A stretch of DNA of 64,000 nucleotides from an uncultured Porphyromonadaceae bacterium (GCA_945916235.1 CAMEGQ010000001.1:1-64000), one strand, 5' to 3'; counted from the first letter of the stretch, positions 1 to 64,000 are shown. A program made the numbers and translations. The notes: a model not told the origin generated them from the letters alone.

Positions 1-32
1 CGCTCTTTCCCTACACGACGCTCTTCCGATCT
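1..32 (+). other. Illumina TruSeq adapter/read-1 primer sequence (contig-end artefact)
   Basis: ctctttccctacacgacgctcttccgatct matches the standard Illumina adapter sequence. Confidence 0.95.
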
Positions 33-525
33 GTTCGTAGGGTGTCCGTCCGCCCCCTCCGAGGCGGTTTATTCATATATGCGGAGGGGGTTCCAGCCAT
101 CTTGACACCGACAGAGGATAATCGCCACCCTACGCAAGTGTTTATTATTTTCGAAAACAATAATAATCGCGCGTAAAATTTTGTACGTTGAAAAAACACC
201 ATACATTAGAATCGTTAGATAGGACAAAGCGCTGCTACCTGACAACAGCAAATCGCTAATTGACCTACTGAAGAAACAAAATCGGAGGTTTCAACTTGGT
301 TGAGAAAATAAGCCTTGTAAATTGAAAGCTATGCGGTTGTCTGAATTGGACCACATCACAAATAACCCCGCTGCATTCAATCCAACGGGGTATAGCTGTA
401 AAGAAAAAAATATTACAATAGTTTGATTTCACTCCCAGCACACTCAGACTGGTTGCAATCAACAGTTGGCTACATATCGGGGCCAGTGAAAAAGATGAAG
501 GAATGGCCTACTGGCTCATGGTCAA

Positions 526-1782
526 CTACCGATAAGCTAAAGACTTAGCGGCTTGTGAGATAGTTCTCACAGACTTTTCCTGCTTCTTAGGAGCATCGCT
601 TCTTAGGTGCTTGGTAGCACGGTCGTCCACGGGAGGCTTCTCCACAGGCTTGACTTCCCCGCGTTGCACGGGTAGGGCCATTAGGCCAAATTCTTTGATG
701 TTCTGCGCCGCATTGATGTCGCGGTCGTGGTTGGTGCCACATTCGGGGCACGTCCACTTTCGCACAGATAGCGGCATTTTGTTAATCCGATAGCCGCAAT
801 GGTGACACAGCTTGCTCGAAGGGGCGAAGCGGTCAATCACTCGGTAGGCTACGCCATACCACTCGCATTTGTAGGCGAGCAGGCGGTAGAACTCTCCAAG
901 GCCAGCATCGGCAAAGCTGTACGCAAGGTGGTGGTTCTTCATCATACCCTTTACGTTCAGATCCTCCACACAGACGCAACTCACTTGGTTTTCATGAGTC
1001 AGTCTGTATGTGATTTTATGAAGGAAATCACTTCTGCGGTGAGCTACTTTGGAATGCAAGCGTGCGATGTGCAGCTTTGCTTTGGCGTAGTTGGAAGAGC
1101 CTTTCTTCTTGCGAGAAAGCGAACGCTGCAAGCGAGCCAGCCGCATCGAAGCGTTCTTTGACAATTTGGGAGAAGCAATCTTTTCGCCGGTTGACAGCGT
1201 TGCAAAATGCGTCAACCCGGTATCAATACCGATGGTTGTTTCACGCAATACCTTCTTCTGAGGTAGTGGCGTGAAGCTGTCTTCTACCAGGCATGTGGCG
1301 TAGTATCTACCGTCGCACTCCTTGATGATGGTGACGCGCTTCAGTTCTCCGTGGAAACGTCGGTGGAACTTGCATCGGATAGCGTTCTTCCCACGAAACT
1401 TCATGATTTCAATCAGCCCTTGTCGGAAGTCAGCCTTACTAAAACGAGGGCAGTTGAACTTTTGTACTCCGAATTTCTTCTTGAAGTTCGGGAACTTAGC
1501 GCTCTTCTTGAAGAAGTTCTGGTAGGCCGCATTCATCTGGCGGATGGCATACGAAAGGCTTCCAGAGTTTACCTCACGCAGCCACTCGTATTCATTCTTC
1601 AGCTCACGTTGCATCTTGTTTACCAAGTCAAACTCTCCGAGGTTCTTCTGTTCCTCCTTCCATGCACGAGACTTCGTATCGAGCGCCCAGTTATAGACAA
1701 AGCGCACGCAGCCGAAATGCTTTGCAAGTAGTACTTGCTGATCTTCGGTGGGGTAGATACGATATTTATAGCCTCGCAACAT
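526..1782 (-). CDS. tnpB: TnpB/OrfB RNA-guided nuclease, 418 aa
   Basis: RuvC motifs GIDTGLTHFA, CVEDLNVKGM, HDRDINAAQNI; CxxC...CxxC zinc ribbon. Confidence 0.93.
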   Translation of the reverse strand: MLRGYKYRIYPTEDQQVLLAKHFGCVRFVYNWALDTKSRAWKEEQKNLGEFDLVNKMQRELKNEYEWLREVNSGSLSYAIRQMNAAYQNFFKKSAKFPNFKKKFGVQKFNCPRFSKADFRQGLIEIMKFRGKNAIRCKFHRRFHGELKRVTIIKECDGRYYATCLVEDSFTPLPQKKVLRETTIGIDTGLTHFATLSTGEKIASPKLSKNASMRLARLQRSLSRKKKGSSNYAKAKLHIARLHSKVAHRRSDFLHKITYRLTHENQVSCVCVEDLNVKGMMKNHHLAYSFADAGLGEFYRLLAYKCEWYGVAYRVIDRFAPSSKLCHHCGYRINKMPLSVRKWTCPECGTNHDRDINAAQNIKEFGLMALPVQRGEVKPVEKPPVDDRATKHLRSDAPKKQEKSVRTISQAAKSLAYR

Positions 1783-1793
1783 ATTAATAGAGA

Positions 1794-2048
1794 TTATTCG
1801 TTAGCAGATTCCTCTTCGAGCTTGAAACGTGCGCCGCATTTGGGGCAAATAATAGTATTACTATTCATTTCCTCTTTTGATTTGAAAAGCTCCCACGTTT
1901 CTACGCCAAGAGCATTTGCAATTTTCTCAATGGTGGCTAATGTTGGGTTGTTGAGTAGAGAATTTATGTTCTGTCTATTGACACCCATCATCTTGGCAAG
2001 CTCTGACTTTTTGAGCCCTCTTTCTTGTAGTAATACTTCTATATTCAT
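1794..2048 (-). CDS. XRE-like HTH protein with C-terminal CPKCGARFKLEEE tail
   Basis: LKKSELAKMMGVNRQNINSLLNN HTH; tail shared with the three other copies. Confidence 0.85.
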   Translation of the reverse strand: MNIEVLLQERGLKKSELAKMMGVNRQNINSLLNNPTLATIEKIANALGVETWELFKSKEEMNSNTIICPKCGARFKLEEESANE

Positions 2049-2218
2049 AATAATATTGTTTTGAATGCTGCAAAGTTACACATTATATAAATATGTAACA
2101 AGAAGCAATTACTAAATAAGTTTAAAACCATAATAAAATATTACCGATTGTTTTGTAGTGTAATTATATATAGTTACATTTGCAGCGTGAAACTAATAAC
2201 ACCAAAGCATATTCTATT

Positions 2219-2380
2219 ATGAAAAAGAAATCAAGACTCACAGCGCAGCGCATCGCCTCGATTGAACGGATCATGCAGGCGTTCCGTAGCGAACCCGCCA
2301 TCTTCAGCGCACAGGTGGCCGACGTGACAATCGGAAATTGTGTAATCAGAAAACTTAGTGAAAGGGAGGACAGCTTATGA
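2219..2380 (+). CDS. Cassette protein, 53 aa (in-frame-deleted form of the 78-aa protein)
   Basis: MKKKSRLTAQRIASIERIMQAF start matches 78-aa proteins of copies 2-4; middle missing. Confidence 0.7.
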   Translation: MKKKSRLTAQRIASIERIMQAFRSEPAIFSAQVADVTIGNCVIRKLSEREDSL

Positions 2381-2751
2381 AGACGAACAGAGAAGACCTG
2401 ACCAGAGAGCGGGTAGAACAGGCGCTGAGGGAGTACTTCGGCCATTCGCTCAGAACATTGCACGTAAAGGAATCGGTGCTTTGCATCCATGCCACCGTAT
2501 GCTACGACAACTTCAAGACCGAGTACACCGTAAGGCGCGAGCTGATGGAGCTGCTGCCAATGGTGCGCATCGAATTGGAGCGAGGCTATACGGATGATGT
2601 CATGCTCGATGCCATCTACTGCGCCGACCTGGAGGACAAGACCATTTATGTAAGCGGTATCGGTGGTGTGCTCAAGCCCACCACGCTACATGAGTTCCTT
2701 ATCGAATACCTCGACAACAGGGAACTTGACCAAGTGAAACCTATTGTATAA
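2377..2751 (+). CDS. Cassette protein, 124 aa, unknown function
   Basis: Near-identical ORF in all four copies; ATGA overlap with upstream gene. Confidence 0.85.
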   Translation: MKTNREDLTRERVEQALREYFGHSLRTLHVKESVLCIHATVCYDNFKTEYTVRRELMELLPMVRIELERGYTDDVMLDAIYCADLEDKTIYVSGIGGVLKPTTLHEFLIEYLDNRELDQVKPIV

Positions 2752-2770
2752 CGTATAAACCCATCAAACC

Positions 2771-2878
2771 ATGATTGAGACATTATATCAATGCGTAGCA
2801 TTCTGCGTGTACCTGTTCGGAGGGATGTACCTCTACTACCGCATAGTAAGGAAACCCGGAGATAAGTTCTTTCTGTAG
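2771..2878 (+). CDS. Cassette 35-aa single-TM peptide
   Basis: MIETLYQCVAFCVYLFGGMYLYYRIVRKPGDKFFL; conserved in all four copies. Confidence 0.75.
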   Translation: MIETLYQCVAFCVYLFGGMYLYYRIVRKPGDKFFL

Positions 2879-3071
2879 GACCAACGCCGACGTAAAGGTG
2901 CAGCGTTGTAAGCGTTATATAAATAAAAACATGCTGAACAACATAATTCAAAAGTTGTGCAGCATGAAAATAAAACGCATCTTTGTAAAGCGACTACAAG
3001 AGCGGTCGCATAAGAAACATTTTTGGTTAACAACTATTCAGCCCTCGACAGCACGGTTAAGTCAAAATAAC

Positions 3072-3386
3072 ATGAAACAATTAGCTACTGGAATATATTA
3101 CGTCGTACAATATGTGCATCAGTTTAAGGATATTCCTCTTCAATCGTTCGAAAATACCACTTATGAATCGATTCACACGACATTGGAAGAGGCCAAAAAG
3201 GTCTATGAAAGAGAGCTGTCTATGAACCATTATAAGAAGATTGAGGAGTTGGGATTTAAGCCTACGGACGAGGAGTACGATAAACACTCGTTCAATCTCG
3301 GCATCGACCGGCTTACGGTGGATGAAGAGGGTGACAAAGAGTACGAGACTGTAGTGATGAGTGAACAAGATTATTATGATATTTAA
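3072..3386 (+). CDS. Hypothetical protein, about 104 aa
   Basis: ORF; start after leader repeat. Confidence 0.6.
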   Translation: MKQLATGIYYVVQYVHQFKDIPLQSFENTTYESIHTTLEEAKKVYERELSMNHYKKIEELGFKPTDEEYDKHSFNLGIDRLTVDEEGDKEYETVVMSEQDYYDI

Positions 3387-3418
3387 GCCCTCGACAGCAT
3401 CGGTTAAGTCAAAACAGT

Positions 3419-3694
3419 ATGATTAAATATACTATCCATTTCGTTTACGAAAATCCTTCATCAGATTGTTTGAACAATCTTGGAAAAACTGTATTAGGAG
3501 TCAATTCGCCAATAAGAAAACTTATTGCAAAAGGTACTTCATATAATGAAGAAGTTGCGTTGATTGAGTGCAACCAAATTGTAGGTGGAGATCTGAAACT
3601 TTACGATACATCTACATTCCACAACAAAAAAAGAAACTGCTACAGTAAACATGTAGGAAAAAGCAGTTTCCAGGTTAAGATTGAAAACGTATGA
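3419..3694 (+). CDS. Hypothetical protein, 91 aa
   Basis: ORF; second copy of leader repeat upstream. Confidence 0.6.
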   Translation: MIKYTIHFVYENPSSDCLNNLGKTVLGVNSPIRKLIAKGTSYNEEVALIECNQIVGGDLKLYDTSTFHNKKRNCYSKHVGKSSFQVKIENV

Positions 3695-3939
3695 AGAAGA
3701 CAGAATTTATTCAGATAGTGGAAGCTACCGGTAAGGAGTTCCGTATCGAAAAGACCATCAGCGGTTACTATCGCCTGATGGAAGGTGATAACATCTACCA
3801 CGACGACTCGGCAGACGAAGATGTCAGCGGGACCTACGAAGAGGCCGAAGCCTACTTTGCAAACATGCTCCTGGAGTATGAGGTTCCTGAGGATATGAAG
3901 GTGATGAGAGATGGTGTCTGGTTACTCAAGAAAGTTTAA
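3691..3939 (+). CDS. Hypothetical acidic protein, 82 aa
   Basis: ATGA overlap with preceding ORF. Confidence 0.6.
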   Translation: MKKTEFIQIVEATGKEFRIEKTISGYYRLMEGDNIYHDDSADEDVSGTYEEAEAYFANMLLEYEVPEDMKVMRDGVWLLKKV

Positions 3940-3942
3940 GAT

Positions 3943-4158
3943 ATGATGAATATGGAAAACATGACAATCAAAGAGTTTGTCAATGGCGTAAAGCAGTTTG
4001 TGACGGACAAAGAGACTGTGGCGAACTTTACAGTTAAGACAAAGGATAGCTACATCATTGAGATAACCGTTCAGATAGACGATGGGTCGTATGACGCGGA
4101 GAGAGCGGCTGAAGCTCAAGGTATGATAGATTTTGGCGAAGACCACAACGATGATTAA
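3943..4158 (+). CDS. Hypothetical acidic protein, 71 aa
   Basis: ORF in same operon, followed by a terminator. Confidence 0.6.
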   Translation: MMNMENMTIKEFVNGVKQFVTDKETVANFTVKTKDSYIIEITVQIDDGSYDAERAAEAQGMIDFGEDHNDD

Positions 4159-4190
4159 CCCGTCGCGGTGAGAGATGTACAATAAAGAGA

Positions 4191-4216
4191 AGAGGGCCAG
4201 CGTGCCCTCTTTTTTT
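4191..4216 (+). terminator. Rho-independent terminator
   Basis: agagggc-cagcgt-gccctct then T-run. Confidence 0.85.
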
Positions 4217-4280
4217 GTGTCCTTTTGTGTCGGGCATAGAGTGGTTAACTTTGCGATATGATTTAAAACGGAGGTAAACT

Positions 4281-5429
4281 ATGCTACTTACTACTGACGA
4301 CGAAATCCGTTCCTTGATGCCGACGAGCAAGTGGAACGATGTGGATATGCTGCTCTCTTGTGTGGAAGAGGAGGAGCAGAACGTGGTGCTTAATCTGCTG
4401 GGCGATGAGCTGATGAACCGCTTGGTGGCCGACTACGAGCGACTGAAGGCGGAGCATGGAGGGATTACCCCCGACGTGCTACGCCCCGATATGCTGGTAG
4501 ATCAGGCCGACCGCCAGGCGGTGCGGGCCATCCGTATCTGCCAGAAGATTCAGCTCTTCCTGGCTGTGGCTCATAATGCCGGACTGATGAGCGTGCAGTT
4601 CAACAGCGGTGGCGGACTGAACCAAGCCACGGCGGAGTACTACGAGAAGGCCGACGATAAGTCGGTAGAGCGATTCGTGAAGGATGCCTACATGAAGGCG
4701 CATCGCAATACGGACGAGCTGCTCACTCTGCTGGAGCATGACGCCCGCAGCCCACAACCGCTGTGGGCCGAGCTGTGGAAGCAGAGCCGCTACTACTTCG
4801 AGCAATCCAATCTGCTGATCACTACAGCCCTTCAGATGCAGTACTTCCTGAACATCAACAGCAGCCGCCAACGCTTCATCGAGTTGCTACCCGACCTCCA
4901 GTTTGTGCAGCAGCACTACATCAAGCCCCGACTGGGCGTCAAGCTGACTGAAGCCTTTATCCGCTTCAACACGAGCAACGAGGTGATTCACTACCCCTAC
5001 CATCCCGAAGCACAACCCGAAGGCGAAGCGCCAACCGAAGGCGAAGCGCAGGCCGAAGGCGAAGGCAGCCAACACCCCATCTACTCCGATGCGATGCTGG
5101 CGTGGTGCGATGCCATTCAACGCGTGCGCATGGCCATGGCCATCTTCACCGAGTGGCGCAACCCCCAGCTGCGCCGCAAGGAGAGCCTGGACGAGGCCAA
5201 CCTAAGCATAGCCTCTGCCGTAAGCTACATCAGCGAGAACCAGGAGTACTTCATGCCCTACATAGAGAGTTCGCCCTTCTACGTGAAGCCTGTGGTGGAG
5301 GAGGAGCTGACCGACGAAGAGCGCCAGCGTCAGAACCGCTGCATCTGCGGAGAGCCCCCCGCCTACGACCCCTGCAACCCAACGAATAAAGCCACCACCA
5401 TCTTCGGCCTGGGGCTGAGACAACACTAA
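4281..5429 (+). CDS. Phage structural-type protein, 382 aa
   Basis: Long ORF; PEGEA low-complexity repeat near residues 240-260. Confidence 0.6.
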   Translation: MLLTTDDEIRSLMPTSKWNDVDMLLSCVEEEEQNVVLNLLGDELMNRLVADYERLKAEHGGITPDVLRPDMLVDQADRQAVRAIRICQKIQLFLAVAHNAGLMSVQFNSGGGLNQATAEYYEKADDKSVERFVKDAYMKAHRNTDELLTLLEHDARSPQPLWAELWKQSRYYFEQSNLLITTALQMQYFLNINSSRQRFIELLPDLQFVQQHYIKPRLGVKLTEAFIRFNTSNEVIHYPYHPEAQPEGEAPTEGEAQAEGEGSQHPIYSDAMLAWCDAIQRVRMAMAIFTEWRNPQLRRKESLDEANLSIASAVSYISENQEYFMPYIESSPFYVKPVVEEELTDEERQRQNRCICGEPPAYDPCNPTNKATTIFGLGLRQH

Positions 5430-5469
5430 GAATGAATGTTTCTCAACCGTATAATTATAAATTGCGTAC

Positions 5470-7878
5470 ATGGACGGATTGGCATTGAAAATCGGTGAGC
5501 AGTGGGCCAAGCTCGCTGCGGGCACCAGCATTACGATAACGGAGAAGTCGCCCGTATTCAACGACGGCAACGCCTTCTCCATCCCCTTTCGGCTCAACGC
5601 GGAGATGAACCGTCACCTGCTGGGCAACGCTACCGAGGTGGAGGGCATCAGCTTCTACGAGGCCATCGACCGCAAGCCGGCCACCCTCTACGTGCAGGGC
5701 ATCCCCCTGTTCTACGGCGTCATCCGCCTCGACAGCGAAGAGGCCGCCATGGAAGACGGCTACATCGAGGTCAATCTGGAGAGCGGCAACCTGACCTTCA
5801 ACGACCGAATAGATGGCATGAACTGCCGCGACGTGCCGCTGAAGGATAAACTCTACATCGGTGAGAAGCTGAACGAACGAAACATCTATGTATCTGAAAG
5901 GGGGACGCACAAGGAGAGGCGCATCCTCTCTTATTGGCCGGACGTATATCAGCGCATGCAAGTGGACGGCATACTCAGCACCAACGAAGTGAATCCCTAT
6001 CCTATATCGCCTTATTGCAACATGCGTATCTGTTACAAGATGCCTGATGAGAACGGTGAGGGAGAGAATTACACCGAATTGACCGAAAAAAAGAAGGCCC
6101 TTATTGATAGCGAAATGAATAAGGCGGTCTATAATAATTACCTGGTGCTCGGAGCCGACCGAAAGATGTCTTCGCCATGCTTCTATGTGCTCTATTTCAT
6201 AGACTGCCTGTTTAAGCACCTGGGTATCTCGTTTGTCAACAATATAGCCTACATGGAGGATATGTGCCGACTGGCTTTCGTCAACATGGATTACTGCTAC
6301 GACCTGGAGGACAGTGGACGCAAAGTGACGGACTTTACCTATGTAACGAAGGGCTCTATCTTTGATTTTTGCGACACCTACATAGCCCAGCTGATTGGCG
6401 AAAGCAAATTAAACTTCCGCTACGAAGACCCCATATATTACTGTGTAGCCAACTCGAAGAACTTCCCCGACGAGGAGGTGAAGAACGTGATTGATGCGCT
6501 GTCTAACGGATTTGGCATAAGATTCATACCCAACCGAGAGAGCACACAGATAACAGCGGTCTATATTCGGGATATATTGCGGGATAATACGGCACCAGAG
6601 ATACCTTGCAAGGTATTGGAACTGGTAAAGACCGACCTGAATACACGTGGATTTAAGCTGACATACAACGGTTCGGAGGATGATACGGCTTACAACTACA
6701 GCGACTACAAGCAGGTGGAGCAGGTCACGGCATACAATGAAATCGTGGCCAAGGTGACGAGCAACAATAAGACAACCTATCTGGATAAGCGAAACGGCAA
6801 CGCCTACCGTGTGAAAATTGATGATGATGCAAAGTCTTCATCGGACGCACGGCCAGCGCTGTTTGAGGTGGGAGCGTTTGGTGATGCGACCTACGGTGAT
6901 TGCAGCGACGAGGAACTGACAGAGGTTGTGGAAGTAGGATTTGAGCCGGTCATAATGAATGATGTAGGATTTGGCTCGCGCAAGGATCGTATGAATCAGT
7001 CGCGTCGCTCTGATACCGTCAGCTTAGCAGATTCCGATTCGGGAGAAGGAGAAAGAGGGTATAGCGACGATATAAACAACGAACAGACCTTTGCTTTCTT
7101 CCTCGACGTGAGCATGAAGTACCCATCCTGTCCGCCGCTGATAGATTGCTCGATTTGGTTGAGTTTATCCAATCGTGGCACGATGGAGGGAGGTGTGAAA
7201 TATACCCAGTTCGTCCTTCAGCGATACGACGAGAGTTTTTCTACGACACGCAATGAGCTGAACAACCGTGTAACGGCAGACGGTCAAGGAAGAACTTCGT
7301 CATCACCGATGCCTACGCGCAGAGTGAATCAACCCGCAGATAAGTTTGACAACAAATCGCCTATACACAGCTACGACTGCGGATTGATGCTGGGCATCAT
7401 GCGAGGACCAGGCAATGAGTCGGGTATTGAAGACATTGAGGAGAACTACGACGAGGAGGGTAACTTTAAGTATGTGATGACGGGTAAAAAATCGGCCTTC
7501 CACAGCGACATCTGCGACAACTACAACCGCCTCTTTGACTACAACGGTACCGAGCAAGGTGGGGTGGATGTGAGCGGACGCTTCTCGCTGAAGCTGAGGG
7601 CTGAGAAACCGAACCCCGAAGGGGGATTCTTCCCGATTACCGACGTCAACATGCAGAAGCGCGGCCTCTTCGACAAGTTCTATGCCGAGTATGCCCACTT
7701 CGTCACCCATCGCAAGCTGCTGAAGATGAAGCTGCGCATCGAGATGGCCGACCTGCTGCGGATAGACTGGAGCAAGCGCTACACCATCGGCCAGTACAAA
7801 GGCTTCATCAACAGGTACGAATACACCGTATCAGATGAAGGGATGGGAGTCGTCTCGCTGGAGATGTACACGATGTAA
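5470..7878 (+). CDS. Phage tail/baseplate-type protein, 802 aa
   Basis: Long ORF in structural-type cluster. Confidence 0.55.
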   Translation: MDGLALKIGEQWAKLAAGTSITITEKSPVFNDGNAFSIPFRLNAEMNRHLLGNATEVEGISFYEAIDRKPATLYVQGIPLFYGVIRLDSEEAAMEDGYIEVNLESGNLTFNDRIDGMNCRDVPLKDKLYIGEKLNERNIYVSERGTHKERRILSYWPDVYQRMQVDGILSTNEVNPYPISPYCNMRICYKMPDENGEGENYTELTEKKKALIDSEMNKAVYNNYLVLGADRKMSSPCFYVLYFIDCLFKHLGISFVNNIAYMEDMCRLAFVNMDYCYDLEDSGRKVTDFTYVTKGSIFDFCDTYIAQLIGESKLNFRYEDPIYYCVANSKNFPDEEVKNVIDALSNGFGIRFIPNRESTQITAVYIRDILRDNTAPEIPCKVLELVKTDLNTRGFKLTYNGSEDDTAYNYSDYKQVEQVTAYNEIVAKVTSNNKTTYLDKRNGNAYRVKIDDDAKSSSDARPALFEVGAFGDATYGDCSDEELTEVVEVGFEPVIMNDVGFGSRKDRMNQSRRSDTVSLADSDSGEGERGYSDDINNEQTFAFFLDVSMKYPSCPPLIDCSIWLSLSNRGTMEGGVKYTQFVLQRYDESFSTTRNELNNRVTADGQGRTSSSPMPTRRVNQPADKFDNKSPIHSYDCGLMLGIMRGPGNESGIEDIEENYDEEGNFKYVMTGKKSAFHSDICDNYNRLFDYNGTEQGGVDVSGRFSLKLRAEKPNPEGGFFPITDVNMQKRGLFDKFYAEYAHFVTHRKLLKMKLRIEMADLLRIDWSKRYTIGQYKGFINRYEYTVSDEGMGVVSLEMYTM

Positions 7879-7942
7879 ACCCATCACAGACAACGGATAA
7901 CTGACAACTGATCACTAATAACTAACAATGATTCAATAGACA

Positions 7943-9022
7943 ATGAATATCGGAGCAGATTCTTTTCCCAAGGAGTTTAATATGGTAGGGTCGCCAGTGG
8001 TGCTTGTGCTGAGCGATGTGTTGAGTAGCTTCCCTGTGGGGAGCACCTTCCGCCAGGTGGAGATTACGGTAACGGGAGTTGTGGAAGGCGAAGGTGAAAC
8101 GCAGTCGTATGTTTACCTGGTTGACGCAAGCAGCGACCGGCTGAATGTGGATATAGCCTCTGCGCTACGCAGTATGTTGTTCAATATTGGTTATGGTTCA
8201 ACGTGGCTTGATAGGGATGTGATAAACTATCCGTCGGTGACGTTCCGCGTGGATTACCGCACGAAGTATATGGTGGATGGTGAAATCTATTACGGAGAAA
8301 GCCAGCTGTATAATGCCGGATGCCGTGCGGTACCAGGGCGTATTAGTGAGATGGACCGTCTGCGTATCAATGGCCATGTGGCTGACTACTACAACCTACT
8401 GCGCTTTACCACCAAGCCTTCTGACGGCATAGAAATTGTGCCTGTGGGTGAGAATGTGGTGACGCACTCCGTCGGGAAGTTGTCTGGCGTGGTTGGCCAG
8501 ACCTATAAGGTCGATGTAGCAGGCGTGCACTCCTTGGCCGATGGCCGTAAGGTGTATGGTGTGGTGGATGATGGTACACTCTTCTCGCTGCGGTTCCTTA
8601 ACTCGATGGGTGTACTTGATACCGCCACGGCGATATGTAAGGAGGCGCTGAGTTACAGCGTACAGACGGAAGGCTACAACCTGACCACCGCACCGAGCAA
8701 CAGATTGCCCTCTGGTATGGAGGCGCTGAAGAGCGGCGGGCGTGGCAAGCTGGCACTGAGCAGCGGATTTGTGAACCGCCAGTGGGCCGACTGGTGGGCT
8801 GAGGAGGTGATGCGCACCACCAAGTGCTGGATTAAGTATGGCTATCAATATAGTACAAACGGCAATAAGTATGATGACCTTCCGCTGTGGTTGCCCTGTA
8901 TTCTCACCCCCAAGGATGAGGATATTGTGGTGTACGACCGCAGTAGTCAGGGGCTTTGCTACGTAGAGTTTGAAGCGGAGATTGGCATCGAAGGAAGCCT
9001 TCTGCGAACGGTTATTCATTAG
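7943..9022 (+). CDS. Phage structural-type protein, 359 aa
   Basis: Long ORF following the 802-aa gene. Confidence 0.55.
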   Translation: MNIGADSFPKEFNMVGSPVVLVLSDVLSSFPVGSTFRQVEITVTGVVEGEGETQSYVYLVDASSDRLNVDIASALRSMLFNIGYGSTWLDRDVINYPSVTFRVDYRTKYMVDGEIYYGESQLYNAGCRAVPGRISEMDRLRINGHVADYYNLLRFTTKPSDGIEIVPVGENVVTHSVGKLSGVVGQTYKVDVAGVHSLADGRKVYGVVDDGTLFSLRFLNSMGVLDTATAICKEALSYSVQTEGYNLTTAPSNRLPSGMEALKSGGRGKLALSSGFVNRQWADWWAEEVMRTTKCWIKYGYQYSTNGNKYDDLPLWLPCILTPKDEDIVVYDRSSQGLCYVEFEAEIGIEGSLLRTVIH

Positions 9023-9100
9023 TGTTTTTAGAAAGAAATTTGTAAAAACGATAATTTATCTTCAAATATAGAAATTAAATGAATTTAATTCATAAAATAT

Positions 9101-9147
9101 GCGCCGTGGAAACCACGATGTCTTTAGCATCGTGAGGGAAACGGCGC
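9101..9147. repeat. Left-end hairpin, loop TCTTTAG
   Basis: gcgccgt...CACGATG-TCTTTAG-CATCGTG...acggcgc. Confidence 0.8.
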
Positions 9148-9151
9148 TGCA

Positions 9152-9565
9152 TTATCCCTGGTTTTCGATATAATGTTTCACAGTCTATTGACTGACGTTT
9201 CCAATCGTTGATACGAAGTAACCGTCGGTCCAAAATGTTCTTTCTCTCCAGTATATCCGCCGGAGCACGGACTCTTTTTCTTTCCATATCCTGTATGTCG
9301 TTTCTTGTTTCAATTTCCTAACTATCTGTAGCGGTGACATCTTGGGAGGAGCCGATACGAGTAAGTGTACATGGTCTTTGTCCGTTTCCATCACTTCGAT
9401 GCAAAAGTCGCTGTTTGCGGCCACTTGCTGAAGGGCATTATTCACGGAATTATCCTGGTATATAAATACATTATCAAGCATCACACGCCTTCGGTACTTA
9501 TATACCAGGATGATGTGATACTTGATAAGGTATTTGGAGTGGTTGGATGAGATGTACTCTTTCTG
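9152..9565 (-). pseudogene. tnpA: IS200-type Y1 transposase TnpA, inactivated
   Basis: HVHLLVSAPP HUH region present; TAG between NVSQ and TVKHYIENQG removes the expected catalytic Tyr; ATG seen in copy 3 is AGA here. Confidence 0.8.
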
Positions 9566-9588
9566 TCTCTTTCCGTCGGTGTTTAGTG

Positions 9589-9696
9589 CTACATAAAGAA
9601 CTTATCTCCAGGCTTCCTTACTCTGAGGTAGTAGAGGTACATCCCTCCGAACAGGAACACGCAGAATGCTACGCACTGATATAATGTCTCAATCAT
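9589..9696 (-). CDS. Cassette 35-aa TM peptide
   Basis: Same peptide as copies 1, 3 and 4. Confidence 0.7.
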   Translation of the reverse strand: MIETLYQCVAFCVFLFGGMYLYYLRVRKPGDKFFM

Positions 9697-9714
9697 GGTT
9701 CACGAGTTATTACG

Positions 9715-10089
9715 TTATACAATAGGATTCACTTGCTCCAGTTCCATGTTATCAAGGTACTCGATAAGGAACTCATGTAGCGTGGTGGGTTTGAGAACGC
9801 CACCGATGCCACTTACATAGATGGTCTTGTCCTCCAGGTCAGCGCAGTAGATGGCATCGAGCATGACATCATCCGTATAGCCTCGCTCAAGTTCGATGCG
9901 TACCATGGGCAGCAGCTCCATCAGCTCGCGCCTTACAGTGTATTCGGTCTTGAAATTGTTGTAGCATACGGTTGCATGGATGCAAAGCACCGATTCCTTG
10001 ACGTGCAATGATCTGAGCGACTGGCCGAAGTACTCCCTCAGCGTCTGTTCTACCCGTTCTCTGGTCATGGTTTCGCTGTTCGTCTTCAT
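9715..10089 (-). CDS. Cassette 124-aa protein
   Basis: Near-identical to copies 1, 3 and 4. Confidence 0.85.
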   Translation of the reverse strand: MKTNSETMTRERVEQTLREYFGQSLRSLHVKESVLCIHATVCYNNFKTEYTVRRELMELLPMVRIELERGYTDDVMLDAIYCADLEDKTIYVSGIGGVLKPTTLHEFLIEYLDNMELEQVNPIV

Positions 10090-10322
10090 ACGCGGCCCTC
10101 CCTTGCACTAAGTTGTCTGACAAATCTCATGGCCCGGTAGTGTTGGCCATCCACCTCTAAGGGGATGAACATTACTTCCTTCATTCCGTCACTGTGTACA
10201 CACTTGCCGATTGTACCGTCGGCTACCTGGATGGTGGAGATGACGGTTGCTCCACGGAACGCCTGCATGATCCGCTCACACGATGCGATGCGCTGCGCTT
10301 CGATTCTTGATTTCTTTCTCAT
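10086..10322 (-). CDS. Cassette 78-aa protein
   Basis: Near-identical to copies 3 and 4; overlaps next gene. Confidence 0.85.
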   Translation of the reverse strand: MRKKSRIEAQRIASCERIMQAFRGATVISTIQVADGTIGKCVHSDGMKEVMFIPLEVDGQHYRAMRFVRQLSAREGRV

Positions 10323-10364
10323 AATACAATATGTTTTTGGGTTGATGTTCCTATACCTATTATA

Positions 10365-10658
10365 TTACACAGCGAAGCGAGCGTAGCGGCGGCCATAGTC
10401 GGCTGCCCAGTCGTTCCTACCGAAGCGTACCTTGGAGTAGGCCATGCGGTTCCGCTCGTCGTACTTCTTCCAGTAGTCCTTCTCCTTGCGGACGATGGCG
10501 CAAGCGTATGAACCGGCATTGGTCTTGCGAAGATTCTCCCAAGCCTTCTTCCATGCCCAACGGAGGCATTCGCCAAAGGTCATGCTGTCAGAATGCTTGC
10601 GGTAGCAACGCCAAGCCATCTTAAAAATCTCGCTCTTGTTGAAGTTCTTTGCTCTCAT
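10365..10658 (-). CDS. Cassette 97-aa basic protein
   Basis: MRAKNFNKSEIFKMAWRCYRKHSDSMTFGE...; conserved in copies 3 and 4. Confidence 0.85.
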   Translation of the reverse strand: MRAKNFNKSEIFKMAWRCYRKHSDSMTFGECLRWAWKKAWENLRKTNAGSYACAIVRKEKDYWKKYDERNRMAYSKVRFGRNDWAADYGRRYARFAV

Positions 10659-10828
10659 ATCGCTAATTGTTTTGGTTTTCATGGTGCAAATGTATAAACA
10701 TGATTATTCATATCAAAACAATTAGGTAAATATGTTTATTCTATTAATATTATTTAGCATATATATGATTATTCATTTTGATATTTGATGTATATTTGCA
10801 GAGAAAAATCAAAAAACATACATATAAT

Positions 10829-11098
10829 ATGGATAGAATAAAAGAACTAATCAAAGAGAAAGGAATGACTCAAGAACAATTTGCGTCAAAACTTGGTGTT
10901 ACAAGAATATCAGTAGTAAAGACGCTTGCTGGTAATCCATCAGTAGATACACTAAGGAAAATGGCAAATGTTCTTGGCGTTCCTATGTGGCAACTATTTG
11001 CAACAAAGGATGAAGTGATTGGTGAACAATCAAACACTATCACATGCCCCAAATGCGGCGCGCGTTTCAAGCTCGAAGAGGAAACCACTAACGACTAA
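10829..11098 (+). CDS. XRE-like HTH protein with CPKCGARFKLEEE tail
   Basis: HTH GMTQEQFASKLGVTRISVVKTL; tail conserved; start chosen at MDRIKEL. Confidence 0.85.
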   Translation: MDRIKELIKEKGMTQEQFASKLGVTRISVVKTLAGNPSVDTLRKMANVLGVPMWQLFATKDEVIGEQSNTITCPKCGARFKLEEETTND

Positions 11099-11109
11099 TC
11101 CCTATCACT

Positions 11110-12360
11110 ATGTTGCGAGGCTACAAATACCGTATCTACCCAACCGAAGAGCAGCAAGTAATCCTTGCCAAGCATTTCGGCTGCGTGCGCTTTGTCTATA
11201 ACTGGGCGCTCGATACAAAGTCTCGCGCATGGAAGGAGGAACAGAAGAACCTCGGAGAGTTTGACTTGGTAAACAAGATGCAACGTGAGCTGAAGAATGA
11301 ATACGAGTGGCTGCGTGAGGTAAACTCTGGAAGCCTTTCGTATGCCATCCGCCAGATGAATGCGGCCTACCAGAACTTCTTCAAGAAAAAAGCCAAGTTC
11401 CCGAACTTCAAGAAGAAATTCGGAACGCAAAGGTTCAACTGTCCTCGTTTTAATAAGGCTGACTTCCGCCACGGACTTCTTGAAATCATGAAGTTCCGTG
11501 GTAAGAATGCCATCCGATGCAAGTTCCATCGACGTTTCTATGGTGAACTGAAGCGTGTCACCATCACTAAGGAGTGTGACGGTAGATACTACGCCTCCTG
11601 CCTGGTAGAAGACAGCTTCACGCCACTACCTCAGAAGAAGGTATTGCGTGAAACTGCCATCGGTATTGATACCGGGTTGACGCATTTCGCAACGCTGTCA
11701 ACCGGCGAAAAGATTGCTTCTCCCAAAATGTCAAAGAACGCTTCGCTGCGGATGGCTCGCTTGCAGCGTTCGCTTTCGCGAAAGAAGAAAGGCTCTTCCA
11801 ATTACGCCAAAGCAAAGCTGCGTATCGCTCGCCTACATTCCAAAGTCGCTCACCGCAGAATCGACTTCCTGCACAAACTCACATACAGACTGACTCACGA
11901 AAGCCAAGTGAGTTGCATCTGTGTAGAGGATCTGAACGTACAGGGGATGATGAAGAACCATCACCTTGCGTACAGTATAGCCGATGCCGGGCTTGGAGAG
12001 TTCTATCGCCAACTCGCCTACAAATGCGATTGGTATGGCGTAGCCTACCGAGTGATTGACCGCTTCGCTCCATCGAGCAAGCTGTGTCACCATTGCGGCC
12101 ATCGGATGAACAAAATGCCGCTATCTGTGCGGAGGTGGACGTGCCCGGAATGTGGCACCCACCATGACCGAGACATCAACGCGGCTAATAATATTAAAGA
12201 ATTTGGCCTAATGGCCCTACCCGTGCAACGCGGGGAAGTCAAGCCTGTGGAGAAGCCTCCCGTGGACGACCGTGCTACTATGCACCTAAGAAGCGATGCT
12301 CCTAAGAAGCAGGAAAAGTCTGTGAGAGCTATCTCGCAAGCCGATAAGTCTTTAGCTTAG
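11110..12360 (+). CDS. tnpB: TnpB/OrfB RNA-guided nuclease, 416 aa
   Basis: RuvC D/E/D motifs intact, zinc ribbon. Confidence 0.93.
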   Translation: MLRGYKYRIYPTEEQQVILAKHFGCVRFVYNWALDTKSRAWKEEQKNLGEFDLVNKMQRELKNEYEWLREVNSGSLSYAIRQMNAAYQNFFKKKAKFPNFKKKFGTQRFNCPRFNKADFRHGLLEIMKFRGKNAIRCKFHRRFYGELKRVTITKECDGRYYASCLVEDSFTPLPQKKVLRETAIGIDTGLTHFATLSTGEKIASPKMSKNASLRMARLQRSLSRKKKGSSNYAKAKLRIARLHSKVAHRRIDFLHKLTYRLTHESQVSCICVEDLNVQGMMKNHHLAYSIADAGLGEFYRQLAYKCDWYGVAYRVIDRFAPSSKLCHHCGHRMNKMPLSVRRWTCPECGTHHDRDINAANNIKEFGLMALPVQRGEVKPVEKPPVDDRATMHLRSDAPKKQEKSVRAISQADKSLA

Positions 12361-12371
12361 CGGTCGTTGAC
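12230..12371 (+). ncRNA. Predicted omegaRNA scaffold of tnpB copy 2 (5' limit approximate)
   Basis: Conserved tnpB 3' end plus right-end hairpin ending GTTGAC; predicted guide begins at 12372. Confidence 0.5.
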
Positions 12372-13097
12372 AAACTCTGACTCACCAGTACCGTAGCGAT
12401 GTACGCTCCTTGTCAAATCGTGCTTGGTGGCTACGTTCTCCAGCTTCTTCTCCAGCTGCTCCACGCGGTCGGCCAATCGGACTACCTGTTCAATCAGCTT
12501 GCGGTTCTCTGCCAGTAGAGCCTTCAAGGGGTCTTCAATCGCCTCTTCCGTCTTACGGCTTGATTTCGCACGCTTATTGACTACTTTCATTCGATCCTTC
12601 TTGTCCTCCGACCCCCACGATGGATCGTCAAGGAAGTGGCTCATGGGGAGATTGGTCACGCGGCAGAGGCAGAGGAAATCATCGACTGTGAAATTGTTCG
12701 CCTGTTGCTCGCTGTAGAACTTCTTGAACTTGTTGAAGCTGATATTCATTCTGGAGGCTATCTCCGTAACGGCCAGGTGCGGCTTGCAGCATCGGCCACA
12801 GGTTCGGATGTGATCGTAGTGGAACACCACGGGGCGGAACTTGGCTTCGGTGATGGCGATGGTATCGGCTGTGCGGTAGCGCTCCTCCTCGCCGTCTAAG
12901 GTGAGGAAGGCGCGGAAGGGGATGCGGAAGAGGTTGCACACCTTGACCAAATCTCGCACACGGATGGTACCCTGTGAGGTCCAGTGCTTGAAGGTGTTGA
13001 CCGGCAGGTCTAACCTGGCGCACAGCGCACGCAGCGAAAGGCCCACCACTTCGGGCAGGTGGGCTATCATCACCTTGTTGAGAGCGACTTCCTTCAT
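12357..13097 (-). CDS. Phage transcriptional regulator, 246 aa, two HTH-like repeats and coiled-coil C-terminus
   Basis: LSLRALCARLDLPVNTFKHW and TEIASRMNISFNKFKKFY; divergent from 13209 gene. Confidence 0.65.
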   Translation of the reverse strand: MKEVALNKVMIAHLPEVVGLSLRALCARLDLPVNTFKHWTSQGTIRVRDLVKVCNLFRIPFRAFLTLDGEEERYRTADTIAITEAKFRPVVFHYDHIRTCGRCCKPHLAVTEIASRMNISFNKFKKFYSEQQANNFTVDDFLCLCRVTNLPMSHFLDDPSWGSEDKKDRMKVVNKRAKSSRKTEEAIEDPLKALLAENRKLIEQVVRLADRVEQLEKKLENVATKHDLTRSVHRYGTGESEFVNDR

Positions 13098-13130
13098 CTT
13101 TAAATCCTCCTTGAAAATCTATATTTCGTT

Positions 13131-13151
13131 AAATATTTCGTGATTTCGCAC
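13131..13151 (-). promoter_or_regulatory. Operator-like site GTGCGAAATCACGAAATATTT
   Basis: Core CGAAATCACGAAATA also at 18774, 18806 and 39771. Confidence 0.7.
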
Positions 13152-13208
13152 GAAACTCTTGGCAGTTATGTTTATTTATCGCACATTTGCACTTCAAATA
13201 TAGTGATT

Positions 13209-13664
13209 ATGAACGGACAAGTAAAGGAAAAGGACGAAAAAAATGCAAAACCGATACTTTCGTATCGGTCCGCACTGCCTGCCGACCGCAAGATTCATTT
13301 TGGGTTCTGCGAGTTCCTGAAGGGGTATGGCGCCTCGTTTTACACCATGCGCGACCGCATCATCTACGGCACCTCGCCGATTGATGTCTGGGAGCTACGT
13401 GGGGTGGATGGGATGCTTCGCGACTATGCGCCAGACTATAACGGGCTGTTGTGCGAGTACTTCGATACGCTGTCGCCAGAAGAGCGTGGGCGTTTCGTGA
13501 ACTACATGATTGAGACGGGAGGCATGGGCCGGACCAGCTGCTACGCCCGTTTCAGAACCTTTAATTTTGCCCCGTGGGAGATGCGCGGCCTCTTGGCCTT
13601 GGAGCAGCTCTATTTGGAGAGGCTGAAGGGCGAGGCTGAACCGCAAGAAAACGCCCCGGCCTAA
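13209..13664 (+). CDS. Hypothetical protein, about 151 aa
   Basis: ORF; start MNGQVKEKDEKN downstream of TTTGC promoter element. Confidence 0.6.
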   Translation: MNGQVKEKDEKNAKPILSYRSALPADRKIHFGFCEFLKGYGASFYTMRDRIIYGTSPIDVWELRGVDGMLRDYAPDYNGLLCEYFDTLSPEERGRFVNYMIETGGMGRTSCYARFRTFNFAPWEMRGLLALEQLYLERLKGEAEPQENAPA

Positions 13665-13738
13665 GCCGAGGGCGATGACTGTGGCGCCACAAGGCGGCCC
13701 AATCATTATAAATTATAAATTGTAAATTAGAAACAGGT

Positions 13739-14371
13739 ATGACGATAGATTTTACACACTCCGAATGGGAGGCCAGCACGATGCCTGATGGGTCGGTGAT
13801 GGTGACATTTAAGGAAGGCCAGACCTACGTGGTGAAGAACGATGGCGTGACGGGCTACGACTTTGTGGTGCCCTACTTGGAAGAGATTCGCCGACACTAT
13901 CCGGGACATATCGAGGCAGCTGACATGTTGCTTAACCGCATGCTGGGCGACCAGTATATCTATATCCAGAAGAACAAACGGGTTTATGAGTCCTACCTGG
14001 CGGTGGTGAGTCTGAACTGCGCTTTCGGCAACTTGGACCATCAGGCCGACCGCGAGAGTACGGGCAACTACCATCCTGAGTTTTCGGGCTGTCCCTTCCG
14101 CGCCTTATGCCCCTTTAACGGTTACGCCACACGCAATGCAGGCAAGCGCACCGTCTGCTGCAACCCCTACTATGAAACGGGTCTGTCGAAGCGTGAGCTG
14201 GATATTGCTTACCGCTTGATCAACTCAGAGATGAGCGTGGCCGAGATAGCCGCTACGTGCAACATCAGCACCGGCCATTGCAAGGCGGTGTGTAACGACA
14301 TCTACAAGCACTTCGGCATCAACTCGCGCCAAGAGCTGATTCAACGCCTGAAGAATAAACGGATATTCTAA
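13739..14371 (+). CDS. LuxR-type HTH protein, 210 aa
   Basis: C-terminal SEMSVAEIAATCNISTGHCKAVCNDIYKHFGINSRQEL. Confidence 0.65.
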   Translation: MTIDFTHSEWEASTMPDGSVMVTFKEGQTYVVKNDGVTGYDFVVPYLEEIRRHYPGHIEAADMLLNRMLGDQYIYIQKNKRVYESYLAVVSLNCAFGNLDHQADRESTGNYHPEFSGCPFRALCPFNGYATRNAGKRTVCCNPYYETGLSKRELDIAYRLINSEMSVAEIAATCNISTGHCKAVCNDIYKHFGINSRQELIQRLKNKRIF

Positions 14372-14437
14372 TCCCCATCGAAAAGACTCATCACTAATCT
14401 CTCACACGAAATACTCATCACTAAATCCCCCCTCACC

Positions 14438-17400
14438 ATGTTATCCGAAGAGACCATCCGACAACTCAACCTGGTGCCACTGACCGACGTCATGGAGCAC
14501 CTGGGACACTCCATCGTGCGCAAGACCAAGAAGGCTGCGTTCTACCTCTGTCCGTTTCATGCCGAGACGGATGCCAGCTTCAAGGTGGATTTCCCTGGGT
14601 GTGCCAAGGATGGGGGATTGCCGGGGTTCCACTGCTTTGCATGCGGCAACGAGAATCCGCAGAGCAACGGCCGCGGGGCGATGATGCTCTATGCGGCGCT
14701 GGAGGGATTGGACCTGAAGAAGGGTGAGGAGTTTAATAAGGTGGTCAATGCGCTGGCAAGGATTGGAAATATCACCATCGACGGAGACAACAAGAACGGC
14801 TTCTTTCACCGGGCGCACCAGGCGGAGCATCCGGTGGAGGAGATTCAGTATGTCTATAAGGAGGGCTTTACGAGGGACGAGCTGCGTGCCTTGGGGTGCA
14901 GCATGACGCAGCGCTTCATGCCCGACCTTTCGGCCCATGAGCCGACCGAAGAGGCAGTGATGGGTGCCGACGGTAAGCCGTTGATGCGGTGCGCTTGGGG
15001 TGAGGAGTTTGACGCTAAGATGCTGACCGAACGCTTCAACCTGCGGGCCGTGGAGCAATACACCACCGAACAGCGTGGCGGGAAGAGCTTTGTGGTGAAG
15101 GCGACCGACACCTATCCCGTCTTCGCCTTCGTTTATCAGGATGAAAAGGGGTGGTGGAGCCGCAAGTATGAGCCGCTGTTCCGCCCCGAAGTGGGGAAGG
15201 ATGGCAAGATGGGGCCCAACTATAAATTTACTTGGTGGTATGAGAAGGGCCGCAAGCGCGACTTGGAGCTGTCGCGGATGATCTATGGCGATAACGACGT
15301 GATGGAGGCGCTGGCTACGGGTAAGGTGAAGAGCTGCGACGAGCGAAGACCTGTGATTGAGGTGAAGGAGCGGAGCGGCAAGGATGTGAACACGGTGCGC
15401 AAGTTTGATCGCCTGGTGCTGTGCAGCGGTCCGAGGGATGCTATCAACGTCTATTTTCACAGCAACGCGCACGTCTGCTGGCCGCACAGCGAGGCGGTTC
15501 CCGTCAGCCGTGAACAGGTGAAGAAGCTGCGCAGCATCGCAGCGGAGGTGATTGTGCTCTACGACATCGACCGCACCGGCATCGAGCAGGCCAACCGCCT
15601 GACGCTCGACTGCCTGGAGCTGAAGACGCTCTACCTGCCTGCCGACCTCCAGCTTCGCCGCAGCCAGCGCACGGGGAAGCCCTGCAAGGATGCGGAGGAG
15701 TACTTCAACTGCTACCCCGATGTGCTGAAGGAGAACAAGCGCACACAGGGGATTAACGAACACTTCGCTTCGCTGCTGAAGAGTGCCAAGGAGAAGATGT
15801 TCTGGAAGGCCATCAACCATCGCCATAAAAACGAGTGGGGCGAGGAGGAGCAGGTCTATAAGTACACCCTCTTGGTGGATAGGATGTGCCAGTTCTTAGC
15901 TGCCAGCGGGATGCACCGCTACCGCAAGGATGACACCACCCGCTTTGTCTATGTGTCGGAAGGGTGCAAGGTAGATATTATTCCCGACCGCGACGTAGAG
16001 ACCAAGGCCAAGGAGGTGATGAAGGAGTACCTGAACAACAGCCTCTATTATGGCGACGAGGGATTGCTTAACGCCATCAGCACCTCACGCGGACTGAACG
16101 CCAAGACGCTCTCCGAAATCCCCTTGGCCGACATCGACTTCCGCAGTTACGGTGAGGGGTTCGACTACTTCTTCTTCGGCAATACGGCTGTCAGGGTGAC
16201 AGCCGACGAGGTGCGCAGCGTGCCCTACGCGCAGATGCCCTACATGGTGAACCGCAAGGCCATCCTCGACGAGGTGCACTACAGTTACGAGGACATGAGC
16301 CGTTACTTCGTCATCAAGCCCAACCCCATGATGGAGTCTATACGCAAGCAGTACAAGGCCGACATCTACCACCTGAAGGGGGAGGAGCTGCTGCGCAAGA
16401 AGCGCTGGTTCCGCCAGTACGAGGCCAGCCACCGCTATGTGCTGCAATGGAACACCCCCTTGGAGCAGTGCCCACCACTGATTCAGTGCATCTACGACAT
16501 GAGCCGTATCTATTGGCGCAAGGAGGAGGCGGGCTGCGACCTCAATCCCGAAGAGCGTCAGTTTCAGGACATGCACTTTGTCAACAAGATATTGGGATTG
16601 GGCTACATGCTCTCCCGCTTCCGCACCGACACCCGTCAGCAGATGGTGATGGTGACGGACTACTCTGTGGCCGAGGAGGGTAAATCAAGCGGTCGTAACG
16701 GTAAGTCGATGTTCACCTTCCTGCTCGACCTGGTGCGACGCAACATGTACGTCAGCGGCAAGGATTACCGCAAGAACCCCGGCGACATGGCCAAGAACTT
16801 CTGCGACTTCCAGCTGACGGTGCAATCGGCTGTGATTATTGACGACCTCGACGCAGGGGTGGATGCGGAATCTTTCTATAATAACACCTCGCGCCTATCC
16901 GTGCGCAACCTCTACGAGAACACCGTGCGCCTCTCGCCCGAAGAGACCCCGAAGATGATCATCTCCATGAACCGCCCCTTCAACCTTGCGGCACCCTCTA
17001 CGCATGGCCGCACCTGGCCCATCTTCCTCAGCGACTACTACCACGAGGATGGCATAGCCACCGACGATGAGCGCCGCACGCCCGAAACCAAGTTCGGCTA
17101 CCACATCACCAAGGGATGCAACGACGAGGAGAAGCGTCTGAATATCAACCTGCTCATCTACTGCCTGCAACTCTACTTCCAGTATATTAAGGAGAACAAG
17201 GACGTGATGCGACCGCCCATCGGCGAAGAGGCCAGCATGCGCCTGGCTTATCAGGACATCCCCGACAAGCGCTTCGTAGAGTGGGCCAACGACTACTTCC
17301 GCAACCCGTGGCGCTTTGGCCGGCCTATCTCGCTGCGTGAAATGATGCTCTCGCTGCACGACTACATGGGGGTGCGTATCACCAAGACCGAGACCTCCAC

Positions 17401-17698
17401 CAAGCTGGCTAAGTTCAAGGAGAACATGCGCAAGTATTGCCGCATCATGCGTATCTTGATTAATCCCGATGTGGTATATAGCGGCAAGGAGGACATGCGC
17501 AAGGGGGTCGTTCGCCGCCGGGCCTGGGAGACCGTCTGGGGTGAGGATGGCTACCCCGTGGAGCCACGCACACGCAGCTGCACCACCACCTCCGGAAGCC
17601 CCGACTGCTGGTACTTCTACCGCTTCGGCGACGAACCAAAGACCAGCAAGGAGGTACTATCAGCACCGGATGAAGATGAGGAACTGAAATATAGTTAG
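14438..17698 (+). CDS. Phage primase-helicase, 1086 aa
   Basis: CPFHAETDASFKV...FHCFACG zinc motif; Walker A GKSSGRNGKS; VIIDDLD. Confidence 0.82.
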   Translation: MLSEETIRQLNLVPLTDVMEHLGHSIVRKTKKAAFYLCPFHAETDASFKVDFPGCAKDGGLPGFHCFACGNENPQSNGRGAMMLYAALEGLDLKKGEEFNKVVNALARIGNITIDGDNKNGFFHRAHQAEHPVEEIQYVYKEGFTRDELRALGCSMTQRFMPDLSAHEPTEEAVMGADGKPLMRCAWGEEFDAKMLTERFNLRAVEQYTTEQRGGKSFVVKATDTYPVFAFVYQDEKGWWSRKYEPLFRPEVGKDGKMGPNYKFTWWYEKGRKRDLELSRMIYGDNDVMEALATGKVKSCDERRPVIEVKERSGKDVNTVRKFDRLVLCSGPRDAINVYFHSNAHVCWPHSEAVPVSREQVKKLRSIAAEVIVLYDIDRTGIEQANRLTLDCLELKTLYLPADLQLRRSQRTGKPCKDAEEYFNCYPDVLKENKRTQGINEHFASLLKSAKEKMFWKAINHRHKNEWGEEEQVYKYTLLVDRMCQFLAASGMHRYRKDDTTRFVYVSEGCKVDIIPDRDVETKAKEVMKEYLNNSLYYGDEGLLNAISTSRGLNAKTLSEIPLADIDFRSYGEGFDYFFFGNTAVRVTADEVRSVPYAQMPYMVNRKAILDEVHYSYEDMSRYFVIKPNPMMESIRKQYKADIYHLKGEELLRKKRWFRQYEASHRYVLQWNTPLEQCPPLIQCIYDMSRIYWRKEEAGCDLNPEERQFQDMHFVNKILGLGYMLSRFRTDTRQQMVMVTDYSVAEEGKSSGRNGKSMFTFLLDLVRRNMYVSGKDYRKNPGDMAKNFCDFQLTVQSAVIIDDLDAGVDAESFYNNTSRLSVRNLYENTVRLSPEETPKMIISMNRPFNLAAPSTHGRTWPIFLSDYYHEDGIATDDERRTPETKFGYHITKGCNDEEKRLNINLLIYCLQLYFQYIKENKDVMRPPIGEEASMRLAYQDIPDKRFVEWANDYFRNPWRFGRPISLREMMLSLHDYMGVRITKTETSTKLAKFKENMRKYCRIMRILINPDVVYSGKEDMRKGVVRRRAWETVWGEDGYPVEPRTRSCTTTSGSPDCWYFYRFGDEPKTSKEVLSAPDEDEELKYS

Positions 17699-17715
17699 AT
17701 ATTAGTGATTAGTAT

Positions 17716-18483
17716 ATGACAATTCAACCAAATAATACTTATCTTGGCGACTGCTTGGAGCTTCTTAACGGATGCTACGAAGGGAGTATTGATATGATAC
17801 TTTGTGATCCTCCGTATGGCACGCTCAACAAAAAGAATGAGAAGGCCGCATGGGACCAACCCATAGACCTTCAAGAACTATGGAAGCATTACAGAAGAAT
17901 ACTCAAGCCAAATGGTGTAGTGGTACTCTTTTCACAAGGTTTATATACTGCAGAACTCATGTTATCATGCAAGGATATGTGGAGATACAACTTGGTATGG
18001 GACAAATGCACCAGTACAGGCTTTCTTAATGCAAACAGGATGCCCATGCGACAGCATGAGAATATCAGCGTGTTTTACCGTAAGCAGCCCACATTCAACC
18101 CACAGATGAGAAAATGTCTGCACAGTGAACGAAACCATGGACGAGGAAAACTAAACAATACACCCAAAACAAACAGCTGTTATGGTAATTTTGGCTACAC
18201 CAATCAGGAAATTAAAGACGAGAAGTTCCCGACGAGTATTATCAGCATACCAAGGGAGCATCGTAACGGAGCGTACTATCACCCTACACAGAAACCGGTA
18301 GAATTGATGCGCTACCTGATACGAACTTATTCTAATCCAGGAGAGGTTATACTGGATAATTGTATGGGAAGTGGAACGACTTGTGTTGCTGCTATTCTCG
18401 AAGGAAGGGAGTATATAGGTATGGAGAAAGAAGAGAGTTTTTATCACATCGCCAACGAACGGATTAAATCTATTATAATATAA
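17716..18483 (+). CDS. DNA methyltransferase (DPPYGT type)
   Basis: DPPYGT and DNCMGSGTTCVAAILEGREYIGME motifs. Confidence 0.88.
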   Translation: MTIQPNNTYLGDCLELLNGCYEGSIDMILCDPPYGTLNKKNEKAAWDQPIDLQELWKHYRRILKPNGVVVLFSQGLYTAELMLSCKDMWRYNLVWDKCTSTGFLNANRMPMRQHENISVFYRKQPTFNPQMRKCLHSERNHGRGKLNNTPKTNSCYGNFGYTNQEIKDEKFPTSIISIPREHRNGAYYHPTQKPVELMRYLIRTYSNPGEVILDNCMGSGTTCVAAILEGREYIGMEKEESFYHIANERIKSIII

Positions 18484-18486
18484 GGT

Positions 18487-18708
18487 ATGGAACATAAGGT
18501 TGGAAGCGTATTTACGTACAAGAGTAAGGAGGATTCTTTGGTTGTGAAACTGCGTGTGGTAAAAGTGAGGTGGAGCCCATACCATTGCTTCGGATGTTTC
18601 TTTTGGGACAAACTCTACCCATGCGACGGGAAGAAAGCGCTTGGCGACTGCCGATGCTCACACCGTGCAGACAAAACTGATGTTATATTTAAGGAAGTCA
18701 AAGAGTAA
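18487..18708 (+). CDS. Cys-rich small protein, paralogue of 27267-27473
   Basis: Shared ME.KVGS.F and C..C.F...C...GDC..SR.DK.DVIF.EVK. Confidence 0.65.
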   Translation: MEHKVGSVFTYKSKEDSLVVKLRVVKVRWSPYHCFGCFFWDKLYPCDGKKALGDCRCSHRADKTDVIFKEVKE

Positions 18709-18773
18709 ACAATCGCCTGATTGCATTTGGAACGAACTTGTCTGTGCGAGATGCTGAAACGAAACGTTAAAAG

Positions 18774-18825
18774 TTCGAAATCACGAAATATTTAACGTTC
18801 TAAGCGTGCGAAATCACGAAATAAT
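18774..18825 (+). promoter_or_regulatory. Two operator-like sites upstream of 18859 gene
   Basis: TTCGAAATCACGAAATATTT and GTGCGAAATCACGAAATAAT. Confidence 0.75.
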
Positions 18826-18858
18826 ATTCTATATTTGCAATCGAAATCAAGAAATTGT

Positions 18859-19938
18859 ATGAAGAAAATAAATCAAATAACCCACATGGAGCCTGGTAAG
18901 CTGATACGGTTGAACATGACCGATGAGCTGAAGATGAAGATGCAGGTGGCCGACAAATGTCTTGTGGCTATCTTCATGCTGGATGCCGTGGTCATGGCAC
19001 AGGTAGAACGGCTGGTGTTCCGTGCCATGGGCATAGCCAAGCAAGAGGGACTTTTCCGCCACGAGGTGAAGAGGGATATGAATGCCATCAAGCAGATTAT
19101 AGACCGCAAACGTAGGTCGCACCAGGGGAATGCCATTGAGTGCTATGTTGATTTAATGTATATGTGGCTACCTCAGTGTAAGATGCGCTTCATGGAATAT
19201 GGAACGAGAGCGGAGGATTACTTGCTCTCTGCTTTCGTGCGGAAGTCTGGAAGCATATTGGCTAAAACAGAAGATGAGTTTGAAGCGCTTTGCGTGAAAA
19301 ATGGTTTCTCTCACCCTAAGCTGCTGGCCACGCTCTCGATGATAATAGGTCTTTGCTTTAAGGCCACCCAGATTCACGCCTTTCAGTTTGGTGAACTTCG
19401 CAAGATTTACAGCGCTTCGGAAATGCTGCTCACCATGGGCGGTAAATTGTGGTCCTACGTGGAAGATCGGATTGATAACAGCAAGGTCAACGAGCCAATC
19501 ATTAATCACGTGATGGATTTGGCTAAAGGCTTGATGGAGCGCCTATGTATAGACCGTGAGCTGGTTTTTGGCTCAGTGGATGACAAGAATATACGTGAGA
19601 GTATCGACACGATGTGCGACGAGCTGGGAGGACAGGCTTTGATGGATGTGACCGACTCAGCGCTTGTGACCATCGCGATGGAATATACCGAATTTTACCT
19701 GGCTTGCCTGCGCATGGATTTGCTTGAGGATGGTAAGGTAGATGAACGATATAAGCAAACCATATCAACCATCATCGGCCAAGAGCGAGTAGATAAACTG
19801 CTTGATGAGCTTCGCGATGTGGTTCCGATGCGTGAGGATGAGGACCTGATAGACCTTTCCCAACGCTTGCCAGATGGCGAAGCGGATAGCGCGATACGTC
19901 TGTTCAGAAGCGAAATGATGCGCAGAAGCCGTGGTTGA
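18859..19938 (+). CDS. Hypothetical phage protein, about 359 aa
   Basis: Long ORF behind operator sites and TATATTTGCAA promoter. Confidence 0.6.
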   Translation: MKKINQITHMEPGKLIRLNMTDELKMKMQVADKCLVAIFMLDAVVMAQVERLVFRAMGIAKQEGLFRHEVKRDMNAIKQIIDRKRRSHQGNAIECYVDLMYMWLPQCKMRFMEYGTRAEDYLLSAFVRKSGSILAKTEDEFEALCVKNGFSHPKLLATLSMIIGLCFKATQIHAFQFGELRKIYSASEMLLTMGGKLWSYVEDRIDNSKVNEPIINHVMDLAKGLMERLCIDRELVFGSVDDKNIRESIDTMCDELGGQALMDVTDSALVTIAMEYTEFYLACLRMDLLEDGKVDERYKQTISTIIGQERVDKLLDELRDVVPMREDEDLIDLSQRLPDGEADSAIRLFRSEMMRRSRG

Positions 19939-20109
19939 TTTTTGATTCAATGAAAATGTGAATAATCATAGTTATGTTTAATATAATATACATTACACAT
20001 ATAATTAATGTTACTATCGTAATCTAATTATCATTTTTTTGCTTCCCTCGCGCCCGTGACGGGTTATTGGAAGTTTTTTATTTGAGTTCATTGAAATATT
20101 GAATGATAA

Positions 20110-20252
20110 GCCTACTGAAGTCCATCGGCTATGGACACACGGGTGTTTAGGGATGGTGTGTATCGGTCGTGCGGTGAAGCCCGCTGAACGAAGCTAACGA
20201 CCATCTAAACGTTCGGCCTGGGATGTAGGTGGTTCGACTCCACCGGTAGGCA
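20110..20252 (+). ncRNA. tRNA-like structured RNA candidate (143 nt)
   Basis: Acceptor GCCTACT/GGTAGGC, T-arm GGTGG-TTCGACT-CCACC directly abutting it, D-like arm GTCC-ATCGGCTAT-GGAC, about 90 nt extra middle. Confidence 0.5.
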
Positions 20253-20274
20253 CAAGTTACTTTATTAAGCATAA

Positions 20275-20420
20275 GTCAACTACCTCTAAGCTAAAGACTT
20301 ATCGGCTTGTGAGATGTTCTCACAGACTTTTCCTGCTTCTTAGGAGCATCGCTTCTTAGGTGCTTGGTAGCACGGTCGTCCACGGGAGGCTTCTCCACAG
20401 GCTTGACTTCCCCGCGTTGC
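20275..20420 (-). ncRNA. Predicted omegaRNA scaffold of tnpB copy 3 (5' limit approximate)
   Basis: Conserved tnpB 3' end, GTGAGA/TCTCAC-type and TCTTTAG-loop hairpins, GTTGAC end. Confidence 0.45.
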
Positions 20421-21535
20421 ACGGGTAGGGCCATTAGGCCAATTTCTTTGATATTCTGAGCCGCATTGATGTCGCGGTCGTGGTGGGTTCCACATTCGGG
20501 ACACGTCCACCTCCGCACAGATAGCGGCATTTTGTTCATCCGATGACCGCAGTTATTGCACAGCTTGCTTGAAGGAGCGAAGCGGTCAATTACTCGGTAT
20601 CCTACTCCATACCACTCGCATTTATAGGCGAGCTGGCGGTAGAACTCTCCGAGTCCGGCATCGGCAAAGCTGTACGCAAGGTGGTGGTTCTTCATCATCC
20701 CCTTTACGTTCAGATCCTCCACACAGATACAACTCACTTGGTTCTCGTGAGTCAGTCTGTATGTGAGTTTATGTAAGAAGTCGCTTCTGCGGTGAGCGAC
20801 TTTGGAATAAAGGCGAGCGACATGCAGCTTTGCTTTGGCGTAGTTGGAAGAGTCTTTCTTCTTGCGCGAAAGCAAACGCTGCATGCGAGCCAACCGCAGC
20901 GAAGCGTTCTTTGACAATTTGGGAGAAGCAATCTTTTCGCCGGTTGACAGCGTTGCGAAATGCGTCAAGCCGGTATCAATACCTATGGTTGTTTCGCGCA
21001 ATACCTTCTTCTGAGGCAGTGGCGTGAAGCTGTCTTCTACCAGGCAGGATGCGTAGTATCTACCGTCACACTCCTTGATGATGGTGACGCGCTTCAGCTC
21101 GCCGTAGAATCGTCTGTGGAACTTGCAACGTATGGCATTATTCCCACGGAACTTCATGATTTCAAGAAGTCCGTGGCAGAAGTCAACCTTGCTTAAACGA
21201 GGGCAGTTGAACCTTTGTACTCCGAATTTCTTCTTGAAGTTCGGGAACTTGGCGTTTTTCTTGAAGAAGTTATGGTATGCCGCATTCATCTGGCGGATGG
21301 CATACGAAAGGCTTTCCGCGTTTACCTCACGTAGCCACTCGTATTCATTCTTCAACTCACGTTGCATCTTGTTCACCAAGTCAAACTCTCCGAGGTTCTT
21401 CTGTTCCTCCTTCCATGCGCGAGACTTCGTATCGAGCGCCCAGTTATACACAAAGCGCACGCAACCGAAATGCTTGGCAAGGAGTACTTGCTGCTCTTCG
21501 GTGGGGTAGATACGGTATTTATAGCCTCGCAACAT
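20291..21535 (-). CDS. tnpB: TnpB/OrfB RNA-guided nuclease, 414 aa
   Basis: RuvC D/E/D motifs intact. Confidence 0.93.
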   Translation of the reverse strand: MLRGYKYRIYPTEEQQVLLAKHFGCVRFVYNWALDTKSRAWKEEQKNLGEFDLVNKMQRELKNEYEWLREVNAESLSYAIRQMNAAYHNFFKKNAKFPNFKKKFGVQRFNCPRLSKVDFCHGLLEIMKFRGNNAIRCKFHRRFYGELKRVTIIKECDGRYYASCLVEDSFTPLPQKKVLRETTIGIDTGLTHFATLSTGEKIASPKLSKNASLRLARMQRLLSRKKKDSSNYAKAKLHVARLYSKVAHRRSDFLHKLTYRLTHENQVSCICVEDLNVKGMMKNHHLAYSFADAGLGEFYRQLAYKCEWYGVGYRVIDRFAPSSKLCNNCGHRMNKMPLSVRRWTCPECGTHHDRDINAAQNIKEIGLMALPVQRGEVKPVEKPPVDDRATKHLRSDAPKKQEKSVRTSHKPISL

Positions 21536-21546
21536 GGTGATAGGGA

Positions 21547-21810
21547 TTAGTCGTTAGCAGATTCCTCTTCGAGTTTGAAACGTGCGCCACATTTGGGGCA
21601 GGTGATGGTGTTATTCTCTTTTTCGGAATAGAATAACTCTGTTACATCACATCCTATTGCATCAGCAATCCTTAGTAGAATTTCGGCAGAAGGGTTTCCA
21701 TTTATATGGGTACTAAGAGTAATTCTTGTTATACCCATTTTAGATGCAACCTCTGTAACTGTTGTGCCATATTTCTTTATGGCTTCTTTAATTATTAGCT
21801 TTTCTATCAT
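21547..21810 (-). CDS. XRE-like HTH protein with CPKCGARFKLEEE tail
   Basis: HTH TTVTEVASKMGITRITLSTHI. Confidence 0.85.
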   Translation of the reverse strand: MIEKLIIKEAIKKYGTTVTEVASKMGITRITLSTHINGNPSAEILLRIADAIGCDVTELFYSEKENNTITCPKCGARFKLEEESAND

Positions 21811-21855
21811 CGTAGTATTTGTTTAATTCCGATGCAAAGATACAATTTATATCTA

Positions 21856-21941
21856 TATGTAAAACGATGGTATTACTAAACTATGTTAAACGTATTCGAA
21901 TAATATATCAAATAGTTTTGTATGTAAAACGATTGTATTAC
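21856..21941. promoter_or_regulatory. Direct-repeat operator pair between HTH and cassette of copy 3
   Basis: TATGTAAAACGATGGTATTAC (21856-21876) and TATGTAAAACGATTGTATTAC (21921-21941). Confidence 0.75.
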
Positions 21942-21975
21942 ATTTGCAGCGTGAAACCAATAAACAACACGCGAT

Positions 21976-22269
21976 ATGAGAGCAAATAACTTCAACAAGA
22001 GCGAGATTTTCAAAACGGCTTGGCGTTGCTACCGCAAGCATTCTGACAGCATGACCTTTGGCGACTGCCTCCGTTGGGCATGGAAGAAGGCGTGGGAAAA
22101 TCTTCGCAAGACCAATGCCGGTGCTTATGCTTGCGCCATCCTCCGCAAGGAGAAGGACTACTGGAAGAAGTACGACGAGCGGAACCGCATGGCCTACTCC
22201 AAGGTACGCTTCGGTAGGAACGACTGGGCAGCCGACTATGGCCGCCGCTACGCTCGCTTCGCTGTGTAA
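21976..22269 (+). CDS. Cassette 97-aa basic protein
   Basis: Conserved in copies 2 and 4. Confidence 0.85.
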   Translation: MRANNFNKSEIFKTAWRCYRKHSDSMTFGDCLRWAWKKAWENLRKTNAGAYACAILRKEKDYWKKYDERNRMAYSKVRFGRNDWAADYGRRYARFAV

Positions 22270-22311
22270 TATAATAGGTATAGGAACATCAACCCAAAAA
22301 CATATTGTATT

Positions 22312-22548
22312 ATGAGAAAGAAATCAAGAATCGAAGCGCAGCGCATCGCATCGTGTGAGCGGATCATGAAGGCGTTCAGTGGAGCAACCGTCATCTCCAC
22401 CATCCAGGTAGCCGACGGGACAATCGGCAAGTGTGTACACAGTGACGGACTGAAGGAAGTAATGTTCATCCCCTTGGAGGTGGATGGCCAACACTACCGG
22501 GCCATGAGATTTGTAAGACAACTTAGTGCAAGGGAGGGCCGCGTATGA
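22312..22548 (+). CDS. Cassette 78-aa protein
   Basis: Conserved in copies 2 and 4. Confidence 0.85.
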   Translation: MRKKSRIEAQRIASCERIMKAFSGATVISTIQVADGTIGKCVHSDGLKEVMFIPLEVDGQHYRAMRFVRQLSAREGRV

Positions 22549-22919
22549 AGACGAACAATGAAGACCTGACGAAAGAGCGTGTAGAACAGATGCTGAGAGA
22601 GTACTTCGGCCAGTCGCTCAGAACATTGCACGTCAAGGAATCGGTGCTCTGCATCCATGCTAACATATGCTACGACAACTTCAAGACCGAGTACACCGTA
22701 AGGCGCGAGCTGATAGAGCTGCTGCCTATGGTACGCATCGAGCTGGAGCGAGGCTATACGGATGAAGTCATGCTCGACGCCATCTACTGCGCCGACCTGG
22801 AGGATAAGACTATCTATGTAAGTGGTATAGGTGGCGTGCTCAAGCCCACAACGCTACATGAGTTCCTTATCGAATACCTTGATAACAGGGAACTGGATCA
22901 AGTTAAACCTATTGTATAA
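22545..22919 (+). CDS. Cassette 124-aa protein
   Basis: Conserved in all copies. Confidence 0.85.
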   Translation: MKTNNEDLTKERVEQMLREYFGQSLRTLHVKESVLCIHANICYDNFKTEYTVRRELIELLPMVRIELERGYTDEVMLDAIYCADLEDKTIYVSGIGGVLKPTTLHEFLIEYLDNRELDQVKPIV

Positions 22920-22938
22920 CGTAACAACCCTGTTAACT

Positions 22939-23046
22939 ATGATTGAGACATTATATCAGTGCGTAGCATTTTGCGTGTTCCTGTTCGGAGGGATGTACCT
23001 CTACTACCTCAGAGTAAGAAAGCCTGGAGATAAGTTCTTTATGTAG
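22939..23046 (+). CDS. Cassette 35-aa TM peptide
   Basis: MIETLYQCVAFCVFLFGGMYLYYLRVRKPGDKFFM. Confidence 0.72.
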   Translation: MIETLYQCVAFCVFLFGGMYLYYLRVRKPGDKFFM

Positions 23047-23066
23047 CGCCAAACGCCGACGGAAAG

Positions 23067-23230
23067 ATGCTGAAAGAGTATATATCATCCAACCACTCCA
23101 AATACCTTATCAAGTATCACGTCATCCTGGTATGTAAGTACCGAAGGTATGTGATGCTTGATAAGACAATGGATGATGCCTTGAAGCTCCTCCCAATTTG
23201 TCGCCGCTACAGATAGTTAGGAAAATTAAA
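23067..23230 (+). pseudogene. tnpA: tnpA remnant with core deleted
   Basis: MLKEYISSNHSKYLIKYHVILVCKYRRYVMLDK then a jump to DNA matching the ..LQIVRKLK region. Confidence 0.75.
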
Positions 23231-23249
23231 CTTTTTAAATATAAGAGAT

Positions 23250-23711
23250 ATGACAACATTTTACATTGCAACAGTTAAGTGCGAAAAGACAATGGAGAGT
23301 GGCGCTGTAAAGCGCGTCTCTGAGAAACTGCTGGTAGATGCGTTGAGCTTTACCGAGTGCGAGGCCATGGTGACGGAGTATATGCAGCCGCAAGAGTTTG
23401 AGGTGGCTGGAATCGCCAAAACGAAATACTGTGAACTGATCCGCAAGTACACGGTGAACGAGGAGGGTAAACGGGAATATGAGGTAAACGGTGACGAGTC
23501 TTTCTTCGATGTGAAGGTATGCTTCATGATGCTTGATGAGAAATCGGGTGAGGATAAGAAGAGTTACACCAACCTCTTGGTGTTTGCCAAGGATATTGAT
23601 GATGCCCGCCGCATGGTAATCAGCGCCATGAAGGGAACAATGGCCGGCTACACCATCGAGAGCATCAAGAAGACCAACATTGTGGACCATGTTTCACTGC
23701 TTGAAAAGTAA
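23250..23711 (+). CDS. Hypothetical protein, 153 aa
   Basis: ORF. Confidence 0.6.
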   Translation: MTTFYIATVKCEKTMESGAVKRVSEKLLVDALSFTECEAMVTEYMQPQEFEVAGIAKTKYCELIRKYTVNEEGKREYEVNGDESFFDVKVCFMMLDEKSGEDKKSYTNLLVFAKDIDDARRMVISAMKGTMAGYTIESIKKTNIVDHVSLLEK

Positions 23712-23716
23712 ATTTT

Positions 23717-23938
23717 ATGGAATGGTTTGAAATCTATTGGTTTGGTCTGTTCTTCAGTCTGATTCTGACTTTCGCCCTCTTCACTAACGACACGCTGTAC
23801 GGATTCAATGGCAGCTGGAAGCGAAGGGTAATCTTTGTTGCCATGTGCTTAGGCTCCTTCGCCACGTTAATCTTCGTGTGCTTTGTCATGGTCTATGCCG
23901 TAGCCTCTTATCTTATCGAACGCAACAATCGCAAGTAG
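23717..23938 (+). CDS. Small membrane protein, 73 aa
   Basis: Two hydrophobic segments. Confidence 0.55.
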   Translation: MEWFEIYWFGLFFSLILTFALFTNDTLYGFNGSWKRRVIFVAMCLGSFATLIFVCFVMVYAVASYLIERNNRK

Positions 23939-24000
23939 CGAGGTCTGTAATCATTAATCACTGATAACTAAATAGTAATCACTAATCACGGATGACTAAT

Positions 24001-24975
24001 ATGGAATCACTCAACTTAGACGCCAAGGATGCGGCCAAGATGCTGGGCGTAACCAAGGAGACGATCTATAACTACATCAAGAACGGTGTGCTGGACGGTG
24101 AGAAGCGCGGAGGCAAGGTTTTCGTTAAGAAAGCCTCGGTGGAGCAATTTGCCCGGCTCGACACCGACACCTTGATGCGGCAACAGATAGCGGTCGATGC
24201 GATGGTCGAGCGACTGAAGGAGGACGCGGTGTATTACAGCGACTGCCTTAAACGGAAGGCCCACCAGAAGGCGCTGATACGAAGCAAACTAAACGAGCAG
24301 GACTATATGATGAAGCTCATCAGGCGCCGCAACCTCTTCGCCACCTTCTTGAACACCCTGCTCAAGGTCTATGACGAAGAGACGGATGATAAGCGAACGG
24401 TTGAAATCTGCTCGCGGGTCATCATGGATTGCCAGTCGCTCGATGATGTGGCCGACGATTACGGTCTGAGCCGTGAGCGCATTCGCTGCATCTTGGAAAA
24501 GGGTGTACAAAGGATGAGTAACGTCACCAAATACACCCAGCTTCGCCAGCGAAACATCTATCTGGAGGAAGAGAACAAGCGGATGCAGCGCCTGATTGCC
24601 GAGTTGAAGCAACAGCTTGCCAAAGGATTCGAGGAGAGCAAGGTAACCGGTGTGGCCACCCTGTTCGGTCTGAAGCAACAGGTTATTAACGACATGCTGC
24701 CCAATAGCATCTTGGGCCTCAGGATGATAGATCTTGACGTTTGCATCAGCGTCCGAACGTTTAATGGTGTGAGGGCAATCGGTGTTGATACCCTTTATGA
24801 TCTGGTGCAAAAGCGAGATGATGATATATTATCCACGCGCAATGTGGGGCGAAAAACCCTTGCCGAGTGCCGCAATGTGCTGGCTCATTTCGGCCTGAAA
24901 CTTGGTATGACTACCGACGAGATTTATGCCTTCATGATGGCTGAATCGAACGTAAACAACAACAAAACCATCTGA
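24001..24975 (+). CDS. Regulator: MerR/excisionase-type HTH + sigma region 4-like HTH + RpoA-CTD-like domain
   Basis: AKMLGVTKETIYNYIKNGVLDGEKRGGKVFVKK; DDVADDYGLSRERIRCILEKGVQRM; TLYDLVQKRDDDILSTRNVGRKTLAECRNVLAHFGLKLGM. Confidence 0.7.
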   Translation: MESLNLDAKDAAKMLGVTKETIYNYIKNGVLDGEKRGGKVFVKKASVEQFARLDTDTLMRQQIAVDAMVERLKEDAVYYSDCLKRKAHQKALIRSKLNEQDYMMKLIRRRNLFATFLNTLLKVYDEETDDKRTVEICSRVIMDCQSLDDVADDYGLSRERIRCILEKGVQRMSNVTKYTQLRQRNIYLEEENKRMQRLIAELKQQLAKGFEESKVTGVATLFGLKQQVINDMLPNSILGLRMIDLDVCISVRTFNGVRAIGVDTLYDLVQKRDDDILSTRNVGRKTLAECRNVLAHFGLKLGMTTDEIYAFMMAESNVNNNKTI

Positions 24976-24979
24976 CGCT

Positions 24980-25177
24980 ATGGCTTATCTTAATTTTAAA
25001 TCCGACCGCGACCGCCAGGCGGTCTGCCTCTTCCACGTAGAGACCGAGGAGGATATGTTGAACTACCGCATTCGTGAGCTCGAAAGCGCCCCAGCCAATG
25101 AACGCAACGAGCGACTGATTAAAGCACTCCGTGCGCAACGCACGGAACTGATTGTACGCAACATTTCACGCTATTAG
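24980..25177 (+). CDS. Hypothetical protein, 65 aa
   Basis: ORF. Confidence 0.5.
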   Translation: MAYLNFKSDRDRQAVCLFHVETEEDMLNYRIRELESAPANERNERLIKALRAQRTELIVRNISRY

Positions 25178-25181
25178 CCCT

Positions 25182-25499
25182 ATGGAACTACCAAACAACG
25201 ATCTGATGGCACCGCTAAAGACCATCTTCGAGCAGCGCAAGCGAGGCTTCCCCCTACCCCTCCGATTGCGCGACGCCACCTACCACCTCTGCCTGGAGGA
25301 CACCAACGCCATGCTCCTGCTCTCCTACTGGAAAGCCGAAGGAAAGCCCTTCCCCTTGAGCGTGCGAAACGCCAAAGAGAACATCAAAGGCTGCATGGTC
25401 ATCTCCTTCACCGACCAAGACGGCAACAGCTTCAACCTCTTAGAACGAGCACTCTTAGAGCTTGAAGCAAAAGCCCAAATCAAGGTCGTAGTCAAGTAA
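25182..25499 (+). CDS. Hypothetical protein, about 105 aa
   Basis: ORF, start MELPNNDLM. Confidence 0.55.
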   Translation: MELPNNDLMAPLKTIFEQRKRGFPLPLRLRDATYHLCLEDTNAMLLLSYWKAEGKPFPLSVRNAKENIKGCMVISFTDQDGNSFNLLERALLELEAKAQIKVVVK

Positions 25500-25536
25500 C
25501 TGCTAACTAAAAACCAATCACTAATCACTAAAACAA

Positions 25537-26091
25537 ATGGATATTAAATTGTTAGAAGGAGGTTGCATCCCCACCAAAGGCAGCGAAGGCGCAGCCGGTT
25601 ACGACCTCTATGTAGCGCAAGATACCGTCATCAACCCTCGCGGTGTGAACTGCGGCCGTACACTGGTTCCGCTCCATCTCTGCATGGAAATCCCCGAAGG
25701 TCAAGAGGCCCTCATCGACCCCCGCAGCGGCTGTTCAGCCAAAGGCATGCCAGGCATCAGCAAGGATGTGTTTGATTTTATCATGGGCCAGTATAATACA
25801 GACTGCAACCATCTGAGCGAGGAGCAAAGAAAGCGTATCGACAAAGAGATAACCGACAACATGAACCGCTTCGATGCCGACGTGCTGGAGGGCAAGATAG
25901 ACTCCGACTACCGCGGCATTATCTCCGTCATCGTCCACAGTCACGAAGATCGTCCATTCGTCGTCACGAAGGGCACCCGCATAGCTCAGATCACCTTCAT
26001 CAAGGTAGAGAGCCCCACCTTCCATCAGGTAGAAAACCTAAGCACCACCCCGCGCCAGGAAGGAGGCTTCGGGCATACAGGGATATTATAA
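25537..26091 (+). CDS. dut: dUTPase with inserted helical segment
   Basis: AAGYDLYV, PRSGCSAKG, DSDYRGIISVIVHS, RQEGGFGHTG motifs. Confidence 0.88.
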   Translation: MDIKLLEGGCIPTKGSEGAAGYDLYVAQDTVINPRGVNCGRTLVPLHLCMEIPEGQEALIDPRSGCSAKGMPGISKDVFDFIMGQYNTDCNHLSEEQRKRIDKEITDNMNRFDADVLEGKIDSDYRGIISVIVHSHEDRPFVVTKGTRIAQITFIKVESPTFHQVENLSTTPRQEGGFGHTGIL

Positions 26092-26115
26092 TCATTTAAT
26101 CGCATAATTGTAGAT

Positions 26116-26799
26116 ATGGAAACTATTAACAACGACTTTGATGTGCGTTTGGGCCTGCTAAGAGAAACCGGGTACAACGTAGAGGTTGCGCAGAAATGTT
26201 TGGATTTCGTGCGTGGTGTCAATGAGGTTAAGAAGCATGAATCATCAAGCGACAGACTGGCAGATGGTGTTTACCTTATTGACACAAAGGGTAATGCAGT
26301 GCGCTACGTTGGTGAAGATACCGAAACCGTAAACGATACAGCTTATATCGGTGTCGTACAGGGTAGCCACAGCGTAGCCATTTCCCTATACGATGCAAGT
26401 AAGAAAGAAATTACGCTTACATCAAAGGGAAACGATAAAAAACACGGCGGCTATAAATACAAATATACGGACGCAGTGCAGGACTGGGACGGCGAAGCAA
26501 ACACCGAAAGGCTAAAGCAAATAGGGCTTAATCCTGCTATCCAGCTAAAGGATGGCGAGTATATCCCGTCACTGGCAGAAATGTACCTAATCAGCCTAAA
26601 CCTCAAGGTTATTAACGCTGCTATTCGTTTTGTAGGTGGCGAATATATATCAGACTGTTGCTGGAGCAGCACCGAGTACAGCGCGACATCCTCGTGGTTT
26701 TTGAACCTATACAACGGCGGCGCTGGCACTGGCACTAATGATTCAGTCTATCGCAGAGTTCGCCCCGTTAAGCATTTTTCCGATAATCAAAACGCATGA
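26116..26799 (+). CDS. Protein with C-terminal CLec/DUF1566-like domain
   Basis: CCWSSTEYSATSSWFLNLYNGG...YRRVRPVK. Confidence 0.65.
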   Translation: METINNDFDVRLGLLRETGYNVEVAQKCLDFVRGVNEVKKHESSSDRLADGVYLIDTKGNAVRYVGEDTETVNDTAYIGVVQGSHSVAISLYDASKKEITLTSKGNDKKHGGYKYKYTDAVQDWDGEANTERLKQIGLNPAIQLKDGEYIPSLAEMYLISLNLKVINAAIRFVGGEYISDCCWSSTEYSATSSWFLNLYNGGAGTGTNDSVYRRVRPVKHFSDNQNA

Positions 26800-26839
26800 T
26801 GGTTTTAAAATATTAGAGGAACTGAAAAAGTAAGGAAAA

Positions 26840-26995
26840 ATGAGACTAAGAATCGCAAGAAAGATTACCGCATCATACAGAAAGAAAAAACGAAACGGTG
26901 AGTATGAAAAGAAAGAAAGCACACTTCATCTTTATCCTAAGTATTGCCCTATCTGCGGAAAACCATACAATGAAAAAGAGGTAAAGGAGGAGTGA
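26840..26995 (+). CDS. 51-aa zinc-ribbon-like protein (missed by ORF track)
   Basis: MRLRIARKITASYRKKKRNGEYEKKESTLHLYPKYCPICGKPYNEKEVKEE. Confidence 0.6.
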   Translation: MRLRIARKITASYRKKKRNGEYEKKESTLHLYPKYCPICGKPYNEKEVKEE

Positions 26996-26997
26996 AT

Positions 26998-27252
26998 ATG
27001 GAAGCAAGTTTATACATTATAAAATATAACGATGTCGAAAGCTTTGATTTATCCGAAGCGAAATGGATTGATGCATCGCTATCTCAGCCAGAGCAGGATG
27101 TCGAGGTTATTGTGCTGCTAAAAACGGTTTCAGAAGGAATCTATAAGATAGCCTTCGGACATATCGTAGATAAAAGCAAATGCGTTGATTATAACGGATG
27201 GAATATTGAGGGTGTAAGGTATTGGATTCCTTGTCCAGAAATGCCAAAATAA
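26998..27252 (+). CDS. Hypothetical protein, 84 aa
   Basis: ORF; AGGAGG upstream. Confidence 0.55.
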   Translation: MEASLYIIKYNDVESFDLSEAKWIDASLSQPEQDVEVIVLLKTVSEGIYKIAFGHIVDKSKCVDYNGWNIEGVRYWIPCPEMPK

Positions 27253-27266
27253 TAGGAGATTGAGTC

Positions 27267-27473
27267 ATGGAAAGAAAGGTTGGTAGCAAGTTTAAGTTTG
27301 GAGATACAGTCTTGAAAGTAATAGAAAGAGAAGAAGAGCCTTATTGCAATGGTTGTTTTTTGTTTGACCATGATTTGTCATGCAGTAAAAGTTCGATATA
27401 TAGTTTGACAGGTGATTGCATTTGGTACAGTAGGAGTGATAAAAAAGATGTAATTTTTGAAGAAGTAAAATAA
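27267..27473 (+). CDS. Cys-rich small protein, paralogue of 18487-18708
   Basis: Shared pattern. Confidence 0.65.
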   Translation: MERKVGSKFKFGDTVLKVIEREEEPYCNGCFLFDHDLSCSKSSIYSLTGDCIWYSRSDKKDVIFEEVK

Positions 27474-27490
27474 AAAGCAGGAGATTTGAT

Positions 27491-27907
27491 ATGATAGAAT
27501 ATATTAGCTTTAATATTAAGAAGGGTGGCTTGACGCACACTATTAGTATTGACACCGATATTGATGGCCATCTGCCGTATGACTTGGCAGAGGCATTCTC
27601 TGAGGTTATTCGTCTGACCTATACTAACCCAAATATAGTCATTGAGGAGCTTGTGGCTAAATATGGGTTGCCAGAAAGTTTAAAACAATCTATCCGTGAG
27701 AATATTGACTACGTGACTTGGCATAAGCCTGATTTTGTGCCCAATATCAAAGAGCCTATATTCGTCGTATTCGAGGATGATAGTGAGAAACCTTTCGTTA
27801 TCAATGATATTATCGATGACAATGAATGGGAGCATTTTGTAAATGATAAGAAGCCGAAGCAATGGTGCTATCTCAAAGAAGTTTTGAAGGAGTGTGTCAA
27901 GATATGA
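27491..27907 (+). CDS. Hypothetical protein, 138 aa
   Basis: ORF. Confidence 0.55.
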   Translation: MIEYISFNIKKGGLTHTISIDTDIDGHLPYDLAEAFSEVIRLTYTNPNIVIEELVAKYGLPESLKQSIRENIDYVTWHKPDFVPNIKEPIFVVFEDDSEKPFVINDIIDDNEWEHFVNDKKPKQWCYLKEVLKECVKI

Positions 27908-28209
27908 TACCAAAGAAGATTTATCTGAACTACGTCAATGAGGATGACGATGAAAAGACTTGGAGTGAAGAGCCTGTTAGCGTGAATGACTGCGATATGC
28001 AGAACCGTGAATATACTGACCTCTCAAAGGTCATCCATGATGCAAGCGAAGAGCCAGAAGAAGAACTTATATTATGTGACAGTGTTCATCTCCGCTACTT
28101 TGTCGGTTGCTGGAACAGGAATTTTCCATGGGCTAATTATTGCAAGATACATGGCATTACACGATGGGCATACGTCAAGGATATATTCCCGAAAGGAGGT
28201 GAGCAATGA
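27904..28209 (+). CDS. Hypothetical protein, about 101 aa
   Basis: ATGA overlaps with both neighbours. Confidence 0.55.
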   Translation: MIPKKIYLNYVNEDDDEKTWSEEPVSVNDCDMQNREYTDLSKVIHDASEEPEEELILCDSVHLRYFVGCWNRNFPWANYCKIHGITRWAYVKDIFPKGGEQ

Positions 28210-28466
28210 ACGATAGATATACCTGGAATGACCTACTCGCTGATATTAGCAAGCTGAGTAACGAAGAGCGTAATACGCCTGTTGCTGTTGCTGGTGAGAA
28301 TACGCCATTTACATGTGATGTGAAGTTTTCAAGAGTACCGAGAGACATGTATTGGCATGAGGATTTTGGAGATGAGTGTGTCTATGAGGATGAGATGGAA
28401 GATATTAAGCCAGAGGATTGCACACTTGTTGCCAAGAAAGGAACGCTGTATTTTGATGTATATTAA
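28206..28466 (+). CDS. Hypothetical protein, 86 aa
   Basis: AAAGGAGGTGAGCAATG upstream. Confidence 0.6.
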   Translation: MNDRYTWNDLLADISKLSNEERNTPVAVAGENTPFTCDVKFSRVPRDMYWHEDFGDECVYEDEMEDIKPEDCTLVAKKGTLYFDVY

Positions 28467-28477
28467 AAATTAGCGAA

Positions 28478-28864
28478 ATGAACAGAGAAATTAAATTCAG
28501 AGCCAAGTGCAAGGACAATGGCGATTGGGTATATGGTAGCTATATTCAGTCGTATAACAACAATGATTGGATTGTGCAAGGCGGTGATTTCTTTGCCGTT
28601 GACAGCGATACGGTCTGCCAGTTCACGGGATTCCATGACGAGGAAGGAAAGGAGATATATGAGGAGGATATATTTTATTACGTTTTCAAGAGGATAAAAT
28701 ATATAGTGTACTTCAACAACATCACAGGTAGATTCAGCTTTGCTGCTTTGGGGGCTTATGATATACGGAATAGGTCAATGCACAATTTGTGGATGAACTT
28801 TAATTTATATAGCCGTGTAATTGGCAATAAATTCGATAATCCCGAACTATTAGAGAATGATTAA
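28478..28864 (+). CDS. YopX-family phage protein
   Basis: MNREIKFRAKCKDNGDWVYGSYIQS...QFTGFHDEEGKEIYEEDI. Confidence 0.8.
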   Translation: MNREIKFRAKCKDNGDWVYGSYIQSYNNNDWIVQGGDFFAVDSDTVCQFTGFHDEEGKEIYEEDIFYYVFKRIKYIVYFNNITGRFSFAALGAYDIRNRSMHNLWMNFNLYSRVIGNKFDNPELLEND

Positions 28865-28880
28865 TCATAAGATATAAGAT

Positions 28881-29483
28881 ATGAAAGAAATTATCATTGA
28901 TGGTGTAACATACATTTGTACGCCGAAAGAAGAGCAATCGGTAAAGAAAGTAGATCATGAGTATGTTGACCTTGGATTGCCGAGCGGTCGGCTGTGGGCT
29001 ATTTGTAATATAGGCGCTGAAAAACCTACTGATTGTGGCGATTACTTCGCTTGGGGAGCTGTTGAGCCGTACAATCTTGATAATTTTAATATGGACAATT
29101 ACGATAATACAGAAGCGGACAAGCTAACAGATATAGATGATGCGCACGATGCCGCAAAGGTATTGTGGGGTGATGAGTGGAGAATACCGAATCTTACTGA
29201 TTTTGATGAACTGATTGAACACTGCACGTATGATTCGGAAGTTATTGACGGAATTATGTGTGGCGTGTTTACATCTAAAGCGAACAATCAAAAGATTGTT
29301 ATGCCTGCCGCAGGCTGCTTTGGTGTCTGTTCGCTCAGCAGCCGTGGCAGACGCGGTTACTACTGGAGTCGGTCGTTCGATACGTCATCGTACGCTGGTA
29401 TGCTGTACTTCAATTCCAGTGAACGGGACCCCTATGCCGGTTACCGCAAACACGGGTACTCTGTGCGTCCCGTGCGGTGTTAG
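28881..29483 (+). CDS. FISUMP/CLec-type domain protein, 200 aa
   Basis: EYVDLGLPSGRLWAICNIGA...FAWG...YYWSRSFDTSSYAGMLYFNSS...HGYSVRPVRC. Confidence 0.7.
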   Translation: MKEIIIDGVTYICTPKEEQSVKKVDHEYVDLGLPSGRLWAICNIGAEKPTDCGDYFAWGAVEPYNLDNFNMDNYDNTEADKLTDIDDAHDAAKVLWGDEWRIPNLTDFDELIEHCTYDSEVIDGIMCGVFTSKANNQKIVMPAAGCFGVCSLSSRGRRGYYWSRSFDTSSYAGMLYFNSSERDPYAGYRKHGYSVRPVRC

Positions 29484-29541
29484 TTCAGAATTTACTCCAC
29501 AAAATTATAAACAACAAAATCTTTAAATAAATATTTTTTGT

Positions 29542-30027
29542 ATGGGAAATAAGCAAAAACTATATATCAAGAATGTTAAAGGGAGGTACGAGGAGTATAA
29601 GCCCGAACTGAAAACCGATGACAGCGACCTGCTGTTTCGGAAGGTGGGCAAGAAGTACCTCCCTTGCGAGCGTTACTGGTGCCATGATACGCTGAGTGAG
29701 GGGGTGTGGGTGGTGCTGTCTAATCTTTCATTCGCTAACAGAGAAATAGCGAGTGGCGACTATCTGAAGGAACTGTTTCAGATTCATAAGGTGAGCGGCA
29801 TTGAGGAACCTACGTTGGCTCAGCTGGGCGGGCTCAGTAAATGTGCCGATTACGTCATGAAGGAGTGGAGCAAGTACTACAAGGACTACATGCTGGGGCA
29901 TGAATGGAAGCCAAGCAATCACGATGCCATTTGCTTCATCATCGGCAAGGTGTTTGAATATTGCAATCAAGCCAAAGCCACCAAGAAAGCAGATGAGCAA
30001 AGCGATAAAACAGAATCATGTTTTTAA
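29542..30027 (+). CDS. Hypothetical protein, 161 aa
   Basis: ORF. Confidence 0.55.
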   Translation: MGNKQKLYIKNVKGRYEEYKPELKTDDSDLLFRKVGKKYLPCERYWCHDTLSEGVWVVLSNLSFANREIASGDYLKELFQIHKVSGIEEPTLAQLGGLSKCADYVMKEWSKYYKDYMLGHEWKPSNHDAICFIIGKVFEYCNQAKATKKADEQSDKTESCF

Positions 30028-30037
30028 TAAAACGACG

Positions 30038-30865
30038 ATGGAAACAGAGCATAAGGATAACATAGAAGAGGCGAACAAAGCGAAGCCTTTGCGCGGATTG
30101 GCGCTCATTCGCCAGCGGGAGCTGGATGAACTGCGGCGGCTCGACGAGGAGGAGCTTCGTGAGCGTGAAAAGAATGAGAATCCCGGTGGGGAGATGACGC
30201 TGGAGCAGCGCATCAGCATGGTTGATAAAACCAAGGAGATGGTGCTTATTGACTGCACAGGCAGCATCGTGCGGGTGTTCGACAACCTGGCGCAGGCTTG
30301 CCTCTACTTCGATGTGTCTGCAAACTATCTGCTTGAGCATATCGTGACGCACCGCCAGATTCACGGGCGCCTGCTGCTTGAGCGGAGCGAACACTTCGAG
30401 GCTTGGATCACGAACACCCCCATCACCTTCGAGGCTGACGAAGACCCTACGATTCACTACGCCATGCTGGATAGCGAGTTTAAAGAACGCCTCGCGCAGA
30501 AGAAGAAGCAAGACTCCAAACCAAAGGATGATAAGCGACGCAACAAACGGAAGGAATCTGGACTTGGAGGCTATCGGTATCGCAGCGGAAACGTATTCAG
30601 GCGCTCTGACTTCGAGGAGGAAGAGAATGGAACGCATTCTGCCAAGCAAAATTCCTATAAAATGACACGCATACGTCGGAAGGACACCGGCGAGGAGTTT
30701 GCTACCATGAGAGAATTTGCCAAGGCTATCTTTGTAACAGATTCCGCAGTCTATTGCAGCATCTATCGAGGGAGTTTCAAGGTTAATGGTATTAGTTTTG
30801 AATTGCTGCCGCTAAAAAAGGAACAATCGTCCGAAACGAAAAAGAAGAAGTCGGCCACCGGATAG
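30038..30865 (+). CDS. Hypothetical protein, about 275 aa
   Basis: ORF; start METEHKDNIEE chosen. Confidence 0.55.
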   Translation: METEHKDNIEEANKAKPLRGLALIRQRELDELRRLDEEELREREKNENPGGEMTLEQRISMVDKTKEMVLIDCTGSIVRVFDNLAQACLYFDVSANYLLEHIVTHRQIHGRLLLERSEHFEAWITNTPITFEADEDPTIHYAMLDSEFKERLAQKKKQDSKPKDDKRRNKRKESGLGGYRYRSGNVFRRSDFEEEENGTHSAKQNSYKMTRIRRKDTGEEFATMREFAKAIFVTDSAVYCSIYRGSFKVNGISFELLPLKKEQSSETKKKKSATG

Positions 30866-30891
30866 GTAGGAGCTATCCAGTGGCCGACTTC
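30847..30891. terminator. Bidirectional terminator between convergent genes
   Basis: gaagtcggccac...ggatag-loop-ctatcc...gtggccgacttc. Confidence 0.8.
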
Positions 30892-30908
30892 CTGGTCCGG
30901 TCGCTCCC

Positions 30909-31439
30909 CTACTCCACCTCTTCGGTACCTGCCTCTTCCTCGGTGATATAGTCATCGGGATTGAGACAGTTAGCGTATTGTTGCGCGTCGGTCAGCTGGA
31001 GCAACACCCCGAACCATCCATTATACATCGGTCCTACTGTCTGATACGGCAGATTATCATCGATAGAAATCCGTGCCAGCAAGGGGTCTTCCTCTTGCTG
31101 TTTTTGTCTGATGCAGGCCACGAACTTCTGAAGGTGCCTCTTGGCCTCCAGCTTGGCAAGCATGGCTGCGTGGCCATCGTTCATCCGTTCTGCTCGCACC
31201 ATGAAATAAATGGCATAGTTGGGATGGTCAATGCCATCACCCAGCGAACCCTCTTGATTGCTCTCCATCACCACACAGGGCGACTTCTGAGGCTGAATCT
31301 GCGTCATGAAGTCGGCCATGCCCATGTAGGTATCTGTCAAGAAAAAACGCTTGTTCTTACTCCGTTCTCCAGGCACGTGCTGCATCGGTTTGTACAGCGA
31401 GCACCAACGTTCCACAAAATCAAAAAATCTTTCTTCCAT
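30909..31439 (-). CDS. Phage structural-type protein, 176 aa
   Basis: ORF upstream of portal-type cluster. Confidence 0.5.
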   Translation of the reverse strand: MEERFFDFVERWCSLYKPMQHVPGERSKNKRFFLTDTYMGMADFMTQIQPQKSPCVVMESNQEGSLGDGIDHPNYAIYFMVRAERMNDGHAAMLAKLEAKRHLQKFVACIRQKQQEEDPLLARISIDDNLPYQTVGPMYNGWFGVLLQLTDAQQYANCLNPDDYITEEEAGTEEVE

Positions 31440-31455
31440 GTCGAATGTAAATTAA

Positions 31456-31523
31456 TCACTAAACGATATTATCTTAACACTCAATGATATTATCTTAATA
31501 CTCAACGATATTATCTTAATACT
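31456..31523. repeat. Three tandem ~22-bp repeats (ac[g/t]atattatcttaa[c/t]actca)
   Basis: cgatattatcttaacactcaatgatattatcttaatactcaacgatattatcttaatactt. Confidence 0.8.
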
Positions 31524-31535
31524 TAAAATAAATCT

Positions 31536-31580
31536 CGCTCTGAAATCCGCTATGTCTTTAGCATAGTGGATGAAAGAGCG
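31536..31580. repeat. Left-end hairpin, loop TCTTTAG
   Basis: cgctct...atccgctatg-TCTTTAG-catagtggat...agagcg; arms differ from copy 2 but still pair. Confidence 0.8.
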
Positions 31581-31587
31581 CAGGGCG

Positions 31588-31963
31588 TCAGCCCTGATTT
31601 TCGATATAATGTTTCACAGTCTCCTGACTGACGTTTCCAATCGTTGATATGAAGTAACCGTCGGTCCAGAATGTTCTTTATCGCTAGTATATCAGCCGGA
31701 GCACGGACTCTTTTTCTTTCCATATCCTGTATGTAATTTCTTGTTTCAGTTTCATCACTACCTGTATCGGTGACAGCTTGGGAGGAGCAGAGACGAGTAA
31801 GTGTACATAATCTTTGTCCATTTCCATCACTTTGATGCAAAAATAGCTGTTTGCGGCCACTTGCTGAAGGACATTTTTCACGGCATCATTCATTTCCTTG
31901 TCAAGCATCACACGTCTTCTGTACTTACATACCAGAATGATATGATACTTGACAAGGAATTTG
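31588..31963 (-). pseudogene. tnpA: TnpA pseudogene (N-terminus deleted, two nonsense codons)
   Basis: VLRLIY-TAG-R-TAA-RTFWTDGYF; NVSQETVKHYIENQG end retained. Confidence 0.8.
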
Positions 31964-31966
31964 GCG

Positions 31967-32074
31967 CTACATAAAAAACTTATCTCCGGGCTTCCTTACT
32001 CTGAGGTAGTAGAGGTACATCCCTCCGAATAGGAACACGCAAAATGCTACGCACTGATATAATGTCTCAATCAT
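31967..32074 (-). CDS. Cassette 35-aa TM peptide
   Basis: Conserved in all copies. Confidence 0.7.
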   Translation of the reverse strand: MIETLYQCVAFCVFLFGGMYLYYLRVRKPGDKFFM

Positions 32075-32093
32075 GATTTAATGGGTTTATTAG

Positions 32094-32468
32094 TTATACA
32101 ATAGGTTTCACTTGCTCCAGTTCCCTGTTGTCGAGATATTCTATAAGGAACTCATGTGTCGTGGTGGGCTTGAGCACGCCACCGATGCCGCTTACATAGA
32201 TGGTCTTCTCCTCCAGGTCGGCGCAGTAAATGGCATCGAGCATGACATCATCCGTATAGCCTCGCTCCAGTTCGATGCGCACCATAGGCAGCAGCTCTAT
32301 CAGTTCACGCCTTACGGTGTACTCGGTCTTGAAGTTGTCGTAGCATACGGTGGCATGGATGCAAAGCACCGATTCCTTGACTTGCAATGATCTGAGCGAC
32401 TGGCCGAAGTACTCCCTCAGTGTCTGTTCTACTCGCTCTTTCGTCAGGTCTTCGCTGTTCGTCTTCAT
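32094..32468 (-). CDS. Cassette 124-aa protein
   Basis: Conserved in all copies. Confidence 0.85.
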   Translation of the reverse strand: MKTNSEDLTKERVEQTLREYFGQSLRSLQVKESVLCIHATVCYDNFKTEYTVRRELIELLPMVRIELERGYTDDVMLDAIYCADLEEKTIYVSGIGGVLKPTTTHEFLIEYLDNRELEQVKPIV

Positions 32469-32701
32469 ACGCGGCCCTCCCTTGCACTAAGTTGTCTTAT
32501 AAACCTCATGGCCCGGTAGTGCTGGCCATCCACATCCAATGGGATGAACATTACTTCCTTCATTCCGTCACTGTGTACACACTTGCCGATTGTCCCGTCG
32601 GCTACCTGAATGGTGGAGATGACGGTTGCTCCGCGGAACGCCTGCATGATCCGCTCACACGATGCGATGCGCTGCGCTGCGATTCTTGATTTCTTTCTCA
32701 T
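32465..32701 (-). CDS. Cassette 78-aa protein
   Basis: Conserved in copies 2 and 3. Confidence 0.85.
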   Translation of the reverse strand: MRKKSRIAAQRIASCERIMQAFRGATVISTIQVADGTIGKCVHSDGMKEVMFIPLDVDGQHYRAMRFIRQLSAREGRV

Positions 32702-32742
32702 AATACAATATGTTTTGGGTTGATGTTCCTATACCTATTATA

Positions 32743-33036
32743 TTACACAGCGAATCGAGCGTAGCGGCGGCCATAGTCGGCTGCCCAGTCGTTCCTGCCG
32801 AAGCGTACATTGGCGTAGGCCATGCGGTTCCGCTCGTCGTACTTCTTCCAGTAGTCCTTCTCTTTGCGGAGGATGGCGCAAGCGTATGCACCGGCATTGG
32901 TCTTGCGAAGATTTTCCAACGCCTTCTTCCATGCCCAACGGAGGCAATCGCCAAAGGTCATGCTGTCAGAATGCTTGCGGTAGCAACGCCAAGCCATCTT
33001 GAAAATCTCGCTCTTGTTGAAGTTCTTTGCTCTCAT
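32743..33036 (-). CDS. Cassette 97-aa basic protein
   Basis: Conserved in copies 2 and 3. Confidence 0.85.
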   Translation of the reverse strand: MRAKNFNKSEIFKMAWRCYRKHSDSMTFGDCLRWAWKKALENLRKTNAGAYACAILRKEKDYWKKYDERNRMAYANVRFGRNDWAADYGRRYARFAV

Positions 33037-33200
33037 ATCGCGTGTTGTTTATTGGTTTCACGCTGCAAATGTAAAGCATATACTTTACACTGCAAAGCAT
33101 TTAAGTAATTATTATCTTACTATTAACATTGTTTAGTATAGTATGTTTATTACATTTAGATATTAAACGTATATTTGCACCATCAAACAACATTATAAAT

Positions 33201-33476
33201 ATGGAACATAGAATAAAAGAATTAATTAAAGAGAAAGGCTATACGCAACAAGCACTTGCCGATAAACTCGGCATGACAAGGATAGGGCTTACTCAACTTG
33301 TAAATAGCAAACCATCTTATCCATCACTGGAAAAGATAGCAGAGGCACTTGAAGTTCCCATGTGGAAACTGTTTGCAACAAAAGAAGATGTATTAGGCGA
33401 CGAACTTGGGAATACTATTGTTTGCCCAAAATGCGGCGCACGCTTCAAGCTCGAAGAAGAATCTGCTAACTACTAA
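33201..33476 (+). CDS. XRE-like HTH protein with CPKCGARFKLEEE tail
   Basis: HTH GYTQQALADKLGMTRIGLTQLVNS. Confidence 0.85.
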   Translation: MEHRIKELIKEKGYTQQALADKLGMTRIGLTQLVNSKPSYPSLEKIAEALEVPMWKLFATKEDVLGDELGNTIVCPKCGARFKLEEESANY

Positions 33477-33487
33477 TCCCTATCACC

Positions 33488-34738
33488 ATGTTGCGAGGCT
33501 ATAAATACCGTATCTATCCCACCGAAGAGCAGCAAGTATTCCTTGCCAAGCATTTCGGCTGCGTGCGCTTTGTTTACAACTGGGCGCTCGATACTAAGTC
33601 TCGCGCTTGGAAGGAGGAGCAGAAAAACGTTACGAGATTGCAACTGCAAACTCTTCTTGCATCAGAACTGAAGGTAAACAATGAATGGCTATCCGAAGTA
33701 AATGCTCAGAGTTTACAATTTGCCATCAAGCAGATGGATGATGCCTACCAGAATTTCTTCAAGAAAAATGCCAAGTTCCCGAACTTCAAGAAGAAATTCG
33801 GAGTACAACGTTGCAATTTTCCTCAGAGCAACAGGGCCGACTTCCGACACGGACTGATTGAAATCATGAAGTTCCGTGGGAAGAACGCTATCCGATGCAA
33901 GTTCCACCGACGTTTCCACGGAGAACTGAAGCGCGTCACCATCATCAAGGAGTGTGATGGCAGATACTATGCCACCTGCCTGGTAGAAGACAGCTTCACG
34001 CCACTACCTCAGAAGAAGGTATTGCGCGAAACATCCATCGGTATTGATACCGGGTTGGCGCATTTCGCAACGCTGTCAACCGGAGAAAAGATTGCTTCGC
34101 CAAAGATGTCAAAGAACGCTTCGCTGCGGTTGGCTCGCTTACAGCGTTCGCTTTCGCGTAAGAAGAAAGGCTCTTCAAACTACACCAAAGCAAAGCTGCA
34201 TATCGCTCGCCTTCATTCCAAGGTCGCTCATCGCAGAAGCGACTTCCTGCACAAACTCACATACAGACTCACTCACGAAAACCAAGTGAGTTGCATCTGT
34301 GTGGAGGATCTGAACATAATGGGAATGATGAAGAACCACCACCTTGCGTACAGCATTGCCGATGCTGGCCTCGGAGAGTTCTACCGCCAACTCGCCTACA
34401 AATGCGAGTGGTATGGCATAGCATACCGAGTGATTGACCGATTCGCTCCTTCGAGTAAGCTGTGCCACCATTGCGGTCATCGGATGAGCAAAATGCCGCT
34501 ATCTGTGCGAAGGTGGACGTGCCCAGAATGTGGAACCAACCACGACCGCGACATCAATGCGGCGCAGAACATCAAAGAATTTGGCCTAATGGCCCTACCC
34601 GTGCAACGCGGGGAAGTCAAGCCTGTGGAGAAGCCTCCCGTGGACGACCGTGCTACCAAGCACCTAAGAAGCGATGCTCCTAAGAAGCAGGAAAAGTCTG
34701 TGAGAACTATCTCACAAGCCGCTAAGTCTTTAGCTTAG
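33488..34738 (+). CDS. tnpB: TnpB/OrfB RNA-guided nuclease, 416 aa (mosaic N-terminal part)
   Basis: RuvC D/E/D motifs intact; residues about 45-110 diverge from other copies. Confidence 0.93.
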   Translation: MLRGYKYRIYPTEEQQVFLAKHFGCVRFVYNWALDTKSRAWKEEQKNVTRLQLQTLLASELKVNNEWLSEVNAQSLQFAIKQMDDAYQNFFKKNAKFPNFKKKFGVQRCNFPQSNRADFRHGLIEIMKFRGKNAIRCKFHRRFHGELKRVTIIKECDGRYYATCLVEDSFTPLPQKKVLRETSIGIDTGLAHFATLSTGEKIASPKMSKNASLRLARLQRSLSRKKKGSSNYTKAKLHIARLHSKVAHRRSDFLHKLTYRLTHENQVSCICVEDLNIMGMMKNHHLAYSIADAGLGEFYRQLAYKCEWYGIAYRVIDRFAPSSKLCHHCGHRMSKMPLSVRRWTCPECGTNHDRDINAAQNIKEFGLMALPVQRGEVKPVEKPPVDDRATKHLRSDAPKKQEKSVRTISQAAKSLA

Positions 34739-34749
34739 CGGTAGTTGAC
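34610..34749 (+). ncRNA. Predicted omegaRNA scaffold of tnpB copy 4 (5' limit approximate)
   Basis: TGTGAGA-ACTA-TCTCACA and CCGCTAAG-TCTTTAG-CTTAGCGG hairpins then TAGTTGAC. Confidence 0.5.
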
Positions 34750-35745
34750 TCACTTCATCTTCATCTTGCTGTTCATCTCTTCAATCTGCTTGGCTTCGTG
34801 CGCCATGTTGTTTAGGAACCCGAATATGAAGACGCTGTTGCTGTCGTACACCTCTTGCTGTGTGGTGTAGCCGGCATACTTCTGCACGGCGTTGACGGTA
34901 TCAATCTCCATCACCAGGGCGCTGCGGTCATCACCTCCTCCGTACTCCTTGAAGAGGAAGGGGAAATCCTCTTTGTAGCGCAGTTGGCAGCTCTGGAAGA
35001 ACTGGCTGCACATGTCGAACAGGATAGGGTCGCGGCGGCACAGGCGACGGAACCGGGGAATAAGTCGCTCGGCGCGGTCGGCATCGTAGTGATAGACGCG
35101 CTGCGGACTGAATCGGGTGGCCTGGTGGCGCTGGTCGAGCAGGCGGAGTGATGGAGGCGTGAAGAGGTGGGCCAGGAAACCCGCACGGCTTTGCTCGGCT
35201 TCGCGCATCAGGTTGAGCTGCTGGCGTAGAGGGGTGTGGTCAGACTCGGCCAGCGAACGGCGAGCATCCCAGTAGGCCACGAGATAACGCTGTGCGTTGC
35301 CGTACTGCTCGTAGGTCAGGTTGACCATCTGCGGGTCGGGCGCTTTGTATCGGTGCAGGCCAATACGGATGTGCTCAAAGGGCAGTGCAAGGAGCTGCAT
35401 CGGCTCGTCGAGGAACTTCAGGTAGCGGTCCACCCAGAAGCAGACCTCCCAGCTGCTCAGTCCAATCAATGGGCCAAACCATCGGTGCCACCACCCTATT
35501 CTTCGGAAGAGGTAGCGCACTCCCCCACCCTTCTCTTCATCCTCTTCAAATCCCCGGCTTGACATCCGCAGGCCGTTGAGCATCATCAGCACCTGCAGCT
35601 TGAAATCAGGCACGCTGGCGCACGACTTCATCAGATGGTGCACCTCACGCAGCTGCTTCTCCGTAAGCTCCATCCACGATGATGGCGGCGCAGGGAGGTC
35701 AATGGTTCTGTGTGGCTGTTTGCTGTTCTCTTCCATATTATTCAA
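34750..35745 (-). CDS. Phage structural-type protein, 331 aa
   Basis: Long ORF; stop codon abuts right end of element copy 4. Confidence 0.55.
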   Translation of the reverse strand: MNNMEENSKQPHRTIDLPAPPSSWMELTEKQLREVHHLMKSCASVPDFKLQVLMMLNGLRMSSRGFEEDEEKGGGVRYLFRRIGWWHRWFGPLIGLSSWEVCFWVDRYLKFLDEPMQLLALPFEHIRIGLHRYKAPDPQMVNLTYEQYGNAQRYLVAYWDARRSLAESDHTPLRQQLNLMREAEQSRAGFLAHLFTPPSLRLLDQRHQATRFSPQRVYHYDADRAERLIPRFRRLCRRDPILFDMCSQFFQSCQLRYKEDFPFLFKEYGGGDDRSALVMEIDTVNAVQKYAGYTTQQEVYDSNSVFIFGFLNNMAHEAKQIEEMNSKMKMK

Positions 35746-36984
35746 AATCTAAATCTAATTTTCCTTGCATGTATTTCTCGGAATACCATTGTTTATATGA
35801 TTTCCCACTCATCCACCAATCAAAGATGGCTTCGGCAATTTCATCCTCATAAGATTCGTTCTGCCCCCCCCAATTTACTTGTTGAGAGGGGCTATCGAAA
35901 AATTTTCTGATGATCCTCCGTGTAAGGATGAGTCCCGGATTGTCTGTTCCGGTCCATCTTGTTTCCCCAAAGTCCCCTGATTGTGGTTGGTAATCGGAAT
36001 CCACATTGCTGTTTCGTAGAATTGCCCCGACGTGTAGCGGTGTCCGAATCTGTTCTGTATAGGAAATACCCCCCCCCCCGTATGAGCAATTGCTGCATCC
36101 ATTTTGTTGGGATGTTCCACCAGATGAATCCTTCCTTGAATACCCCCCCCCGAACGTATGGCTTTGATAGCCTTTATCCATCCTCGTTTTACATGTGGAA
36201 ACATCTTCATATCTCTCTGTTTGCTCTTCTTGTTCGACATAGGACATAGAATACATCCTATTCGGCTATATCCCATATCGTAAAGCTCGCAGTGAGGAAC
36301 ATTGACTATATCGTTAAGGAAGTACCACACATCATCCTCAGTCCATTGGAATATAGGTGATATAAGTATAGAATCCTTTCCGTTGATGCAGCGCACCTCG
36401 TTGTCAGTCTTTATGGAAAACTCGTCTTCATTGACTTTTCGCTTTGTTTTTGATAGCTTTTTCTCTATCTCGGCTTGACTCCACGCGTCAAATCCTTCAA
36501 GGTCTCCGCCGAACTTTCTGCTCTTCACCTCTACTTCATGTCGTTTGGCTCGCCTTGCGCTCTCTGCTGCACGCACACCGATAAGAGTTACCTTCCCGGC
36601 TCCTGCACTCTCCTTAAAATCTGCACAACACCAGCGCACGCGCATTGTGGGTAAGATGCCTCTTTCTATCGCCTTATCAAACATAGACATCTTTGGCTTG
36701 ATGAGTTCAACATCAGGATATTGTCTCTTTACGAAACGTATCACCTGTGGAGGGTCAACGCTTGTAAGCGACATGTGACCCTTAAACTTAACGCCTGCTA
36801 ACTCTGCTAAATGGTAGAGTGCCTGACTGTCTTTTCCTCCGCTAAATGCAAGATAATAACCATCGGTATTATCGTACATAAGTGCGATGCGTTCAGCCTT
36901 GCGAAGTAACTCTACGCTGTGCATAAGTTTGGTTTTGAACGACTGCTTGCAGCGGTCCAATGCTTCTTGATAACTTAAATTCAT
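35738..36984 (-). CDS. PAPS-reductase/CysH-like protein, frame broken at poly-G tract
   Basis: YLAFSGGKDSQALYHLAELAGVKFK..., CILCPMSNKKSKQRD; N-part in ORF 35875-36984, C-part (FDWWMSGKSYKQWYSEKYMQGKLDLDFE) in ORF 35738-36256. Confidence 0.7.
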
Positions 36985-37012
36985 AATCAGTTGTGTAAAT
37001 CTTAATGGTTTC

Positions 37013-38812
37013 TTAAATCGTTGTAGTAGATTCTTCCGTTCCCGTTGAGCTGCGGTCGAGGGTGGTTAGTACCTGTTCGCGGATGACCCATTCGGCGTGA
37101 GGGTCCCACTCGTTGAAGATGCAGATATTTTGCAGGTAGCGGAGGTAGATGCGCTGGATGGGCGTGAGCTGCTGCTGCTTCAGCAGCTTCAGTTCGCGCT
37201 GGTAAGTTCCTCCGCTGCTGCCGCTCTTGCCGGGTACGGCACCGATAAGGGCCGGGTGAATACCGAGGGCAAAGAAGATGATGCTGCTGATCTCCTCCAG
37301 CTCGTCCTTCGTGTCGGCACCGCTGCTCACCTGTGGCACATCCACAATCTCCACGCTCTTCCACAGCGTCTTCTCGTCGGTGCTGAGGAAGCTGTCGAGG
37401 ATGAGCGTCTTGCCGTTGTTGCTACGGCGCTTCAGGAAGGCATTGACGCTCTCGTAGATTTGATTCTTGACTGCATCCTTCTTCTCGTCGGTGTCGGCTC
37501 CCATCTGGTCGTACATCGACTTCAGATAACTGAGGTTGATGTAGATAATCTTGCCCCACATGGTGGAGTTCTCGCGAGCCACGGCTTTGTCGTAGATGAG
37601 CGTGCTGGCGTAGCTGTAGGCTTGCGAGGTGAAGATGCTCCACCAGGCAGCCTGCGGATAGTAGGGCCGCAGCATGGAGGGGTACTTGCTTGGTGCACAG
37701 AACCAGAGCGGGCGCTTGGCCATCGGCACACTCTGATTGCGTCGCACCGTCTCACGCAGTTCGGCCACCACATGGTTGGCGTCGAGGCACGGATAGGCCA
37801 CTACGTCGCGTTGCTCCAGCTTGGCGGTGGTGTCGTTGCGCCACTTCTCGCTGTAGAAGATGTGGTTCACCTTCCATTGCTCATCCATCTCCTCCATGCG
37901 TGCGCAGACCGACGGGATATAACCCACGCGGACAATCTTAGGTCGCCACGGTGCGCGTCGCCCTACGGATAGGCCGTAGGTGGGGAAGTAGATGTCGAGG
38001 TGGTGCTGGTCGGTCATGCAGCTCTGGAAGTGGCTCTCCAGGTTGTTGTTCTCCAGGAAAGGCTTCACCTCATCCATCGTGCGCTGCCATTCGGCATAGT
38101 CGGCCATAAGCTGTCCCATCTCTTCCCAATCCATCTTCAGCACCATATCGCTGGCGCTCTCCGTTCCGCTCCCGTTGCCTTTGCGAGAGCCTTGCGACTG
38201 TGATCCGCTTGGTGACATGTTCACGGCCTCGCCCCAAGAGATGGTGCGCTCTCCCCCACCCTCTCCGTCGGCTTGAGTCCGAGCCATCTCCGCCTCACGC
38301 GTGGCGATGCGCAGAGCCACCTCGCGCATCTTACCGAGCAGCAGCAATCCGGCATCCTCGTAGGGTACTTTACGCTCTACCACCGTGCCGCCCTGGTAGG
38401 CCGTGAAGCGGTACATCAGCTTTGGTCCGAGGGCTACGGTGGAATCAATCAGATAGCGCAGCGCCGAAGCCGTGTAAGGCAGCGAGTTGGCGTAGATATA
38501 AATCTGGTTGGGCAGGTTATCCTGCGGTCCCCAGGGGATATAGCCCATCCAGTTCTCCTCACGGTTGCCAGGCACCGACTTGGGTGCACTCTGTTTGGCG
38601 TTGAACATGTTGGCATTCATCTTCATGGCTGGGCCGCCGATGCTCGACGTGCTGCCCATCATCTCCTTGCCTACCTCCGTGCGCCCGTTCTCCGGGATGT
38701 TAGACACCCGTGGCATGGAAGTATAACCCATCAAGGGGACGTAGCCCTTATCCTTCAAATCCTCCACCCTGCGGCGGAATGAGGCAATTTCTTTGTTGTT
38801 TATTTTGGCCAT
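37013..38812 (-). CDS. Phage portal-type protein, 599 aa
   Basis: GPQDNLPNQIYIYANSLPYTASALRYLIDSTVALG; EISSIIFFALGIHPALIGAVPGKSGSSGGTYQRELKLLKQQQLTPIQRIYL. Confidence 0.7.
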   Translation of the reverse strand: MAKINNKEIASFRRRVEDLKDKGYVPLMGYTSMPRVSNIPENGRTEVGKEMMGSTSSIGGPAMKMNANMFNAKQSAPKSVPGNREENWMGYIPWGPQDNLPNQIYIYANSLPYTASALRYLIDSTVALGPKLMYRFTAYQGGTVVERKVPYEDAGLLLLGKMREVALRIATREAEMARTQADGEGGGERTISWGEAVNMSPSGSQSQGSRKGNGSGTESASDMVLKMDWEEMGQLMADYAEWQRTMDEVKPFLENNNLESHFQSCMTDQHHLDIYFPTYGLSVGRRAPWRPKIVRVGYIPSVCARMEEMDEQWKVNHIFYSEKWRNDTTAKLEQRDVVAYPCLDANHVVAELRETVRRNQSVPMAKRPLWFCAPSKYPSMLRPYYPQAAWWSIFTSQAYSYASTLIYDKAVARENSTMWGKIIYINLSYLKSMYDQMGADTDEKKDAVKNQIYESVNAFLKRRSNNGKTLILDSFLSTDEKTLWKSVEIVDVPQVSSGADTKDELEEISSIIFFALGIHPALIGAVPGKSGSSGGTYQRELKLLKQQQLTPIQRIYLRYLQNICIFNEWDPHAEWVIREQVLTTLDRSSTGTEESTTTI

Positions 38813-38854
38813 CCTTGTGATTGGTTTTATTGTTCAGTGATTGATTCTTAGTGA

Positions 38855-39127
38855 TTAGCTTACGACAATCTTGGTGTCATTAACGGATAGGATAAGCACA
38901 TCATGGATGGTGCGCTGCTCTCCGCTGTTGATGAATTGAATGTTGCGCATCCGCTTCCGCACGTTGACGGAGGTGGTCACTACATTCTTGAACTCCTGAA
39001 TCTCCCCCTTCATCGTGACATAACGCATGTTGAAAGGCACGCGGTTGCCCTCCTCATCCACCCGCTCCATCAGCATCTTCGCATGCTGGTAGCGCAGCAT
39101 CTTTAATGGTGCATTCTTCTTAGCCAT
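38855..39127 (-). CDS. Hypothetical protein, 90 aa
   Basis: ORF next to portal gene. Confidence 0.5.
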   Translation of the reverse strand: MAKKNAPLKMLRYQHAKMLMERVDEEGNRVPFNMRYVTMKGEIQEFKNVVTTSVNVRKRMRNIQFINSGEQRTIHDVLILSVNDTKIVVS

Positions 39128-39149
39128 ATCGTATCGCTTTGATTACCAT

Positions 39150-39780
39150 ACAAAGGTACCACCCCACCCCGTCATCTGAAAGGACAGATTTTCGTGTTGA
39201 TGTACACACGTACACACATACTCACGTAATTACATACTCACGTAATTACATACTCACGTAATTACATACTCACGTAATTACGAACTCACGTATTCACATA
39301 ATCACATATTTTTAGAAACATGTATTTATATCAACACGTAATTACATATTTATATGTTTACATAATTGCGTGTTTACAGATTTATGGATGTACATATTTA
39401 CATGTTTATGTATTTTCATATATACAGAATTATATAATTACATAAACACAAATTCACGTATTTATGCACTTACATGTTTACGAAATTAAATATTAAAGCA
39501 TGACTTAAACATAATCAGATAGTTAACTATAAATTAGTTCGTTATATAACACGTATTTATATAATTACATATACACATATATACATACTTACATACATCC
39601 ATATTTATGTATTTACATGATTTCATACACACGTAATTACATATTTATATGTTTGCATACACATGTAATTACATGTTTTCATACACACGTAATTACATAT
39701 TTGCATACACACGTATTTATGTATTTATGTATTTTTGCATTTACATAAACACATATTCACATAATTAGCGTTCGAAATCA
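39150..39780. repeat. AT-rich, ORF-poor repeat region upstream of parA
   Basis: Tandem ATACTCACGTAATTAC units near 39219-39285, then many degenerate ACACGTAATTACATATTT-like words. Confidence 0.85.
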
Positions 39781-39789
39781 CGAAATAAT
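39771..39789 (+). promoter_or_regulatory. Operator-like site upstream of parA
   Basis: TTCGAAATCACGAAATAAT followed by TATCTTTGCAG promoter element. Confidence 0.7.
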
Positions 39790-39843
39790 CCCTATCTTTG
39801 CAGCCGTAACTAATACGTCACTAATCACTAATAACTAATAAAA

Positions 39844-40701
39844 ATGAAGGTAATCAGTATTCTCAACTACAAGGGTGGGGCAGGGAAGACCACCACCGTT
39901 GCTAACCTTGGCACAGCCCTGTGGATTCTGGGCTACAAGGTGCTACTCATTGACAGTGATATTCAGGGTAACCTGACATTCCTCATGGGGTTCGACCAAT
40001 CTTGCGGAGACGCTACGCTGCACGACTGGATGATCCACGATGGCAACCCACCCATCTATGAGCGCTATCACGGGCTCTACTACATCCCAGTCAGTGGCGA
40101 CCAGGAGTTCGAACAGAAGCTCGACAAGATGTACCACCGCGAGGATGTGCTTCGCGACCACCTGGAGCCTATATGTCAGATGTTCGACTACATCCTCATT
40201 GACTGCTCGTTCAAAGCCGGACTGACCAACACCAACGCACTTAACGCCAGTGATAGCCTACTTATCCCATCCGAGTGCGCCAGTTTCTCGATGCAAGGCA
40301 TGGAAAAGCTGATGCAGGACTACGAGGACATCCGCCGTCGCATGAACCCCAAGCTGGAGATAGAGGGGGTGCTGCTCACCAAGTACCAGCACAACACCCG
40401 CTTCAGTCGGCAGATGACCGCATGGCTTGAAACGCAGCCACGCTACGAGGGCAAGGTATTCCAGACCCGCATCCGCAAGAACATCCGCTTCGACGAGTCG
40501 CCCATCGAGAGCAAGAGTGTGTTCGAACGCGACGTGAAGGCTAACGGTGCGGAGGATTACCTGGCACTGGCTGAAGAGATAACCTGCGCCAAGCGCCCCG
40601 ACCAATGGCCCTACATACCCCTCAACGCCTGGCTGGAGGAGCACCCCGACGATGAAGGCGTAAAGCTGCAAATCGAGGAACTGAATAAGAAAAAGAGGTA
40701 A
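39844..40701 (+). CDS. parA: ParA-family partition ATPase
   Basis: NYKGGAGKTTTVANLGTAL deviant Walker A; VLLIDSDIQGNLT; DYILIDCS. Confidence 0.92.
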   Translation: MKVISILNYKGGAGKTTTVANLGTALWILGYKVLLIDSDIQGNLTFLMGFDQSCGDATLHDWMIHDGNPPIYERYHGLYYIPVSGDQEFEQKLDKMYHREDVLRDHLEPICQMFDYILIDCSFKAGLTNTNALNASDSLLIPSECASFSMQGMEKLMQDYEDIRRRMNPKLEIEGVLLTKYQHNTRFSRQMTAWLETQPRYEGKVFQTRIRKNIRFDESPIESKSVFERDVKANGAEDYLALAEEITCAKRPDQWPYIPLNAWLEEHPDDEGVKLQIEELNKKKR

Positions 40702-40813
40702 CCAACCAACCGCCAATAACTTATCACTAATCGACAATAAGTTGTCACTAATCGACAATAAGTTGTCACTAACCAATAATAACTTATCACTAACCACTAA
40801 TCAATAAAAAGAA

Positions 40814-41332
40814 ATGGCAAATAAGGCAGCAAACATAGATTTCGGTCAATCCATCAATCGCATGAACCGTATGACCAGCGAGAGACCGCGCACAGATCAA
40901 TCCCAAGAGAGTGGGGGAGAGGTTCGTAACGAAGAACGACCCACTGAATCACAACGTCCTTTGGTTATAACGCCGGAGGCTGGGAAATGTCTTGTCGCAT
41001 CGACTGTGGCATCTCAAGACCCAACCACGGAAGATGAACAATACCGAGTATCACCAACCTTAATCGACACAGACCTGATACTCCAACCGCGCCGAGTTCC
41101 GGGCCGTAAGAAGCGGGAGAATAACATTCGCACCAACCCAAAGACCATCTTCTTTGACGATGACACAGATTACGCCCTATCCACCATCAAGCTCAACAAC
41201 AGCATCGACAAGAAAGACCTTGTACTGGCGGCGACCCGCCTCTTTTTAGAAAAATTTTACCAATCAGATTTAGGCCGTTTGTCGGAGGATGGAGTAGAAG
41301 CCATCTTCCAGCAGATCAGCGGCCATAAATAG
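40814..41332 (+). CDS. Putative partition partner/DNA-binding protein, 172 aa
   Basis: Directly downstream of parA; basic linker and short C-terminal folded region. Confidence 0.5.
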   Translation: MANKAANIDFGQSINRMNRMTSERPRTDQSQESGGEVRNEERPTESQRPLVITPEAGKCLVASTVASQDPTTEDEQYRVSPTLIDTDLILQPRRVPGRKKRENNIRTNPKTIFFDDDTDYALSTIKLNNSIDKKDLVLAATRLFLEKFYQSDLGRLSEDGVEAIFQQISGHK

Positions 41333-41345
41333 GCATCAAACCGCT

Positions 41346-41454
41346 GAGGGTTGCGCAACACTCACGCGAGGGTAGCGCAACCCTCAGCCGAAAGGTGCGG
41401 CATCTATCTCGCGAGGGTAGCGCAACCCTCAGCCCAGAGATGCGCAACCCTCAG
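41346..41454. repeat. Palindromic repeats downstream of the par genes
   Basis: GAGGGTTGCGCAACACTC (41346-41363), GAGGGTAGCGCAACCCTC (41368-41385 and 41413-41430), partial TGCGCAACCCTCAG (41441-41454). Confidence 0.8.
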
Positions 41455-42430
41455 CCGATAAACGCCGCACCTTCGCTCTATAAACACCACCCGATTTTCA
41501 GCGGAAAATCTGAACACTTACAGGCCGCAAGCCTGGCCGATTCCATAGGCAACCCGTACAACTCCCCAACGGCCAAACATACCACTCCCCAACGGAACCC
41601 CGTACCACTCTCATCGGCAACCCCATCCGGCCACCCGCCATCTCATACCCCTCACATTCGCCCCAAACATTCAGCGCCCGCCTCCAGCAACCACCCCTCC
41701 CATCAACCCCACCTCTCCACCAGAATAGGGAAAATAGAACATTCTGAAACGTGATGTAAAAATATATTTCGACCTCATTTTTCCTTAAATAGAGTTAAAT
41801 CAAAAACTCATTCATTTCATTTCCAAGATAATAACACACTCTATCTGCCACAAATCGGCATTCTGCGCAAATCGTGTCAGAGCGAAAATCAGAGGAAAAT
41901 AGAACATTTTCAAAACCATTTATTATTGACAATCAGCCACTTAACATCTATAAAAACCATAGTAAAAAATTTTTCTGCCATTTTTGCCCCGTCTGCCCTA
42001 TCACAAAACAATCAATAAAAAACATTCAAATGTGCCTAAAAAGGTCTCTTTAACCTCATCAAATTTCCCTTTACACCCATTTTAGGTAGGAAAACGATAG
42101 GGCAGAAGAGAAAGAAAAGGCATAAAACCCTATATATTCTGTATATTATATACTCTTATTACTGCTTGAAAATAAAAAATAGGGCAGAAGTATAGAATAT
42201 ATTAGGATTACTCAAAACTTAACTGCACTGAATATCAAAACGTTACGTCGATAAAAATCCTCTGCCCTAATTTCTGCCACGATTTGCCCATCCTTGCGTT
42301 TGCGGTCAGAACGAGTACTAAGTATTACTTTAATTAATTACACATAATTTATTCATTGTTAGTTTGTTATATCCATTTAATTGATTATATTTGCAAGGTG
42401 AAATTATAACCAGTTAACAAATAGCGCTCC

Positions 42431-43084
42431 ATGCAAAAGAGACAGGATAAAAGTAACCGAGAACCCACTATGATGCAGCCCACCAATACCACCTTTGTGC
42501 GGGTCAGTAGCTATGTGCGCCGCTTCTTCTATGTGAAGTATGGTACCCCCGTGGTGCTACCTATGGGCCACCCGATGCACCAGTTGATGCTTCGTCACCT
42601 GGTCTATAACCCCACTTTGCAGCTCATCAGCAAGCAGAGTGTCAACCGCGCCTCGATGGATCCGGCCATCCGTTCCAACATCATCGAGCTTCAAACCTGC
42701 CAGCAGGCCGACGAGTGCGATGAGTTGATGGAGGTGGTGATGCCTGATACCGTGCTACGCACCGGTGTAGCCAAGCAGACAAACTGGTACTACCAGCTCG
42801 ACAATGCCGGGTCACGACTCTTCCGCAAGGAGGCGAAGAACGAGTATTGGCAAGAGATGCAGCTATTCATCCGTCAGTGCTTCGTGCGGGCCGCGCTCAT
42901 GGGCGAGAAGGTGTCGCGCGAGGAGGCCATCAGCGACTTCATGATTGGCTACGGCATCCCCATGTCGCATTACGAAAGCATGGTGCGCTGCGAGCGCCGC
43001 GAGCGCCGACGCCAGGAGGAGGAGATAGAGCAGCGGCGCGACTTTATGGAGAAGCGTGCAAACGACGTCTTTCTTTATACATAA
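42431..43084 (+). CDS. Hypothetical phage protein, 217 aa
   Basis: ORF behind TATATTTGCAA promoter. Confidence 0.55.
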   Translation: MQKRQDKSNREPTMMQPTNTTFVRVSSYVRRFFYVKYGTPVVLPMGHPMHQLMLRHLVYNPTLQLISKQSVNRASMDPAIRSNIIELQTCQQADECDELMEVVMPDTVLRTGVAKQTNWYYQLDNAGSRLFRKEAKNEYWQEMQLFIRQCFVRAALMGEKVSREEAISDFMIGYGIPMSHYESMVRCERRERRRQEEEIEQRRDFMEKRANDVFLYT

Positions 43085-43178
43085 ACTATTTTCATAAACT
43101 ATCATAAATCAGCCCCCGAAAAACAGCTATTCTGTCCGCTTGTTTGTCCGCTGATTTTAACCACTAAAAAGAGACCCT

Positions 43179-43625
43179 ATGGAATGCAATGAAATGAACT
43201 TCGAAAACCTAATATCCATCACCGCCTATCCGCAGGCTGCGGTGCAGTTTGCCGTTCCGTTTCAGGTGGTGAGCAAGTATATCCGCCCAACTGACCTGAC
43301 CGTTACCGAGAGTATGGCCACTATACTCCACTTCGACCGACGCACCTTCAAGGTCACCGAAGGGTTGCAGCGTGGCATCAACGGCATCTACTGCCAAGAT
43401 ACCTTTCAATGGCAAATCAAGCGACCCGAAGCCTCTGACATTGACACCATTAAAGCCATAACGGGGAAACCGCACCATTTAAAGTTCACCTTTATGGGTG
43501 GCAAGGTGATGTGGCTGCGTGCCGCCGAAGAGGGGTGGGACGGAGGCTATGAGCACGACAGCGAGTCGTGCCGCGTCAATCTGAAGGCGGAGACCGTGAG
43601 CGGATTGCAGCTGCTTATCCCATAG
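43179..43625 (+). CDS. Hypothetical phage protein, 148 aa
   Basis: ORF. Confidence 0.55.
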   Translation: MECNEMNFENLISITAYPQAAVQFAVPFQVVSKYIRPTDLTVTESMATILHFDRRTFKVTEGLQRGINGIYCQDTFQWQIKRPEASDIDTIKAITGKPHHLKFTFMGGKVMWLRAAEEGWDGGYEHDSESCRVNLKAETVSGLQLLIP

Positions 43626-43660
43626 CACTCTTCTTTTCCTTAGTATATAGTACCCAAGAT

Positions 43661-43706
43661 GGGCTGACGGAGGTTCCAAACGAACACCGTCGGCCCATTA
43701 TTTTTA
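43661..43706 (+). terminator. Rho-independent terminator
   Basis: gggctgacgg...ccgtcggccc then attattttt. Confidence 0.78.
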
Positions 43707-43812
43707 TCCATACACCGTAATAATCAACGCTTTGCACCGCCAAACAGTCCTTAATTACCCACGCGCATAGCTGTACTTTTGCTTAACGAAAATAAAAAAA
43801 CAGCAAAAGATT

Positions 43813-45399
43813 ATGTCAACGTACAGAGGACTTCATGAGATATTGACGCAGCGCTTGTGGGATATGCACCCCGAAGAGCTCTTTTCGCTCAAGGATGAGA
43901 TTGATAAGAACCTACTCGGCCATATCCCCTTTGTGATGGAGCATGCCGACCTGCGCAAGCCCTATATGCTTTCGTCGCGCGACCGATTCACCGAACAGCT
44001 CTATGTAGGTACCGCACGCTACATCGAGTGGTACGAGGATTTGCGTGACGATGACCAGATTATTAATGTAATGAGCATCAACGGCCCTATTACCCGCAAC
44101 GGAGGAGCCTGCTCGTATGGTAGCAAGGAGATACGCGACTACCTGATGCAGGCAGCCGACAACGAGCATGTGATTGGCCATATCATTGTCATCGATTCTC
44201 GTGGTGGAAGCGCAGAGGCTAAGTATGACTTTGAGCAGGCTATAGCCTACGTGCATAAGAAGAATCAGAAGGTCATCGCACTGATAGATGGATCGTGCGA
44301 CTCGGCGGCCTACGCACTGGCTGCACTTTGCGATGAAATCTACGTGATGAACGAGAAGAATAATGTGGGTTGCATTGGCACGTTTGCGGCCTTCTACTAT
44401 ACCCCCAACGGAGCCGAGGATGCACAGACCAAGCGCATCTTCGTAGAGCGTTATGCCGAAGGCTCGCCCTACAAGAACAAGACCTTCCGCGACCTTTCCG
44501 ATGGCGACGATTCACTGCTGATGCAGGAGCTCAACAAAAGCGCAGAAGACTTTAAGGCGATGGTACGGGCTAACCGCCCCTCCGTCACCGAAGAGCAGTT
44601 GCTTGGTGCCGACTACGAAGCCTCCGAGGTGATGGGTACGATGGTAGATGGCGTAGGTACCATGCAGAGCTGCATCGACCGCATCCTTGAATTGAGCGGT
44701 AACGCGCAGCAGCAAACCGAGGAGCCACAAACAACCCCCGTAGATGATCCGGATGGCGAACCCAACGACGATCCCGACAACGACACAAGCCGTCAGCCAG
44801 GCAACGACAACGAAGACGAATCAAAAAAAACCCAAATCAATAACCAAGAGATGAGTAAATCTTTCGAGAAAATCCAGATGGCCTGCGGTGCGGGTGCGCT
44901 GGAGAGCGACAAGAACGGACTCTACCTGCAAACCGCTTACTGCGAGAAGCTGGAAGCCTACGTGGAGCAGGCCGAGCAGAAGGCTGAAACGCTGGATGCC
45001 AAGATGCAGGAGATTGCCGGTCTGAACGAGACGATGGAACAGCTGAAGAGCGAACAGGCCGCTGCGCTGGAGACTCTGAAGGCGGAGTATGAAACCAAGC
45101 TGAACGACTTGAACGAACAGCTCACCAAGGCTGCCGAAGCCTTCGCCACCGAAAAGGCTGCGCTGGAGGCTCAGCTGAAGGAGGCCGCCGACAAGCTGGC
45201 CGAGAAGGAGAACGAGCTGAACGAGATGGCACAGGCCGCCACCGCCAGCCCCAAGCCCGAAGCCCCCAAGGGTAACGGCGTGAGCGCTGAAGGCAAGAAG
45301 AGTTCTCCGCTGCTGTTTAAGGAAGGCATGAGCGAAGAAGAACGGCGCAAGGCTCAGAGTGATCGAATGAACGAGTTGCGCCGCCTAATCAACGGCTAA
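43813..45399 (+). CDS. Prohead protease (S49/ClpP-like) with C-terminal coiled-coil scaffold-like region
   Basis: IIVIDSRGGSAEAKYDFEQAI...GSCDSAAYALAALCDEIYV; heptad-rich C-terminus. Confidence 0.75.
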   Translation: MSTYRGLHEILTQRLWDMHPEELFSLKDEIDKNLLGHIPFVMEHADLRKPYMLSSRDRFTEQLYVGTARYIEWYEDLRDDDQIINVMSINGPITRNGGACSYGSKEIRDYLMQAADNEHVIGHIIVIDSRGGSAEAKYDFEQAIAYVHKKNQKVIALIDGSCDSAAYALAALCDEIYVMNEKNNVGCIGTFAAFYYTPNGAEDAQTKRIFVERYAEGSPYKNKTFRDLSDGDDSLLMQELNKSAEDFKAMVRANRPSVTEEQLLGADYEASEVMGTMVDGVGTMQSCIDRILELSGNAQQQTEEPQTTPVDDPDGEPNDDPDNDTSRQPGNDNEDESKKTQINNQEMSKSFEKIQMACGAGALESDKNGLYLQTAYCEKLEAYVEQAEQKAETLDAKMQEIAGLNETMEQLKSEQAAALETLKAEYETKLNDLNEQLTKAAEAFATEKAALEAQLKEAADKLAEKENELNEMAQAATASPKPEAPKGNGVSAEGKKSSPLLFKEGMSEEERRKAQSDRMNELRRLING

Positions 45400-45463
45400 C
45401 CTTTCGATAAGCGATAACAATCAACGAATTAATTATTTAACCCCTCAAAAACCTATTTGACTT

Positions 45464-46723
45464 ATGGCAGTAGATAACAAAAACATCACGCTCTCTGTTG
45501 ACCAAGTACAGACCGTAGCCCGTGTGCTGGAACCGGACATCCTGGAGAGCGCTTCGCTCGTCAACAACTCCGTTTTCGAGCAGCTGAAAATCAACGTCAT
45601 CCGTAATCTGGAGAACGTTAACTCACTCATGGTATTCGACCGCAAGGTAGGCACTACCCGTCGCTACCGCGCTGGCCGCAAGGTAGAGAACAAGGTGGGC
45701 TACATTCACGAGCGCGAGCTCAAGGTGGAGCTCTCCATGAACCGCTACACCGAGAACGCTCAGAACTTCCGCGAGAAGGAACCCTTCTCCATCGCCGGCT
45801 TCAACGAGACGGGCGAACTGAACGCTCCCGTATCTGAGTTCATCATGCGTCAGATTGCCATCGCCTACAGCAGCGACGTGATGAGCAACCTCTTCTTCGG
45901 TGACTACGAGAAGGGTGATGATGACCCCTACGGTCTCTACAACGGCTTCTTTGCCCACATCAACCGCGACATCAACCGTGGTTTGATTTCGGTCAAGAAC
46001 CACAACTACCAGATTATTGACCCCATCGACGGTACCGACCCCAAGGCCGACTACCAGACCTTCGTGCAGTTCTACGAGAACCTCGACCCGAAGATGCTGC
46101 TTGCCGATACGGTCTATATCTACATGTCAACGCAGACCCGTCAGCGCATCCTCCGCGGTTACATGCAGACCTACAGCGGATTCCAGGTTGAAGGGGTTGC
46201 CAATCCCGAATACCGCATGACCGAAACGCCAAAAGCCCAGCTCTGCGCTCACCCCGCTCTTGGCGTAGGCGACTGCCTCATTGCCACCACGGAGTACAAC
46301 TTCGAGTTCGGCACTGACCTGAGCGGCTCTACGGGCGATGCCAAGGTGATGGTGAACATTTCACCCGACGACTTCAACGTTTACATCTTCCAGATTCAGA
46401 CCGCACAGGGCACCCGCATCCGTCAGATTACCTCTGACCACTTCTGCGTATCAAGCGGTAAGAACACTCCCATCAAATCTACTGGCGGTGAGTACACTGT
46501 AGATACCGTGACCACTTCGGTCAACGACGAGTCGATGGGTAGCGTAGCCGTTACGCCCAACCAGCCCAGCTACGAAGCCGGCGACAAGATTACGATGACC
46601 GCTACGGCTAAGTCGAGCCACGAGTTCGTGAAGTGGGATGATGGCGCTACCACCAACCCCCGCACGATTGTCTTCAGCGGCAACCCCGAACACTATCAAG
46701 CTATCTTCAAGGCTACTGTATAA
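45464..46723 (+). CDS. Major capsid-type protein with C-terminal InlB-B-repeat/Ig-like domain
   Basis: Position after protease/scaffold; TVTPNQPSYEAGDKITMTATAKSSHEFVKWDDG...FKATV. Confidence 0.65.
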   Translation: MAVDNKNITLSVDQVQTVARVLEPDILESASLVNNSVFEQLKINVIRNLENVNSLMVFDRKVGTTRRYRAGRKVENKVGYIHERELKVELSMNRYTENAQNFREKEPFSIAGFNETGELNAPVSEFIMRQIAIAYSSDVMSNLFFGDYEKGDDDPYGLYNGFFAHINRDINRGLISVKNHNYQIIDPIDGTDPKADYQTFVQFYENLDPKMLLADTVYIYMSTQTRQRILRGYMQTYSGFQVEGVANPEYRMTETPKAQLCAHPALGVGDCLIATTEYNFEFGTDLSGSTGDAKVMVNISPDDFNVYIFQIQTAQGTRIRQITSDHFCVSSGKNTPIKSTGGEYTVDTVTTSVNDESMGSVAVTPNQPSYEAGDKITMTATAKSSHEFVKWDDGATTNPRTIVFSGNPEHYQAIFKATV

Positions 46724-46786
46724 GTAGCCCTGAAGCATAGCTTCAGTCAAAACAGATGTTTAACCCCATAAATCAGGATAACGAAT

Positions 46787-47323
46787 ATGGCATGTAATTT
46801 GAAAAATGTAGGCAGCTCTGCCGTGAGCTGCAAGGAGAACTTCTCCGGCGTAGGTACCAAGCTCTTCCTCTTCCTCCCCGAAGACCTGCAATCTGCACCC
46901 ACCTACGATGAGGAAAAAGCAGAATACACCGAAGCATCCTTCACCTTCAAGGAGGGTAAGGGCGCTTACGAGGTCATCCTTAAACCCAAGAGCGGTAAGG
47001 TCACCTCTACGTCAAACGCCAACGGCGGCGGTTTCTCCAATGTCTTCACCGGCATTGTAGCCAAGTCGATGGATGAGATGTCGCACATAGCCCGCGTGTT
47101 GAACAACCGCAACTTCGGTGCGATGGTGAGCGACGGTAGCGGTAAGTACTATGTACTCTACTCGCCCGACTTCGACAACGAGTTCTCTTTGTCGTCCGAC
47201 ACCGGCGACACCCCCGACAGCGACCACGGCCACACGCTGACCATCACCTGCTCGCCGATGATCTACCCGCTGACCAAGTGGGCCGGCACGCTGACGATGG
47301 CACCCGCAGTACCATCTGTATAA
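46787..47323 (+). CDS. Phage structural-type protein, 178 aa
   Basis: ORF in head gene cluster. Confidence 0.5.
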   Translation: MACNLKNVGSSAVSCKENFSGVGTKLFLFLPEDLQSAPTYDEEKAEYTEASFTFKEGKGAYEVILKPKSGKVTSTSNANGGGFSNVFTGIVAKSMDEMSHIARVLNNRNFGAMVSDGSGKYYVLYSPDFDNEFSLSSDTGDTPDSDHGHTLTITCSPMIYPLTKWAGTLTMAPAVPSV

Positions 47324-47393
47324 GTGTAATCGACGCAACAGTAAGCAAGAAGACATCACTTGATACTCTTTGAATTTAGTTGTGTAAACATGC

Positions 47394-47430
47394 AAAAGCC
47401 TTGCCCGCGATGGGTGGGGCTTTTGTTTTG
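47394..47430 (+). terminator. Rho-independent terminator
   Basis: aaaagccttgccc-gcgat-gggtggggctttt gttttg. Confidence 0.75.
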
Positions 47431-47491
47431 TCCTTTTGATTGGGGCTGTTTCTCCCCAACTTTGCGCTATGCAATTTAATAATAAGAAGTT

Positions 47492-48502
47492 ATGATAACG
47501 CAAAAAGATTTCTTAAAACCATTTACAATGATGAATGATACAGAGAAGAAAAGCTACTTAGAGCGGGTAGTCCGCTGGACCGACGAAACCTATCCGCAGC
47601 TCTGCGCCCTGGTGGATAGCTACGACGCTACGGCAGTGAAGGATTTCGACGAGGGATTGAAATTGGCTTCCGCACTGGTCAAGGCGCGTGATTTTGTCAA
47701 TAACGCCTACCGATACGACGCCCGCAAGAGGCTGGAGCGCATCAACATGCTTCTGCGCGAGGTGCGCGAAAAGTCAGGCTTGGCCAAGCTCGCCACCCGC
47801 AGCGCCGACGATAAGCGCCACTTCACCGCACGCATCACGCCACCCGTCACCGAAGAGGAGGAAACCGTAGATCAGGATGGCTCCACCGCCAAGCCCGAAA
47901 AGAAAGAGGATGAGAGCGTATCTGGCCGCCGACCCGAACACCTCTCGCAGTATATCGACCTGCTGTCAGACAGCTTGAAGCAGGAGGCCACCTCCATAGC
48001 CAGCCTGTACGACATGCTTGCCCATTGGCGAGGCCGTGCCGAATACCTGGCCGATGACCCCCGCGCCACGCAGGAGATGATAGCCGAAGCCGCACAGAAC
48101 GCCGTGAAGTACGAGCAGCGCATCCTCAACTTCTGGGAGCGCGTGGATGCCGAGTATGCGCAGAAGACTGGCACCAAGGTGGACCCCGACTACATCGCCA
48201 AACTCGACAAGGAGGCTGCCACCCTCAGTAAGGAGGTAGAGAAGAGGGCCGGTGAATACACCAAGCAGGAGATTGATGCCATGACCGACGAGGAGAAGCG
48301 CAACGCCTGCAAAGCGGCCCGCATCCTGGCCAACCAAAAATTCATCCGCCGCAGCGACCTCCAGGCCACCGAAGAGCGCAAGGAGCAGATTAAGTTGCGA
48401 GCCCAAGAGCTCAAGGAGTGGGGCATCACCCTATCCAAAAAGCAGCAAGAGGTATTAGACAAAATCGAAAACAAAAACCCGGAAGGCAACCTCTTCGGCT
48501 AA
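47492..48502 (+). CDS. Phage protein, 336 aa, charged/helical
   Basis: ORF. Confidence 0.5.
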   Translation: MITQKDFLKPFTMMNDTEKKSYLERVVRWTDETYPQLCALVDSYDATAVKDFDEGLKLASALVKARDFVNNAYRYDARKRLERINMLLREVREKSGLAKLATRSADDKRHFTARITPPVTEEEETVDQDGSTAKPEKKEDESVSGRRPEHLSQYIDLLSDSLKQEATSIASLYDMLAHWRGRAEYLADDPRATQEMIAEAAQNAVKYEQRILNFWERVDAEYAQKTGTKVDPDYIAKLDKEAATLSKEVEKRAGEYTKQEIDAMTDEEKRNACKAARILANQKFIRRSDLQATEERKEQIKLRAQELKEWGITLSKKQQEVLDKIENKNPEGNLFG

Positions 48503-48563
48503 TCCATTCGCCTAATCTCTTCGCCTAATTTCTAAAAACCTGTTTAATCTAAAAACTAAACAA

Positions 48564-49262
48564 ATGGGCACCGATTTAAAAGATAAATTCTACGACATCC
48601 TGCGCAAGCACATCGAGAGTGGATTGCCGCTGGATGTGATGCGCTTCTCTCCATGCCAGAAGCGCAGGGCGCAGGCGTGCATGGCCGCCTACCGCGAACT
48701 GAAAGAGAACGAGATGATGGACCTCGACCGCTACCTGCGGATGGAGTGGGGGAGAACCTTCACCGAAATCCGTCAGGACAAGCGGGTGATAGACTTCCTG
48801 ATGAAGGAGTTGAACAGCGACAGCCGCGAGCTCTCCCGCTACCGTATCAAGAAGCAGGCCGAGCGCGTGATGCGCATGGCCACCGATGCCGGCAACATGA
48901 AGATGATGCTGGAGGGCAGCAAGATGCTCTATAAAGCCGAAGGTTTCGACCGTCCCGACGAGGAGATCGACGCCACACAAGGTGTGAACGAACTGCCACC
49001 GATCTTCACCACCGACCCGTCTAAAATCAATAGCAACCTGCGCAAGTACAAAGAAGAAGATATTGAGAGGATTCGACGCAAGTACGGTGTGGAGAAAGAC
49101 AAGACGATGGAGATGGTGGAAGCTAAGAAGGGCCTCTTCGTAGAATCCGGTACAGAGATAGAAGACAATGACCCCTTGCTGGAAGAGGAATACGGCTCGC
49201 CGGATCTTTACGACGAAGACGAACAGAATGACGAGAATAGCGAAACTGAAAATAATTATTAA
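48564..49262 (+). CDS. Phage protein, 232 aa
   Basis: ORF. Confidence 0.5.
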   Translation: MGTDLKDKFYDILRKHIESGLPLDVMRFSPCQKRRAQACMAAYRELKENEMMDLDRYLRMEWGRTFTEIRQDKRVIDFLMKELNSDSRELSRYRIKKQAERVMRMATDAGNMKMMLEGSKMLYKAEGFDRPDEEIDATQGVNELPPIFTTDPSKINSNLRKYKEEDIERIRRKYGVEKDKTMEMVEAKKGLFVESGTEIEDNDPLLEEEYGSPDLYDEDEQNDENSETENNY

Positions 49263-49273
49263 TACTTATCACT

Positions 49274-49690
49274 ATGCTAAGAAAGAAATCCTGTTGCAAT
49301 AATGACGAACATATCCGCAATATGCAAACCGTTGAGCAGCTTATCGACAAGGAACTGCTGAACATCCGCGAGCAGAACGGCGTCATCACCCTCTTCATCT
49401 CCATGCGACTTCATGCAGCCATGATAGACGATGAGCGTAAGTTATCCCGTTGGTACATGCGCCTGATCATGCGCATCGGCTTATACGCCCCCTACAGGCG
49501 ATACAAGAACATGCTGCGCCACATCCTGATGTACATCAACTTCATGCGATGGTCGCGAGGAGACGATAGCTATGAAGGGAGTTTCAACCTCCTTGTATCA
49601 AACACCAAGGAGGACGATATACTCCTCGTGGGTTACTACTCGCCAAGCAGCGATACCATCCATTTCGAGAGCCGAAAGCCGAAGGAATGA
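49274..49690 (+). CDS. Hypothetical protein, 138 aa
   Basis: ORF. Confidence 0.5.
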   Translation: MLRKKSCCNNDEHIRNMQTVEQLIDKELLNIREQNGVITLFISMRLHAAMIDDERKLSRWYMRLIMRIGLYAPYRRYKNMLRHILMYINFMRWSRGDDSYEGSFNLLVSNTKEDDILLVGYYSPSSDTIHFESRKPKE

Positions 49691-49749
49691 GCGTCCTTTT
49701 ATCGCACGGATTTATGGTATAGTTTTGTATTGAAATAATCAGATTATCC

Positions 49750-52700
49750 ATGGTAAGCAAGCAGGAAAGTAGGATATACTATATCGAGAAGGGGCGTTTA
49801 ATCTTCGTGGAGAACGACCTTGACAACCCCAACCGCATCGCTGTAAGCGTCAGCTCAGGTACCACCATCCAGGTGTACGACGAGAGTTTGATAGGCTTTA
49901 TGAGCGATGGCAAGTTCTATTCATGGACGCTGAAGGGCTTCAGTACCAAGCTGGCCAAGAACGACGCCTACTACATCTACGCCCGCCTCGATCGCACCGG
50001 CGTAGATGCCCTCGTGGTATTCAGTATCAACCAGTACAACCTCGACGGTAGCCGAGCCAACGCCCCCGAAGGCGAGGAGAACCCACCCAGCGATCAGTAC
50101 TACTACGTGCGCATTGGTGAGGTAACCGCCACCGACGGCACCACCAACCGCGAAGTGACCTACGACAGCGGCATGCTTGGCACCACCAAGGATGTCTATG
50201 AAAACGCCGGCGCCGCACAGCTCAACGAGATGTTCGAGCTCAACAAGACGAGCGACCCCTGGTACATCATCGTAAAACACTACTTCTACGACCTCACCAT
50301 CAAGCGCTCGCTCAAGCTGATAGGCAGCCTAATCTGGGGCGGAAAAGAGTTGAAAGGCGTACATACCACCGAGGACATTGCCAATCAAACAACTCCTGAT
50401 GACGAACACCTGGCTACAAGTGCCTATACGCAGCAATTCGGAGACAAACGATACCTCCGCAAGGACCAGGATGACCGCACAGAGCACTCGCTGGGGATTG
50501 GCAAAGATTTAACCGTTGGAGGTTCGCAGGCTGTTAGAGGCGACCAAACGGTTGGCGGTAATCAGACGGTGGATGGCACTTCGCTTGTCAAGGGGTTGCT
50601 CTCGCTGCTGACTGGGGCCGCTTCGCCCGACTTTATCGCTGGATTGCTTGGTACTGGGTTTGAACTTCGTAAGGATGAGGAGACAGGGCGCTGGCGGTTA
50701 GAGATTGATGAGTTAGTGACGAGGGTGAGGGCTATCTTTTACGAGTTGGTCATTCAAAAGATGAAGCACATTGGCGGGGCGTTAGTGCTGTCTCCTGGTT
50801 CGATGAGTTGCGTTCGTGTGGAGGAAACGGAGGATGCTTACCGCTGCTACTTCAAGGCTACCGACGGGGAGCGCAGCGTGAAGCAGGAGTTTGAGGTAGG
50901 CGACTTGGCCCGAAGTCAGTCGTTCAACCTCAAGGCGCTCGACGGGGGTGGTGTGGGTACCTCCTTCTATTGGCGACTGGTGACCGCTGTGGGTGAGGAT
51001 TGGATTGAGTTATCCAAGACGCATTGCGCAGAGGGTAGCGGTATTCCACAGGCTGGCGATGACATTGTACAGATGGGTAATCTGACGGATAGCAGTAGGC
51101 AGAACGCTACCATTCTTGATACCACGGGTAGCGACGCTCCCAGTATCAAGCAGTACCGAGGCATCAATGGGTATGTGCTCAACGATGATATGGCTATTAC
51201 TATCTTCTCTTCGAAGTTAAACCGCATCCGTGGGCAGTTCATATCCGAGGTGACGGGCAAGGATGTGGACGAATCGCTCAAGGATATTCAGGTTGACCTG
51301 GAGACGGTGAAGGCGCAGAGCGACAGGGAGTTTACGATTTGGTTTTTCGAAGTGAACCCTACGACTGAAAATCTGCCTGCTTCAGCATGGACTACCGACG
51401 CCATGAAGCGTGAACATGTGGAGGATATTTATTACAACCGGGAGGCTGGTCTTGCTTGGCGCTGGATGGCTACGGATGATGGCGGTTACTACTGGGAGGA
51501 TATTAAAGACCAGCAGACGTTGCGTGCGTTAGAGAAGGCGAGCCGAGCCCAAGACACCGCCGACAGCAAGCGACGTACGTTTGTGGCGCAGCCTACCGAC
51601 GCAGATGCTTACGATGTGGGGGACCAATGGGTTAACGTAACCTACCCTGTTGGTGAAACAGACGAAGAGAAACTGGTCTATAAAAACGATGCCTTAGTGT
51701 GCATACAGGCTAAACCAGCCGGGGTGTCGTTTAATATATCACACTGGAGGGCGACTACGGAGAATACGACCCGTGAGATTAAAGCTAAAATGGAGATTCT
51801 GGAAAAGAGTATAACGTCCAGTGTGGGTAGCGATAACGCGGCCAGAGATGAAGCCATTAAAAAGGCGAAAGAGGCTGCTGAGGGGGCGCTAATTGCTGCT
51901 GGAAATGCTGATGGTAAAGCGGGTACGGCTATCTTACAGACCCAGAATTACATCAGCGCCATGTCTGCTTACTTCGAGTATGATAAAGAGGGAAATGTTG
52001 TCAGTGTAAAGAGTGGCGGTTTGTTGCTGACTTCTGATTTTGCCACGATGTTCAGCGAGGCGGTTGACAAATCAGGCATTGTTAAGAGGGCTGAGATTAG
52101 CACCATGGTGACTAAGGACGAGAAAGGCAACCTGGAAAGCGGTGTGAAAATCAGCGCCGACCAGATTAACATGACGGGTACCGCTCAGTTCTACTCGAAG
52201 GATGCAGCGGACAGCATGGCTCAAGGAAAGGTTGATGCGCTGAAGGGCTTGCTTAAAGGGTTAGCCTATAAGGATAAGGTTGGGCTTGAACATATGGATG
52301 GCACTGTTATTGATGGCGGAAAAATCCTAACCAGCTTGATTAAAGCTGATGAACTTCAGGTAAAGAGCGTCCACGCTGAGAACAGCGATGGTACAACTAC
52401 CTGTCACATTGATGGTAAAACGGGTAAGCTGACGGCGAAGAACGCTGAGTTTGAAGGGAAGATAGCGGCTACCTCAGGTACCGTAGGAGGATTTGCTATC
52501 GGTAACGGTGTTATTGGTACCGAATTAGGGGACTATACTCCGATTAATGATAAAAATTATATGTCATTATCTCACAGTGGATTTTCAACAAGAAGAGAGA
52601 TGGTTGATATGGATACTAACAATATGCTACGTGGTTATAAAGATTATTCCAATATATCACCCGGTTCAATAATATGCCACCAAGAATACACGGGAAGTCT

Positions 52701-52818
52701 ATTCCCTTCTTCAGATGCATGTGCAGCAGAATTTATCTGTAATAAATATGGGTTAAAAGTTTCTGCTTCAGGTATTTTTAAAACGTCCGATGGTGGAAAA
52801 ACATGGGTTGAACTATGA
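49750..52818 (+). CDS. Tail/fibre-type protein, 1022 aa
   Basis: Repetitive LTVGGSQAVRGDQTVGGNQTVDG; position upstream of DGR target. Confidence 0.65.
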   Translation: MVSKQESRIYYIEKGRLIFVENDLDNPNRIAVSVSSGTTIQVYDESLIGFMSDGKFYSWTLKGFSTKLAKNDAYYIYARLDRTGVDALVVFSINQYNLDGSRANAPEGEENPPSDQYYYVRIGEVTATDGTTNREVTYDSGMLGTTKDVYENAGAAQLNEMFELNKTSDPWYIIVKHYFYDLTIKRSLKLIGSLIWGGKELKGVHTTEDIANQTTPDDEHLATSAYTQQFGDKRYLRKDQDDRTEHSLGIGKDLTVGGSQAVRGDQTVGGNQTVDGTSLVKGLLSLLTGAASPDFIAGLLGTGFELRKDEETGRWRLEIDELVTRVRAIFYELVIQKMKHIGGALVLSPGSMSCVRVEETEDAYRCYFKATDGERSVKQEFEVGDLARSQSFNLKALDGGGVGTSFYWRLVTAVGEDWIELSKTHCAEGSGIPQAGDDIVQMGNLTDSSRQNATILDTTGSDAPSIKQYRGINGYVLNDDMAITIFSSKLNRIRGQFISEVTGKDVDESLKDIQVDLETVKAQSDREFTIWFFEVNPTTENLPASAWTTDAMKREHVEDIYYNREAGLAWRWMATDDGGYYWEDIKDQQTLRALEKASRAQDTADSKRRTFVAQPTDADAYDVGDQWVNVTYPVGETDEEKLVYKNDALVCIQAKPAGVSFNISHWRATTENTTREIKAKMEILEKSITSSVGSDNAARDEAIKKAKEAAEGALIAAGNADGKAGTAILQTQNYISAMSAYFEYDKEGNVVSVKSGGLLLTSDFATMFSEAVDKSGIVKRAEISTMVTKDEKGNLESGVKISADQINMTGTAQFYSKDAADSMAQGKVDALKGLLKGLAYKDKVGLEHMDGTVIDGGKILTSLIKADELQVKSVHAENSDGTTTCHIDGKTGKLTAKNAEFEGKIAATSGTVGGFAIGNGVIGTELGDYTPINDKNYMSLSHSGFSTRREMVDMDTNNMLRGYKDYSNISPGSIICHQEYTGSLFPSSDACAAEFICNKYGLKVSASGIFKTSDGGKTWVEL

Positions 52819-53105
52819 GCTATATCAAGATAAAAATCCCCCTGATAGAGACCGACGCCAGCGGTTCGACTACGCACGCACGGATTAAGCGGCTGGAGTC
52901 TGACATGCCAGCGGTGAGTACGGAGGCTTTGCAACTGATTCTCCATGCACTCAGTGCACCTGGTATGCGTGAGGATGGACCTGCCCCGCTTTTGCTTGGT
53001 GTGGGGCGGTTGGCTTCGCCTATGTGGTACCTTGGAGGCTCTTCGCCACTTACGCTTGGTGTCAGTGCGCTTGGTGATGCGGAGTTTGTTTTAGGACAAC
53101 ATTAA
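52815..53105 (+). CDS. Small tail-associated protein, 96 aa
   Basis: ATGA overlap with upstream gene. Confidence 0.5.
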   Translation: MSYIKIKIPLIETDASGSTTHARIKRLESDMPAVSTEALQLILHALSAPGMREDGPAPLLLGVGRLASPMWYLGGSSPLTLGVSALGDAEFVLGQH

Positions 53106-53115
53106 TAATCGAGAT

Positions 53116-53568
53116 ATGAATAAATTAGAGAGAACGTTTATCGACAACAAGATTCTTCACGCCTCTGAACTGAATGAAATCGTTGATAAGGTCAATGAAA
53201 TCATTGAGAAGGGTGTGGGCGGAGCCAGCACTGAGGAGCTGGATGCGGTGAAGCAATCGCTCAACGAGGTGAAGGATGCGGTGACTGGATTGCAACAGGT
53301 GGATGCCGAGATGAAGCAGATGGACGCTGAGTTGAGACAGGCTGACGCTGCGCTACGGCAGGCTGACGCTATGCTTCAAGAGGCCGACAACGACCTACGA
53401 CAGCGTGATATTAACCAGCAGAATCAGATTGACGCGCTGGATGAGCGGGTGAAGCCGATTGAGTCAGCGCTGATTGAGGTGAGAGATTTCGTTTATGTGC
53501 TCGACGGGGGTAATGCCGCATCCCCGATTACATCGGGTATTGTTATGGATTGCGGCGGTGCTAATTAA
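53116..53568 (+). CDS. Coiled-coil tail-type protein, 150 aa
   Basis: Heptad-like DAEMKQMDAELRQADAALRQADAMLQEAD. Confidence 0.55.
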   Translation: MNKLERTFIDNKILHASELNEIVDKVNEIIEKGVGGASTEELDAVKQSLNEVKDAVTGLQQVDAEMKQMDAELRQADAALRQADAMLQEADNDLRQRDINQQNQIDALDERVKPIESALIEVRDFVYVLDGGNAASPITSGIVMDCGGAN

Positions 53569-53571
53569 TCT

Positions 53572-53919
53572 ATGTACAGAGTTCTTTACAGACGAGACAC
53601 ACTGGTTGCATGGCAAACAGTTAACCCCGTGTTGCTGGACGGTGAACAGGTACTGGTCGCTACCGACCCCATGCAGCCCAAGCTCTACAACATGTGCAAG
53701 CGTGGTGATGGCGTGACACCTTTTAATGACCTCCCCTTGTTGGGTTACGACTGCCTTCAAGGAAAGGGTGACAACACCCTTTTCCCGATGAGCCAGAAGG
53801 CGGTGACGGATGAGTTTAAGAAGCTGGAGGGCCAGACGGTGCTCATCCCTGAAGATGAGTTTAACGAGCTTTACGACAGGGGAGAACTTGACCCTACAAA
53901 GACCTATCACACCTATTAA
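53572..53919 (+). CDS. Hypothetical tail protein, 115 aa
   Basis: ORF. Confidence 0.5.
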   Translation: MYRVLYRRDTLVAWQTVNPVLLDGEQVLVATDPMQPKLYNMCKRGDGVTPFNDLPLLGYDCLQGKGDNTLFPMSQKAVTDEFKKLEGQTVLIPEDEFNELYDRGELDPTKTYHTY

Positions 53920-53930
53920 TTCATGCGCTT

Positions 53931-54113
53931 ATGATTATCAAGAACGGTAAGGAGGTTACCTCCATTTACGACCGCGGCAAACAGGTGACTGCGGTCTATC
54001 GCTACGTGGCTGGCGCTTGGCGTGCCGTGTGGGAGGCGATTCGTAGCTGCTTCGGGGCTGGGTACTGGAGTGATGAGAAGCCTTGGAGTGATGAAGAACC
54101 ATGGAAGGATTGA
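53931..54113 (+). CDS. Hypothetical 60-aa protein
   Basis: Compact operon position; WSDEKPWSDEEPW repeats. Confidence 0.45.
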   Translation: MIIKNGKEVTSIYDRGKQVTAVYRYVAGAWRAVWEAIRSCFGAGYWSDEKPWSDEEPWKD

Positions 54114-54139
54114 GAACATTTATTTAATTATAATATCGT

Positions 54140-57100
54140 ATGCAAAAAATTAGCTTAAACAAAATCTTGGACGTTATCAAGGAGGTATGGTCTAAGGATG
54201 AGCGCAACGGATTGCCCTACTCTGGTAAGGCGGTGCGTGAGGCGATACAGGGTAAGTTGGCCGAGCACGAGGAGGTATTCAAGGCGAAGGGTGGTGCCTT
54301 TTTCCGCACCACAGACAAGCAGAGCGATGGCGCCTATCACATCTTGCTCTTCGCTTCGCAAGCCGACAAGAACGAGTGGCTGGAGATGAAGGAGTCATCG
54401 CTGGTGCTGGATGACATCAGTCTGCCTGATGAATCGGGTATGGCTTCGACTACCGTCGTGGCGTTAAAGACCAGTTCACCCACTACGATTATCTCGACGG
54501 ACAACACGGTGAAGTTGCTCCTGAAGTTTACTTCGCAGATTTATAACCCTCTCGACAAGAGCGCCACAGACACGGGCGAACAGGGTACGCTGACGGTGCA
54601 GACCCGACCCAACAGCAACGGGAGCTGGGTTACCAAGGGTACGTTTACCGTCGCTTCGGTGCCAGTGGATAGCGAGCGCTACGATGAGTTTGACATCACC
54701 GATATGACCTCAAGCGGCGCCCAGCAGGTGCGTGTCTTCGTCAAAGGTAACGAATCGTCGATGAGCACCAACTTTATCACTTTCGCAGTGACCAAGACCG
54801 CCCTACGACTCTCGTTCGCTACGACGTGGGAGACGCCTCAGAGTGGTGCGAACATCTCGTTGGCCTACTGGATTACTGGCGCTGTGGATAAGACGCTGCG
54901 CATCCGTACCACGGGCTCAACGGGAGCTCGTGAGTTCAGCTATTCGTTGGGCATGAACACCTATACGGAGACCCCCTTCACGGCCTACCTGAACGACGCA
55001 GGCTCCACCAACCTTATCCTGAAGCATGGCGTGCACACCTTTGAGGCATGGCTTGACGCTGGCTCTGCGGAGTCGGACCATGTGTTTGGTCAGATCATTT
55101 ATTTAGAAAGCGGTGTAACAACAGACAAGCCGATGCTGGTGATTAACTCGGCGCCTGAGACGCTGATTAACTGGACATCGGTTGACTTCTGCGAGTATGC
55201 GGTCTATAAGCAGGGTGCGTTGAGCTGTGAGGAGATTCCGTTGACCTTCTACTTCAAGAATTACAAAGGTGATGTAGAGTACCTCAAACAGAGCGTGAGC
55301 GTGGTGAACGGTCAGCGCAACACGCTATCAGGCGGATTGCAGATTGATTCAGAGGCTGAGATGATTGACGTCTATCTCTCGTGCGAGTGGAACGGTGAGC
55401 GCATTGGCAGCGTGCAAGGCTACCAGGTGGATAACAGGGATAACTTCTCACCGACCAAGGGGGCGGACTTCGTATTCAACCCCAAGAACAGAAGCAACAG
55501 CGAAACCAACCGAGACCAGGTGATTAACGACGCTACGGGAGAGGTGGTTGAGAGTGTGATGACAGGTATCGCCTTTGACGCCACCGATGGCTATACGGTG
55601 ACAGAGCTGGGTAAGTGCTTTAGGCTGAAGTACGGCCAATTCATGCACATCAAGTATGACCCATTGGTCGCATTCGCTGACTCCAGCAAGAGCTCAGCCA
55701 CCTTCATCATCGACTTCTGCAACCACAACATCACCGACGAGGAGAGCCCGATTGTGAGCGTTTGCAGCAAGCTGACCAACGGCAACCCGTTGGGCTTCGA
55801 GATGCGCCCACTGGATGCCGTGTTCATGACCTTGGCCAACCAGGTGCGTGATGACCAGCGCACAGGGTTGGAAGAGGGCGTGAAGCAGCAGCTGGCGCTG
55901 AACATTGTCTATAACGTGGGTAACACGGGGCGCAACTATGTGCGTATGTTTGTCAATGGTCGCCACCGTCGCACCTTCGCTTACGAGGATAATGATACCT
56001 TCGTACAGGCCGTTGATGGCGTCATTGGCAGCGGTGGCATCCGCATCGGTTCGCCAGGGGCGGAGATTGACATCTTCCGCATCGAGGTCTATAAGAAGGC
56101 GCTCTCTGAGGCGGATATTCGCAAAAATTACATTGCGGCCATCGCCACGATTGAGGAGAAACGCAAGGAGCGCGATGCCAACGACATCCTTGGCGATAAC
56201 GGCTCTATCAGCTACGAGAAGGCTAACAAGATTTACCCCTGCCTGTTGTGGCGACCCAGTGAGAAGACGGGTGTCTCTACCCGCCTCTGTAAGTATGGCG
56301 ACACGAAGGAGACCGTGATGTATGGCGACCTGGTGATTCTTGACCCGACGGGCCGAGTTGAGATTGGCGTGATACACGACGTAGCGATGAGCGGTCAGGG
56401 TACATCATCAATGAGCTACTGGAAATGGAACCAGCAGTGGAAGTGGCTGGCTGAGACCTACTTCTTGGCGGCCGACGGCACCAGATACAGCGGCTACTCG
56501 CTGATTAAGGGGATGCCATCTGCGAAGAAGCTGTGCGCTAAGATTAACTGGGCTTCGTCGATGCAGAGCCATAAGATGGGTGCTACGGCCCTCTATCAAG
56601 ACCTCTACCAATTAGTAGTGGGCGATACGGAGATTACCGCTACGGAGGGATTCGAGAACTGCCGACTGGCTGTGAAGCAGATGCCGTTCCTCTTCTTCGT
56701 GCAAGAGGAGGTAGGCGGAGAGATTACCTTTGCTGGTCAGTGCACCTTCGGACCGGGCAAAGGCGACAAACCGACCTTCGGGTACGACAAGTCGGTGTTC
56801 CCCGACTACATCTCCCTGGAGGGTGCGGATAACGGCGCCCCACTGGTTAACTGCAAAGTGCCTTGGAATGAAGACATCGTAGAAAAGGAGGAGGAGTGGA
56901 CTTACAATGGTGCTACGCAATGGGAGTTGATGCTGGGCAAGAAAAATCAAATCCAGCGCTACATCGACCGCACCAACTTCTGTTACAGACTCTCGCCAAA
57001 CATCCTCCCCTTCGCAGGGACCTATACCCAACTCCAGGCAGATTCGACGCTAAACAAGGACCGCATGTACTGGGTGACGCAAGCAGAGAGCGGTTCAGCC

Positions 57101-60016
57101 AAGTATGACCTCTATCGCTGGGATTACCTCACCTCGTCGTGGGTTGATGCAGGTGTGAACAAACTGCCTGGTGGCGGCTATGAAAAGCTGAATATCAACG
57201 AACAGTGTGGCGGTATCGCCTCGGGTAACGATTACGACGCCATCAACCAACTCTTCATCAACTGCCGTGTGGCGGAGTTTGCTAACGGCATCGGTGACTT
57301 CATCGTGATTCGTGACGCGCTGTTCCGCCTCTGTTACGACCGCATGGTGGCCGCTAAGGATAACCGAGCCAAGAATACCTATGAGGCTATCTTTACTACG
57401 GGAGGAAAGATACGCAGCCAGGCGGATGACTTGGACTCTATTGGTCCACAGAATAACGTGGGTAAGGACAAGGTTCCCTACTACGCCCTGGAGTGGATGA
57501 AGGATGCCGACGGAACCAGCTATTGGAACGCCTATGATAACGCTTACTACCGATTGTTGGAGCTGGCCTTCCCCAACGAGCTGCGCAGCATGATGCACGA
57601 GCTGCTTACAGCGATGGCGACGCTTGGCGGCACACCGATGGGGTGTATGAAGAAGTACTTCTTCGACACCGTGACGGAGGAGTTTCCAGCCGTGTCGTAC
57701 AACGAGACCGCCCGCATCTGGTATGAAGACGCAGACGTGGCGATGAACCGAGGCGAGTACCAGTGTAACACCGCCCCACTAACCCAATCGCTTGGCGACC
57801 AGCTCAACTCAGAGCGCGAGTGGTACAAGAAGCGCCTGGTCTTCCTCTCCTCCTACGCCAGCTATGGCGAATTTGACCGGGGTGAGGTGAGTGGTGCCCT
57901 CTCGTTCCGCTCGGTGACCAACCGAGATGGAAGCAATCCAACCTACTCGTTTACGCTTACCCCGCATCAGTGGCTCTTCCCGGCGATTGGCGCTGGCGAC
58001 AGTGTGCTTTACGGCGCTGGGAATGATGCGCCTGTGATGGTGAAGGCTGGCGAGACGATTACACTGCATGGCATCTCAGCGGATGGTAACACCAACATCC
58101 GCATCCTGGGCATCAACTACTACCGCAGCATCGGTGAGTTCGGTGACAAGGCGTTGGCAGACACCTTCCAATTATCGGGTGAGCGGTTGACAGAGTTCTC
58201 TGCCAACGTGTCTGGTGGTAACGAGTTCCGCCCAGCCTCCATGCGCGTGACAGCGCCCAACCTACGGCATATCGATGTGACGGGTGTAAGCAGCCTGGGC
58301 GGACGGCTGGATTTATCCAACCAGACCCGATTGGTCAGCGTTAAGGCCAAGGGTACGGCGCTGACCGAGGTAGTGATGCCGAGCTGCGTGACGCTGAATA
58401 CCGCCCACCTGCCAGCCGGATTGACCAAGCTGGAGCTGACAGGGCAACCCTCGCTGACGGATTTATCGCTCGATAGCACGGTGAATCTGTCGATTGTACG
58501 GTTGGCTGGATTTGACAGTTACCCATTGGCTCGATCACTGTATAACAACTATGTCAGCGGCAAAGGCAACCTGCAAATATTCAGCGCAAAGGGTGTGGAT
58601 TGGAAGGATATTCCAGCGGCTATGATGAAGTATTACACCGAGTTAGCCAACTGTGAACTGACAGGACGCATCAGCGTAAGCAACCTCGATGATGTCGATT
58701 TCCGCTTGAAGACGAAGCTGTTGAAGCGCTTCGGCGCTGTGGATACGGGCGCTGACGGGTTGTTAGTGACCTACCGCGTGGTACGGTTGACTGGTGTGAA
58801 GGTGATGGGACCGGTCTATCTGCGCACAACGGGTAAGAAGAGTTACGGCGTGATGCCAACCCCTGCCACGGCTAATAACATCACCTCATGGCGACTGACC
58901 AGCGGCAACGACCTCTACCCCATTGATAGCGATGGTGTGATGCAGGTGAACAGCATCCAAGCGGAGGGCTCAGACCCCTTCGAGGTATCACTGACGGTTG
59001 ATACCTTGAGAGACGGCACGCTGAGCGCCTCAATGAACGTGTGGCCCACCAACCACACCCCGAAGGTGGGCGACTTCTTCTATGCCGACGGCACCACCTC
59101 GGAGGCCGACCGGGTGGAGTACGGCAAGACCAACCTGGGCATGGTGTGGTTTGTCAACCAAGACAACCCCAATGACATCCGAGGCGTGCTGAAGCAGTTC
59201 ATCAACACCGGTGCACAATGGGGTATCTTCCAAGACAACTGGAGCAATCTGAAGTTGACCGACATGCCAGACTATAACGTCTTCGACGTGCCTGGCGTAG
59301 TTAACATGGGTTCGGCTGGTGTATCGCCTACATCGGATGCCTACTTGGATGCGAGCAATGAGGCTGGCGGCGGATTTGCCCGACTGGACCCTTCGACCGC
59401 AACGGGACAAATTGGCTTAGTTACCTTGGATAGCGACATCCTGGATTACAAGGCTGGTACGGTGATGCCCATTGGTAAGGCGCAGACCTTGCGTATCGTC
59501 AACCACTGTCACATTATCCTTCGAGACAGCAGCGTGGGTGTCGGTGTACCTGTTGCGTCGGAGAATGAAACGGAGTATGATGCCGTACTCCGCATGAGCC
59601 AAGAGTTCGTGGCTGGCAAGGAGTCGAAGTACATTCAGTTCTTCTACCTACCGGCCATGTTGTCGTACGCTTACGAGCCTAAGTGTGAGTATGAAGGTGA
59701 GGTATTGGCCGATGAGTTCAAGGCTCACAACTGGTACCTTGGCTCAGCTGGTGAGATGGGTCGTTGCGCCTTCTTCGACTGGGCCGCCAACCAATCAAGC
59801 AAGCCAAATGTGGTCAAGATGGCCATCTTTAAACAGGCTATCATTGACGGTCTGTTCGGACCTTGGGGAAGCCGCGGCGCCTGGTCGTCGTCGGAGTACT
59901 CGGTCACGCTCAACGCTTGGTACGCCTCGTTTCCTGGCGGGTCGGTGGCGTTCACCGGCAAGTACGGCGCTTTCGCGGTGCGCCCCTTCGTCGCATTGAA
60001 AAATTCGGTCGGCTGA
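54140..60016 (+). CDS. DGR target: 1958-aa tail-type protein with C-terminal CLec-type variable domain
   Basis: LamG-like segment near residues 540-680; C-terminal WSSSEYSVTLNAWYASFPGGSVAFTGKYGAFAVRPFVAL contains VR. Confidence 0.88.
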   Translation: MQKISLNKILDVIKEVWSKDERNGLPYSGKAVREAIQGKLAEHEEVFKAKGGAFFRTTDKQSDGAYHILLFASQADKNEWLEMKESSLVLDDISLPDESGMASTTVVALKTSSPTTIISTDNTVKLLLKFTSQIYNPLDKSATDTGEQGTLTVQTRPNSNGSWVTKGTFTVASVPVDSERYDEFDITDMTSSGAQQVRVFVKGNESSMSTNFITFAVTKTALRLSFATTWETPQSGANISLAYWITGAVDKTLRIRTTGSTGAREFSYSLGMNTYTETPFTAYLNDAGSTNLILKHGVHTFEAWLDAGSAESDHVFGQIIYLESGVTTDKPMLVINSAPETLINWTSVDFCEYAVYKQGALSCEEIPLTFYFKNYKGDVEYLKQSVSVVNGQRNTLSGGLQIDSEAEMIDVYLSCEWNGERIGSVQGYQVDNRDNFSPTKGADFVFNPKNRSNSETNRDQVINDATGEVVESVMTGIAFDATDGYTVTELGKCFRLKYGQFMHIKYDPLVAFADSSKSSATFIIDFCNHNITDEESPIVSVCSKLTNGNPLGFEMRPLDAVFMTLANQVRDDQRTGLEEGVKQQLALNIVYNVGNTGRNYVRMFVNGRHRRTFAYEDNDTFVQAVDGVIGSGGIRIGSPGAEIDIFRIEVYKKALSEADIRKNYIAAIATIEEKRKERDANDILGDNGSISYEKANKIYPCLLWRPSEKTGVSTRLCKYGDTKETVMYGDLVILDPTGRVEIGVIHDVAMSGQGTSSMSYWKWNQQWKWLAETYFLAADGTRYSGYSLIKGMPSAKKLCAKINWASSMQSHKMGATALYQDLYQLVVGDTEITATEGFENCRLAVKQMPFLFFVQEEVGGEITFAGQCTFGPGKGDKPTFGYDKSVFPDYISLEGADNGAPLVNCKVPWNEDIVEKEEEWTYNGATQWELMLGKKNQIQRYIDRTNFCYRLSPNILPFAGTYTQLQADSTLNKDRMYWVTQAESGSAKYDLYRWDYLTSSWVDAGVNKLPGGGYEKLNINEQCGGIASGNDYDAINQLFINCRVAEFANGIGDFIVIRDALFRLCYDRMVAAKDNRAKNTYEAIFTTGGKIRSQADDLDSIGPQNNVGKDKVPYYALEWMKDADGTSYWNAYDNAYYRLLELAFPNELRSMMHELLTAMATLGGTPMGCMKKYFFDTVTEEFPAVSYNETARIWYEDADVAMNRGEYQCNTAPLTQSLGDQLNSEREWYKKRLVFLSSYASYGEFDRGEVSGALSFRSVTNRDGSNPTYSFTLTPHQWLFPAIGAGDSVLYGAGNDAPVMVKAGETITLHGISADGNTNIRILGINYYRSIGEFGDKALADTFQLSGERLTEFSANVSGGNEFRPASMRVTAPNLRHIDVTGVSSLGGRLDLSNQTRLVSVKAKGTALTEVVMPSCVTLNTAHLPAGLTKLELTGQPSLTDLSLDSTVNLSIVRLAGFDSYPLARSLYNNYVSGKGNLQIFSAKGVDWKDIPAAMMKYYTELANCELTGRISVSNLDDVDFRLKTKLLKRFGAVDTGADGLLVTYRVVRLTGVKVMGPVYLRTTGKKSYGVMPTPATANNITSWRLTSGNDLYPIDSDGVMQVNSIQAEGSDPFEVSLTVDTLRDGTLSASMNVWPTNHTPKVGDFFYADGTTSEADRVEYGKTNLGMVWFVNQDNPNDIRGVLKQFINTGAQWGIFQDNWSNLKLTDMPDYNVFDVPGVVNMGSAGVSPTSDAYLDASNEAGGGFARLDPSTATGQIGLVTLDSDILDYKAGTVMPIGKAQTLRIVNHCHIILRDSSVGVGVPVASENETEYDAVLRMSQEFVAGKESKYIQFFYLPAMLSYAYEPKCEYEGEVLADEFKAHNWYLGSAGEMGRCAFFDWAANQSSKPNVVKMAIFKQAIIDGLFGPWGSRGAWSSSEYSVTLNAWYASFPGGSVAFTGKYGAFAVRPFVALKNSVG
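59868..59998 (+). repeat. DGR variable repeat (VR)
   Basis: 131-nt gapless alignment to TR; all 16 mismatches at TR adenines. Confidence 0.95.
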
Positions 60017-60032
60017 CTTTTGTCGGCCGACC
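60007..60032 (+). promoter_or_regulatory. DGR post-VR hairpin/cruciform
   Basis: GGTCGGCTGAC-TTTT-GTCGGCCGACC, 11-bp stem (one wobble), 9 nt after VR. Confidence 0.88.
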
Positions 60033-60084
60033 TCACGCCGCAAGCTGGCCGGACAATTAACGTTTAACAATCCAATAATAAGTA

Positions 60085-60471
60085 ATGAAAGCAAGACAAT
60101 CATCCGTTTACCGAAATCAAGAGTTGCTTTTGCACACCTTGAATAGGTGCTTCGATAAAGTCCCGAATAAATTTCATCGCCAATGGCAGGCCGCTGTCTG
60201 CACGACCACCCTGATGAGCGCCATGAGACACGTCGATATGGCGCTTCGAACTAAGGATGCTCAGGCTCGGATGGAGATACTCGAAGCGATTTGCGTTGAA
60301 ATGGCTGACGTGAAGGTTGTTGTAAGGGAGTTCAGCGTGAAGGATTCTCCTAAAGACCCCACGATTATCAGCTTCAATCAGTACGCTGAAATAGCGAAGC
60401 TGCTCGAAAAAATCGCTCGTGACCTTCAGAAGTGGATGATTGCCACAATGTCGCTTAATAAGGTGAAATGA
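60085..60471 (+). CDS. avd: DGR accessory variability determinant (Avd-like)
   Basis: 128-aa helical ORF between VR and TR/RT; ATGA overlap with downstream ORF. Confidence 0.85.
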   Translation: MKARQSSVYRNQELLLHTLNRCFDKVPNKFHRQWQAAVCTTTLMSAMRHVDMALRTKDAQARMEILEAICVEMADVKVVVREFSVKDSPKDPTIISFNQYAEIAKLLEKIARDLQKWMIATMSLNKVK

Positions 60472-60564
60472 CCATGATTGTGACACCTTGTAGTTTATCT
60501 TTAAATGGACTCTCCACAGGTGGGTGTGACCCACTCGTTAAGAACAAGATAGCGAGAGCCATCA

Positions 60565-60695
60565 GAAGCCGCAACGCCTGGTCGTCGTCGGAGAACTCGA
60601 ACACGAACAACGCTTGGTACGCCTCGTTTCCTGGCGGGTCGGTGGCGAACAACGACAAGAACAACGCTTACGCGGTGCGCCCCTTCGTCGAATTG
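60565..60695 (+). repeat. DGR template repeat (TR)
   Basis: Adenine-rich codons AAC/AAN; see VR. Confidence 0.95.
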
Positions 60696-60731
60696 GAGGA
60701 TGACTACTTAGCCTCATGGATTGAGGCGTTC

Positions 60732-61907
60732 ATGGATTGTGCTAAACGTAAAAAGAACTCCAAGGCGTTCGATGACTATCGACCGCTGTGTGAGGAAGAC
60801 ATTGTCCGGCTGGCAACGGCGTGTTATACACGCACCTACCAGCCTCTGCCATCCATACGCTTCGGCGTCAAATACCCTCGTCCAAGGGAGGTGTTCGCTG
60901 CACAGTTCCGTGACCGCATCGTGCATCACTGGATTTACCTGCGTGTGGTTGAACTGATTGAAACCAGATACCAACAGATGGGTGATGTATCTATGAACTG
61001 TCGCAAGGGGTTCGGACCGCAGTTGGCGGTCAAGACATTGGCCGGTTTCATCGAGGAGGTCAGTGAGGGCTACACCAGGGAGACATGGATAGGTAAGTTC
61101 GACCTGAAGGCTTGCTTCATGTCGGTGGATGTCAAGCTGTTGATAAGCCTAATCGAGAGCGAGCTGTTGGCCGACTACCAGGGCGATGACAAGGCGTTGC
61201 TGGTGTGGCTGATTGGCGTGACGCTGAGGAACAGACCGCAAGAGGGTGCTATCACCCGTGGCGACCCGATGCTGTTGGAGGCTATTCCATCGAACAAGAT
61301 TCTGCGAGGCGAGAACGGTGTGCCAATCGGTAACCTGCCGAGCCAAATCTTTGTGAACTACTTGCTAACCTATCTGGATGAGTTTATCCTTGATTACCTG
61401 TCGGAACACGAGCCACAGGCGCACTATCTGCGCTTCGCTGATGATTTTGTTGTGGTCTGTCGAGATAAGGAGACGGTCAAGGCGGTGCGTAGGCTGGCCG
61501 CTGAGTTCCTGCGTGAGCGGTTGAAGCTGACGCTACATCCCGACAAGGTCTATATCCAAGAGGCAAGGCACGGGGTGCGGTTCCTTGGGTCGGTGATTAG
61601 ACCGGGAAGAGTATATGCCGATGAAGCGGCAGTGCGTGCGCTGGGTCGGTCGTTGGAGCGGCTGGAGCGGGCTTGTCAGAGAGGGTGTTCTACGGATGAG
61701 TTGGAGCGGAGGGTAAGCAGTGTCAACTCCTATTTGGGGATGATGAGCCACGCCAAGAGCTACGCCATCCGGCGGAGGATGCTGAGTGAGAAGGTTCACT
61801 TGTGGCGTTATTGCTATGTTGTCAAAAAATTCTTAATCCTTAAAATCAAAAAGTGTTATGTTAGAGATTACAGAGATGAGCTGGAGCAGAAGGTTACTCC
61901 AGCGTGA
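60732..61907 (+). CDS. DGR reverse transcriptase (frame open from 60468, through the TR)
   Basis: VPIGNLPSQIFVNYLLTYLDEF and YLRFADDFVVVCRD motifs typical of DGR RTs. Confidence 0.93.
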   Translation: MDCAKRKKNSKAFDDYRPLCEEDIVRLATACYTRTYQPLPSIRFGVKYPRPREVFAAQFRDRIVHHWIYLRVVELIETRYQQMGDVSMNCRKGFGPQLAVKTLAGFIEEVSEGYTRETWIGKFDLKACFMSVDVKLLISLIESELLADYQGDDKALLVWLIGVTLRNRPQEGAITRGDPMLLEAIPSNKILRGENGVPIGNLPSQIFVNYLLTYLDEFILDYLSEHEPQAHYLRFADDFVVVCRDKETVKAVRRLAAEFLRERLKLTLHPDKVYIQEARHGVRFLGSVIRPGRVYADEAAVRALGRSLERLERACQRGCSTDELERRVSSVNSYLGMMSHAKSYAIRRRMLSEKVHLWRYCYVVKKFLILKIKKCYVRDYRDELEQKVTPA

Positions 61908-62157
61908 GTTTACTATTCGCGTGAAGTTAGATGACCGTGAGGAGACATTGGTTCTGCCGCTGGGTGAGCCGACGAAAGGTGCGGTGGCTAATCTGCTTAT
62001 CCGCTTGCGCTACCCGCAGGACGAGATGGAAGCCATCATTAACAACTACCTACTCGACCCCTCTGGTGAGGAGGCGAAAGCTGAGTTTGCGGCGATGCAA
62101 GCTTGGAGAACGGAGTGTAAGCGATGCGCGGAGGAGGTAGTGAAGCGGTCGTTGTAA
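61858..62157 (+). CDS. Hypothetical protein, 99 aa
   Basis: Overlaps RT 3' end by 50 nt. Confidence 0.5.
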   Translation: MLEITEMSWSRRLLQREFTIRVKLDDREETLVLPLGEPTKGAVANLLIRLRYPQDEMEAIINNYLLDPSGEEAKAEFAAMQAWRTECKRCAEEVVKRSL

Positions 62158-62345
62158 CCGTTGAGCTGACGGGATGGAGGGTGTATGCGCAGCGCTGGCT
62201 GATATGTGACGGCGGTAGGCTGCGTACCCTCTTCCTTCTACCTACGCCGGATGGAGGGGTGGTGGTTGGCGTGGATGGGGTATGGGATAAGCCTCCAGAC
62301 TGCGAGGCGGTGAGGGTGATTTTGGACTCTTTACTCATGGAGTAG
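62124..62345 (+). CDS. Hypothetical protein, 73 aa
   Basis: Overlapping ORF. Confidence 0.4.
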   Translation: MRGGGSEAVVVTVELTGWRVYAQRWLICDGGRLRTLFLLPTPDGGVVVGVDGVWDKPPDCEAVRVILDSLLME

Positions 62346-62407
62346 TATTGTCCTTTGGCGGATGGGGATAAACAATTACTTTTGCTGGTGAAATAAAAAA
62401 CAATAAA

Positions 62408-62893
62408 ATGATTGGTGAGGATTCATTAAAACATCATATCGTGGAGGTGGCTATCCCTGGCAGCTTTACCACCGTAGCGATGGCGTTCATTCAAGAGAGC
62501 ATCATCCACATGATACCCTGGCTCATCGTCACCTGTGCGGTGATACTTTGCGACTTGGCTTTTGGCATCCGGTGCTCATTGATGCTTGGCGAAAAGGTGC
62601 GTTTCTCGTCTGCCGCACGGCGTACAATGGGCAAGATGGTGACTTACTTCGCTTTCGTGGCGATGGTCTGCTTTATCAGCGTGGCGACCGATACGAATAA
62701 CAAGATTGACATCTATTCGTGCCTGCTGGTCTGCTTTATAGAGGGGTGCAGCATCATGAGCAATCTAATCAAGCCCAAAGGGTACAGCCTTGACTTCGCC
62801 AAAGTGGTAAGCCTGTTTGGGCGCAAGATGTTCAAAGTGGATAAGTCGGATTTAGAAGATGTGATCACAAAAAATAAGGAGGGCGAACAATGA
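62408..62893 (+). CDS. Phage holin-type membrane protein
   Basis: Multiple TM segments; directly upstream of endolysin. Confidence 0.72.
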   Translation: MIGEDSLKHHIVEVAIPGSFTTVAMAFIQESIIHMIPWLIVTCAVILCDLAFGIRCSLMLGEKVRFSSAARRTMGKMVTYFAFVAMVCFISVATDTNNKIDIYSCLLVCFIEGCSIMSNLIKPKGYSLDFAKVVSLFGRKMFKVDKSDLEDVITKNKEGEQ

Positions 62894-63294
62894 AATACTT
62901 TACAATGGGTGAATTGGTGTCGAGCCGAACGGCTGACCAGAAAGGGATTATTAACCGATGCAACAAGGAGCACGCTGCCAACTTAATGGAGTTGGTGGAT
63001 AAGGTGCTCGACCCACTGCGTGAGGCTTACGGCAAGCCGATACGGGTAACGAGCGGCTACCGATGCGAGGCACTGAACAAGGCGGTTGGCGGTTCGCCAA
63101 CCTCCGACCACATGAAGGGCTGCGCTGCCGACATCGTAGGTACACCAGCCACTAAGGAGGAGAATGAATACCTCTTCGAGCTGATTCAATCGCTGTTTCT
63201 GCCCTTCGACCAGATTATCAATGAGAAGGATTTTTCGTGGGTTCACGTATCGCACCGGCCCAACAAGAACAGAAAGCAGATTCTTGTGCTTTAA
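62890..63294 (+). CDS. M15-type peptidase endolysin
   Basis: RVTSGYRCEALNKAVGGSPTSDHMKGCAADI...WVHVS. Confidence 0.88.
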   Translation: MKYFTMGELVSSRTADQKGIINRCNKEHAANLMELVDKVLDPLREAYGKPIRVTSGYRCEALNKAVGGSPTSDHMKGCAADIVGTPATKEENEYLFELIQSLFLPFDQIINEKDFSWVHVSHRPNKNRKQILVL

Positions 63295-63330
63295 CCCACC
63301 CCGATAGGAACAACTTAAAACGGCTTTAAC

Positions 63331-63792
63331 ATGAACAACGAACGATTTATCAAGGCGTTAATGTATTACGCCTTACTCTTTTTTCTATACCTTACGATAG
63401 CCATGGTGTTATGCTTTACACTGACGGGTTGTACGTCGGTGTGTTATGTACCTGTGGAGAGCGTGACCCACGACAGCATCTATATCTCCCGTGTGGAGCG
63501 TGACAGCATCCATGTGCATGACAGCATCTACATGGAGGTGGTGAGCAAGGCCGATACCGTCTATCAGACCAAGTATGTACAGAAGGTGGTCTATCGGGAT
63601 GCCCTTCGCACCGATACCATGATAGTGGAGCGGGTTGACACCATCCGCCTGCCGTACCCCGTAGAGAGACAGCTATCCAAATGGGAGAAAATAAAATTGG
63701 ATTTCGGTGGCATGCTTATGGGCGGAATAGCTATCTTTGCATTGTCTGCAGCGGCGATGTGGCTGCTCAGGCGCAAACGGAATAACATCTAA
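63331..63792 (+). CDS. Spanin-like lipoprotein/membrane protein
   Basis: N-terminal TM with LTGCTS lipobox-like; C-terminal TM followed by LLRRKRNNI. Confidence 0.5.
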   Translation: MNNERFIKALMYYALLFFLYLTIAMVLCFTLTGCTSVCYVPVESVTHDSIYISRVERDSIHVHDSIYMEVVSKADTVYQTKYVQKVVYRDALRTDTMIVERVDTIRLPYPVERQLSKWEKIKLDFGGMLMGGIAIFALSAAAMWLLRRKRNNI

Positions 63793-63817
63793 TCACTCAG
63801 AAAGGAGGTGTGTAACA

Positions 63818-63877
63818 ATGGCAAGCAAATGTGGTGGCGGCACCAAGAAGAAAGGCGGCAAGGGCGGCAAGAAGTAA
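63818..63877 (+). CDS. 19-aa Gly/Lys-rich peptide MASKCGGGTKKKGGKGGKK (missed by ORF track)
   Basis: AAAGGAGGTGTGTAACAATG upstream; terminator downstream. Confidence 0.6.
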   Translation: MASKCGGGTKKKGGKGGKK

Positions 63878-63910
63878 CCCCTCGCTGAGAAGTTGAAAAG
63901 CATTATCCCT

Positions 63911-63947
63911 TCGGGCTTAGGGGAAAAAAGCCCGACCCCTTGTTTTT
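63911..63947 (+). terminator. Rho-independent terminator
   Basis: tcgggctt-loop-aagcccga then ccccttgttttt. Confidence 0.85.
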
Positions 63948-64000
63948 ATTGTAGAAGTTTGGCTAACAAGGATAAATAACATCGTCAGTATATGCTATCC

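Follow-up and report, generated by a model that had tools for sequence, protein, structure and literature searches.

A phage DGR with a conserved structured RNA on the 5′ side of its template repeat

Most knowledge of how DGR cDNA synthesis begins and ends comes from one element, BPP-1, which has a structured RNA 3′ of its template. Retron RNA carries a structured RNA 5′ of the template, and an a1/a2 helix pairs both ends. In BPP-1, the structured spacer (sp), located 3′ of the template repeat (TR), brings in RT-Avd, and cDNA is primed from an internal adenine at the 3′ end of TR (PMC12875486); a hairpin stands on the IMH side (PMC3240598). DGRs whose TR overlaps an annotated reverse transcriptase (RT) ORF have been known since 2012 as DiGReF structural group 3 (PMC3521204), and variation of the variable repeat (VR) is linked to host range in the F phages of Bacteroides uniformis (PMC8143477).

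Here we analyze a DGR in a 64,000-nucleotide stretch of DNA (hereafter the window) from an uncultured Porphyromonadaceae bacterium (GCA_945916235.1, CAMEGQ010000001.1:1-64000). It shares with BPP-1 the order target(VR)-avd-TR-RT, A-specific differences, Avd, the RT fold (8ub7), and a stem-loop after VR. BPP-1, however, has its sp RNA 3′ of TR and a 144-nt gap between TR and brt, whereas in the window the structured RNA lies 5′ of TR, a helix (P1) joins both TR flanks, and TR is located inside the RT ORF. The loop after VR also differs, being GRNA in BPP-1-like phage DGRs (PMC3240598) and TTTT in the window. As in DiGReF group 3, TR overlaps the RT ORF, an overlap that the 2012 text treats as a cassette layout (PMC3521204) and that by itself is already known. 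The likeness to retron msr-msd RNA (PMC8867640) is one of layout only: structured RNA lies on the 5′ side, and an a1/a2-like helix (P1) encloses the structured RNA and the template. Unlike retrons, the window has an RT of the DGR clade and a TR/VR retrohoming signature, and its product is predicted to be mutagenic cDNA for VR, not msDNA.

Among Bacteroides phages, the B. uniformis phages F1–F4 (Bacuni; PMC8143477) belong to the same 47-row RT clade as the window, but their TR lies outside the RT ORF and their targets are small (about 250 aa). An element-like fold and a P1 (GUUAUCUG/CAGAUAAC) can be seen by eye flanking TR in Bacuni F2 (L055), although neither covariance model (R1 and R2) detected the element there. 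The cultured Bacteroides phage BS-TP1 (PQ571274) resembles the window in that the depositor's RT CDS contains TR, the element scores 24.6 bits with R2, and P1 is strong; it differs in an RT identity of only 37% and in a record without TR or RNA annotation.

Taken as a whole, the window holds a phage DGR predicted to vary the C-terminus of a tail-type protein, and its template RNA is probably organized from the 5′ side, unlike the BPP-1 type, with a retron-like topology.

The DGR and its phage

An earlier note on this DNA had described a complete phage DGR. Nearly every testable feature supports the locus as genuine and complete: TR/VR differences confined to TR adenines, Avd, an RT of the DGR clade, a VR at the C-terminus of the target, and a stem-loop after VR were all found (Table 1). 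On realignment, TR and VR matched without gaps over 131 bp, with 16 mismatches at exactly the positions listed in that note (TR 60573, 60574, 60594, 60600, 60601, 60606, 60607, 60648, 60649, 60652, 60655, 60660, 60663, 60664, 60670, and 60691), every one at a TR adenine. The chance that 16 of 16 random mismatches would fall on A, with 29 A in 131 bases, is 4.9e-13. From TR to VR, the substitutions comprise 7 A>T, 6 A>G, and 3 A>C. Homology, which the note had ending sharply at 59998/60695, is lost abruptly at both ends.

At 60691, the mismatch probably reflects a fixed difference of the TR/VR border (IMH/IMH*) rather than mutagenesis: GAA (TR)/GCA (VR) recurs in phage L062, and further relatives show a constant GCACTT/GCATTT difference there. 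On that reading, 15 mutagenesis sites would be left.

The 11-bp hairpin with a TTTT loop that the note placed after VR was recovered as well. Stem-loops follow VR in most relatives, with unrelated stem sequences, and the loop (60018-60021 in the window) varies among them (tttgac, ttcgac, cttcca). Profile matches bore out the adjacent Avd-like and DGR-type RT genes. Avd, whose position also fits, matched Pfam bAvd (E 2.8e-5, below the curated cut-off) and phrog_3206 'Avd protein of DGR' (E 7.7e-5), while RT, which carries the motifs IGNLPSQ and FADD, matched Pfam RVT_1 (E 1.4e-12) and the PHROG RT (E 7e-63). By sequence and by predicted fold, the closest solved structure to RT is the BPP-1 DGR RT/RNP 8ub7, and in the RT tree the window groups with other TR/VR-bearing (DGR) RTs.

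Table 1. Features of the DGR in the window, with positions counted from its first nucleotide
Feature	Position	Strand	Description and basis
DGR target	54140..60016	+	1958 aa, phage tail-type protein, VR at its C-terminus; ORF, phrog_24896 E 1e-92
Variable repeat (VR)	59868..59998	+	TR/VR alignment
Post-VR stem-loop	60007..60032	+	GGTCGGCTGAC-TTTT-GTCGGCCGACC, 8 nt after VR, 11 pairs (one G-T); counterpart of the BPP-1 IMH-side hairpin
avd	60085..60471	+	128 aa; stop overlaps RT ORF start (ATGA); Pfam bAvd, PHROG
RT ORF	60468..61907	+	479 aa: leader 1-32, TR-encoded ~33-76, DGR RT core from 78
P1, 5′ strand	60472..60502	+	Duplex scan
Structured RNA element	60501..60562	+	Adjoins TR; covariance model R1, 54.2 bits, E 1.6e-12 (the window is a training row)
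J1/2	60503..60508	+	Linker of P1 and P2, conserved as AAAUGG; possible site of priming or recognition
Outer stem P2	60509-60515 with 60552-60559	+	
Inner hairpin P3	60516-60538	+	Starts AC, ends GU
3′ bulge	60539-60551	+	13 nt, UAAGAACAAGAUAG-like
Template repeat (TR)	60565..60695	+	In frame with RT; TR/VR alignment
P1, 3′ strand	60696..60719	+	First codons of RT core; starts one nucleotide after TR; duplex scan

The target gene follows a tail ORF (49750-52818) and precedes holin/endolysin genes. It has a weak Pfam Lcl_C match at residues 1862-1949 (E 0.066). AlphaFold2 gave a low-confidence model of its C-terminus, and a PDB fold search with that model returned no match; we therefore make no structural claim of a lectin fold.

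The phage contig also carries three transposase genes of one family (phrog_506) at 526-1782 (-), 11110-12360 (+), and 33488-34738 (+), which we take to be TnpB-like. A fourth similar ORF, recognized by sequence only, lies beyond the window (C1, about 83594-84847, -). To our knowledge, several copies of one transposase family in a single phage are unusual. A PAPS-reductase-like gene (phrog_424), a phage auxiliary gene, is present at 35875-36984 (-).

Elsewhere in the same genome, the only TR-like place is one 24-bp match on contig C23, part of a second, different DGR in the same bin (G000; L043, L190:3077-6120, minus strand). Its TR and VR lie 268 bp apart with mismatches at A in 10/10 cases, its RT ORF spans 3077-4429 and its target 4927-6120, and its neighbors are phage-like.

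Comparison of close relatives with identical TR indicates that the DGR family of the window diversifies VR in nature. L010 and L013 are identical over 2779 bp but for 11 differences, all 11 in VR at TR-adenine positions. Between L065 and L066 there are 19 differences, 18 of them in VR and all of these (18/18) at TR-adenine positions. L170 and L177 have the same TR and agree throughout 1224 bp of flank, and their VR differences fall at TR-adenine positions in 16/16 cases. A TR-specific 30-mer of the window had no match in IMG/VR. Loss of VR near L057 and L058 was considered and, for L057 (IMGVR_UViG_3300038333_000024), refuted: VR is present at 1119-1214, 29.5 kb from TR on the same contig. The L057 layout would mean that the DGR works at a distance or across the ends of a circular genome.

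A structured RNA bracketing TR

The structured element ends close to the start of TR/VR homology (median distance 3 nt, n = 26). Across 24 sequences, standard pairs fill 93.0% of pair cells compared to 70.1% when shuffled, cells changed on both sides number 72 compared to 19.3, and sliding the register by one column lowers pairing to about 22-27%. This alignment was fitted to the model, and the first MAFFT alignment (ten rows) agrees on the covariation. J1/2 is conserved at A4 (23/24), A5 (24/24), G7 (23/23), and G8 (24/24) in alignment A5. A covariance model built from 10 rows finds the held-out L059, L073, L064, and L066 at E <1e-6.

Model R2 found no element at E 5 or better in 68 loci of other RT clades, nor in the second DGR of the same genome (L043), and in L055, L072, and L012 the element is apparent by eye but unsupported by R2. 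Run with strict filters on 395 genomes from the order, R2 returned the window only. RNA motif scans of IMG/VR added L170, L173, L177, L184, and L185 as new members, while L171, L172, L175, L176, L180, L182, L183, L186, and L187 were rejected as chance matches. Comparison with Rfam gave no match for the elements of the window, L048, L052, L055, and L062. The architecture was not found described in Rfam or in the open-access papers searched, and it is new relative to these.

The element also lies directly 5′ of TR where TR is outside the RT ORF (L054, L069, L076, and L080; at 30 nt in L084). Because these unfused relatives keep it, the element appears to go with the template and not with RT translation.

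The long-range helix P1 links the 5′ flank of the element to the 3′ border of TR, so that TR is bracketed by RNA structure. We compared own-phage with cross-phage duplexes over 432 pairs of sequence windows and obtained a single clear peak at which own-phage duplexes are the stronger ones (-5.6 kcal/mol, z -7.3). There, the 20 nt preceding AAUGG pair with the 3′ border of TR; a permutation test gave 0/100000. The strands of P1 differ among phages: in L068 they read AUAAUCCAUUAA/UUGAUGGAUUAU, L081 and L089 show a compensatory C-G/U-A change, and L052 has an unrelated yet complementary pair. Single-sequence scores are modest (z -2.0, p 0.04 in the window), those of L054 and some others not being significant. 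A wide-window own-versus-cross test was discarded as evidence, since unrelated DGRs also reach z of about -3 through a composition effect. For these two reasons the case for P1 rests on the positional scan.

Constraint at synonymous sites follows the same borders. Pooled over seven independent pairs, the synonymous difference pS stays at 0.31-0.37 through P1, the element, and TR, rises to 0.66, 0.74, and 0.76 from 18 nt past TR, and is 0.75 in the rest of RT. The scan of these pairs thus showed no synonymous constraint beyond P1 that would mark a sp-type RNA downstream of TR.

These data bear on whether the locus is an ordinary BPP-1-type DGR, with a sp-like RNA downstream of TR, in the RT coding region, that handles both RT recruitment and priming, and with a 5′ structure whose only role is to halt cDNA or protect the RNA. 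We regard this as unlikely. The BPP-1 RT is the closest to that of the window, and the element adjoins the TR 5′ end, a position that suits a cDNA stop, BPP-1 itself having its stop signal 5′ of TR and its sp 3′ (PMC12875486). However, the gap of 144 nt that BPP-1 has between TR and brt contrasts with an RT core beginning 0-4 nt after TR in many members here, the synonymous rate past P1 equals the RT average with no conserved RNA seen downstream, and P1 would be superfluous for a pure stop signal. With no room 3′ of TR and no sign of RNA constraint there, the data are most simply explained if the 5′ element takes the role of sp.

TR in frame within the RT ORF

The RT ORF reads through TR in the frame that VR uses in the target. 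IMG/VR, GTDB genomes, and phage records supplied 146 RT loci. An RT tree places the window in a clade of 29 rows (SH-aLRT 97), and TR is in frame within the RT ORF in 27-28 of these 29 members (some apparent from sequence), with L076 as the exception. L057, L058, L060, L096, and the truncated L044 had been scored 'no TR' by the detector but are in frame on inspection; L087 is in frame too, but without an ATG upstream of TR. In-frame TRs scattered elsewhere in the tree (L031, L097, L100, L124, L125, and others) are attributed to chance, as they are isolated and those tested lack the element. A genome of the same family, G025, carries the same DGR type on contigs C207 (L045:1-185, minus) and C135 (L044), with an assembly break inside TR. 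TR/VR repeats probably hide such assembly-broken loci from detectors.

Between the leader motif and the end of TR, 24 members show 12 different distances, each divisible by 3, so indels keep the frame. The two other frames of the leader contain stops in 24/24 and 21/24 members, and L059, L064, L011, L068, and L052 have no ATG, GTG, or TTG between TR and the RT core. Given open frames, frame-keeping indels, and five members without a later start, RT is likely translated from upstream of, or within, TR. In the window, RT may start at a GTG or TTG inside or at the end of TR. The interpretation in the earlier note was therefore incomplete, not wrong, having missed both the in-frame overlap and the template RNA with its conserved structure.

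Control of RT translation or transcription by the 5′ element, as a leader regulator unrelated to template function, would fit its place between the avd stop/RT start and the RT core, and P1 of the window covers the second ATG (60474-60476). This seems to us very unlikely, since the element stays directly 5′ of TR in the unfused relatives, whose RT begins beyond TR, and since P1 pairs with the TR border in fused members.

The least probable reading is that the N-terminal segment encoded by TR acts as protein, for instance as a lectin-like docking tag, and that conservation reflects the peptide: the peptides LNGRxT and LVKNK are conserved and were first read in this way, Pfam Lcl_C, the target-domain family, matches RT ORF residues 21-72, and leader pN/pS is lowest in frame 0, but that constraint is weak (0.62 compared to 1.15 and 0.79 in the other frames), low pS and covarying stems place the conservation at the RNA level, the RNA element is retained in relatives that lack the fusion, and AlphaFold2 assigns pLDDT <50 to almost all of residues 1-74. 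A helix begins at residue 78, directly after TR, in a block with pLDDT >90. On this model, the N-terminal peptide (leader and TR) looks like a disordered passenger, carried along because the RNA also serves as mRNA.

Proposed template RNA and its implications

Our proposal that the template RNA is organized from the 5′ side builds on the computed TR/VR pattern, RT and Avd identity, RNA covariation, P1, the extent of constraint, the in-frame overlap, and VR variation in relatives. The functional RNA would run from the 5′ strand of P1 through the P2/P3 element with its 13-nt bulge and TR to the 3′ strand of P1. P1 would place the TR 3′ end, where cDNA starts, beside the 5′ element, which in turn adjoins the TR 5′ end, where cDNA must stop. 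We infer that RT-Avd binds the 5′ element in place of sp. Priming of cDNA would occur at the P1/TR border, possibly in retron fashion from a 2′-OH in the conserved AAUGG linker or in the bulge; termination would occur at P2/P3. Adenine-mutagenic retrohoming would then diversify the C-terminus of the tail-type protein. Template and RT mRNA would be one molecule in the window's clade, the RNA forming the 5′ part of the RT coding sequence.

Extended to the whole clade of Bacteroidota-phage DGRs, the proposal is more tentative, and we give it somewhat less than an even chance: a 5′ scaffold would start cDNA in a retron-like geometry and replace the 3′ sp, and in most members it would also be translated as the RT N-terminus, one RNA serving as template, scaffold, and mRNA.

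Cultured phages with related DGRs (BS-TP1 and the B. uniformis F phages) make this architecture testable. The segment from P1 to P1 is short and defined, which suits it to engineered targeted mutagenesis, and template borders marked by the element could serve DGR detectors. If the proposal is true, DGR template RNAs are of more than one design in phages of gut and rumen Bacteroidales, and DGRs would be linked to a retron-like RNA organization.
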